NCBI GenBank assembly: GCA_016933215.1
Contig: JAFGBH010000094.1
Location: 1-37,260 of the forward strand
DNA: 37,260 nt
Origin: Deltaproteobacteria bacterium
GTDB lineage: Bacteria > Desulfobacterota > Syntrophia > Syntrophales > UBA2210
Reading direction: 5' to 3'
In this document: positions 1-37,260 of the stretch, in pieces
Layout of the letters: every line of letters begins with the position of its first letter
Position numbering within the stretch: position 1 is the stretch's first letter
Notes under the pieces: generated by a model
Seen by the model: only the letters and a program-made list of their open reading frames with translations
The model's database searches: none
Told to the model about the DNA's origin: nothing
Translations under genes and position numbers: made by a program

Positions 1-696
1 AATAGCGAAAAGATGTCAAAATCTCTGGGGAACATCTTTTCCATAAAGGATGTGCTGAAAAATTATCATCCCGAGGTGGTGCGACTCTTCATCGTTCAGA
101 GCCACTATAAGAGCTATATCGACTTTTCCGACGATGCCCTCGCCGAGGCCCGGACGGGAATGGAGCGGTTTTATTCCACACTGAAAAATATCAACGACGT
201 TCTTGAGAAAGAGATTGATTTTACCGGTCTTTCCTCAAAGGACCTCACCGGCAACAATGCCGAAGTGTATGCAAAGATAGGGGAACTGCCCGAAAAATTT
301 GTCGAGGCAATGGATGATGATTTCAATACGGCGCGTGCCCTCGGGTACATCTTTGATGCGGTTCGGTTGATAAACGGGTATCTCGCCGAAAAGGATTTTA
401 CCCCCTCCCCCGAATCGCTTTTCGTCCTCGATACGGCAAAGGGCTATATACGGGAAGTGGGCAAGGTTCTGGGATTGTTTCTTGAGGATCCCGATGAGTA
501 TTTTGAGATCGACAGGAAGCGCGAAGCTCATAAACGGGGCCTCGATATGGACGAGATAGAACACCTCATTGCTGAAAGACGGGATGCCAGGGCTGCAAAG
601 GATTGGGCGAGGGCCGACAGCATACGGGATTCTCTTGCCGAAAAGGGCGTGGTCCTGAAGGACTCACCCATCGCAACCGACTGGAAGATTGTCTGA
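1..696 (+). CDS. cysS: Cysteine--tRNA ligase, C-terminal part (5' end outside window)
   Basis: Charges tRNA-Cys with cysteine in the cytoplasm. The reading frame is open to the window edge and begins inside the gene: the first visible residues are NSEK followed by MSKSLGN, which completes the class I synthetase KMSKS loop (K4-M-S-K-S8). Only the ATP-binding loop, the helical domain (around residues 30-160, with the DDDFNTARAL segment typical of CysRS) and the C-terminal tail are present, about 231 residues. The catalytic HIGH motif and zinc ligands must lie upstream. The ATG at position 13 is the Met of KMSKS and is not a start. The gene converges on greA with an 18-bp gap and no visible terminator hairpin between them. 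The family assignment is near certain. Confidence 0.96.
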   Translation, partial: NSEKMSKSLGNIFSIKDVLKNYHPEVVRLFIVQSHYKSYIDFSDDALAEARTGMERFYSTLKNINDVLEKEIDFTGLSSKDLTGNNAEVYAKIGELPEKFVEAMDDDFNTARALGYIFDAVRLINGYLAEKDFTPSPESLFVLDTAKGYIREVGKVLGLFLEDPDEYFEIDRKREAHKRGLDMDEIEHLIAERRDARAAKDWARADSIRDSLAEKGVVLKDSPIATDWKIV

Positions 697-714
697 GCCT
701 TCCTGCTTTACGGT

Positions 715-1197
715 TTAATTTTCTGTTTCTATCGTTATATCGAGAACTTCAATGTTTCTCGTTCCGCCCGGTGTCCTGAAGGTGACTTCTTCGCCTATCT
801 CTTTTCCGATGAGTGCCTTGCCGATCGGCGAGGTGACGGATATTTTATTCTTGCTTATGTCCGATTCAAAGGGCCCCACGAGCTGATATTGTGTCGTTTC
901 ACCGGAATCGATGTCTTCTATCGTGACTGTTGTTCCGAAGACGACTCTTTCGTCGGTAAGATTATTGAGGTCGATGACTACCGAGGTGGCCAGATTGTTT
1001 TCTATTTCCTGTATCTTCCCCTGTATGAAGGACTGCCGCTCTTTTGCCGCGGCGTATTCTGCATTTTCCGAGATATCTCCGTGGGCTCTTGCCTCTTCAA
1101 TATCCTTTATATTTTGAGGAACATCAATTCGGTTCAACCGTTCCAGTTCTTTTTTCAGATTTTCGAAGCCTGCTTTCGTTATGGGAACTTTATCCAT
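715..1197 (-). CDS. greA: Transcription elongation factor GreA
   Basis: GreA rescues backtracked RNA polymerase by stimulating cleavage of the extruded transcript through the secondary channel. The 160-residue product matches the usual length (about 158). It has the N-terminal coiled coil (residues 1-75, with GFENLKKELERL and the acidic tip region DISENAEYAAAKERQ) followed by the FKBP-like domain (ISVTSPIGKALIGKEIGEEV, then a TPGG turn). The start is supported by GGAGG about 8 nt upstream of the ATG. A strong minus-strand terminator lies between it and the upstream acyl-CoA dehydrogenase gene, so greA should have its own promoter within 1198-1291. No convincing -35/-10 pair was seen there. 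Confidence 0.97.
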   Translation of the reverse strand: MDKVPITKAGFENLKKELERLNRIDVPQNIKDIEEARAHGDISENAEYAAAKERQSFIQGKIQEIENNLATSVVIDLNNLTDERVVFGTTVTIEDIDSGETTQYQLVGPFESDISKNKISVTSPIGKALIGKEIGEEVTFRTPGGTRNIEVLDITIETEN

Positions 1198-1291
1198 TTC
1201 AATCCTCCACTCCTCTCCCGTTTGCCCTGCGACCCCTCAATTTCCCGTCCTATCCCCTTTCTTTCCTTCGGATAGATCGGGTCCGTTATTG

Positions 1292-1337
1292 AAAAATAAA
1301 AAACCATAGAGCCGTTTTTCATGAAACGGCTCTATGG
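1292..1337 (-). terminator. Rho-independent terminator of the acyl-CoA dehydrogenase gene
   Basis: There is a perfect 14-bp inverted repeat: CCATAGAGCCGTTT at 1304-1317 and its complement at 1324-1337, with a 6-nt loop. Read on the minus strand, the stem is followed at once by a T-rich tract (TTTTTTATTTTT, 1303-1292). This is the textbook intrinsic terminator layout for the gene ending at 1376. No T-run follows on the plus strand. Confidence 0.92.
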
Positions 1338-1375
1338 AACAGTAGGTATTCTATATAATATCGAGCTGTTTTTGT

Positions 1376-2626
1376 CTACTCGTATATTTTTTCTTCCTCG
1401 GCGAAGGCATCTTCCGCATCGGCCTCATAGTCACGGGGAAGATTTGCCGCCTTTTGCAGGAGAAATTCCCGGTACCATTCGTGCGCCGTTATCATCGACA
1501 TAACCTCGCTCGTTCCCGTCCAGATCGATGCGAGACGAACATCGCGGTAGATGCGTTCTATCGGAAATATGGTCGTATATCCGATTCCGCCCACGACCTG
1601 CATGGCATTGTGCACTGCCTTCTGACAGGATTCTGTTATAAACTTCTTGCTTTCCGATACCATGCGGCGAATGAGGTGCATATCGACCCCTTCGTCAACG
1701 GCCCGGGCCGTCGCATACCCCAGGGCGCGGGCCGCATCGAGGAGCATGACCGCCTCGGCAATCTGAAAGCTCACCCCCTCGAACTGGGCAATGATCTGGC
1801 CGAAGGCCTTTCGTCGTGATGTATAATTGGTGGCGATTTCGAGTGCCGGTCTCGCCGCTCCGATGGTCATCACGGCAGTCCCCAGACGTTCGGGAATCAT
1901 CATGGTATTGAAGACGGGATAGGCACCGTTTACCTCACCCAGGACATTTTCCTTCGGAACCTTGACGTCCTTGAAGATAAGACGTGCCGTTCCGCCGCCG
2001 CGGCATCCCATAAGACCGTAGAGATATTTTGTCTCCACTCCCTCCGTGCGATCGACGAGAAAAGCGGTGAGAGATTTTTGTGGTTTTGCCTCGGGGTCAA
2101 AATCGGTGCGGGCATAGACGAGAAAGAAATCAGCTCCTTCACCGCCCACGATAAATCGTTTCTGCCCGTTTAAGAGAAAATGATCACCCTTGTCCTCCGC
2201 CGTTGTCGTGGCGCCGAAAAAGTCAGACCCGCCCCGTGGTTCCGTCAGACATTCGGCGGCGAAGAGCTCTCCTTTCAGGAGGGGTTTTACGTACTTATCC
2301 TTCTGTGCATCCGTTCCATGGATTATGATGGCATCGCATACCAGCTCGGCTCCCACACCGAAGACGCAGGCAAATTCGTAGCCGAGTGTTCCGATCTCTT
2401 CCATCACCGCACAGGTCGTGACCCAGTCCATGTCCCTGCCGCCCCATTTCTTGGGATACCGGCATCCCAGAAGGTTTCTCCGTCCCGCTTCGCTCAGAAA
2501 TTCCTTCGGAAACTTGATCTTGTCCTTGTCCATGTCGAGAATCATATCTCTCGGGACCCACTTGACGAGATCACGGGCCTCATCCCTGATCTTTTTCTGT
2601 TCTTCCGTCAGCAAATAGTTGAACAT
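1376..2626 (-). CDS. Acyl-CoA dehydrogenase
   Basis: FAD-dependent alpha,beta-oxidation of an acyl-CoA thioester in the cytoplasm, passing electrons to electron-transfer flavoprotein (family knowledge). The 416-residue product shows the N-terminal helical domain, the flavin signature CLTEPRGGSDF (126-136) and the C-terminal domain with SRRKAFGQ (270-277) and VVGGIGY (344-350). At the position where medium- and short-chain enzymes carry the catalytic Glu (usually Y-E-G-T) this protein reads W-T370-G-T. A Glu occurs instead at 246 in PERLG, matching the helix-G base of isovaleryl- and long-chain-type enzymes, so the active site is probably intact but of that class. The substrate cannot be read. 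AAAGGAG precedes the ATG. It is transcribed alone and ends at the 1292-1337 terminator. Confidence 0.93.
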   Translation of the reverse strand: MFNYLLTEEQKKIRDEARDLVKWVPRDMILDMDKDKIKFPKEFLSEAGRRNLLGCRYPKKWGGRDMDWVTTCAVMEEIGTLGYEFACVFGVGAELVCDAIIIHGTDAQKDKYVKPLLKGELFAAECLTEPRGGSDFFGATTTAEDKGDHFLLNGQKRFIVGGEGADFFLVYARTDFDPEAKPQKSLTAFLVDRTEGVETKYLYGLMGCRGGGTARLIFKDVKVPKENVLGEVNGAYPVFNTMMIPERLGTAVMTIGAARPALEIATNYTSRRKAFGQIIAQFEGVSFQIAEAVMLLDAARALGYATARAVDEGVDMHLIRRMVSESKKFITESCQKAVHNAMQVVGGIGYTTIFPIERIYRDVRLASIWTGTSEVMSMITAHEWYREFLLQKAANLPRDYEADAEDAFAEEEKIYE

Positions 2627-2918
2627 ATTTTCTCCTTTCTCTATATGTACTCAACCGCTTTTGTGTACGATTGGAGGAAAGATACCGTCTGTGATCATGC
2701 GGGATCGGAATATTTTTGCGAAGACTACCAATTTGCATGAAGATTGTAAAGGAGAAGCTTTTTACTTCTCCGTCTATGGCGAAAAATCTCTACAGGGATA
2801 TGCACTCATTCTCCCTGCTGTTATTGCTTAATATTTTAATAGCTTGGTATGTGTGATATAGAACTATAGTACACCATCAAATCAGCACAATAACCTTATA
2901 GAAAGATAAGGAGGGAAT

Positions 2919-4556
2919 ATGATGGAGGCAATTCAAAACATTTCTCAATGGGTTCAGTCACTCGCCCAGGGTTTTATCAAGGGGAACGACCTCTGGCAGA
3001 TTGTCCTTTCAGTGGCGATATTGGTTGCGGGTTTTGTACTCCTTGAATTCCTGTGGCGATTTTCCAACCGGCAGATGGGGAAGGTCCTGAAGAAAGGGGT
3101 GCTCAAGGAGTGGGTGCCTTATGTTTCGGGCGTTTTCCCCATACTCCGGCTTGCCTTTGCCGCATTCATCCTGAAGGTTGCAGCGGCTCCCCTGTTATTG
3201 CCCGAACAGCTTACAACACTCCTCGCCGGACTGGAGATGTTCCTCGTTGCAATGGCTCTGATGTTTTTCGTCTTTCTTCTTGTCAGTATGCTCGACCTTG
3301 TTAAGCTGGTAATGCCGGTGGGAACGAGACGGAAGCTTTCGACGAAGGCCTTTAAAAACCTGAAGGGAACCCTCCGAATTGTGGGGGTTGTCATTGCCGC
3401 GGGATTCTTTGTCTATACGCAAAAGGCACTCTTCCCTGAATGGCTCTGGAAATCGGCATGGTGGGACTACCTGCTGATCGTGATCGTCTTTGCCGTTATC
3501 TACATCGGCGGCAGGCTCTTCTCGGTTTTCTTGGAGACCATGACGGATGCAATGAAAGATACGGAAGAGAAGGCCCATCTCAGGCTGATTTTATCAGCGG
3601 CCATCTGGCCAATACGATTTCTGCTCCTGGCAATTGCTGTGTATGCGGCCAAGGAAATCTTAACGCTTCCCGAGGGTGCCAGTTCGATACTGGCAACACT
3701 TGTCAGTGTCCTCGGTGCCCTCGTTGTGGTGCTCTTTCTCTACCGACTCCTCGATGTCCTGGAATACCAGTTAACCAGATTCGTCATGCGAGACGACAAC
3801 GAGTTCGACATGAATTTCGTTCAGATGGTGAGGATAGTGACACGGACAATTGTTATCATCTTCGGTGTTATTTATCTTCTCAAGGCGGCAACGGGCAAAC
3901 CGATGACGACGCTCCTGGCCGGCCTCGGGATCGGTGGCCTCGCCGTGGCACTGGCCGCACAGGATACGTTAAAGAATCTCTTTGGCAGTTTCATGCTCAT
4001 GATCGACAAGCCTTTCGGCGTCGGCGACTGGGTCCTGGTTGAGGGTACCAACGGCAGGGTGGAAGAGATAGGATTTCGCTGTACCCGGATACGTAATTTC
4101 TGGGGACACCTCCTCTCCATCCCCAATGAAAAAATGGCATCCATCACGATCGAGAATGTTCAGTCTCGCCCCTATATCCGAAGGTGGATGAATGTGACAA
4201 TTACCTACGATACACCACCCGACAAGGTGGAACGGGCCGTTGAGATCATCAAGGAAATCCTGAAGGACAGCCCCGATCTTGATCCGAGTAATCCCCCCAA
4301 GGTCGTGTTCAATGATTTCAACGATGCCTCTTTGAATATACTTGTCGTATACTGGTTCAGGCACAATGACTACTGGAAGTCAATAGAATTTAATGAAGTT
4401 GTCAATTTTGAAATTCTCCGTGCCTTCAATGAGGAAGGTATAGAGTTTGCCTTCCCCACAACGACGACCTATCTTGCGCACGATGACCGGAGGCCGCTTA
4501 CCATTTCGCTCTCGGGTGGACCGGAGGGTGACATGGAGGTGCCGCTGACCGGTTGA
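2919..4556 (+). CDS. Large MscS-family mechanosensitive channel
   Basis: Inner-membrane channel that releases small osmolytes on hypo-osmotic shock (family role). The 545-residue protein is about twice the size of minimal MscS. The N-terminal part, to about residue 320, contains roughly six hydrophobic segments (for example around 27-45, 65-90, 100-125, 145-160, 175-190 and 230-270). The pore-lining helix and beta domain follow: AGLGIGGLAVALAAQDTLKN (345-364), a Gly/Ala-packed TM3 typical of MscS, then DKPFGVGDWV and the PNEKM region. AAGGAGGG stands just upstream of two adjacent ATGs (2919 and 2922), and the first is used here. The gene is divergent from the acyl-CoA dehydrogenase. The 292-bp gap between them should hold both promoters, but none can be named with confidence. 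The extra N-terminal helices suggest an added sensor or paddle module. Confidence 0.93.
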   Translation: MMEAIQNISQWVQSLAQGFIKGNDLWQIVLSVAILVAGFVLLEFLWRFSNRQMGKVLKKGVLKEWVPYVSGVFPILRLAFAAFILKVAAAPLLLPEQLTTLLAGLEMFLVAMALMFFVFLLVSMLDLVKLVMPVGTRRKLSTKAFKNLKGTLRIVGVVIAAGFFVYTQKALFPEWLWKSAWWDYLLIVIVFAVIYIGGRLFSVFLETMTDAMKDTEEKAHLRLILSAAIWPIRFLLLAIAVYAAKEILTLPEGASSILATLVSVLGALVVVLFLYRLLDVLEYQLTRFVMRDDNEFDMNFVQMVRIVTRTIVIIFGVIYLLKAATGKPMTTLLAGLGIGGLAVALAAQDTLKNLFGSFMLMIDKPFGVGDWVLVEGTNGRVEEIGFRCTRIRNFWGHLLSIPNEKMASITIENVQSRPYIRRWMNVTITYDTPPDKVERAVEIIKEILKDSPDLDPSNPPKVVFNDFNDASLNILVVYWFRHNDYWKSIEFNEVVNFEILRAFNEEGIEFAFPTTTTYLAHDDRRPLTISLSGGPEGDMEVPLTG

Positions 4557-4613
4557 GCAGATTTGTTGTGTGACCCTGGGCGGACTAATCCTGAAAGGGA
4601 GGTGAAAAAGGAC

Positions 4614-4670
4614 TGACCGGGGGCGTACCCTCAAGCCCTGCCTTGTAAGCGGGGTCAGGGGGCGCAATTA
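4614..4670 (+). repeat. GC-rich dispersed repeat, part 1 of a two-part unit
   Basis: This segment begins TGACCGGG and ends GGGGCGCAATTA. It matches the segment at 16826-16887 almost base for base, apart from scattered changes and a 4-base insertion near the end. TGACC near its left end can pair with GGTCA in its right half, and the middle is a GC-rich arm. It lies just after the MscS gene and in the same order relative to part 2 as the second copy, so the pair moved or was copied as a unit. Confidence 0.75.
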
Positions 4671-4701
4671 AAAAGGAATATAGTATTCGCCTTCGGCTCA
4701 T

Positions 4702-4759
4702 GAATTGAGAAGCGAGCATTCCCCGCTGCTTGCGGCGGGATTGCGGGGAGCTTCATTAT
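4702..4759 (+). repeat. REP-like palindrome, part 2 of the two-part unit
   Basis: An imperfect palindrome built on ATTCCCCGC on the left and GCGGGGAGCTTCATTATT on the right, with an inner GC hairpin (CCGCTGCTTGCGGCGG). Relatives occur at 13409-13446, 16893-16936 and 37107-37176, sharing CATTCCCC and/or GGGGAGCTTCA. The TAA stop of the lysine-rich gene on the minus strand (4756-4758) falls inside the end of this element. Confidence 0.75.
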
Positions 4760-5106
4760 TCGGCCGGTGCTTCGGCTTCCTTCTTTTTCTTTTTTTTCTT
4801 CTTTTCTTTGTCCTCTTCGGACGAAGCCTCGGGCGCCTTTTCCTTTTCCGCTTTCTGTTTTTTCGGGGCCGCGAGCCTGTCGGCCTTTATCTTTGCCAGC
4901 TCTTCCGTTCTTTTTGTGATCTTGGCGAGTGCCTCCACTCTGAGGTTCATTTTTTTTACTTTTGCTTTAAGATTTTTTAAGATGGTATCCTTCGCAATCC
5001 CTTGAGGATCGATTCCCTTTTCGACAAGGTATGAACGTCGTTCATTCAGTTTTGCCTCAAAATAGGCCTTGTGCCCTACGACTGTTGCTTCCTGTTTGGA
5101 ACCCAT
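4756..5106 (-). CDS. Lysine-rich small hypothetical protein with coiled-coil character
   Basis: I do not recognise this 116-residue protein. It has a charged helical N-terminal half (residues about 1-70, basic, beginning MGSKQEATVVGHKAYFEAKL) and an extremely basic/acidic low-complexity tail with a run of nine lysines followed by EAEAPAE. There is no signal peptide, membrane segment or cysteine. The ATG at 5106 is preferred over the one at 5133 because GGGAGAG precedes it at about 7 nt, while nothing suitable precedes 5133. The tail is encoded by long A-rich tracts (seen as poly-T on the plus strand), which are prone to slippage. Nucleic-acid or ribosome contact through the basic tail is possible but is only inference from composition. 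Confidence 0.7.
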   Translation of the reverse strand: MGSKQEATVVGHKAYFEAKLNERRSYLVEKGIDPQGIAKDTILKNLKAKVKKMNLRVEALAKITKRTEELAKIKADRLAAPKKQKAEKEKAPEASSEEDKEKKKKKKKKEAEAPAE

Positions 5107-5307
5107 ACTGCTCTCCCTTCCCGTTTTCTGCATCCATGCATTATTCTTACCACTGGTTTACTCCGCGCCATTCCCGATAGACTGACTTGCTTTAATAGCC
5201 CGGACAGGCGAGACGCTACTTCTATCAGGATTTCCATACAAAAGCTACTGATATATTACAAAAAAAGCAGATGGACTGGTGCTGTAAACTTCTTATGGCC
5301 AGTTTCG

Positions 5308-6354
5308 TTAATAGGAAAAGGAAAGCGAAACGGACCCGAACCAGTGTTCCCTTTCCTGTCCTCTGAACTCCTTGGTACGCATCACCTGGGCATAGGAAAG
5401 CTTGTATTGATAGAAGATAACGCTGATGCCAGCAGAGATATCGGCGACGAAGTTTTTTCTGTCCACGCTGTGACTGTCGGTAAAGGTGTTTCCATCCAGA
5501 AATATGTCACGGATGACGGCGCGTCCGTCAACGGAACCGAAAAGGTAGATGCCATAGGGTAAACTTCCGGGGCTACGGGGATCGCCGATGCCTGCGGGAG
5601 CGCTCGTATCGCCGGCGGGTCGAATCAGTGATGTGCCAAAATCGACGGGGACATGCAACCCGAGTCGTGTTTCCACGCCGGCATTTGCATAGATCGATAC
5701 GTTTCCCACTGCCCCGCCCAGGTGGGTAATGGTGTCACTTCCCAGTCCGTTTCTGGCCTCCATTCTTAATACCCGATACTTGCGTTCGGCAATGATGGCA
5801 AGCCCCGGTTCGTTTTTGAGCTGATGATCCCATCCGTTGGAAATCTCCACCCCTTTGATCTCATGGACCAGTCGCTGCGTTCTGTCGGCATAGGATTGCG
5901 GGCCTATGATTCCGAACTGAATCTCGAGGGAATCCAGCCGCCGGTCATTCTTATTGTGAAAGGCAATGCCGAAATAGGTCCATCCCGCATAGGGCCTGTC
6001 GTCTTCAACCAGGTCATACCGTGCGGTATCCTCCGGCGTGTACATATTCTGACCGATCGAGAGGGCAATGTTTCGCTGGAGGTCAGGTTCGTGAATAAAG
6101 GGTATTTTCTGTATGAGGGGGAGGCTCCATTCCGGGAGATTTTCACTTTCCGCGTAGCTCGTAAGATCGGGTGAAACCCAGGTCAGCTTCACTCCGTTGG
6201 TGTAAGCCTGGTCGGTGCGGGCAACGATATCGTTTTCGAAATAAAAGCTGAAGGTATGCAGATCTTTGTAGCTCTCCGTTGCGAAGGCCGCCCCTGCAGT
6301 GAAAGACACAATGGCTATCTGAACTGCGACGACGATGTATTTCATACGATTCAT
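5308..6354 (-). CDS. LpxR-type outer-membrane lipid A 3'-O-deacylase family protein (DUF2219)
   Basis: The 348-residue product starts with a signal peptide (about 1-25, ending AGAAFA) and ends in SFSY with an aromatic C-terminal residue, as outer-membrane barrels do. The family hallmark FENDIVARTDQAYTNG (about 38-53) holds the Asn-Asp pair and the Thr-Asn-Gly turn of the LpxR active site. A second block, VHEIKGVEISNGWDHQLKNE, carries the catalytic-region His. Known LpxR removes the 3'-acyloxyacyl group of lipid A in a calcium-dependent way, and the substrate here is unproven. No Shine-Dalgarno is visible upstream of either the ATG at 6354 or the in-frame ATG at 6345, so the exact start is uncertain. 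The gene stands alone, and its presence implies a lipid A-bearing outer membrane. Confidence 0.88.
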   Translation of the reverse strand: MNRMKYIVVAVQIAIVSFTAGAAFATESYKDLHTFSFYFENDIVARTDQAYTNGVKLTWVSPDLTSYAESENLPEWSLPLIQKIPFIHEPDLQRNIALSIGQNMYTPEDTARYDLVEDDRPYAGWTYFGIAFHNKNDRRLDSLEIQFGIIGPQSYADRTQRLVHEIKGVEISNGWDHQLKNEPGLAIIAERKYRVLRMEARNGLGSDTITHLGGAVGNVSIYANAGVETRLGLHVPVDFGTSLIRPAGDTSAPAGIGDPRSPGSLPYGIYLFGSVDGRAVIRDIFLDGNTFTDSHSVDRKNFVADISAGISVIFYQYKLSYAQVMRTKEFRGQEREHWFGSVSLSFSY

Positions 6355-6773
6355 TAGGAGGAACCTGCTAATAAAATGTGTTTAATGATCTATATACAGT
6401 GTATTGGCGAATAATTCATTATCGGATGATAAAAATTAGTTGTTTTATGAGGGAGTGAGATGAAAAATGACGGAACTGCATGGGAATCGAACCGAGGCTG
6501 ATGAAGATAATAGCATGTATAATCAATTAGTTGAAATAGCATAAAATAATTGCGAGACGATGAGACCTTTTTCTCTGTATTCGCCATTTTTTCCTTTTGA
6601 CATGACGGAGCCGGTCTTTTATACTGCATGCATTAAAGCGCATGTAGATCGGCGTGACGTCGATTTTCCCTGCAGCGTCTTATGGTGAAGTGCTCCACGT
6701 TCCGTCAACATCCGCAGCGTGTGCTTCCGTTCTGTAACACCACAATCAATTATCATTGAAGGAGGTTTTCGTA
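6355..6773. other. Gene-free stretch between the LpxR-type gene and the acidic exported protein gene
   Basis: 419 bp without a convincing gene. A 79-codon minus-strand frame (6390-6629) has an improbable composition, no ribosome-binding site and no family features. On the minus strand, 6482-6492 spells GGTTCGATTCC, identical to the tRNA T-loop consensus, but no acceptor or anticodon arm can be built around it. The stretch presumably also contains the divergent promoters of the two flanking genes, and none is clear enough to place. Confidence 0.6.
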
Positions 6774-7928
6774 ATGAAGAAAGCAAAAAAGAGATTTACG
6801 ACAATGGTATGGTATTTATGTCTTATCGGCGTGATTACCCTGGGGCTCGTCTCCATCGTCGGGACCGGGGGGGATGACGATGGCGGCGGGTCAGACACAC
6901 TCCGGCATTACAATTTCACCATCGACATGGATCCCGTCGAGAAGAATGGAGTGTCGGCGGAACCGCAGGCCGTGGTCGTATTACCGGACAAGCCGGGACC
7001 GCTGGTGGTTTCATACTCCGACGATTCAGGCGACTATATCCTTGAACTGAGCGGTGTCGTCTACGGGAGCATTGATACGAAAGACGGCGACTATACGATC
7101 TTTGATGAACTGAATGAAGCAAGTACGATCGTGCAGGCAATGGAGGGCGAAGGATCCGACGAGTATTTCGGACCGTTGACCCTGAATGTAACGGCCGATA
7201 TTGAGATTCCCGAGGAAGACCCCCCCGCGACGGGGGCATGGACTGTCCAGAGCGGTGATGAGACAATCACCGTAACAGTGGGTGTTGATCAGGAAAAAGG
7301 GGCGGGCGTTACCATTACGACTACCGATCAGACGCAAGATCCTTTTACCAAATTTTACGGCTGGGGTGAGTTTTTTGAATATCTGCTCGACAGTGATGAG
7401 CCAGAGTGGCAGCGAAAGGCCGCTTTTTCGGGAAGCATCATTCGGTTCCTTATCGAGAATTCCCAGTTTCTTACGACGACCTTTGATATTATCCCCGATC
7501 TTGAGGATGTCCTCGAGGATGAAGTGCCCGTGAGGGATTATTGCAGTGCCTTTAACGAGGGCGAGAACCCCGCAGACGTCCGGCAGGAGGGTTACAATGA
7601 CTTCACCTGGTTTGATGTGAGCGATGATGGTGAGGTGGGTGGTGGCGACAGCTTCCAATGGGAATTCGTTGACTGCTGGGATGACGATCCCGAGGATGAC
7701 ATCGATGACCTCTTGAATGGTACCATTGATCTCCGCGGCTACACTGAGGTTGAGGACGGCGGTAAGACGGTGCGAATCGGCTATGAGCTTCCGGGAGGGG
7801 TGGAGTTTACCGAGTTTTGTCTCTCGGAAATTGAAGAGGTGGATGAAGGCGTCTACACACACGACACAACCTACGCCGTTACAGTGAACGGCGGATTCAC
7901 CATCGTCTTTTATGAACCGGAGGACTAA
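6774..7928 (+). CDS. Acidic exported or membrane-anchored protein of unknown function
   Basis: I do not recognise the family. The 384-residue product has a basic N-terminus (MKKAKKRF), one hydrophobic segment (about 10-28), then SIVGTGGDDDGGGSD: the layout of a lipoprotein leader but with no cysteine at the expected lipobox. The mature part is rich in Asp, Glu and Gly (for example DDDPEDDIDD-type stretches around 300), is predicted to be beta-rich, and contains few cysteines (four, near 259, 310, 348 region). The start is ATG 6774, because GAAGGAGG lies 7-8 nt upstream; the in-frame TTG at 6756 is too early. It is followed by a strong hairpin terminator. It is likely monocistronic and located in the periplasm or cell envelope. 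Confidence 0.75.
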   Translation: MKKAKKRFTTMVWYLCLIGVITLGLVSIVGTGGDDDGGGSDTLRHYNFTIDMDPVEKNGVSAEPQAVVVLPDKPGPLVVSYSDDSGDYILELSGVVYGSIDTKDGDYTIFDELNEASTIVQAMEGEGSDEYFGPLTLNVTADIEIPEEDPPATGAWTVQSGDETITVTVGVDQEKGAGVTITTTDQTQDPFTKFYGWGEFFEYLLDSDEPEWQRKAAFSGSIIRFLIENSQFLTTTFDIIPDLEDVLEDEVPVRDYCSAFNEGENPADVRQEGYNDFTWFDVSDDGEVGGGDSFQWEFVDCWDDDPEDDIDDLLNGTIDLRGYTEVEDGGKTVRIGYELPGGVEFTEFCLSEIEEVDEGVYTHDTTYAVTVNGGFTIVFYEPED

Positions 7929-7955
7929 ACGGCCGAAGCCGAATGTGTAAAATGA

Positions 7956-7989
7956 AAGAAGGCGAGTGTAAAAACTCGCCTTCTTCTTT
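7956..7989 (+). terminator. Rho-independent terminator after the acidic exported protein gene
   Basis: A perfect 12-bp stem (AAGAAGGCGAGT at 7956-7967 with its complement at 7974-7985, 6-nt loop GTAAAA) followed by CTTT. It begins 28 bp after the stop codon. The trailing T-run is short, but the stem is strong. Confidence 0.8.
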
Positions 7990-8050
7990 GCCCGGCTGCT
8001 ACCGCTCGATTGACGGGTTTTCATTCTTTTGACCTTTGTAATATAGTCCC

Positions 8051-8089
8051 AAAAACAGCAAAGGGGTTAGCTATTGTAGCTAACCCCTT
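8051..8089 (-). terminator. Rho-independent terminator of the tRNA pair
   Basis: A perfect 12-bp stem (AAGGGGTTAGCT at 8061-8072 with its complement at 8078-8089, loop ATTGT). On the minus strand it lies 9 nt past the CCA end of tRNA-Lys and is followed by TGCTGTTTTT (8060-8051). Confidence 0.87.
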
Positions 8090-8097
8090 CCATTTAC

Positions 8098-8174
8098 TGG
8101 TGGGCCCTGTCGGGTTCGAACCGACGACCTACTGATTAAGAGTCAGTTGCTGCTACCAGCTGAGCTAAGGGCCC
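8098..8174 (-). tRNA. tRNA-Lys (anticodon CTT)
   Basis: Read on the minus strand, the 77-nt gene has a 7-bp acceptor stem (GGGCCCT with AGGGCCC), a D arm with AGCTGGTAG, an anticodon stem-loop ACTGA-CTCTTAA-TCAGT giving CTT, a 5-nt variable loop, a T arm GTCGG-TTCGAAC-CCGAC, and an encoded CCA (8100-8098). It lies 31 bp downstream of tRNA-Arg and probably shares its transcript, which ends at the 8051-8089 hairpin. Confidence 0.97.
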
Positions 8175-8205
8175 TTTATATCTTCCAAAAAACTGGCGTG
8201 TTGAC

Positions 8206-8282
8206 TGGTACGCCCGGTTGGATTCGAACCAACGACCAACAGATTCGAAGTCTGCGACTCTATCCAGCTGAGCTACGGGCGC
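8206..8282 (-). tRNA. tRNA-Arg (anticodon TCG)
   Basis: The 77-nt minus-strand gene has acceptor strands GCGCCCG and CGGGCGT (one G-U closing pair), D loop AGCTGGATA, anticodon stem-loop GCAGA-CTTCGAA-TCTGT (anticodon TCG), T arm GTTGG-TTCGAAT-CCAAC and an encoded CCA (8208-8206). It is the first gene of the two-tRNA unit. Confidence 0.97.
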
Positions 8283-8358
8283 TTATTTTTTGTTGCGTTA
8301 TCCCTATCAGAAAAGCGGCGGAGTTTCAAAAAATAAATGCCCCAAAAACAGGTTACCC

Positions 8359-8387
8359 TATTTATTCTTTTGAGACCTTTTCGTCAA
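8359..8387 (-). promoter_or_regulatory. Candidate sigma-70 promoter for the tRNA pair
   Basis: On the minus strand TTGACG (8387-8382) is followed after 17 bp by TAAATA (8364-8359). This is good at -35 and weak at -10. It lies after the stop of the ABC ATPase gene (8435) and about 75 bp before tRNA-Arg. A second, weaker pair (TTGAAA 8329-8324, 17 bp, TAGGGA 8306-8301) is nearer the tRNA. Either or both could be used. Confidence 0.35.
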
Positions 8388-8434
8388 GTATTTTTTTGGA
8401 AGATTTCGGACGGGGAAAAGTGAATATTTGCGAC

Positions 8435-9403
8435 TCAGTTGCTGAGGTGACAGGCCGCCAGATGACCGCCCCCCTTGTCGAGGAGTTCAGGCTCGATGGT
8501 GTCACAGATATCCATTCGAAAGGGGCATCGCGGGTGGAATGCACACCCCGATGGCGGATTGATCGGGCTCGGGATGTCACCCTTCAGGACAGTTTTCTCT
8601 CTTTTTACCGATGGGTTCGGGACCGGCACGGCCGCGAGGAGCGCCTTCGTATAGGGGTGATAGGGTGTTTTATAGAGCGATTTTCTGTCGGTCATCTCGA
8701 CGATTTTTCCGAGGTACATCACCGCTATTCTGTCGCTCATGTGTCCGACGACTCCGAGATCATGGCTGATGAAGAGGTAGGTGAGATCGAATTCGGCCTG
8801 CAGGTCTTTGAGGAGGTTCAGGATCTGGGCCTGGATTGAAACATCGAGGGCTGAGACGGGTTCATCGGCGATGACGAGACTCGGATTGAGGGCAAGGGCC
8901 CGTGCGATGCCGATACGCTGCCGCTGACCGCCGCTGAATTCGTGGGGGTAACGACCCAGTTGCTCCCTGTTCAGACCCACGACTTCCATCAGTTTCGCGA
9001 CACGTTCCTCCCGTTCTTTTCCCTTCAAAATATTATGGATGCCGAGAGACTCTCCCACGATAGCGCCGGCGCTCATTCGGGGATTGAGCGACGAGTAAGG
9101 GTCCTGAAATATGAGCTGAACGTTCCTCCTGAAGTTCTTCAATTGTTCCCCCCCGTAGAGGAGAACATTCTCGTCATTGAAGAGGATTGCTCCCGATGTC
9201 GGCTCTTCGAGACGCGATACGATTCTTCCCAGGGTTGTCTTTCCGCATCCGCTCTCTCCCACGAGCCCCAGGGTCTCACCTTTAAAAATCTGCAGGTCCA
9301 CGCCGTCGATGGCCTTCACCACGCTTCTCCTTCCCGAGAGAAATCCGCTCCGGATGATGAAGTATTTTTTTAATCCCCTGATATCTAACAGCAGGTCGTT
9401 CAT
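8435..9403 (-). CDS. Oligo/dipeptide ABC transporter ATP-binding protein, OppF/DppF type
   Basis: One of two ATPases that power peptide import through an inner-membrane ABC permease. The 322-residue product has Walker [10 protein letters not shown] (about 53-61), the ABC signature SGGQRQR (about 157), Walker B LVIADEP, and the C-terminal oligopeptide-transporter tail with GCAFHPRCP and further cysteines (family pattern GCxFxxRCPxxxxxC). Gene order and the tail point to the OppF/DppF member of the pair. Its ATG lies 7 bp after the stop of the OppD/DppD-type gene. No permease or substrate-binding protein gene is present in the window, so the transporter core must be encoded elsewhere. Confidence 0.93.
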   Translation of the reverse strand: MNDLLLDIRGLKKYFIIRSGFLSGRRSVVKAIDGVDLQIFKGETLGLVGESGCGKTTLGRIVSRLEEPTSGAILFNDENVLLYGGEQLKNFRRNVQLIFQDPYSSLNPRMSAGAIVGESLGIHNILKGKEREERVAKLMEVVGLNREQLGRYPHEFSGGQRQRIGIARALALNPSLVIADEPVSALDVSIQAQILNLLKDLQAEFDLTYLFISHDLGVVGHMSDRIAVMYLGKIVEMTDRKSLYKTPYHPYTKALLAAVPVPNPSVKREKTVLKGDIPSPINPPSGCAFHPRCPFRMDICDTIEPELLDKGGGHLAACHLSN

Positions 9404-9410
9404 TCTATCA

Positions 9411-10388
9411 CTATTCCTGTTTCCAGCATCGTACCTGATGGCCGGGAACTTTCTCCTTCAGTTCCGGTTCCCGCTTTCGGCATATTTCCATGACGGAGGG
9501 GCACCGCTCCTGGAAACTGCACCCTTCGGGCAGGCTGTAGAGATTGGGCACCGTACCGGGAATGACAGTGAGGCGTTTCTCCTTATCGTCGGGTATCTCG
9601 CCGATATTCGGCGTCGATTCCATAAGCCCTTCCGTGTAGGGATGGAGGGGGTTCGAAAAGAGGTCGCTGACGCCGCAGTATTCCACCACTTTACCCGCAT
9701 ACATGACCGCCGCATACTGGGCAGCCTCGGCGATGACGCCGAGATCGTGGGTGATGAGAATGACCGACGTTCCCACTTTCTCCTTCATCGCGTTGATAAG
9801 GTCGATAATCTGGGCCTGAATGGTGACGTCGAGGGCGGTGGTGGGTTCGTCGGCGAGCATGAGCCTCGGATTGCAGGAAAGTGCCATGGCGATCATGACA
9901 CGCTGCCGCATTCCCCCGCTCATCTGGTGGGGGTAATTCTTCAGTCGTTCCTTTGCCGAGGGCATGCCGACAAGCTGCAGCATTTCGAGTGCGCGCTCCA
10001 GAGAATCCTTTTTTGAGAGCCCCTGGTGAAGCCCTATCGCCTCGGCAACCTGATCGCCAATCTTGAGAACGGGATTGAGCGAATTCATCGGTTCCTGGAA
10101 TATCATCGATATTTCCCGGCCCCGAAGTTTTCTCATTTCTTCCTTATCGAGGCTCAGGAGGTCAATGCCGTCGAACATGATAGTTCCCGAGACGATCCTG
10201 CCCGGGGGCTCCGGTATCAGTCTCATGACGGAAAGGGCAAGAACGGTCTTTCCGCAGCCGGATTCGCCGACGATTCCGAGGGTGTCGCCCCGATTGACCT
10301 CGACCGAGACACCGTCGACGGCCTTCACGGTGCCGTTTCTCGTCTCGAAGTGGGTCTTGAGATCCCTTACCTGAAGAATGTTATGCAT
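9411..10388 (-). CDS. Oligo/dipeptide ABC transporter ATP-binding protein, OppD/DppD type
   Basis: The partner ATPase, 325 residues. Visible motifs are Walker A GESGCGKT (about 38-45), the signature [14 protein letters not shown], Walker [15 protein letters not shown], and the C-terminal [15 protein letters not shown] cysteine motif typical of OppD/DppD. The ATG overlaps the end of the aminopeptidase gene by 8 bp, indicating translational coupling. Together with the downstream ATPase and the upstream aminopeptidase it suggests coordinated uptake and breakdown of peptides. The ligand class (di- or oligopeptide, or nickel) cannot be told from these subunits alone. Confidence 0.93.
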
Positions 10389-11892
10389 CTGCTTTGCCGG
10401 CCCGGTTTCTCAGGAACTGAACGAGAAGCCGTACACCGACTCCCGATGCGCCCTTCGGAATGTAGGGTTTTTCTTTAGCGAGGAGGGCGGGTCCGGCGAT
10501 GTCGAGATGTACCCAGGGATAGTCACCGACGAATTTCTCGAGAAACAATCCTGCCGTTATCGTACCGGCGGCGCGCCCGCCCACGTTCTGGACATCTGCC
10601 ACGTCGCTTTTCAGCATTTCATCGTAGTCCTGCCAGAGGGGAAGCTCCCATACATAGTCGCCCGTCATATCGGCGGCCTCCTTTACCATCCCCTTCAGTG
10701 TATCGTCCGTACCCAGCATTCCGATAAGATGGTCGCCCAGTGCGATAATGCATGCGCCGGTCAGTGTGGCAAGATCGATGATCGCCTCCGGTTTGTACCT
10801 GCCGGCATAAGAGAGGGCATCGGCAAGTATCAGCCTCCCTTCGGCGTCGGTGTTTTTTACCTCGATCGTGGTGCCCGAGAGTGATTTCAGGATATCGCCC
10901 GGTTTGTAGGCCTTTCCGCCGGGGAGATTTTCCGTTGCGGGGACGATTCCCACGACATTGAGAGGGATTGTAAGATCCGCAAGCGCCTGCATCGCCCCGA
11001 TGACGGCGGCTCCGCCCGCCATGTCACTCTTCATTTCGTCCATATTTGCCGAGGGTTTGATGCTGATACCCCCGCTGTCGAAGGTGATGCCCTTTCCCAC
11101 GAAGATGATCGGTTTTTCTGCCTTTCTGCCGCCTGCGTAGTTCATTATGATGAATTTGGCAGGTTCGGCGCTTCCGCGTGCGACACCGAGAAGGGCATTC
11201 ATGCCGAGCCTCTTCATCTGTCTCTCGTCAAAGACCTTGATGTCGATGGGTCGTGTCTCGGCCATTTTCCTGGCACGGTTGGCGATAATCGTGGGGGTCA
11301 TTTCATTGGCGGGTGCCGAGACGAGGTCTCTCGCGAGATAGACGGCAGCAGAGATTGTCTCGGCCCTCTTTGCGGCAGCCTTTGAGGTCTTAGCCGCTTT
11401 CGGGTTTTCAGCAATCAGGGTAAATTCCCTGACCTCCGGGGTCTTGTCGGCCGCTTTCGTCTTATAGGGGGTGAATCGGTAAAGTCCGAGGAGGACGCCT
11501 TCAACAGCAGATTCTGCCATATTGTCCTCTTTAAGGTCGAGAGTGCCGAAATCGAGGGAGGCGGCAAAATTCTTCAGGTGCAGATCTCTCACCTTCTGCG
11601 CTGCTTTGGAGAAGACACCCCGCAGTGTTTCGAGATCGAAGTCTTTCCTTTTGCCCATTCCGATAAAGACGATGCGTTTACTCTTGATGAATGTATCCGT
11701 GTATAAAACCGAGGTTTGGAAAAGCTTTCCCTCAAAGTCTCCGTCTTTGAGCAACCTGCTTAAAAGCCCGCCGCATCGTTTATCCAGAACTTCGGCGTCG
11801 CCCGTCAGCTTTTTTTCGTCTTCAAAGTGGCCGGCAATGACCGCCTCGCAGTCATAATCTGCCAGATTTCCCTTCTTTACCGAAACCTTCAT
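10381..11892 (-). CDS. pepA: Leucyl aminopeptidase (M17 family, PepA type)
   Basis: Cytoplasmic, two-metal, hexameric aminopeptidase that removes N-terminal residues from peptides. The 503-residue product has the variable N-terminal domain (1-165) and the catalytic C-terminal domain with the metal-binding block VGKGITFDSGGISIKPS and the M17 signature NTDAEGRLILADAL. The length is as usual for PepA (about 500). AGGAGGG lies 6 nt before the ATG. It follows the M48 protease gene by 45 bp and overlaps the OppD-type ATPase gene by 8 bp, so the four genes are probably one peptide-handling operon. In E. coli PepA is also a DNA-binding protein, and nothing here tests that. Confidence 0.95.
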   Translation of the reverse strand: MKVSVKKGNLADYDCEAVIAGHFEDEKKLTGDAEVLDKRCGGLLSRLLKDGDFEGKLFQTSVLYTDTFIKSKRIVFIGMGKRKDFDLETLRGVFSKAAQKVRDLHLKNFAASLDFGTLDLKEDNMAESAVEGVLLGLYRFTPYKTKAADKTPEVREFTLIAENPKAAKTSKAAAKRAETISAAVYLARDLVSAPANEMTPTIIANRARKMAETRPIDIKVFDERQMKRLGMNALLGVARGSAEPAKFIIMNYAGGRKAEKPIIFVGKGITFDSGGISIKPSANMDEMKSDMAGGAAVIGAMQALADLTIPLNVVGIVPATENLPGGKAYKPGDILKSLSGTTIEVKNTDAEGRLILADALSYAGRYKPEAIIDLATLTGACIIALGDHLIGMLGTDDTLKGMVKEAADMTGDYVWELPLWQDYDEMLKSDVADVQNVGGRAAGTITAGLFLEKFVGDYPWVHLDIAGPALLAKEKPYIPKGASGVGVRLLVQFLRNRAGKADA

Positions 11893-11937
11893 TGCTACCC
11901 TCCTTGCTAATCGTTAGGATACCGTTTTTGCGACTTA

Positions 11938-13332
11938 TTATTTCATCGAATCGATTTCCTTCTGTATTTCTGATCCCCTTGTGCTTTCCGGTGCTATATA
12001 TTTCAATGCCTCCTTGAAGTGGAAAAGGGCGCTTTTCGGCTTTCCTCTTTTCTTGAAGTAGATGCCGAAGTTGTAGTGTGACTCTCCCTGATTGTTGATC
12101 TTTCCCTCTATCATGGCCAGATTGTAATAGATGTCGGTATTATCGGGATTCCCTTTCCGGAACTTTTCATAGAGCTCCAGTGCAGAGCGATAATTCCCCG
12201 CGGCATCGTAGGCTCTTCCGAGAAAGAATATAGTGCCTTCGTCGTCTTCGTCGATACAATAGGCCCTCTGGAGCGCATCGATTGCATCCCCTGTGCTGCC
12301 GAGGTTAAAATACTGTATCCCCATATCACGGAGTATGTCGGCATCGTCAGGTGCGAGCAGGAGGGCCTTCTTAAAGTTCCTGAAGGAATCCTCCGTTCTT
12401 CCCATATCTCCGTAAACGACGGCACATCCATAGAGGCCTTCGATATCGTCGGGTTTGTCCTTCAGCCTGTTTTCGAAATATTTCAGTTTCGATTCGGGGT
12501 TTGTCTCGCCGAGGATGAGTGACGTTTTTATCCGCTCGTACTTTTCGGTAATATCCTCTTTCCCCCTCTTTTTGTATGTTGTCTGCAGCAGTCCATCGAG
12601 GTATGCGATCCTCTCACCGGTGCCCGGGTGTGTCAGAAAGTACGAGGGAATCGAGTTGGAGTAGTACTCATATTGTCTCATGATCTTGAGGAAGTCGAGC
12701 ATTCCCTTCCCGTCGTATCCCGCCTTCACGAGGTATGACATGCCCATCCGGTCTGCCTCTTCTTCATGTTCCCTCGTGTATTTCAGGTTCATGCTTGCTG
12801 CCGCCGCAATGGAGAAGGTCGTCACGGCGGCCGTCGTTTCGTCACCTCCTCCGATGAAGGCCCCCGCCAAAATGGCCGCCATGGTGGCGATCCCCACTTT
12901 TTTTGATCTTTCCAGGATTTTGGCGATATGTCTGCACTTTACATGGGCAATCTCATGAGCGAGTACGCCGGCGAGTTGAGCCTCGTTCTCCGATATCCTT
13001 ATAAGGCCGCTGTAGACATAGACGTAGCCGCCGGGTGTGGCGAATGCGTTGATCCCGGGGTTTTTAATGACGGTGAAGGTAAAGGAGAAGGGAGATGGTT
13101 TCCCCTGGGAGAGCATGCTCTGCCCGATTGCGTTGAAATAGTCGTTGATTATCCGGTCATTCAGGAAGACACCCTTACGTTCAAGCTTTTCATAAAATTC
13201 CTTTCCGAGCTTTTTCTCGTCTTCGACGGTGAGGGCGGAGGCGGAAAATGTGCTACAGAAAGTGAGACACATGAAGATGCCAAAAACGAAGAGTATCTTC
13301 TTGATTTTCTTGTTATTAGTGTTTGCTCTCAT
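11938..13332 (-). CDS. M48-family zinc metalloprotease with C-terminal TPR repeats (BepA/YfgC-like)
   Basis: A 464-residue exported protease. It has a signal peptide at about 1-33 (hydrophobic stretch ILFVFGIFMCLTF, cleavage near SASA-LT), the zinc motif HEIAH at 126-130 (in GVLAHEIAHVKCRH), a second zinc-ligand helix EHEEEADRMG (188-197), a glycine-rich loop, and at least three or four TPR units from about 290 to the end. BepA-type proteins act in the periplasm in outer-membrane protein quality control, and the architecture fits that. The start at 13332 (MRANTNNKK) is preferred because the frame upstream (to 13479) is an unlikely leader that runs through a repeat element. No strong ribosome-binding site is seen at 13332. 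Confidence 0.9.
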   Translation of the reverse strand: MRANTNNKKIKKILFVFGIFMCLTFCSTFSASALTVEDEKKLGKEFYEKLERKGVFLNDRIINDYFNAIGQSMLSQGKPSPFSFTFTVIKNPGINAFATPGGYVYVYSGLIRISENEAQLAGVLAHEIAHVKCRHIAKILERSKKVGIATMAAILAGAFIGGGDETTAAVTTFSIAAAASMNLKYTREHEEEADRMGMSYLVKAGYDGKGMLDFLKIMRQYEYYSNSIPSYFLTHPGTGERIAYLDGLLQTTYKKRGKEDITEKYERIKTSLILGETNPESKLKYFENRLKDKPDDIEGLYGCAVVYGDMGRTEDSFRNFKKALLLAPDDADILRDMGIQYFNLGSTGDAIDALQRAYCIDEDDEGTIFFLGRAYDAAGNYRSALELYEKFRKGNPDNTDIYYNLAMIEGKINNQGESHYNFGIYFKKRGKPKSALFHFKEALKYIAPESTRGSEIQKEIDSMK

Positions 13333-13408
13333 AATTACCGTGGCAATGTAGCCTTTTTTGAGGGTTTTATCAAGATTAGTTTGCGAAGGGATTTTCTCTA
13401 TGATATAG

Positions 13409-13446
13409 AGCACATTCCCCGCAATGTTGTGGGGAGCTTCAATCAT
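13409..13446 (+). repeat. Single short REP-like palindrome
   Basis: CCCCGCAA (13417-13424) pairs with TTGTGGGG (13427-13434), flanked by CATT on the left and AGCTTCA on the right. The left CATTCCCCGC and right GGGGAGCTTCA match the palindrome at 4702-4759. It occupies the divergent gap between the M48 protease gene and the DUF2889 gene. Confidence 0.65.
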
Positions 13447-13461
13447 GCATAGCGAACCCAT

Positions 13462-14016
13462 ATGAAAACACATATTCATAAACGAAATATATCCGTTGAT
13501 ACCTTCGAGACAGGGGACGGCACCATCATGGTGGAAGGAAAACTGAGGGATGACCGTTTGTTCCCTTCATTTGTTTTTTCGTCGGGCAAATCCATGGAAC
13601 CGGGGGCTATCCACGATATAATAGTGAGACTGACAATCTCGCTGCCGCGTCTCCTGATAGAAAAGGCCGAAGCCGATATGCGTCATGTGCCGAGTAATAT
13701 CTGCCGTGAACTGGTTGACTCTGTCGAAAGGCTGGTTGGCCTTGAAATCAAACACGGTTTCACGCAAAATGTCATCGATAGCATGGGGGGCATACGGGGG
13801 TGCATTCATATGAATAATCTTATCCTCGCCATGGGATCTGCAGCGGTCCAGGGACAATGGGCCTACTACAGCAGAAAAAGAGAGGATTCCGCTATAAAGA
13901 TGCCGGAGTTTGATCCCTCGCTGGTGGTCAACAGCTGCTGGCTCTGGCGAGAGGATGGGGATAATATCAAAAGAATGATGGAGATTCTAAAGAAAAAAGA
14001 AATTAACGAGGGATAA
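13462..14016 (+). CDS. DUF2889-family protein
   Basis: The 184-residue protein shows the DUF2889 pattern: an early 'GTIMVEGKLRDDR' block, then GAIHDIIVRLTIS, a cysteine in SNICREL, LVGLEIKHGF, and the strongly conserved GGIRGCIHMNNLI with Cys and His. The family's function is unknown to me. The conserved His/Cys residues (HD at 51-52, C in SNIC, GC.H near 110-113) suggest a metal or catalytic site. No signal peptide or membrane segment is visible, so it is probably cytoplasmic. The ribosome-binding site is not obvious, so the start is moderately secure. It is divergent from the M48 protease gene, with a REP-like palindrome in the gap. Confidence 0.8.
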   Translation: MKTHIHKRNISVDTFETGDGTIMVEGKLRDDRLFPSFVFSSGKSMEPGAIHDIIVRLTISLPRLLIEKAEADMRHVPSNICRELVDSVERLVGLEIKHGFTQNVIDSMGGIRGCIHMNNLILAMGSAAVQGQWAYYSRKREDSAIKMPEFDPSLVVNSCWLWREDGDNIKRMMEILKKKEINEG

Positions 14017-14087
14017 GGGTGATTCGGACTTTCGGAAAAAATCGTCGGTCCTGGATCTGAATGTGATACTATACCCTGTATATATAC

Positions 14088-14114
14088 CTTCCCTGTGGGA
14101 AGAACATGTTTTTT
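14088..14114 (+). terminator. Weak candidate terminator after the DUF2889 gene
   Basis: A 6-bp stem (CTTCCC 14088-14093 with GGGAAG 14097-14102, loop TGT), then AACATG and six Ts (14109-14114). The stem is short and the T-run is 6 nt away, so this is only suggestive. Confidence 0.3.
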
Positions 14115-14252
14115 CTTCATGAAGTAGCGCTATCCTGAGTCGCTTCCGGTCCTGCAAGTATTCTTTTTAAAATCCTTCAGGTAGCTGATTGTTTCGATAC
14201 ATTCAGGACATTTCCTGTGCAATATTGATCGATGGAGCAACGCGGTTTTCAT

Positions 14253-14936
14253 ATGAAAGAAAGACTGATCATAACGGTTGACGGTCCCGCCGGTGTGGGG
14301 AAGAGTTCGGTAAGCAAGGCGCTCTCAAAGAGAAGTTCCTGTGTCTACCTTGACACGGGCGCCCTTTACAGGGCAGTCGCTCTCGGGGTTGCGGAATCGG
14401 GAATATCTCCCGATAACAGGGAGGCGGTTTCGAAATTCTGTGAGAATATCGACATAACGCTCCGCCTCGCAAACGGGGAAATGAAAATTCTGGCAGGCGG
14501 AGACGATATTACGGGCAGACTGAGGACCGAAAAGATAAGCATTCTGGCCTCGACGGTATCGGCGATTCCCGCTGTCAGAGCCGCGCTCCTTCCGATACAA
14601 CGGAAGGCGGCACTCTCCGGAGGAGTGGTTGCCGAGGGAAGGGACATGGGAACAGTGGTGTTTCCCGATGCAGATGTTAAGTTTTTTATCAAGGCTGACA
14701 TCCACGAACGGGCGAAGCGTCGATACCTGCAACTCAAAAGGAGAGGTGTGGCGGCAGACTTTGAAGAGATAAAAAGCGGCATCGTGGTCAGGGACCGGCA
14801 GGATATGAAACGAAACGTCTCGCCGCTCCGACCTGCCGAAGATGCCTATATTCTCGATACGACGAATATGAAAATGACGGAAGTCGTCGATAAAATGATA
14901 GGTGTGATACGGGAAAAAACAGGGGCGGGCATTTAG
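14253..14936 (+). CDS. cmk: Cytidylate kinase
   Basis: Phosphorylates CMP/dCMP with ATP in pyrimidine nucleotide recycling. From ATG 14253 the product is 227 residues, the usual length. It shows the P-loop GPAGVGKSS (about 11-19), the nucleoside-binding LDTGALYRAVAL, AEGRDMGTVVFPDADVKFF and the terminal catalytic-domain block DRQDMKRNVSPLRPA, all classical Cmk. An in-frame ATG at 14232 would add seven residues; neither start has a good ribosome-binding site, so the choice rests on the family N-terminus (MKERLIITVDGPAG). The order cmk-rpsA is a long-conserved arrangement in proteobacteria. Confidence 0.95.
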   Translation: MKERLIITVDGPAGVGKSSVSKALSKRSSCVYLDTGALYRAVALGVAESGISPDNREAVSKFCENIDITLRLANGEMKILAGGDDITGRLRTEKISILASTVSAIPAVRAALLPIQRKAALSGGVVAEGRDMGTVVFPDADVKFFIKADIHERAKRRYLQLKRRGVAADFEEIKSGIVVRDRQDMKRNVSPLRPAEDAYILDTTNMKMTEVVDKMIGVIREKTGAGI

Positions 14937-15074
14937 AAAATGTATCGTAACGTCTTTGTAAGTATTGAAAAATAAAGAATTTGGGATTTCTATTCGCTTG
15001 ATATTTTATTATCAGTATGTTAGGAAACTCGGATTCGGTTGTATTTTAGAATAATGTCAGGGGGTATTAGTTTA

Positions 15075-16814
15075 ATGGTTAACGAAGACAACTTAATAAC
15101 TGAACAGGAAGAACAGAAAGAGAACGAAAGCGAGGAGATTAAAAGTCAGGAAAAAGAACAGGAAGATAATTTAAGCTTTGTTGAACTCTACGAAAAGAGC
15201 GTGCAGGACGTTTCCACGGGAAAAATAGTTACAGGCAAAATAGTTCAGATGAGTGAAGATCTTGTCATGGTTGACGTGGGCTATAAGACCGAGGGACGCT
15301 TAAATATAAATGAGTTCAAGGACGAAAACGGAGACATCACTGTTTCGGTTGGTGACGAAATAGATGTCCTCGTGGACAGGAAAAGGGAAGACGACCTCAT
15401 CCTGTCGAGAGAAAAGGCCGTCAAGGTAAAGATATGGGACGATGTGATTCATGCCCACGATAGTGGCGGTACGGTACAGGGTACGGTTCTGAAAAGGGTA
15501 AAAGGCGGGCTTTCCGTTGATATCGGCTTTATAGCATTTCTCCCCGGATCTCAGGTTGATGTCCACCCCGTCAAGGATCTCGACAGGTATGTCGGTCAGA
15601 CCCTCGATTTTGATGTCCTCAAATACGACAGAAAGAGAAGCAATGTCGTTCTCTCGAGAAAATCAATACTGGAACGCGAGCAGACAGATAAAAAGAAAAA
15701 GACCCTTGAGACCCTCGAAGTGGGTAAGGTTGTAGAGGGCGTTGTCAAAAATATAACCGATTATGGTATCTTTATTGACCTGGGCGGAATAGACGGGCTT
15801 TTGCATATTACGGACATGTCCTGGGGAAGGATACGGCACCCATCGGAGAGCTTTTCCAGAGACGATAAGATAACGGTGAAGGTCCTGAGTTTTGACAGAG
15901 AAAAGGAAAGGGTTTCTCTGGGACTCAAGCAGCTCACCGAAAATCCCTGGGATAATATCGACGAGCGGTATGCGATCAATGAAATAGTGGAGGGTAAGAC
16001 GGTCAGCCTTACCGACTACGGTGCATTTGTGGAGCTGGAGCCGGGGGTGGAGGGACTTATCCATGTCTCGGAGATGTTCTGGACGAAGAAGATGAGACAT
16101 CCTTCCAAGATCCTGTCTGTCGGTGATTCCGTCAAGGTTATGGTACTCGACGTCAATCCCGAGAGCAAGAGAGTTTCCCTGGGCCTCAAGCAGACGATGG
16201 AGAATCCCTGGATTGCCCTGAAGGAGAGTTATCCTGCGGGAACCGTTATCATGGGCAAGATCAGAAATGTTACCGACTTCGGAATCTTTATCGGAATTGA
16301 AGATGATATCGACGGTCTCATTCATGTATCTGATATATCCTGGAGAAAACGGATAAAGCATCCCTCGGAATTTTATAAGAAGGGTCAGGAGATCGAGGCC
16401 GTTGTCCTGAATGTAGATGTGGAGAATGAGAAGTTTTCTCTCGGTATAAAACAGCTTGAGAAGAATCCCTGGGAAGAGCTCAGGGAAAAGTTCGGCATCG
16501 GTGCGGTCATCTCCGGCAAGGTTACCAATGTGACTGATTTTGGAGTCTTTGTTGAGATAGAAGAGGGGATAGAGGGGCTTGTTCACATATCGGAGATAAG
16601 CCACGAGCGGGTTAAATCGGCCAAGGAAATCTATTCCGTGGGTGATACCGTATCGGCGGCCATAAAGAATATTGATGTTGACAGTCAGAAGGTGGGGCTC
16701 AGCATCAAAGATTGTGAAGCCGCATCGGATGCATCGTCACAAAATCAGTATGTAAATAACAAGGAAAAGGTAGTTTCTAATCTCGGAGAGATTCTGTCCG
16801 GCATAAAAGTTTAG
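15075..16814 (+). CDS. rpsA: 30S ribosomal protein S1
   Basis: Binds mRNA leaders and delivers them to the 30S subunit. The 579-residue product contains six S1/OB-fold units. The first two are diverged (VTGKIVQMSEDLVMVDVGYK and GTVLKRVKGGLSVDIGF). Four close copies follow, each with the pattern G.v..itdyGiFi.l....GLlHisdmsW, beginning at about 195, 280, 367 and 454. The N-terminal 30 residues are highly acidic. ATG 15075 is preferred over upstream in-frame ATGs at 15054 and 15039 because CAGGGGG lies 11 nt ahead of it. The AT-rich 138-bp leader may hold a promoter and, by analogy with other S1 genes, autoregulation, but no motif is clear. The stop is followed by the 16826 repeat unit. Confidence 0.96.
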   Translation: MVNEDNLITEQEEQKENESEEIKSQEKEQEDNLSFVELYEKSVQDVSTGKIVTGKIVQMSEDLVMVDVGYKTEGRLNINEFKDENGDITVSVGDEIDVLVDRKREDDLILSREKAVKVKIWDDVIHAHDSGGTVQGTVLKRVKGGLSVDIGFIAFLPGSQVDVHPVKDLDRYVGQTLDFDVLKYDRKRSNVVLSRKSILEREQTDKKKKTLETLEVGKVVEGVVKNITDYGIFIDLGGIDGLLHITDMSWGRIRHPSESFSRDDKITVKVLSFDREKERVSLGLKQLTENPWDNIDERYAINEIVEGKTVSLTDYGAFVELEPGVEGLIHVSEMFWTKKMRHPSKILSVGDSVKVMVLDVNPESKRVSLGLKQTMENPWIALKESYPAGTVIMGKIRNVTDFGIFIGIEDDIDGLIHVSDISWRKRIKHPSEFYKKGQEIEAVVLNVDVENEKFSLGIKQLEKNPWEELREKFGIGAVISGKVTNVTDFGVFVEIEEGIEGLVHISEISHERVKSAKEIYSVGDTVSAAIKNIDVDSQKVGLSIKDCEAASDASSQNQYVNNKEKVVSNLGEILSGIKV

Positions 16815-16825
16815 TGTACTTTCCT

Positions 16826-16887
16826 TGACCGGGAGCGCACTCGCAAGCCCCGCCTCGTAGGCGGGGTCAAGGGGCGCACTATAATTA
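16826..16887 (+). repeat. GC-rich dispersed repeat, part 1 (second copy)
   Basis: The near-identical partner of 4614-4670. It starts TGACCGGG, has an inner perfect hairpin CCCCGCC-TCGTA-GGCGGGG (16848-16866), and also allows an alternative outer pairing of CCTTGACC (16823-16830) with GGTCAAGG (16864-16871). It directly follows rpsA and could act as a transcript-end or processing structure, although no T-run follows. Confidence 0.75.
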
Positions 16888-16892
16888 AGCTA

Positions 16893-16936
16893 TTCATTAC
16901 CGGGAAGCCCCGCCCTGTGGGCGGGGAGCTTCACAA
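16893..16936 (+). repeat. REP-like palindrome, part 2 (second copy), carrying the sppA ribosome-binding site
   Basis: AAGCCCCGCCC and GGGCGGGGAGCTT face each other around a 3-nt TGT loop, and the element ends GGGGAGCTTCA like the copy at 4702-4759. GGGGAG at 16923-16928 lies 9 nt upstream of the sppA ATG (16938) and is the only plausible Shine-Dalgarno sequence, so it sits inside the hairpin arm. Confidence 0.72.
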
Positions 16937-16937
16937 C

Positions 16938-17828
16938 ATGAGAAGACATCCAATACTCTTCGGTTTTTTGCTCTTGCTTGGCGTAGGGGTGCTGTTTTTT
17001 CTCGTCATTACCTACTTTACCAGGGACGGCGCCGACTTTTCCGTGAAGGATAAAGTGGGCGTCGTGATCGTCAAGGGCTTCATAGGCGATTCCAAAGATA
17101 CAGTCGACAAACTCGATGAATATGCGAGAGATGAGAGCATCAAGGCGGTGGTTCTGAGGCTTGAGACACCGGGGGGTGCAATCGTGCCCTCACAGGAGAT
17201 ATACGAAAAGGTCCTGAAGGTTAAGGCCGAGAAAAGCGTTGTTGCCTCGATGGGGACCGTTGCCGCATCCGGCGGTTATTACATCGCCTGTGCCGCCAAC
17301 AGGATTGTTGCCAATCCCGGAACGATTACGGGAAGCATCGGCGTCATAGCCCAGTTCTCTCAGGTAGAGGAATTATTGAAAAAGATAGGGCTGAAATCGA
17401 CGATTATAAAGAGCGGAAAATATAAAGACATGGGCTCGCCGCTCAGGGAAATGACCGACGAGGAGCAAAAGGTTATTCAGGAAGTCATTGATGATATTTA
17501 TGAGCAGTTTGTTGAGGTGGTGGCCCAAAACAGGAACATCTCGAAGGAAACGATAAAAGAGACTGCCTCGGCAAAGATTTTCACGGGGAGACAGGCACTT
17601 GAGCTTGGCCTCGTCGATGAGCTCGGCACAATGGAATATTCCGTGGATCTTGCCGCGAAGCTTGCAGGCATTGAAGGAGAGCCCGATGTTGTCTATCCGA
17701 AGGAGAAGAGAGGGGGACTGCTCAGATATATCCTGGGAGAGGCGGCGTCGGTGATATCGAAGGAATTGGACCTGCACTCTCGCGGAATTGACTATCTCTA
17801 CCTCGACGACCTGATGAAGGGGATGTGA
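16938..17828 (+). CDS. sppA: Signal peptide peptidase SppA (36K type, S49 family)
   Basis: Inner-membrane serine protease that degrades cleaved signal peptides. The 296-residue product has one N-terminal membrane helix (about 5-26) and then a ClpP-like fold with the nucleophile region GTVAASGGYYIACAA (Ser111) and the general-base region KSGKYKDMGSP (Lys163). The Ser-to-Lys distance of 52 equals that in B. subtilis SppA (147/199). ATG 16938 is chosen because an upstream in-frame ATG (16917) would translate part of the repeat, and GGGGAG stands 9 nt before 16938. The gene runs straight into ihfB, with the two overlapping or abutting. Confidence 0.94.
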   Translation: MRRHPILFGFLLLLGVGVLFFLVITYFTRDGADFSVKDKVGVVIVKGFIGDSKDTVDKLDEYARDESIKAVVLRLETPGGAIVPSQEIYEKVLKVKAEKSVVASMGTVAASGGYYIACAANRIVANPGTITGSIGVIAQFSQVEELLKKIGLKSTIIKSGKYKDMGSPLREMTDEEQKVIQEVIDDIYEQFVEVVAQNRNISKETIKETASAKIFTGRQALELGLVDELGTMEYSVDLAAKLAGIEGEPDVVYPKEKRGGLLRYILGEAASVISKELDLHSRGIDYLYLDDLMKGM

Positions 17829-17830
17829 GT

Positions 17831-18130
17831 ATGACAAAGAGGGAGCTCGTGGAGAAGGTGAGAGAAAGGCTCCAGGATTATCCGCTGAAAGATGTGGCCT
17901 TTGCCGTGGATTGCATGCTTGAAGGCATGAAAGAGGCCCTGGTGAGGGGAGAGAGGATAGAGCTGAGAAATTTTGGGGTATTTTCGGTGAGGTCGAGAGA
18001 TTCCCGCATGGGGAGAAACCCAAAGACCGATAAAGAGGTGTATATTCCCACCAGGAGGGCACCTTCTTTCAAGGTTGGAAGAGAACTGAAAAAGATCGTG
18101 GATTACGGTAAGGATTCTCATGGACTATAA
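17831..18130 (+). CDS. ihfB: Integration host factor-like DNA-bending protein (IHF beta type)
   Basis: A 99-residue HU/IHF-family protein. It begins MTKRELVEKV, has the dimer core GERIELRNFGVFSV and the beta-arm sequence GRNPKT, and ends with PSFKVGRELKK. It resembles E. coli IhfB more than HU, and its position after cmk-rpsA matches ihfB. It binds the minor groove and bends DNA as a dimer. ATG 17831 is preferred; a GTG at 17825 would overlap the sppA stop, so the pair may be translationally coupled. Its 3' end overlaps the enoyl-CoA hydratase-like gene by 11 bp. Confidence 0.92.
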   Translation: MTKRELVEKVRERLQDYPLKDVAFAVDCMLEGMKEALVRGERIELRNFGVFSVRSRDSRMGRNPKTDKEVYIPTRRAPSFKVGRELKKIVDYGKDSHGL

Positions 18131-18887
18131 AAATATTGCAGTGGAAAAGAGGGAAGGATACGCTGTCGTTACTCTCGATCGGCCCAGGGAGATGAATGCC
18201 CTGACGAAAGCGATGAGACGGGAATTGGACGACTGTTTTGAGATGCTGGAAAAGGATACCTCCGTCAATGCCGTTATCCTCACGGGGGGCGATGCTGTCT
18301 TTTCGGCGGGCATGGACCTGGTCGAGTTATCCCAACTTCCCGAGGGGGAGCTTGACGATTACATAAGCTCCATAATCAGGTGTCTCGAGAGGATTTACAC
18401 CTTCAGAAAGCCGGTGGTCGCAGCGGTCAGCGGCATCGCCCTTGGCGGCGGATTCAATATCGCGGTTATCTGCGATCTTATTGTGGCCTCCGAAACGGCT
18501 ATATTCGGTCATCCCGAATTGAAGTTCGGCCTTAACCCGCTTTTCGATCCCCTGAGACGGATTGTGGGTGTTTCCAAGGCAAAGGAAATCACCATGCTCG
18601 GTGAGCCTATTGCCGCGAAGGAGGCATTGAGAATCGGCCTCGTGAACAAAGTGGCGCCGCCCGAGAAATTTATGGAAGAGGCAGAGATAATTGTGCGTGA
18701 ACTTTCCAAGAGGCCGGCGAAGGCACTCGAGGCGGTAAAGAGAATATCGGACATTGTTCCCCGGCTTGACAAGAGCACCGCTCTGGAGCATGAATTCGAG
18801 ATAGCGGGACTCCTCTTTTCCAGGGCCGAGCGGAAGGAGTGCATGGAAAAATTTCTCGGGGAATTAAAATCTCGAAAAAAGAAGTAA
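18120..18887 (+). CDS. Enoyl-CoA hydratase/isomerase family protein
   Basis: A 255-residue crotonase-fold enzyme. It shows LDRPREMNALTKAM near the N-terminus, the first oxyanion-hole strand (FSAGMDL, about 60-66), and GIALGGGFNIAVICDLIVAS (about 104-123) with the second oxyanion glycine, followed by GHPELKFGL. In place of the usual glycine-rich GxGG loop it reads NPLFDPLRRIVG, so hydratase activity is not assured. Isomerase, hydrolase or decarboxylase relatives remain possible. It overlaps ihfB by 11 bp and so is likely co-transcribed with a housekeeping block, an unusual partner for an acyl-CoA enzyme. Confidence 0.9.
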   Translation: MDYKNIAVEKREGYAVVTLDRPREMNALTKAMRRELDDCFEMLEKDTSVNAVILTGGDAVFSAGMDLVELSQLPEGELDDYISSIIRCLERIYTFRKPVVAAVSGIALGGGFNIAVICDLIVASETAIFGHPELKFGLNPLFDPLRRIVGVSKAKEITMLGEPIAAKEALRIGLVNKVAPPEKFMEEAEIIVRELSKRPAKALEAVKRISDIVPRLDKSTALEHEFEIAGLLFSRAERKECMEKFLGELKSRKKK

Positions 18888-18900
18888 TTGTTAAAGCAAC

Positions 18901-19182
18901 CTACTTTTCGTCGTAATTATACATGGAAAAATCGATAAGCTGATCTTTCCTCTTTTTATGCTGCAGCTTTTTGAGGGCCTTTGCCTCTATCTGTCGTATC
19001 CTTTCACGGGTAACACCCATCATTTCACCGACTTCCTCAAGGGTGAAGGGCCCGTAATTGCAGGCCACCCAGGTGCAGTTACAGAATGTCTCGTTTTTCA
19101 GCCACCACTCGCACGTCCTGTCTTCACAGGGTTCCGTGATGAAAAGACTCGTCTTTTTGCATCGGTAAAGGTTCGTTGTCAA
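18901..19182 (-). CDS. Small Cys-rich protein with stand-alone sigma-70 region 4 helix-turn-helix
   Basis: The 93-residue product has two parts. Residues 1-42 hold six cysteines (8, 19, 24, 34, 36, 41) and four to five aromatic residues, which suggests a small metal- or Fe-S-binding module. Residues 44-75 ([13 protein letters not shown] followed by [18 protein letters not shown]) are an almost perfect sigma-70 region 4.2, which contacts -35 promoter DNA. Regions 2 and 3 are absent, so it cannot be a full sigma factor. The start codon is TTG at 19182, with AAAGGGG about 9 nt upstream. It has its own promoter (19260-19287) and a palindrome in the leader. It converges on the enoyl-CoA hydratase-like gene with a 13-bp gap. 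Function inferred: redox- or metal-responsive transcription regulator. Confidence 0.85.
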
Positions 19183-19199
19183 TACTCTACCCCTTTCGT

Positions 19200-19221
19200 A
19201 TAATCAGTGAGCACCGATTAT
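19200..19221 (-). promoter_or_regulatory. 22-bp palindrome in the leader of the sigma-4-like gene
   Basis: On the minus strand ATAATCGGTG is followed by CT and then CACTGATTAT. The two arms are inverted repeats with a single mismatch. It lies about 40 bp downstream of the -10 element and 18 bp before the TTG start. This is typical of an operator for a dimeric regulator, or it could be a leader hairpin. The binding protein is unknown; autoregulation is one possibility. Confidence 0.45.
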
Positions 19222-19259
19222 GAACTCCCCGATTAATCATTCTCACATTAAACTTTTAT

Positions 19260-19287
19260 ATAATAGTTTCTATTTCTTTTTTGTCAA
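19260..19287 (-). promoter_or_regulatory. Sigma-70-type promoter of the sigma-4-like gene
   Basis: On the minus strand a consensus -35 TTGACA (19287-19282) is separated by 16 bp from TATTAT (19265-19260). It sits directly after the addA stop codon (19295) and reads toward the small Cys-rich gene, giving a leader of about 70 nt. Confidence 0.65.
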
Positions 19288-19294
19288 CACCGTT

Positions 19295-22200
19295 TTAGAT
19301 GTTTTTTATTTCCCTCCAGAGCGGCAATGCAGTGAGATAGATACCAGCCCGTATTTTCTGTGAGTCGTCATGTATGAGATTTTTAAGCATGGAACGATAG
19401 TGATCGATCTGGGGCGTGTATTTTTTTTCTTCCATCTGTAAAAAGTCTTCAAGATTGTCGCCCTCTGCCGGACGGGACGTCTTGAAGTCTACAATCCACC
19501 ATGATGTGCCGTCAAATACGGCGAGGTCTATTATTCCCGAACGAATACCTCCACCCTCGGTCAGATATTCCAGGGGCCATTCTGTTTCCACGATTGGATG
19601 TGATCTTCCTATCAATCCTGACAGAAAGGGCTCGCTTACGGTTGCCCCCACCTCTTTCACTATTTCGCCGGCCATTGTATTTGCCGTCTCACACGTCATT
19701 CCTTCATGGACCAGGGTCATTGCAACTGCCTTCTCCGAAGGTAAGAAGGATCTTTTAATATAGGTACTCAACATCCTGTGTGTTACGATTCCCCGTATGA
19801 CTGCATCCTCTGAAGGTGATTCCGCCCTTTCCATGGCATATCTCGGTTCGGGTTCGTCTGACCTGAATGATGAAGGGGGGAGAGCCCTGTGGGGAATCCT
19901 CTGTGGAAATAGTTCGTATGGTTCGGGAAGTTCCGGTTCATGATCCGCGGTCACTCTCACGGAGGGACCGATCTCGGGATTTACGTAAATGGAGAGCATT
20001 TTGTTTTCTGCTTCCACAATATGGGCAGTGTCTCTATCGTTTATTCCCTCATGATCCATTACCCATTTGAGAACGCTGTTATCCGGTGCCGAAATGATAT
20101 CATCTTTGATTTTCGCTACACCGCTCATTATGAGGGAATCTCTGGCCCGGGTCGATGCCACATAGAACCATCGTTTCGCTTCCCCCCACCGTCTCTCTTT
20201 CTTGATTTTTTTCAGGAAGTCATATGTTTTTGAAGCAACTCCCCGTCTGCGGTCGCCTCCCATGGCTATAACGTTTTTCCCTTCGCCCCCGGGAATCCGC
20301 TCCAGAAGATAGGGTGGAGATACAGGGGGGCCGCTAATGATGGGTTTCCAATCCAGATAGGGAAGAAAGACGATATCAAATTCGAGACCCTTTGCCCTGT
20401 GGATCGTCATCATCTGGACGGAGGATCTTGATAGCGTGGGATCGGCCGGTTCGTAGAGCCGTTCCATCGCACCCCGCAAACGTTTGAGGGTTTCCAGGGG
20501 GATTCCTTCTTCCATATCTTCAAGCACGTGAAAGAACTCATGGCAGTTTGCAACTCCCGCCATTCCGAAAAGACGGGCGGTTTCGGCGGGACCGTTCAGG
20601 TCGGCCCAGAGTTTTTTAACTATCTTTCCCAGCGGATCCCTCCCGACCCTAAGAAATGCCCCATCGGTGGCATTCACTATATCCCTGAGCTTCGGATCTC
20701 GCGTGGCCGACATTCTAATCTTGTCTCTCCAGCTTTCCGGACTCTGTTTTGATATTCCGAGAAGGGTGGTGATATCAAACCAGCACCAGGGGGACCGCAG
20801 GAGTGATGCCCATGCGAGATCATCGTGGGGCATTGCAAGCAGATTCGTCATCTGAATGAGGTGCCCTATCTCCGGCCTCTTCACAAGGCTCAACCCCTCC
20901 TGTACCTGGACGGGAAGACCTTCCTCTTTAAAGGCGCTGAGATATCTGGTCAGGCGGTTTCTGGTGAAAAGCAGAACGGCAATGGATTTCTCTCCGCCGG
21001 TTTCATCAAAGGCACGTCTTACCCTTCTGGCGAGCCATTTTGCCTCCTTCTCCCTCGCCCTTTCATTATCCTCATCGGCAAAGAGATTTAAGGATAGAAG
21101 TGAGCGGTCATCCTTTTTGCCCGCCGGTGCCGAGGGGCTGAATGAGACCTCATCGGCTTCAGGCCTGGGATCGGCCATCACGGTTTTTCCAAAGAGTTCG
21201 TTCGTCCACGCTATAAGCCGCCCGGAAGATCGGAAATTGGTCTTGAGGGTATGGATAGACAAGGGCAACACCCCGTGACCCGACAGGGGAATGCCCGATT
21301 TGGCCTCCTGAAAGAGGGCTACTTCTGCATTTCTGAATGCGTAGATGGATTGTTTCGGATCACCGACGATGAATACGGTTCTGCCGTCGCCGGGGACCCA
21401 GCCGTCGCAGAGTCTTTTAATCAGGGTCCACTGTATTCTGCTTGTGTCCTGAAATTCGTCGATCAGGAGGTGCTGTATCCGGTGGTCAAGAAAGAGGTGG
21501 AGATCGGAAGGATTGTTTTCATCGAGTACGCGAAGGGCCGCTTGTTCCAGGCCGACGAAATCTGTCAGGTGTCTCTTTCTGCAAAGAGATTCATAGCGCT
21601 CTATTACATCGGCGGCGACGATTATGAAATCGGACAGCGTCTCAACGTCCGATCCGGTGTCGTGGAAAGAGGGGTAACTCATCGTTTCGTAAAGTCTTTT
21701 CGCTACATCCTCATCCATGTCGGAGATTGACTTTCCCCATTCCGTCTTTCCGAAATTGTCGTAGAACCCCCTTTTCGGGCCAAGGGACCTTCTCGGAGTT
21801 CCGCTTCTTGTAAGCAGTATTTCCCCTATTTCCTGCCATGATGAGAGCTCTTCCCATAGCGGCTCCGGTACTGAGAGGGGCATCATCGCTGCAATCGTTG
21901 CCCCCTTCTCCTCCAGATGACACACAAAGTCTTTCCATCTCATCCCGGGGTCGCAGGAAGTAAATATTCTACGCAGGTCTTCCAGGCATTCTTCTATATA
22001 GGGGCGCATTCTCTCCTTGAGAATTTCGGGAATATTGGAGAGGCCACGCCCCCCTGCCTCCCTGACAAATACGGTGAGGTCCCGGACACGGTCTCGTTTT
22101 CCTATGAGTTCCCTCAATTCATTATCGAGTCCCTTCCAATTATTGTTGTAGTGCAGGAGCCTGTTCTCAAGAGATATCCTCTCCATACTACCCTCGGGAT

Positions 22201-22696
22201 AAGACAAAGAACTCCTGAAATAGTTCTCTATGACCTCATTCATCAGAAGGGATTGAGTCTCTTCATCTATGATTTCGTAATCCGGTGCCACACCGGCCTC
22301 CAGGGGGGCCCTTCTCGCCACATAATTACAGAAGCCATGAAAGGTCATGATGTTGAGGCCGTTTGAAGAGGTGATGATCTGAGTGGAATCCTGGTGCTTC
22401 TCCAGCGCCTTTTTACCCAATTCGAGCAGTTCCTTGTCCAGTGAATCGATGGGTGATGATTTTCTCCCCGCCCTTGTGAGATAGTTGATTATGCGGTTCT
22501 TCATTTCGCCCGCTGCTTTTTCGGTAAAGGTGAGGGCGAGGATCTCGCGGGGATGTTTGACTTCACTCAGAAGTTTGAGGAATCTGGTGGTGAGAAGGAG
22601 CGTCTTCCCTGACCCTGCGGGAGACTCCACATGATGAGAGGTTGTTGTATCGAGGGCAGCCAAGCGCTCTTCTCTGTCAATAAGGTGTTCCTTCAT
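19295..22696 (-). CDS. addA: AddA-type helicase-nuclease (UvrD-family helicase with C-terminal PD-(D/E)XK domain)
   Basis: The large subunit of an AddAB/RexAB-type enzyme that processes DNA double-strand ends for RecA recombination. The product is about 1133 residues, close to known AddA. It shows Walker A ESPAGSGKT (about 24-32), helicase motif Ia ALTFTEKAAGEMK, Walker B LLIDEFQDTSRIQW, motif III-like GDPKQSIYAFRNA, motif V TIHRAKGLEFDIVFLP, and a C-terminal RecB-type nuclease block with IDLAVFDG and IVDFKTSR. ATG 22696 is preferred to 22702 because AGAAGG is then 6 nt upstream. It overlaps addB by about 20 bp, so the two are translated together. A RecB-like name is possible, but the adjacent AddB-like partner favours AddA. 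Confidence 0.9.
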   Translation of the reverse strand: MKEHLIDREERLAALDTTTSHHVESPAGSGKTLLLTTRFLKLLSEVKHPREILALTFTEKAAGEMKNRIINYLTRAGRKSSPIDSLDKELLELGKKALEKHQDSTQIITSSNGLNIMTFHGFCNYVARRAPLEAGVAPDYEIIDEETQSLLMNEVIENYFRSSLSYPEGSMERISLENRLLHYNNNWKGLDNELRELIGKRDRVRDLTVFVREAGGRGLSNIPEILKERMRPYIEECLEDLRRIFTSCDPGMRWKDFVCHLEEKGATIAAMMPLSVPEPLWEELSSWQEIGEILLTRSGTPRRSLGPKRGFYDNFGKTEWGKSISDMDEDVAKRLYETMSYPSFHDTGSDVETLSDFIIVAADVIERYESLCRKRHLTDFVGLEQAALRVLDENNPSDLHLFLDHRIQHLLIDEFQDTSRIQWTLIKRLCDGWVPGDGRTVFIVGDPKQSIYAFRNAEVALFQEAKSGIPLSGHGVLPLSIHTLKTNFRSSGRLIAWTNELFGKTVMADPRPEADEVSFSPSAPAGKKDDRSLLSLNLFADEDNERAREKEAKWLARRVRRAFDETGGEKSIAVLLFTRNRLTRYLSAFKEEGLPVQVQEGLSLVKRPEIGHLIQMTNLLAMPHDDLAWASLLRSPWCWFDITTLLGISKQSPESWRDKIRMSATRDPKLRDIVNATDGAFLRVGRDPLGKIVKKLWADLNGPAETARLFGMAGVANCHEFFHVLEDMEEGIPLETLKRLRGAMERLYEPADPTLSRSSVQMMTIHRAKGLEFDIVFLPYLDWKPIISGPPVSPPYLLERIPGGEGKNVIAMGGDRRRGVASKTYDFLKKIKKERRWGEAKRWFYVASTRARDSLIMSGVAKIKDDIISAPDNSVLKWVMDHEGINDRDTAHIVEAENKMLSIYVNPEIGPSVRVTADHEPELPEPYELFPQRIPHRALPPSSFRSDEPEPRYAMERAESPSEDAVIRGIVTHRMLSTYIKRSFLPSEKAVAMTLVHEGMTCETANTMAGEIVKEVGATVSEPFLSGLIGRSHPIVETEWPLEYLTEGGGIRSGIIDLAVFDGTSWWIVDFKTSRPAEGDNLEDFLQMEEKKYTPQIDHYRSMLKNLIHDDSQKIRAGIYLTALPLWREIKNI

Positions 22697-25340
22697 CGCC
22701 ATCCTTCTCTGCGTTGGGTAAATCGGAATAGAGGCCCCGTTCGCACAGGGTCAGAAAGGGGCAGTCCTCGCAGATCTGATCTTTTTTATCCACCTTTGAT
22801 ACGGGAAAGGGATCGGCGCTCATATGTCCGCTTTTCAGTATCCTTCCGATTTTCGCTATTACTTCTGTCCATTCGTCGAGGAGCGGATCCGTCCCCAGAA
22901 TCCAGGAGGTTTTGATATCTTCCGCCGATTTGAGCTGCATGTACGCTGCCGAGAGAATCCTCTTTTCTTTACAGTATTTTTCCATGGCGGGAATAGTTGC
23001 TTCTCGCAGTGCCAGGAGATAGACCGGGAGCTGGGGGGCCTTGAGTCTTGAGATTACATCTGCCGAAGGAGGGGTGTTTCCAGTCTTATAATCGATGCAC
23101 AGTATTCCTTCCGATTCATGATGGTCTATCCTGTCGATGCGTCCCTTCAGGGAGAAGGGCCAATTCTCATTTTTCAGGTCCTTAAAGTCCATTTCCTCCT
23201 CGATACAGATCCATCCTGACTGACGATGACGCAGTTCTTCGTCGAGCCATGAAATGAGAAGGCCCGGTTCATCGAACCAGCGTCGGCGTTCCACCTCCCA
23301 CAGGGGGTCCCCGGCACAATCACTGAGTGCCTCGTCCGCCGATTCAAAAAGGAGGTCCATTGCCCTGGCCCGTTCTTTTTCAAGATTAATATTGCCGCCC
23401 CGCATCTTTTCTGTAAATGAGGCCAGTACACGGTGAAGCCTGTTTCCTCTCTCCATGGGGGAAGTGGCGGCTTCTCTCTCCTCAAGTTTCTCCATTCCCA
23501 GTATTGTCGAGACGAAAAACCTGTAGGGGCAGGCCAGCGCGGTCTCTATTTTACCCATTGAAAGAACTGGGGGAATGGTCTCCGGATCGATGGGTGAGTC
23601 CGGTTCATGATGATTTATTGTCACGGCTTTCTTCGATTCCTCGTGGGCCAATCTCAGCCAGTCTGCCCTGAGCCAGGCTGGTGTCGGTGTCCTCCAGATA
23701 TTGAGGGATTCCCGTCTTTCGTCACCAATCCAAAAAGGTGAGGGGGTAAGGGGTTTTGAGTTTTCCTCTTCGGCTCTCAGGAAAGTTATATCCTTTGCCG
23801 TCAGCATCAGGTTCTGGAAGGCCTTTTCGGCAAATTCATACTGCATCTCCGCCGTTGCCCCCTGAACGGAATGTCTCTCCGTCCCGTCGAGCAGCGGAAG
23901 GGGTCTCACGGGCTGCGGCAGGGAACGGTCATTCATGTCCAGTACATAGACCTTATCGAAGTCGAGTCCCCGCGATTCTACCATTCCCATAATCTGTATG
24001 CCCGCATCTTCCGATGCGCCGACCTTTGTCTTTTTATGGGACGCCATATTGGTGATCCATGAGAGGAATTCATGGGCATCCATCCTTACACTCGAAAGAT
24101 GCCTCCCGAGGTCGGCCATAATCTCTTTCAGATGGTTCCAGGCAAGGGTATCTTCTTCGCCGGAAATTACCGGAAACGAAAGGTGTGACCAGGTGTCATC
24201 CAGTGCCTTTATCCAGTCATCTGCACTTTTTTTGGACGTGGATTTGATTCCGAAAAGGGGCAAAAGGGTTCGGGGGTTCCCGTGAAATATTTTTTCTTTC
24301 GTGCCCCGGTTTTTCCTGTTCACTAACGATAAAAGAGCGGAAAGTCCCGATCCAATCGATGCTTCCCTCCAGATAAGGTCCGCCCTCGATATGTCCTGCC
24401 GCTTCCCTTTCCAGTACCCGTAATAGGGTGACAGAATGAGGGACAGGAAGAGGTCTTTAGTTTCCCCTGCCAGAATGAATAGGAGGGGGAGCATGGCCGC
24501 CTTTATAAGGGGGAGATCGTAGATGGTTCCCCCGAGAGTAATGTTAAACCACTGATGATCAGCGGGCTCATTTTCCCCCATGACGTCTCTCAGGGATCGT
24601 TCGATACTTGCCTCGTAGGCATCGAGATCGGGGACTATGACCCCTATGCGGTCGAGCGGAAGTGACCGGGCATCTTCGACCAGGCGATGGGCGAGATAGA
24701 TGACTTCCTGCTCCGGCGAGGGAAGGGCGATTGCCTCCATATCCGTGGCTTTTTCCCGCTGGTCCTTGAGGTATTCGATAGTGCACCTCTTTTCGAGCAG
24801 TGAAAAAAGATCCGCTTCCACGGGGGCGGGAGAGTCGAAACCGGCGAGGGTAATTGTGTCGGGTAAAACGATCCTATTCGCCTCGATCTCGCGGCAGACC
24901 TTAAGGGGAAGCTCCGAAGGATGGAAGTAGTTTCTGCTGCGAAGGGTCCTTGTAAAGGAGGCGCATATTTTCCTTCGCCATTCCACCAGAGGTGTGGAAG
25001 GGGAACCCGATGAGGGGTCGATTTTGTTCCGAATCATGGTTTTGAAATTTTCGTCCAGGAGGCGTACAAGACCGAGATCGTTCTCAAGGGGTGAAGGGGG
25101 CGGGTTTGATTCGGCCAGCTCTTCCCATAGCTTTAATAGTATTATTTCCGGAGCCTCTGTCTTGTCGGGCCAGGAGTCACGCCAGAGCTCTTTTAACCAG
25201 CTATTGAGGTCCATGGCCCTGAGCGGTTTCCAGCAGCGACGGCCCTCGTCGATACGTGAATTTACGAATTGACGGCGTAGCCTGCGTGCAAGCCTTCCCG
25301 TCGAGGTAATATAGAAATGGTCGTCACGTGCAGGGATCAT
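22677..25340 (-). CDS. addB: AddB-type nuclease subunit with Fe-S cluster motif
   Basis: The second subunit of the AddAB-type complex, 887 residues. The N-terminal two thirds are a diverged, inactivated helicase-like region; the Walker A of B. subtilis AddB is not seen (it begins ITSTGRLARRLRRQF). The C-terminus holds a PD-(D/E)XK nuclease with GRIDRIDHHE and CIDYKTGNTP. One cysteine precedes the nuclease (ALACPYRFF) and three follow (CEDCPFLTLC, spacing CX2CX5C), the same arrangement that binds a [4Fe-4S] cluster in AddB. No ribosome-binding site is clear at ATG 25340. The gene follows the solenoid protein gene by about 100 bp. Whether a Chi-like sequence is used cannot be told. Confidence 0.87.
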   Translation of the reverse strand: MIPARDDHFYITSTGRLARRLRRQFVNSRIDEGRRCWKPLRAMDLNSWLKELWRDSWPDKTEAPEIILLKLWEELAESNPPPSPLENDLGLVRLLDENFKTMIRNKIDPSSGSPSTPLVEWRRKICASFTRTLRSRNYFHPSELPLKVCREIEANRIVLPDTITLAGFDSPAPVEADLFSLLEKRCTIEYLKDQREKATDMEAIALPSPEQEVIYLAHRLVEDARSLPLDRIGVIVPDLDAYEASIERSLRDVMGENEPADHQWFNITLGGTIYDLPLIKAAMLPLLFILAGETKDLFLSLILSPYYGYWKGKRQDISRADLIWREASIGSGLSALLSLVNRKNRGTKEKIFHGNPRTLLPLFGIKSTSKKSADDWIKALDDTWSHLSFPVISGEEDTLAWNHLKEIMADLGRHLSSVRMDAHEFLSWITNMASHKKTKVGASEDAGIQIMGMVESRGLDFDKVYVLDMNDRSLPQPVRPLPLLDGTERHSVQGATAEMQYEFAEKAFQNLMLTAKDITFLRAEEENSKPLTPSPFWIGDERRESLNIWRTPTPAWLRADWLRLAHEESKKAVTINHHEPDSPIDPETIPPVLSMGKIETALACPYRFFVSTILGMEKLEEREAATSPMERGNRLHRVLASFTEKMRGGNINLEKERARAMDLLFESADEALSDCAGDPLWEVERRRWFDEPGLLISWLDEELRHRQSGWICIEEEMDFKDLKNENWPFSLKGRIDRIDHHESEGILCIDYKTGNTPPSADVISRLKAPQLPVYLLALREATIPAMEKYCKEKRILSAAYMQLKSAEDIKTSWILGTDPLLDEWTEVIAKIGRILKSGHMSADPFPVSKVDKKDQICEDCPFLTLCERGLYSDLPNAEKDGDEGTPY

Positions 25341-25442
25341 CTATTAACAGTCTGTTTTCGGCTTTTTTAACGTGGAGCCTTTCTAAAAGGCTTAATTAGG
25401 GGAACCCCTGCTGCAACATGAAATGGCGATGAGAAGAGAATA

Positions 25443-27206
25443 CTATTTCTTCTTCAGTACCTTCGCCATAATTCCGGAGATTAAGATGACAATCAGGAGA
25501 TACCCCATGGCCTTCATAAAGTAGAAGTAATATTTTGTCAAACCGATAAGCGTTACCTTGTAGTGATGCTCTTCAAGTCTGAAAAGGGGGATCAGCATGT
25601 CGAAACTGTAATAGAACCCGTTCGGGATCTTCTGGGATACTCCCTGTCCGGAGAAGCTCAGGAAAAACATGCCGAACAAAACCAGGAAAAAAGCCCATAC
25701 AAGGAGGTACCCGAGGTAGATCCCGTAACCGGTAAAATCGTGCTGAAGCGTGAGCCAGAGCCAGTCGAGTCCCCGTGCATTTTTTCTTTCCCGCTCCTTT
25801 GCCAGGAAAAGGATTTTATTGGCCTTTGATACGAAGCCCATTTTTCGGAGGACCTTACTCAATTGTTCGTATGGCTGAGGTGAGTAAATTTTCTCTTTTT
25901 CCAGCCAGTTCTCTATCCATGACATCTTTCTCTCGGCGATGGAATTTATCTTGAAGGCTTCGCTGCTCCCCAGTTTTTTATAGATAAAGCCCGTGAGCAG
26001 AACCTCGTCGGGCCATCCGTCCTCCCTGTCCTCGACGACGCCGGCACGTGCGTTACGCAGGATAATTCTCGATTCATGTCCCCAGCTTACAGGTGACAGC
26101 TTTCCCGAGGCAAAGACCAATCTGCCGTTGATTTTGGCACCGGTGAGATCCAGAGATTCGAATCTGCTGGAGGATATGTCCAGATTGTTATCGACGATGA
26201 TAAAGACAAGTTCTACATGACCTTTAAAGGTGGAGTCCCTCATGGTCAGGTTGCCCCAGGTGTGAAGGTGCTGCAGATTCACATTGTCCTCGAAGCTCAG
26301 GCCATTCATGTTCAGGGTTCCCCTTATATGTGCGGAGGTCATGGTCACGGTACCGCCGAATCGGCAGTTGTCCGTGAGGGAACAATCGTTTCCCACCTGG
26401 CAATTATTCATATTCAGACCCATGGCAAAAGAGGAGCTCTTGAATTCTATGACATCTCCGATATGTGCCGATACCATATCCACCGGACCATTGAATAAGG
26501 AACCATTGTTGATGAAGAGGCTTTCCTCGACTTCAATGTTGCTCATATTCAATTTTCCGTGGAATCCGGAATGACTGAGCTCCAGATGGTCCCCTATTTT
26601 GGCGGATACCATGCTTGTTTCACCTTCAAAAAGAGATCCCTCGCTGATAAGGAGATATTTGTCGGCCTTTAGGCTGTTCATGTTTACATTCTTTCTGAAG
26701 GTGGAGGCGTTGATATCAATTTGATTTCCTATTTTTGCAGCGACGAGGCTCACCTCTCCATCGAACCTTGTTTTTTCCTTTATCGTGAGGTTGTACTCGA
26801 CCTGAATAGAATCCATGTTCACCTTTCCGGCGAAGCGTGAACCACTCACGAATATGGAATCGCTGCTTTTAAGTGAGGTTAAATCGACATCGGCGAGAAA
26901 GAGGCAGTCGGTAAACATGAGTCTATGGTCGATAACAAGGCCCGACAAATCGATCGGACCCCTGAAACAGGCACCCGTTATAGAAACTCCCCTTTCTGTT
27001 ATGTCCTTTCTGTAATCCTCGTGTGAGAGGATTGTATTTACAAATTCGGGTGTCAAGACCCGCTCTTCATCGGTGCCGCCCATTTTTCCGAGATCGGCTT
27101 CCTCTCCCCCTTCTATCCTTTTCCATACCCACTTTTCCTGGTGTGTCCAGCCTGCTTGCATTGCTTCCTTAGGGTATTCACTTGATGTTCCGTTGACTTT
27201 TTTCAT
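25443..27206 (-). CDS. Beta-solenoid repeat protein with C-terminal membrane helices (pentapeptide-repeat-like)
   Basis: A 587-residue protein. After about 75 leading residues comes a run of about 13 repeats (to about residue 370) of 22-23 residues, consensus F-x-G-x-V-x-M-x(4)-I-x(3)-L-x-I, alternating 23 and 22 residues in the central part. This spacing suggests one solenoid coil per repeat. A linker with WIENWLEKEKIYSPQPYEQL and RKMGFVSKANKILFLAKERE follows, then three or so hydrophobic segments (about 485-510, 535-555, 560-585). The linker plus membrane tail resembles proteins annotated 'pentapeptide repeat' or 'membrane-associated oxidoreductase' in other bacteria (family recall, not searched). 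Function unknown. The start ATG 27206 has AGGG nearby. It is probably co-transcribed with the upstream sir2 gene. Confidence 0.82.
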   Translation of the reverse strand: MKKVNGTSSEYPKEAMQAGWTHQEKWVWKRIEGGEEADLGKMGGTDEERVLTPEFVNTILSHEDYRKDITERGVSITGACFRGPIDLSGLVIDHRLMFTDCLFLADVDLTSLKSSDSIFVSGSRFAGKVNMDSIQVEYNLTIKEKTRFDGEVSLVAAKIGNQIDINASTFRKNVNMNSLKADKYLLISEGSLFEGETSMVSAKIGDHLELSHSGFHGKLNMSNIEVEESLFINNGSLFNGPVDMVSAHIGDVIEFKSSSFAMGLNMNNCQVGNDCSLTDNCRFGGTVTMTSAHIRGTLNMNGLSFEDNVNLQHLHTWGNLTMRDSTFKGHVELVFIIVDNNLDISSSRFESLDLTGAKINGRLVFASGKLSPVSWGHESRIILRNARAGVVEDREDGWPDEVLLTGFIYKKLGSSEAFKINSIAERKMSWIENWLEKEKIYSPQPYEQLSKVLRKMGFVSKANKILFLAKERERKNARGLDWLWLTLQHDFTGYGIYLGYLLVWAFFLVLFGMFFLSFSGQGVSQKIPNGFYYSFDMLIPLFRLEEHHYKVTLIGLTKYYFYFMKAMGYLLIVILISGIMAKVLKKK

Positions 27207-27266
27207 TTACCCTGTTCCCAAGCAATGCGGGTATCGGAATAAAATGGCCTCAACATCCCTGAACCG

Positions 27267-28085
27267 TCAGGCGGCCTCTCCCCTGATCAGGTTTACGATG
27301 GCGGGAAGAGCCTCGCCGGTTTTCACAGGTATATAGACATCGGTGATTGAAGGAAAGGCGTTTTCCGTCGGGTTTATTACAATTATTTTGGCCCCCTTTT
27401 TCCTCGCCTCCATCGGAAAATAGGCGGCGGGATATACCACACCCGATGTGCCGAGTACGAGCATCGTATCACATTCGCCGGAGACCTTGTAGGCGCGGGG
27501 CAGGTCCTGGACGGCCTCGCTGAACATTACGACATCCGGCCGTGTGATAAATCCGCACATATTGCATCTCGGCGCAAGTGAGGCGAGGGTAGAGATATTG
27601 TATTCACGTATCTGGCCCAGTTTTTCCCGTATCTCTTCTATAAGCTTTTTCCTGTCATACTTCTTTGTCTGGTAGCAGGCCAGGCATTTCATCCTGAACA
27701 TATTTCCATGCACCTCGATAAGATCGGTGTTTCCCGCTTCCTGGTGGAGGTTGTCGGTGTTCTGAGTGATGACGGTTTTTAGTATCTCCATGTCCTCCAG
27801 GTCTGCCAGTGCAAAATGACCGGGATTGGGTTCCGCCTGCTCGAAGGTGTCGAGGATCTCGATAAAGAGGGGGAGAAGTTTCTCGGCATCCCGCTCCAGG
27901 GTATTGATGAGTCCGGAAGGTGTACCCACCTCCATGGGGTCTATCCTGTCCCATATTCCGCCTTCATCCCGGAACGTCGAGATTCCGCTTTCGGCGGAGA
28001 CGCCGGCTCCACATGTTGCCACCGCCTGCGTCGATCGTGATAGTATCGATGCCGCTTCTTCTATTTCCTTAGCCCATCCACCCAT
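27267..28085 (-). CDS. Sir2-family NAD-dependent protein deacylase
   Basis: Removes acyl groups from lysines using NAD+, giving nicotinamide and O-acyl-ADP-ribose. From ATG 28085 the protein is 272 residues. It has the Rossmann motif GAGVSAESGISTFRD, the TQNTDNLH block, the catalytic His in EVHG, and a zinc site of two CXXC pairs (CLAC and CNMC). The loop typical of desuccinylases (an Ala-Tyr-x(2)-Arg signature) is not apparent, so plain deacetylase or medium-chain deacylase activity is more likely. The start at 28085 is chosen because GGTGAG lies about 7 nt upstream and a longer version (28166) would overlap the flavodoxin gene. It is 46 bp downstream of the flavodoxin gene and 60 bp upstream of the solenoid gene. 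Confidence 0.93.
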   Translation of the reverse strand: MGGWAKEIEEAASILSRSTQAVATCGAGVSAESGISTFRDEGGIWDRIDPMEVGTPSGLINTLERDAEKLLPLFIEILDTFEQAEPNPGHFALADLEDMEILKTVITQNTDNLHQEAGNTDLIEVHGNMFRMKCLACYQTKKYDRKKLIEEIREKLGQIREYNISTLASLAPRCNMCGFITRPDVVMFSEAVQDLPRAYKVSGECDTMLVLGTSGVVYPAAYFPMEARKKGAKIIVINPTENAFPSITDVYIPVKTGEALPAIVNLIRGEAA

Positions 28086-28131
28086 CTTTCTCACCCTTTT
28101 CAGCGTTGTATCTGTTTTTCGGGAGGGACCG

Positions 28132-28716
28132 CTACAATCTTTCGAGGCATTTCTTTGCGAGATCACTGGCGAAGGCTATGGCCTCTTTTGCATCATCCGT
28201 ATTGGGATGGTCGGGATAGGTTTTCATGATGTGGTGAAAACCGTGACATTTAAACCTGCCAATTGAGGTATCTCCCAATTTCTTCTCCATACAGTCCAAG
28301 CATATTTTTGCCGTCAGGGGGCCAAACCCCGGAGCACCGTAAGTGACAAAGACGGCGGAGTATTTCGCGGGTTGTACCTGGGACAGAAACTGCTTGATCT
28401 TCTTCGTCGGCATACCGGTATGAACCGGTGATCCGATGATGATAAGGTTGTAGGACCTGAGATCGTACTTGTCGATGTCGTCGATAAAAACGGCGTCGCA
28501 GCCGAGCTCGTGGGCGATCACCTCGGCAATCTTTTTCGTATTGCCCGACCAGCTGTCATAAATAACAATCGGTCGGAGTGTTTCGGCTATCGGAGAGACC
28601 GATTCCGCCTTTGCCGGTTGTTCGGGTTTTGGTGTGACCGTTTTCGCGCCGGTGCAGCCGAAGATGAGAAGGCTGGCAACGAGTATAATAAGCGTGTAGA
28701 GGCTGAGTTTTTTCAT
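28132..28716 (-). CDS. Lipoprotein flavodoxin-family protein
   Basis: The 194-residue product opens with MKKLSLYTL, a hydrophobic segment, and a lipobox LIFGC with the lipid-accepting Cys at 21. A short Pro/Lys-rich linker follows, then a flavodoxin domain from about 48: IVIYDSWSGNTKKIAEVIAH, with the FMN-phosphate loop (SGNTKK), and a second FMN loop SPVHTGMPT. This predicts an FMN protein tethered to a membrane and facing the periplasm, or at least exported. Flavodoxins are normally cytoplasmic electron carriers. Two cysteines (CLDC) lie near 138-141. AAAGGGGGG precedes the ATG. A candidate promoter lies at 28737-28771. It is first in the row flavodoxin-sir2-solenoid-addB-addA. Confidence 0.87.
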   Translation of the reverse strand: MKKLSLYTLIILVASLLIFGCTGAKTVTPKPEQPAKAESVSPIAETLRPIVIYDSWSGNTKKIAEVIAHELGCDAVFIDDIDKYDLRSYNLIIIGSPVHTGMPTKKIKQFLSQVQPAKYSAVFVTYGAPGFGPLTAKICLDCMEKKLGDTSIGRFKCHGFHHIMKTYPDHPNTDDAKEAIAFASDLAKKCLERL

Positions 28717-28736
28717 TTTCCCCCCTTTCTCGACGT

Positions 28737-28771
28737 ATTATAGTGCTAAAATGAAAAAAGGGGAATGTCAA
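28737..28771 (-). promoter_or_regulatory. Candidate promoter for the flavodoxin-sir2 row
   Basis: On the minus strand a perfect TTGACA (28771-28766) and a perfect TATAAT (28742-28737) are present but 23 bp apart, too far for normal sigma-70 spacing. With a 17-bp spacer the -10 would be the poor TAGCAC (28748-28743). The perfect -10 may be used with an activator or a different -35. Confidence 0.4.
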
Positions 28772-28839
28772 ATTTTTTCCATCAAGTGATTTCTTCTTTG
28801 GGGCGATTGACAAAGCCCGTGAGGGGCGACTGAAAACGA

Positions 28840-29679
28840 TCAGCCGGAATCGCCCCCACGCAATTCCTCTTCATTATCGTCGGCCTGCCCACGGTAGAAA
28901 TCATAGACGCCGGTGTACCGCAGAAATGTCGACATGATGGCAGGGTGGATGGCATCGAGGAGCTTCATCACGATAATTGCGCCGGGGCTCACGATAGTCT
29001 CCTGAATGTCCTTCTTGATAGCCCGTATCACGGCACGGGCAACTTTTTCGGGAGTTGTCTCGCCGACGATTCTTGGTGCTCGTTTGTCGTAAACGGCAAA
29101 CATGCCGACATTGGAGACAAAACCGGGGCATATGACGGATACACCGATACCAGTTTCCTTCAGTTCCTGTCGAAGACCGCTCGTCCATTCAATCAGTCCC
29201 GCCTTTGTGGCGGCATAGGTGGCGGAATAGGGTGATCCCTTTTTGCCCCCCAGCGATGACATGGTTACGATATGTCCGCTTTTCCGTTCAAGCATGTGGG
29301 GCAGTACCAGTCTCGTGAGCACCATCGGTCCCATCAGATTGGTTTTGATGATGCGCCGTATATGATCCGGCGAGAGGCTGACATAACGGCTCACCCATTC
29401 GATGCCGGCGTTGTTTACCAGGATGTCGATGGTACCGAGGGTTTCAATCGTTTTCTCAATGAGGTGTTGCAAAGATGCTTCATCAGTGATGTCGGCGGGA
29501 ATTGCCACGGTGCGAATGTTATGGGATGAGAGATTGTCTGCAACTTTATTCAGTTCCTCTTCGGAGCGTGCGGCAAGGGCGATGTTGATTCCCTCTCCTG
29601 CAAGTGCCTCAGCAATAACCGGTCCAAGGCCGCGAGAACCCCCTGTAAGAAGAGCATTCTTTCCCTTGAGATTCTTCAT
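28840..29679 (-). CDS. Classical short-chain dehydrogenase/reductase
   Basis: NAD(P)-dependent oxidoreductase acting on a hydroxy or keto group. The 279-residue product has the cofactor motif TGGSRGLG (about 12-19), NNAG (about 89-92), and the catalytic Ser with YAATK (Ser in MSSLGG about 146, Tyr/Lys about 159/163). The extra C-terminal part, with hydrophobic character (MKLLDAIHPAIMSTFLRYTG), suggests a membrane-associated lipid-type substrate. AAAGGAGG precedes the ATG. It is last in the six-gene operon, 101 bp after the nitronate-monooxygenase-like gene. The substrate cannot be read. Confidence 0.92.
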   Translation of the reverse strand: MKNLKGKNALLTGGSRGLGPVIAEALAGEGINIALAARSEEELNKVADNLSSHNIRTVAIPADITDEASLQHLIEKTIETLGTIDILVNNAGIEWVSRYVSLSPDHIRRIIKTNLMGPMVLTRLVLPHMLERKSGHIVTMSSLGGKKGSPYSATYAATKAGLIEWTSGLRQELKETGIGVSVICPGFVSNVGMFAVYDKRAPRIVGETTPEKVARAVIRAIKKDIQETIVSPGAIIVMKLLDAIHPAIMSTFLRYTGVYDFYRGQADDNEEELRGGDSG

Positions 29680-29780
29680 CGCAGTTTCCTCCTTTATACA
29701 TCTCCGTGAAGAAAATATCAGCCTCTCTCAAAACCGAAAAAAGGGAGAAAAGTTCAAAGAGGTTGCGTTCTCCCCGTATA

Positions 29781-30737
29781 TCAGTCAGAAATCCCTCTCT
29801 GAAGTGATCGTACCACCGCTTCGGCCTCTCGAATTACGTTGTCTATCACGTCTTTGACGCTCTTGATCTCTCGTATCATTCCTCCGATCTGACCGCAGTA
29901 GACCGAGCCCTCTTCGATATCTCCCTCGATGCTCGCAATGGCGGAACGGCCCTCACCAATGAGATCAAAGATTTCATCCTGTGTTGCTCCCCGTCTTTCC
30001 GCATCGAGTATCATTTCTGTCAGCCTGTTCTTTATCCCCCGTGTGGGTCCCACGGTCGTTCTTCCCGTAAGGGTCGTCCCGTTTGCCCCTACCTTCAGGA
30101 TGGCTTCCTTGAAGCGGGGATGGGCCGCCGATTCGTGAGTGGCAACGAAACGCGTTCCCATCTGTACCCCCTTCGCACCGAGGGACAGCGCGGCCACAAA
30201 ACCCCTGCCATCGGCGATGCCTCCCGCTGCGACAACGGGAACGGTAACCGCATCCACTACCTGAGGAATAAGTGCCATCGTCGTAATCTCATCAAATCCG
30301 TCATGACCGCCGGCTTCAATTCCTTCTGCAATGACAATATCAACTCCGGCATCAGCGCATTTCTCAGCGAAAGAGACTGATGGAACCACATGCATAACCG
30401 TACAGCCCAGATCCTTTATCTGCCCCGTTAATTTTTTGGGGCTTCCCGCCGATGTCGCAACCACGGAGGCACCGCCCTTTACTGCTCTCTCTATCAGATC
30501 CCATGCATCGGGTCTCGCAAGGGGTACATTGACGCCAAAGGGTTTTGACGTTATCTCTCGTACCTTTTCTGCTTCTTCTGACATTTCTTCCAGGGTCATT
30601 CCACCCGCAGCGAGGAGTCCGAGTCCCCCCGCCTCCGATACGGCGGCCGCCAACTCCGATTTTCCGATCCACACCATCCCGCCGAGAATAATGGGGTATT
30701 CAATCTTCAAAATGTCGCAGAGTTCCGTTGTGAACAT
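29781..30737 (-). CDS. Nitronate monooxygenase / FabK-type FMN enzyme
   Basis: A TIM-barrel FMN protein of the 2-nitropropane dioxygenase family, 318 residues. It shows GGMVWIGKSELAAAVSEAGG near the N-terminus, the Gly-rich phosphate-binding blocks VVAAGGIADGRGFVAALSLGAKGVQMGT, and EAGGHDGF (the His-containing active-site loop). The family covers nitronate monooxygenases, FabK enoyl reductases and other flavin reductases. In an anaerobic setting an enoyl-thioester reductase role is at least as likely as nitronate oxidation. Good ribosome-binding site (AAGGAG). Located 50 bp after the HpaB/AbfD-family gene in the same operon. Confidence 0.88.
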   Translation of the reverse strand: MFTTELCDILKIEYPIILGGMVWIGKSELAAAVSEAGGLGLLAAGGMTLEEMSEEAEKVREITSKPFGVNVPLARPDAWDLIERAVKGGASVVATSAGSPKKLTGQIKDLGCTVMHVVPSVSFAEKCADAGVDIVIAEGIEAGGHDGFDEITTMALIPQVVDAVTVPVVAAGGIADGRGFVAALSLGAKGVQMGTRFVATHESAAHPRFKEAILKVGANGTTLTGRTTVGPTRGIKNRLTEMILDAERRGATQDEIFDLIGEGRSAIASIEGDIEEGSVYCGQIGGMIREIKSVKDVIDNVIREAEAVVRSLQRGISD

Positions 30738-30787
30738 GAAAATTCTCCTTTCATAAATTGTAGTGTCTCGGTGTATACCTTCAGCCC

Positions 30788-32227
30788 TTACACATTCAAG
30801 CCGACAATAGTTTTTGCCTTTTTCTTGTACTCTTCGATAGGCGCCTCAACCATGAGCATCATCTTCTGCGATGCAAAGGACCCCTCGGCATGAATGGTAC
30901 ATACTTCGTGCCAGGCGGCAAAATCGCTTCCCACCGTGTGATGAAGCGAACTCATTAATTTCAGACGCTCTTCGGCAGTGTATCCCGACGCACCGCCCAT
31001 GTATTTTCGAAGGTAGGGGTTCAATTCGGGATTTTCCCAGTCTCGATAGGTCGGTTGTGTTACCAGGAGACCTCCCGAGATATCCTGGATGTCACGGACA
31101 AACTCGTGAAAGTTTGAAGCGAAGAAGAGCTTTGCCATATTGCAGGTAAGACGGTTCGGGACGAAGAGACCGGAGCCGCCGAAATCCTCGGGCTCGTAGA
31201 GGGCGGCCCTCGCGAGGGACTTTGTCGTTTCCGTGTATTTTATCATGTTGACAAAGATCTCCCGGACATGGGAGGCCTTGCTCACGCCGTTGGCATCGGC
31301 GGCGAGCATGCCGAGACCGGTCATAAACTCCAGTATCGGTATCTTATAGGTAACTGCCGTAAAGCGGTGGAATGCTGCAAAGGCATAGGTCAGAATCTGG
31401 GCAAACTGCCATTCTCTCAGCATAAATACGCGTTCTTTCGGGACACGGACGTTATCGAAGATGAGGAGCGATTCCACGTGCCCCCTTCGGGGATGAGGTG
31501 TGGGAAAATGATTTGTGTCCTCGAAGCGGAAGTTTGGTCTGCATATCTGGGTTATACCCGGTGTATTTACCGGTATGGCAAATGCCACGGCATAGTCGGC
31601 CTCCGCCTCGGTCAGGTTTCTCGTTGGTATGACAAGGATTTCGTCGACATAGACACCCGCCGTGATGTGCGCCTTTGCGCCGGAGACCACGATCTCATCT
31701 TCAGTCTCATCCACAACCCTCACGTAGTAGTCGGGACTTTCCTGTTCGCTCGGGCCCTTTCTCCTGTCGCCTTTTACATCGGTCACCGCGCCCGCCATTG
31801 AAAGATCGTTTCTGGCACAGTATCGGCGATAGTTATCGATTCGCCCTTCGTACTCCTTATTTCCCATGAGACGGGAGGCGACCTTGATACCGTTCATGAT
31901 ATCGGTCCCCACATCCTTGACAAAAGGGATCGCTCCATCGGCGTAGTAGCAGGCCTTCAGTATAAGATTGTGCCGTCGTTTGATTACTTCGGGTACGTCG
32001 GGCACTTCAAAATAGGTGCTTATCTCTTCCCCCGTTTCAGTGTCCTTCATGACGGCGATTTCCCTCATCTCCGGGTCATGGCCCATAAGAAAATCGTGGG
32101 CACCCGTTTCCACCCCTACCTTGATATAGGGGTCTTCGGTCACGTCGGGAACGGGATTTCCCAAGAGGTAGACCTTTCTCCCGTCTCGCAGTCCTTCTCT
32201 GTATTCTTCCGCTGTTCTCAGCGCCAT
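30788..32227 (-). CDS. HpaB/AbfD-family flavoenzyme (4-hydroxyphenylacetate 3-hydroxylase / 4-hydroxybutyryl-CoA dehydratase family)
   Basis: A 479-residue FAD-binding protein with an acyl-CoA-dehydrogenase-like fold. The family blocks are RHNLILKACYYADG (85-98), TDVKGDRRKGPSEQ (149-162), GAKAHITAGVYVDEILVIPTR (about 183-203) and AAFHRFTAVTYK (284-295). In 4-hydroxybutyryl-CoA dehydratase (AbfD) a [4Fe-4S] cluster is held by three Cys and one His (from memory C99, C103, H292, C299). Here His287 is kept, but position 294, seven residues on, is Tyr. Only one Cys (93) is present in the N-terminal region, so at least two Cys ligands are lacking. A two-component hydroxylase would need O2. The reaction is therefore open: a redox-neutral isomerisation or hydration at flavin is possible. 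TAAGGAGG precedes the ATG. Confidence 0.87.
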   Translation of the reverse strand: MALRTAEEYREGLRDGRKVYLLGNPVPDVTEDPYIKVGVETGAHDFLMGHDPEMREIAVMKDTETGEEISTYFEVPDVPEVIKRRHNLILKACYYADGAIPFVKDVGTDIMNGIKVASRLMGNKEYEGRIDNYRRYCARNDLSMAGAVTDVKGDRRKGPSEQESPDYYVRVVDETEDEIVVSGAKAHITAGVYVDEILVIPTRNLTEAEADYAVAFAIPVNTPGITQICRPNFRFEDTNHFPTPHPRRGHVESLLIFDNVRVPKERVFMLREWQFAQILTYAFAAFHRFTAVTYKIPILEFMTGLGMLAADANGVSKASHVREIFVNMIKYTETTKSLARAALYEPEDFGGSGLFVPNRLTCNMAKLFFASNFHEFVRDIQDISGGLLVTQPTYRDWENPELNPYLRKYMGGASGYTAEERLKLMSSLHHTVGSDFAAWHEVCTIHAEGSFASQKMMLMVEAPIEEYKKKAKTIVGLNV

Positions 32228-32281
32228 TATAATCCTCCTTATTATATACTTTGTGCCTTTGTAACTGTGTGCCTTTCTACC

Positions 32282-34159
32282 TCAATCCAGCGGCTTCATC
32301 ATCTCCCTCAGTTTCGCCATGAAGCCCACATCGCCTTCGATCTTTAGTTTGCCCGTTACCACGGCGGTGATGCCGTCAAGCTTTCCCGTGGCGATGTCGT
32401 GGTAATCGCTGTCTTTTGCAAAAAGATAGACCGTGGGTTCTTTCAGGATACCCTCTGTCAGGGTCATTTTCTGGTCTTTAATGGTGACTGTCCACTTTCC
32501 GCCGCCTTTGCCGGTGATATTGTAGCTCACCGTGGCCTCTACTCCCTCGGCCTTCTCCGGTATGAAACGGGGGGGCATCCCCTCGAAGAGGTATGCGACG
32601 GGGACCGGTTCTGCCGTGGCTTCCTCTTCAAGCTCCTTGATGAGGTCTTTTTTTATGACCTTCCCCACGGCATTGGTGGGAAGCCCTTCGCGAAAGACGT
32701 AATATGCGGGAACCTTGTAGTCGGCCAGGTGCTCCCTGCAGAAGTCCCTCATTTCATCTTCCGTGGCCTCTTCACCCCGTTTGAGTACGATGCATGCCTT
32801 GGCGACCTGGCCGTATTTCTGATCCGATTCCGGTATGACGGCAACCTGGCTTATCTTCGGATGGGTATAGATGATGCTCTCCAGTTCCTTTGGATAGACG
32901 TTGACACCGCCGCGGATTATCATGTCCTTTATGCGGTCCACGATAAAGAAGAATCCATCTTCATCGACGTAGCCCACGTCGCCCGTGTGGAGCCATCCCT
33001 TTTTTATGGTGTCTGCCGTCATCTCGGGATTGTTGAAGTATCCCTTCATGACGTTATCGCCTTTTACGACGATCTCGCCGATTTTTCCCGTGGGGAGTTC
33101 GTTATCCTTTTCATCGAAGATCTTGACTTCGATTCCCGCAAATCCCATTCCGATAGAACCGTCTTTTCGTTTGTCGAGATGGTTTGCCGTGGTGCCCCCC
33201 GTGTTTTCCGTTGAACCGTAGGCCTCGATTATGGGGATATTGAATCGTTGCTCGCACTCTCTTAACTGTTCGGGAGGAATAGGTGCCGCTCCTGAAAGAC
33301 CGAATTTGAGAGAACTTGTATTCACGGTTTTCGATTCCGGTGCATTGAGGAGAATGTTCCACATGGTGGGAACGATATAAAAGGCATTGACCTTATACTT
33401 TTCCACACACTCCCAGAACTCGGTTGCCGAGAAGCCGCGCCTGAGAACGATTGAAACACCACGATAGATACAGGGATAGGAAAGGTCATTCAGGCCGCCC
33501 GAGTGGAAGAGGGGAAGGACACAGAGGGCTATATCGCCCGCTTCGAGGGGGAAGGGCTCTGTTTTGATTTTTGCGCCGAAGACCGTACCCCAATGGGTGA
33601 GCATTACACCTTTCGGTGTTCCCGTCGTTCCCGAGGTGTACATGATGGTCGATACATCATCCGGGAGCGGCGGATTGTCGAGATCGAGCTTTCCCGCATG
33701 GGACGCGATGATATCGGGAAGATACTCATGGGCATAATCCAGCTCCATCGGGTTCGGTGAATTGATAACGACCGTTTTAACCGAGGGCATTTTATCCTTT
33801 ATTGCCGATACGATAGGGGCATATTCAGCATCCATGACGAGGACCTTCGGCTTCGAGTCGTTCACCAGGAATTCCACTTCCTCCGCCTGCCACCAGCAGC
33901 TGATCGGGCCGCCGATTGCACCGATCTTCTGGGCGCCGAGAAGCGTGTAGAAATAATAGGGGCTGTTCCCCAACATGTATGAGACGATATCTCCCTTTCG
34001 TACGCCCTTCTCGATAAGAAATCTGGCAACGGCATCGGTTCTCTCATCGAGATCCTTATAGGTCACGATTTCGTCGTAGAAGTTCAGAAATGGTATGTCG
34101 GCATATCGCTCGGCGTTTTCCCTGACCAGCCTTTCTATGGTCCTGATTTCTTCTCCCAT
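32282..34159 (-). CDS. AMP-dependent acyl-CoA synthetase fused to a C-terminal SCP2 sterol-carrier domain
   Basis: Activates a carboxylic acid to its CoA thioester via an acyl-adenylate. The 625-residue product has the P-loop-like TSGTTGTPKGVMLTH (about 174-188), the A5-type block YGSTENTGG, and the A8 block TGDVGYVDEDGFFFIVDR. The terminal catalytic-lysine region reads LPTNAVGKVIKKDL. After about residue 515 a separate domain of about 105 residues (FIPEKAEGVEATVSYNITGKG through FMAKLREMM) matches SCP2, a hydrophobic tunnel that carries lipids or acyl chains. SCP2 on a ligase is uncommon and suggests a bulky or lipid-like substrate. GGGAGGG precedes the ATG. The gap to the preceding SDR gene is 32 bp. 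Confidence 0.9.
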   Translation of the reverse strand: MGEEIRTIERLVRENAERYADIPFLNFYDEIVTYKDLDERTDAVARFLIEKGVRKGDIVSYMLGNSPYYFYTLLGAQKIGAIGGPISCWWQAEEVEFLVNDSKPKVLVMDAEYAPIVSAIKDKMPSVKTVVINSPNPMELDYAHEYLPDIIASHAGKLDLDNPPLPDDVSTIMYTSGTTGTPKGVMLTHWGTVFGAKIKTEPFPLEAGDIALCVLPLFHSGGLNDLSYPCIYRGVSIVLRRGFSATEFWECVEKYKVNAFYIVPTMWNILLNAPESKTVNTSSLKFGLSGAAPIPPEQLRECEQRFNIPIIEAYGSTENTGGTTANHLDKRKDGSIGMGFAGIEVKIFDEKDNELPTGKIGEIVVKGDNVMKGYFNNPEMTADTIKKGWLHTGDVGYVDEDGFFFIVDRIKDMIIRGGVNVYPKELESIIYTHPKISQVAVIPESDQKYGQVAKACIVLKRGEEATEDEMRDFCREHLADYKVPAYYVFREGLPTNAVGKVIKKDLIKELEEEATAEPVPVAYLFEGMPPRFIPEKAEGVEATVSYNITGKGGGKWTVTIKDQKMTLTEGILKEPTVYLFAKDSDYHDIATGKLDGITAVVTGKLKIEGDVGFMAKLREMMKPLD

Positions 34160-34191
34160 GGTTATTCCCTCCCTTTGAAATTATCGTTAGA

Positions 34192-35223
34192 TTATAGTCT
34201 GAACCATCCGTTATCCCTGTACCAAGTGAGCGTTTCTTTCATCCCTTCATGCATCGTCGGGTAGAGGAATTTAAAACCTGTTGCTTTGAGTTTTGTGTTA
34301 TCCCATATCCTGTCGCAGGAAAGGTAGTGGAGCGTTGCCTTTTCAAGGAGCGATTTCGTACCGAGTATTCCCGCCACAAACTGCGACACCACAGCAACGG
34401 GTATCAGGACATTCTTGGGAATATGACAAAACTCCTTTTCCTCCCCCAGAAGTTCCCTCGATATCAGCCTGAAGAATTCGGCCGTTGTGATACGCGTATC
34501 GTCGCTTACATTGTAGGCCTCACCGATCATGGCTTCATTCTCGCCGGCGTAAAGCGCCGCCCTGCAGACATCCTTTACGTGGACGAAGGCCTCGGTCCTA
34601 TCTCCTCTGCCGATCATGAGGAGCTTTTTCTTTTTACGGTCTTTATAGACCTGACTGAAGGCGTTGTAGAGGCCATACTCGCATCTCGTACCGTAAATAG
34701 CGGCTGGCCGCAGGATTGTTGCGCGAAGATTATTTTCTTTTATGTGGTTCCATACCACCTGTTCCCCCTCCCATTTGGTGATATTGTAGTTGTTGAGAGG
34801 CGGCGTCAGTTTTCTGTTATCCTCTTTGACAGGAGTTTTCGTGTACCAGTCATAGCCGTAAACACCCACCGAGGACCAGTGCACCAGACGATTAACACCG
34901 GAGGCGAGGGTGGCTTTGCAGATGTTTTCGACACCACCAACATTGATGGCGCGTATGACCCTGTCGGAGGTGGAGTAATCGTGGATGCCGGCAACATGAA
35001 ATACACAGTCAACTCCCTCGGTGAGTCTCTCCAGCCCATCAGCACGTGTCAGATCGGAGGCGATGAATTCAACGTCGAGAGCCTCGAACATGGCGCTGTA
35101 ATGGCGGCTCGAAATATCGGTCGCCCGTACTCTGAAGCCTGCCTTTACGGCCGCCATTACCATATGATGCCCGGTAAAACCGGCCGCACCGGTTACAAGC
35201 ACCAGTCCTTTTTTTTCCGTCAT
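34192..35223 (-). CDS. Extended SDR, NAD-dependent epimerase / 3-beta-hydroxysteroid-dehydrogenase-like
   Basis: A 343-residue extended short-chain dehydrogenase. It starts with the NAD motif TGAAGFTGHHM (11-21), has HVAGIHDYS, the active-site Ser in HWSSVGVYGYD, and YNITK as the YxxxK pair (about 148-152). It then has a C-terminal substrate domain resembling 3-beta-hydroxysteroid dehydrogenase/isomerase or NAD-dependent epimerase proteins. This likely oxidises or reduces a cyclic or chain alcohol rather than a sugar, given its operon partners, but that is inference. AGGAGG precedes the ATG. The gap to the AOR gene is 12 bp. Confidence 0.9.
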   Translation of the reverse strand: MTEKKGLVLVTGAAGFTGHHMVMAAVKAGFRVRATDISSRHYSAMFEALDVEFIASDLTRADGLERLTEGVDCVFHVAGIHDYSTSDRVIRAINVGGVENICKATLASGVNRLVHWSSVGVYGYDWYTKTPVKEDNRKLTPPLNNYNITKWEGEQVVWNHIKENNLRATILRPAAIYGTRCEYGLYNAFSQVYKDRKKKKLLMIGRGDRTEAFVHVKDVCRAALYAGENEAMIGEAYNVSDDTRITTAEFFRLISRELLGEEKEFCHIPKNVLIPVAVVSQFVAGILGTKSLLEKATLHYLSCDRIWDNTKLKATGFKFLYPTMHEGMKETLTWYRDNGWFRL

Positions 35224-35235
35224 GATTGTCCCCTC

Positions 35236-37080
35236 CTAATGTGAAATTTCCAGTCGGTCAAGAACACCAGGTGTCGGGTGTCCCCTTTCATCCCACCCCC
35301 GCAGCCGGTAATACTTTTCGAGCATGCTGTCGAGTTCGATGGGCGGCCATCCGTCTTCTCGGACTTCGTTAAGCAGGCGCGCGGGAAGAGTGTCGTCGTC
35401 TCTCGATATTCCTTCGCGGCTGTTCATTAAGCGTTCGAGGTTAAAGATCCTCTCACCGATTTCATAGTAATCGCCTTTTGTGATTTTGAATCCGAGAAGT
35501 CCCGACATAAGACCGGCGTAGTCGGAAAGATCGGTGGTCTTGACCGCAATGGCGGGGAGGTTTCGCATAATAAACTGCATGATCGGCATTGGCGTGTATT
35601 TGTAGGCAAAGTTTTCTTCGAGAAAGGGGTACATGGTCTGTATGCAAAAAATCGATGAATTGATGGCGTCGGTGACATCCTGCATAAACCTGACGAAGTG
35701 GGGTTTCCCCTTCGTTCCGTGCTGGCTGAGGTAGGTGTTGACTTCAATTGCGTGCGTACTCCCCGAAAGATGTGTGGCACCGCAGTTTGCCGTCGCATAT
35801 GCGAGTCCCTGACCGGTGCATCCCCTCGGATCATAGGCCGCCATTTCGAGGCCCTTGACGTTTATGGCAAAATCTTCGCCGCCGAACTTCTCGGCGAGTC
35901 TCCGCGTGCCCTCGGCAAGCTCATTTCCGAAACCCCTGCGGTGGGCGATGTCTTCCAGTATTTCTGCGATGCCGTCGGGATTTCCGAAGGAAAGATCGCT
36001 CTGGATGATTCCCCGTTCGGTCAGTTCCATGACAAAGGCGATGGTGCTTCCGGTACTGATGGAATCCATGCCCAGCCGGTTCAGTTTTTCGTTCCATTCT
36101 GCGATGGTGGAAATGTCACCGATCATGAGATTTGATCCCATGAGTCCTATGGTTTCATACTCGGGAGATACCAGCTCTCTGCCGTTAAATCGTCCCATCC
36201 GCCCGCACTGAATGGGGCATCCGACACAGCCATGGTTTTTGAGGAAGTGTTCGTCCCGTATTTTTTCCCCGGTGAGCCCATTCATCTTGTCGAAACTCGT
36301 CCGGTTGAAATTCCTGACCGGCATGATTCCCGATGTGCCGTAGATTTTCACATTCTGGGGAGTTCCGAGATCACGAAGATCTTTGCCCGTGTTGGGGTGA
36401 GACTTGACCTTTTGCTGGGCTTTTGTTACCGCTTTTTTGAATACTATCGAATCGGCGGGGCCGAATTTTTTACCGCCCTTCGCCACGATACCCTTGAGAT
36501 TTTTCGATCCCATGACCGTTCCAAGTCCGCCACGTCCTGCAATCCTTCTCCCTGTCGCAATGACGGCAAAGCGGACACTGTTTTCTCCGGCGGGGCCGAT
36601 GGTGACCCAGTCTCCCTCGTTTTTATGCGCTTCCTGAAGATCATAGGTGTCCATTCCCCAGAGAGAAGATGCATCCTCTATGGAGACCTGATCGTCGATT
36701 ACCTTGATATAGACGGGAGACGAAGCCTTTCCTCTGACCATGATGCCGTCGTAACCGGCCCTCTTAAGGCTGAGGCCGAACCTTCCGCCGGCAAGGGATG
36801 AAACGAATATGCCGGTGAGGGGTGATTTCCCGGCCACGATAAAACGGCCTCCGGCGGGAGATTGTGTTCCTGCCGTGGGGCCGGTCATAAAGACGATGAT
36901 ATTCTCCGGTGAAAGGGGGTCAACTCCGGGTGCTATGTTATCGTAGAGGAGTTTAAGGGCGATCCCCTTACCACCCAGGTAGCGGCGTCTGTCCTCTTCG
37001 GTTATCGAAATGGTGCTCGTTTTACCCGAGGTTAAATCGATAGCAAGAACCCTGTCATTGACGGCATGTGAGCTTTTCAT
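35236..37080 (-). CDS. Aldehyde:ferredoxin oxidoreductase (tungsten/molybdenum-pterin family)
   Basis: Interconverts an aldehyde and its carboxylate with ferredoxin, in the cytoplasm. The 614-residue product is the usual AOR length (about 605). The N-terminal domain shows DLTSGK, LGGKGIALKLLY and GTQSPAGGRFIVAGKSP, which bind the bis-pterin cofactor. The [4Fe-4S] ligands are CVGCPIQC (Cys285, 288, 292) and, by position about 135 residues from the end, Cys479 in SSIFCIQ. The C-terminal GERIFNLERLMNSREG motif is typical. AAGGGG lies a few nt before the ATG. It is the first gene of the six-gene operon. AOR is a strong marker of an anaerobe. Confidence 0.95.
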   Translation of the reverse strand: MKSSHAVNDRVLAIDLTSGKTSTISITEEDRRRYLGGKGIALKLLYDNIAPGVDPLSPENIIVFMTGPTAGTQSPAGGRFIVAGKSPLTGIFVSSLAGGRFGLSLKRAGYDGIMVRGKASSPVYIKVIDDQVSIEDASSLWGMDTYDLQEAHKNEGDWVTIGPAGENSVRFAVIATGRRIAGRGGLGTVMGSKNLKGIVAKGGKKFGPADSIVFKKAVTKAQQKVKSHPNTGKDLRDLGTPQNVKIYGTSGIMPVRNFNRTSFDKMNGLTGEKIRDEHFLKNHGCVGCPIQCGRMGRFNGRELVSPEYETIGLMGSNLMIGDISTIAEWNEKLNRLGMDSISTGSTIAFVMELTERGIIQSDLSFGNPDGIAEILEDIAHRRGFGNELAEGTRRLAEKFGGEDFAINVKGLEMAAYDPRGCTGQGLAYATANCGATHLSGSTHAIEVNTYLSQHGTKGKPHFVRFMQDVTDAINSSIFCIQTMYPFLEENFAYKYTPMPIMQFIMRNLPAIAVKTTDLSDYAGLMSGLLGFKITKGDYYEIGERIFNLERLMNSREGISRDDDTLPARLLNEVREDGWPPIELDSMLEKYYRLRGWDERGHPTPGVLDRLEISH

Positions 37081-37106
37081 GATGATCGCCCCTTCATCTT
37101 TATTTT

Positions 37107-37176
37107 GAATTGAACAGCGAGCGCATTCCCCACTGCTTGCGGCGGGGATTGCGAGCGAATAAAAAATGCATTATTC
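37107..37176 (+). repeat. Diverged REP-like palindrome upstream of the AOR gene
   Basis: GAATTGA, then AGCGAGCGCATTCCCC, CTGCTTGCGGCGGGG and finally ATGCATTATTCC follow the same order as the repeat at 4702-4759, with a loosened right arm (GCGAGCGAATA in place of GCGGGGAGCTT). It lies 27 bp upstream of the AOR start codon, in the place where its promoter or leader would be. Confidence 0.65.
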
Positions 37177-37260
37177 CTTAAACCCGATAATCGGGATAAG
37201 TGCGTTAACGAAATTATTTTCTGCCAGAAAACACAGAAAATAAATTCTAACTTACTAAAC

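Follow-up and report, generated by a model that had tools for sequence, protein, structure and literature searches.

The window, i.e., the entire contig of 37,260 nucleotides (G000:C102) analysed here, carries a run of six genes on the minus strand between positions 28840 and 37080 (Table 1). The initial annotation described these genes with intervening gaps of 12, 32, 54, 50, and 101 bp; all of these values are exact for the open reading frames, and the family assignments of the six genes are backed by Pfam. Each gene is also preceded by a Shine-Dalgarno-like sequence, as had been noted, but these are not uniformly strong; namely, most are of the GGAGG type, and that of the aldehyde:ferredoxin oxidoreductase (AOR) gene is weaker (GAAGGGG). 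The six genes stand as an operon candidate. Position 37080 does not hold as the end of the locus, which also includes a divergent crotonase and a regulator of the TetR type. In this genome, the orthologs of these two conserved upstream genes are found at the end of another contig, C5. The window itself ends 180 bp upstream of AOR within a dispersed 130-bp repeat, which is present in at least 40 copies genome-wide and is probably the reason for the separation of TetR and crotonase onto a different contig. A palindrome at the window end was considered as a TetR operator and rejected as not specific, because it is part of this 130-bp element. Scans for promoters and terminators gave 6 vs 7.3 in shuffles (none above the shuffled level) and 16 vs 9.1, respectively.

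Table 1. Features of the six-gene locus and of the adjoining contig end
Feature	Position	Strand	Basis
AOR, tungsten-type aldehyde:ferredoxin oxidoreductase, 614 aa	35236..37080	-	Pfam AFOR_N and AFOR_C
Extended SDR, 3beta-HSD/epimerase type, 343 aa	34192..35223	-	Pfam Epimerase and 3Beta_HSD; motifs TGAAGFTG and YNITK
AMP-forming acyl-CoA ligase with C-terminal SCP2, 625 aa	32282..34159	-	Pfam AMP-binding, AMP-binding_C, and SCP2 (residues 535-622)
HpaB/AbfD-superfamily flavoprotein, 479 aa	30788..32227	-	Pfam HpaB_N and HpaB; residue comparison
Nitronate-monooxygenase (NMO)-family FMN enzyme, FabK-like, 318 aa	29781..30737	-	Pfam NMO
Classical SDR, 279 aa, final gene of the run	28840..29679	-	Pfam adh_short; motifs TGGSRGLG and YAATK
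Partial copy of the dispersed 130-bp repeat, contig end	37204..37260		Identical repeat terminates contig C5

The layout of these genes is beyond chance, and the gene cluster is selectively maintained. Indeed, the gene set was found, in whole or in part and usually in the same order, in 12 genomes of Desulfobacterota, SAR324, and one Myxococcota MAG, mostly bacteria of the sulfate-reducer type, and the idea of a catabolic six-gene operon, which a lack of joint conservation in relatives would have spoken against, thus survived. The recurring genes are roughly 58-83% identical in other genomes (53-78% for the extended SDR copies in related loci), and dN/dS was 0.04-0.14 wherever computable, showing purifying selection on all six genes. 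Occurrence is nonetheless patchy (2/155 genomes of the order and 4/395 of the phylum); no ortholog was found on plasmids or viral contigs, and carriage by such elements was hence rejected. TetR, for which FadR is the closest match, and the divergent crotonase are conserved at G005, L055, L056, G778, G844, and G950. Within an intact copy, a FadI-like thiolase and a FadJ-like protein are found only in the operon of G950, where ligase, crotonase, 3-hydroxyacyl-CoA dehydrogenase, and thiolase co-occur; most other copies have the ligase and crotonase only, the L055 locus contains pieces of thiolase and 3HCDH, and no FadIJ adjoins the operon in the window's own genome. In SAR324, the cluster contains an NAD aldehyde dehydrogenase, AOR orthologs being absent, and G134 retains only TetR, the ligase, the HpaB-like protein, and NMO. 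The extended SDR, the classical SDR, and AOR may therefore be peripheral, while the ligase, the HpaB-like protein, and NMO form the constant core that is kept even where AOR is missing.

The closest solved relative of the HpaB-like protein is AbfD (1U8V, E 3e-62, with 6VJR also among the closest solved structures), which belongs to the same superfamily and whose residues H292, T190, E257, and K300 are kept. Among the [4Fe-4S] ligands of AbfD (C99, C103, H292, and C299), however, H292 alone remains, the three Cys positions being occupied by A, D, and Y in every ortholog, and Y296, Q101, and E455 of AbfD are also changed. HpaB shares the Pfam domains HpaB_N and HpaB with the window protein, but the NCBIfam HpaB-1 score is only 176 of 480; furthermore, the catalytic residues R100, Y104, and H142 of Thermus thermophilus HpaB align with V106, I110, and G146. 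No gene for a flavin reductase partner (HpaC) was found among the cluster genes. Identity as an HpaB hydroxylase was therefore rejected with all three catalytic residues replaced, as was identity as AbfD with three of the four cluster ligands replaced. With neither of the two defining active sites present, the label HpaB/AbfD given in the initial annotation is valid at the superfamily level and not as membership of either enzyme. Paralogs of the same family with about 45% identity are located outside this cluster, and 38%-identical relatives occur in Rhodococcus beside acyl-CoA synthetases, in R. opacus also with alcohol and aldehyde dehydrogenases. AlphaFold models, based on four-row alignments, were of low confidence (mean pLDDT of 40 for the HpaB-like protein and 54 for the extended SDR).

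The closest solved relative of AOR is Pyrococcus furiosus AOR (1AOR, E 5e-121), in which R76, R182, C288, C291, C295, E313, H448, and C494 all have identical counterparts in the window protein; the AFOR domains, the four Fe-S cysteines, and the active-site E313 and H448 mark it by sequence as a tungsten AOR. A BamB-type benzoyl-CoA reductase (4Z3W, E 8e-59) was rejected as a much weaker match. While every tested pterin, Fe-S, and active-site residue is shared with the P. furiosus/Aromatoleum tungsten AOR, no conservation is seen for two residues that, in the P. furiosus dimer, bind the bridging metal, and the window AOR is located in an acyl-CoA operon. The NMO-family protein scores 237 bits with Pfam NMO (gathering score, 28), which is a family name and not an activity; among solved structures, it is closest to the FabK enoyl-ACP reductases, and FabK is also its best NCBIfam model (TIGR03151), but the score of 335 bits is below the curated cut-off of 453.1 and the operon context is not one of fatty acid synthesis. 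The fusion of the ligase with SCP2, a domain able to bind lipids, is retained in orthologs. Together with nearby START/DUF2505 genes, it lends a little weight to the earlier suggestion of a hydrophobic substrate. Nothing points to a steroid specifically; two NCBIfam steroid models were below their cut-offs (SdmB, 62.6 of 600; steroid-24-oyl-CoA synthetase, 293 of 750).

Taken together, we consider that the six genes probably form the central part of a catabolic operon, under TetR control and of patchy distribution, that would serve to break down a hydrophobic alcohol, aldehyde, or acid, a reading to which we would assign a probability of roughly 0.55. Indeed, the FadI/FadJ-like proteins in one copy, the conserved divergent crotonase, and the FadR-like TetR favor the catabolic role in the uncharacterised pathway that had been proposed. 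The recurrence of the set under purifying selection, the AOR residues kept, the aldehyde dehydrogenase of SAR324, and the neighbours of the HpaB-like relatives in Rhodococcus speak for this reading as well. The extended SDR would oxidise a hydroxyl group, and the tungsten AOR would convert an aldehyde to the carboxylate with low-potential electrons passed to ferredoxin, a step for which the NAD aldehyde dehydrogenase might stand in within SAR324. The ligase-SCP2 fusion could then form the CoA thioester with the oily chain held by SCP2, the HpaB/AbfD-like flavoprotein, lacking the [4Fe-4S] ligand set, may perform an acyl-CoA desaturation or a double-bond shift, and the FabK-like FMN enzyme may act as the reductase of an intermediate of the enoyl or dienoyl type. 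To complete beta-oxidation, the classical SDR would work together with FadI/FadJ and the divergent crotonase. We infer the transcription as an operon, the direction of flux, the substrate, and each individual reaction; gene content does not fix the direction because AOR and SDRs are reversible. A more specific version appears rather doubtful, namely, that anaerobes have a hitherto undescribed route into beta-oxidation that starts from a hydrophobic aldehyde with a branched or cyclic structure and depends on a flavoenzyme of the AbfD fold, devoid of the cluster, for an acyl-CoA reaction of a new type (elimination with flavin only, isomerisation, or desaturation). As a separate observation, given the NAD aldehyde dehydrogenase in place of AOR in SAR324 and the HpaB-like relatives in Rhodococcus, the pathway may not be strictly anaerobic.

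Alternatively, the operon might break down a cyclic or aromatic carboxylate, with the ligase forming a ring acyl-CoA, the two flavoenzymes adjusting the ring, and the crotonase or an amidohydrolase opening it. An Amidohydro_2 gene does adjoin the crotonase in the window's genome and in G005 (80% identity), and a second one is present at the L046 locus, which has a 45%-identical HpaB-like gene; no such gene was found, however, at the remaining orthologous loci, the HpaB hydroxylase residues are missing, and the cluster has no recognisable genes of the benzoyl-CoA type, making this alternative unlikely. About as unlikely is a gamma-elimination/lactone pathway, in which the HpaB-like protein would act like AbfD on a 4-hydroxyacyl-CoA produced by a lactonase and the ligase, flavin alone replacing the Fe-S cluster. 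The relationship to AbfD and the four residues kept would fit this mechanism, as would a phosphotriesterase-family gene (the family includes lactonases) inserted beside the HpaB-like gene in L054, and BbuA is a precedent for a cluster-free flavoprotein catalysing a C4 elimination (PMC8364193). Nonetheless, BbuA is of the acyl-CoA dehydrogenase family with about 10% identity to AbfD, the phosphotriesterase-family gene is present in one genome only, and the replacements at the cluster ligands and at Y296, Q101, and E455 argue against AbfD-like chemistry.

An operon for lipid synthesis or remodelling, where AOR would run in reverse from acid to aldehyde, with a long-chain product then built or altered by the SDRs together with the FabK-like enzyme, is improbable. 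The reversibility of AOR, the lipid binding possible for SCP2, the biosynthetic FabK relatives, and a weak similarity of the extended SDR to OleD are in line with it, but the OleD score is far under the cut-off (82.7 of 580), the loci share neither a conserved acyltransferase nor OleA, degradative FadI/FadJ-like genes and crotonase accompany the operon, and the SAR324 aldehyde dehydrogenase favors oxidation. Finally, aldehyde detoxification is the role described for simple AORs (PMC13328260), but an operon chiefly removing reactive aldehydes, with the other genes loosely associated, is very improbable given a constant core that persists even without AOR.

The catabolic operon that we favor is a discrete cluster common to a Myxococcota MAG, SAR324, and Desulfobacterota that are uncultured; once its substrate is identified, the metabolism known from anoxic sediments would gain one more carbon source. 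The locus further singles out proteins of the HpaB/AbfD superfamily without Fe-S ligands, for which an annotation as 4-hydroxyphenylacetate hydroxylase or as 4-hydroxybutyryl-CoA dehydratase is an easy error, and the HpaB-like protein permits a direct test of how far AbfD-type chemistry depends on the cluster. The earlier impression that this exact six-gene set matches no known pathway agrees with our literature searches, in which no description of the gene combination was found among open-licence PMC papers. The benzene-activation "Magic" cluster (PMC13101534) is likewise a conserved, uncharacterised cluster of Desulfobacterota with an AMP ligase and flavoproteins. Its core is a GlcDEF-like trio and a class III CoA-transferase, and the text names no AOR, NMO, SCP2, or HpaB (PMC13101534); identity with it was rejected, since none of the copies has the trio or the transferase among its recognised genes. 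Beta-oxidation operons (FadIJ and FadR-type TetR) share the crotonase, ligase, FadI/FadJ-like proteins, and FadR-like TetR with some copies of the present operon, which, in contrast, lacks an acyl-CoA dehydrogenase in its core and adds AOR, two SDRs, the HpaB-like and FabK-like flavoenzymes, and the SCP2 fusion.

The six genes lie on the minus strand where the initial annotation had placed them, namely AOR (tungsten-type aldehyde:ferredoxin oxidoreductase), extended SDR, ligase-SCP2, HpaB-like protein, NMO (a nitronate-monooxygenase-family, FabK-like enzyme), and classical SDR, with gaps of 12, 32, 54, 50, and 101 bp. Their family assignments agree with Pfam, in which SCP2 is a separate domain (ligase residues 535-622). 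A strong ribosome-binding site had been proposed for each gene; indeed, a Shine-Dalgarno-like sequence precedes every start and is strong for most, but that of AOR is weaker. The next gene downstream, encoding a flavodoxin-domain protein, starts 123 bp beyond the run, and the six genes may thus plausibly be one transcription unit. In this region, promoter-like matches were not above their frequency in shuffles. The flavodoxin-domain protein has a lipoprotein-like N-terminus, and neither its gene nor the following Sir2 gene was seen to belong to the conserved set.

In a scan of a species-genome collection, close relatives of the HpaB-like protein (70-76% identity) were found at four loci, belonging to one MAG each of Desulfobacterales, Desulfobacteraceae, and SAR324 and to a Deltaproteobacteria-titled MAG labelled Myxococcota in the tree. 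All four have neighbouring genes of the set, as the neighbourhood conservation proposed earlier would predict. After whole-genome searches, the set was found, whole or partial, in 12 distinct genomes: the genome under study (G000), G005, G134, G173, G778, G800, G844, G950, and those of the loci L053, L054 (apparently G838), L055 (G385), and L056. The order AOR-extended SDR-ligase/SCP2-HpaB-NMO-classical SDR is retained in G000, L054, L055, and G844, with one gene inserted before NMO in L054; L056 has this order without AOR, G950 has three genes inserted before the classical SDR, and G005 has NMO after it. The set is rearranged in G778, spread over separate contigs in G173, truncated by contig ends in G800 and L053, and reduced to TetR-ligase-HpaB-NMO in G134, where TetR adjoins the ligase. 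In L053, a single in-frame TAG interrupts the HpaB-like gene, whose reading frame is otherwise conserved, and the classical SDR gene downstream carries a frameshift, through either sequencing error or gene decay.

Matches to the HpaB-like protein leap from ~49% identity (E ~1e-141) to at least 70% (E <1e-230), and the eight orthologs in the tree form one clade (support 100/100); judged by this jump and clade, the orthologs are a discrete group. By the Nei-Gojobori method, L054 and L055 gave dN/dS values of 0.04-0.08 for each of the six genes. The window and G005 gave 0.05-0.14, with synonymous sites almost saturated and no value obtainable for HpaB. The set occurs in 2/155 genomes of the order, 4/395 of the phylum, 6/389 in the order of G385, and 1/52 in the SAR324 phylum, a patchy distribution pointing to horizontal transfer or recurrent loss.

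The same order of bacteria also has a second operon type, related to the first (L042, L046, and L050), with genes for TetR, a classical SDR, a 3-hydroxyacyl-CoA dehydrogenase (not seen in L050), an extended SDR, a cluster-free HpaB-like protein (45-48% identity), and an Asp/Glu racemase-family protein; L046 adds an Amidohydro_2 gene. In addition, part of the module may be duplicated in a genome with the complete set, where one contig (L072) has a second AOR (64%), TetR, zinc alcohol dehydrogenase, extended SDR (53%), and classical SDR.

The protein labelled HpaB/AbfD-family fits neither namesake. In every ortholog, A, D, and Y stand in place of the cysteines C99, C103, and C299 of AbfD (4-hydroxybutyryl-CoA dehydratase), whereas H292, T190, E257, and K300 are retained; the position of E455 is C or L. 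R100, Y104, and H142 of Thermus thermophilus HpaB (4-hydroxyphenylacetate 3-hydroxylase oxygenase) correspond to V106, I110, and G146 in the window protein. In AbfD, the three cysteines and H292 are ligands of the [4Fe-4S] cluster; in HpaB, the three residues are catalytic. The cysteines are present in AbfD-like paralogs (~30-34% identical) save one divergent row (L033); the ligands are absent also from relatives at 43-48% identity, and three relatives at ~40% retain some of them. Monophyly of the wider group has weak support (81/51). On Rhodococcus plasmids, 38%-identical members without the ligands have acyl-CoA synthetase genes as neighbours, joined in R. opacus by genes for alcohol and aldehyde dehydrogenases, CoA-transferase, and biotin-dependent carboxylase. 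That CoA ligases recur next to the HpaB-like protein in two unrelated lineages suggests an acyl-CoA as its substrate and no tie to strict anaerobiosis.

The window AOR retains every tungsten-pterin, Fe-S, and active-site residue of Pyrococcus furiosus AOR that was tested. A whole-genome search of the SAR324 genome gave no AOR ortholog (best match 43%, over part of its length); after a second extended SDR, the cluster there ends in a gene for an NAD aldehyde dehydrogenase. This looks like a non-homologous replacement, which points to aldehyde oxidation as the job of AOR. In G844, molybdopterin-binding-domain and ferredoxin-like genes after the divergent crotonase possibly serve AOR.

TetR (60-74% identity; best model FadR, under cut-off) and a divergent crotonase (59-69%) accompany the set at G005, L055, L056, G778, G844, and G950. 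The G950 operon includes a thiolase resembling FadI and a protein resembling FadJ, and thiolase and 3-hydroxyacyl-CoA dehydrogenase pieces lie between the classical SDR and a second extended SDR in L055. Accessory hydrolases differ (Amidohydro_2 in G000 and G005; phosphotriesterase family in L054). As for the hydrophobic substrate proposed initially, SCP2 and the START-domain (G000) and DUF2505 (G778) genes near the crotonase are weak hints.

From gene content, conservation, and residues, we favour a pathway in which the extended SDR would convert an alcohol to an aldehyde, AOR would oxidise it to the acid with reduction of ferredoxin, and ligase-SCP2 would form the acyl-CoA; the HpaB-like protein would then catalyse flavin-dependent desaturation or double-bond isomerisation, and NMO an FMN-dependent enoyl reduction, followed by hydration, oxidation, and thiolysis by crotonase, classical SDR, and FadI/FadJ. 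An AbfD-like reaction of the HpaB-like protein is nonetheless kept alive by the precedent of BbuA, a cluster-free flavoprotein performing C4 elimination, which however belongs to the acyl-CoA dehydrogenase family (PMC8364193).

The locus extends beyond the window, which is an entire contig (G000:C102) and stops 180 bp upstream of AOR within a partial copy (~57 bp) of a dispersed repeat. Related genomes have a TetR gene in the same direction and a divergent enoyl-CoA hydratase gene there; their G000 orthologs, followed by Amidohydro_2 and START-domain genes, are at the end of contig C5, which terminates in the same repeat. We infer the join of C5 to the window contig (C102) from synteny; the repeat is by itself no proof, because it has at least 40 copies in G000, many at contig ends. 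This intergenic 130-bp element carries a 14-15 nt inverted repeat (GAATTTATTTTCTG ... CAGAAAATAAATTC), and two copies flank tetR; it resembles a small mobile or repeat element that is non-coding.

Coordinates of the gene set, the dispersed element, and related features
Feature	Location	Positions	Strand
Six-gene set	window	28840-37080	minus
Flavodoxin-domain gene	window	28132-28716	minus
130-bp element (partial)	window	37204-37260	
130-bp element	G000:C5	37221-37350, 38501-38630	
Second operon type	L042	246-6031	
Second operon type	L046	4640-14147	
Second operon type	L050	3658-8437	
Possible partial duplicate	L072 (G535:C223)	1-5842	
HpaB-like gene with TAG	L053	2237-3673	
Frameshifted classical SDR	L053	4711-5052	
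Molybdopterin-binding-domain and ferredoxin-like genes	L099 (G844)	18002-19901	

In comparison with known systems, the window AOR is nearer to AOR than to BamB, and NMO resembles FabK but scores under the FabK cut-off. The OleD, SdmB, and steroid-CoA-synthetase models were all well under their cut-offs on the set proteins, and there is no specific pointer to a steroid. The benzene-activation 'Magic' cluster has another core (PMC13101534). Searches of open-licence literature gave no description of this gene combination, in line with the initial impression that no known pathway has this exact set; the set apparently represents known families in an undescribed catabolic module around a flavoprotein matching neither namesake.
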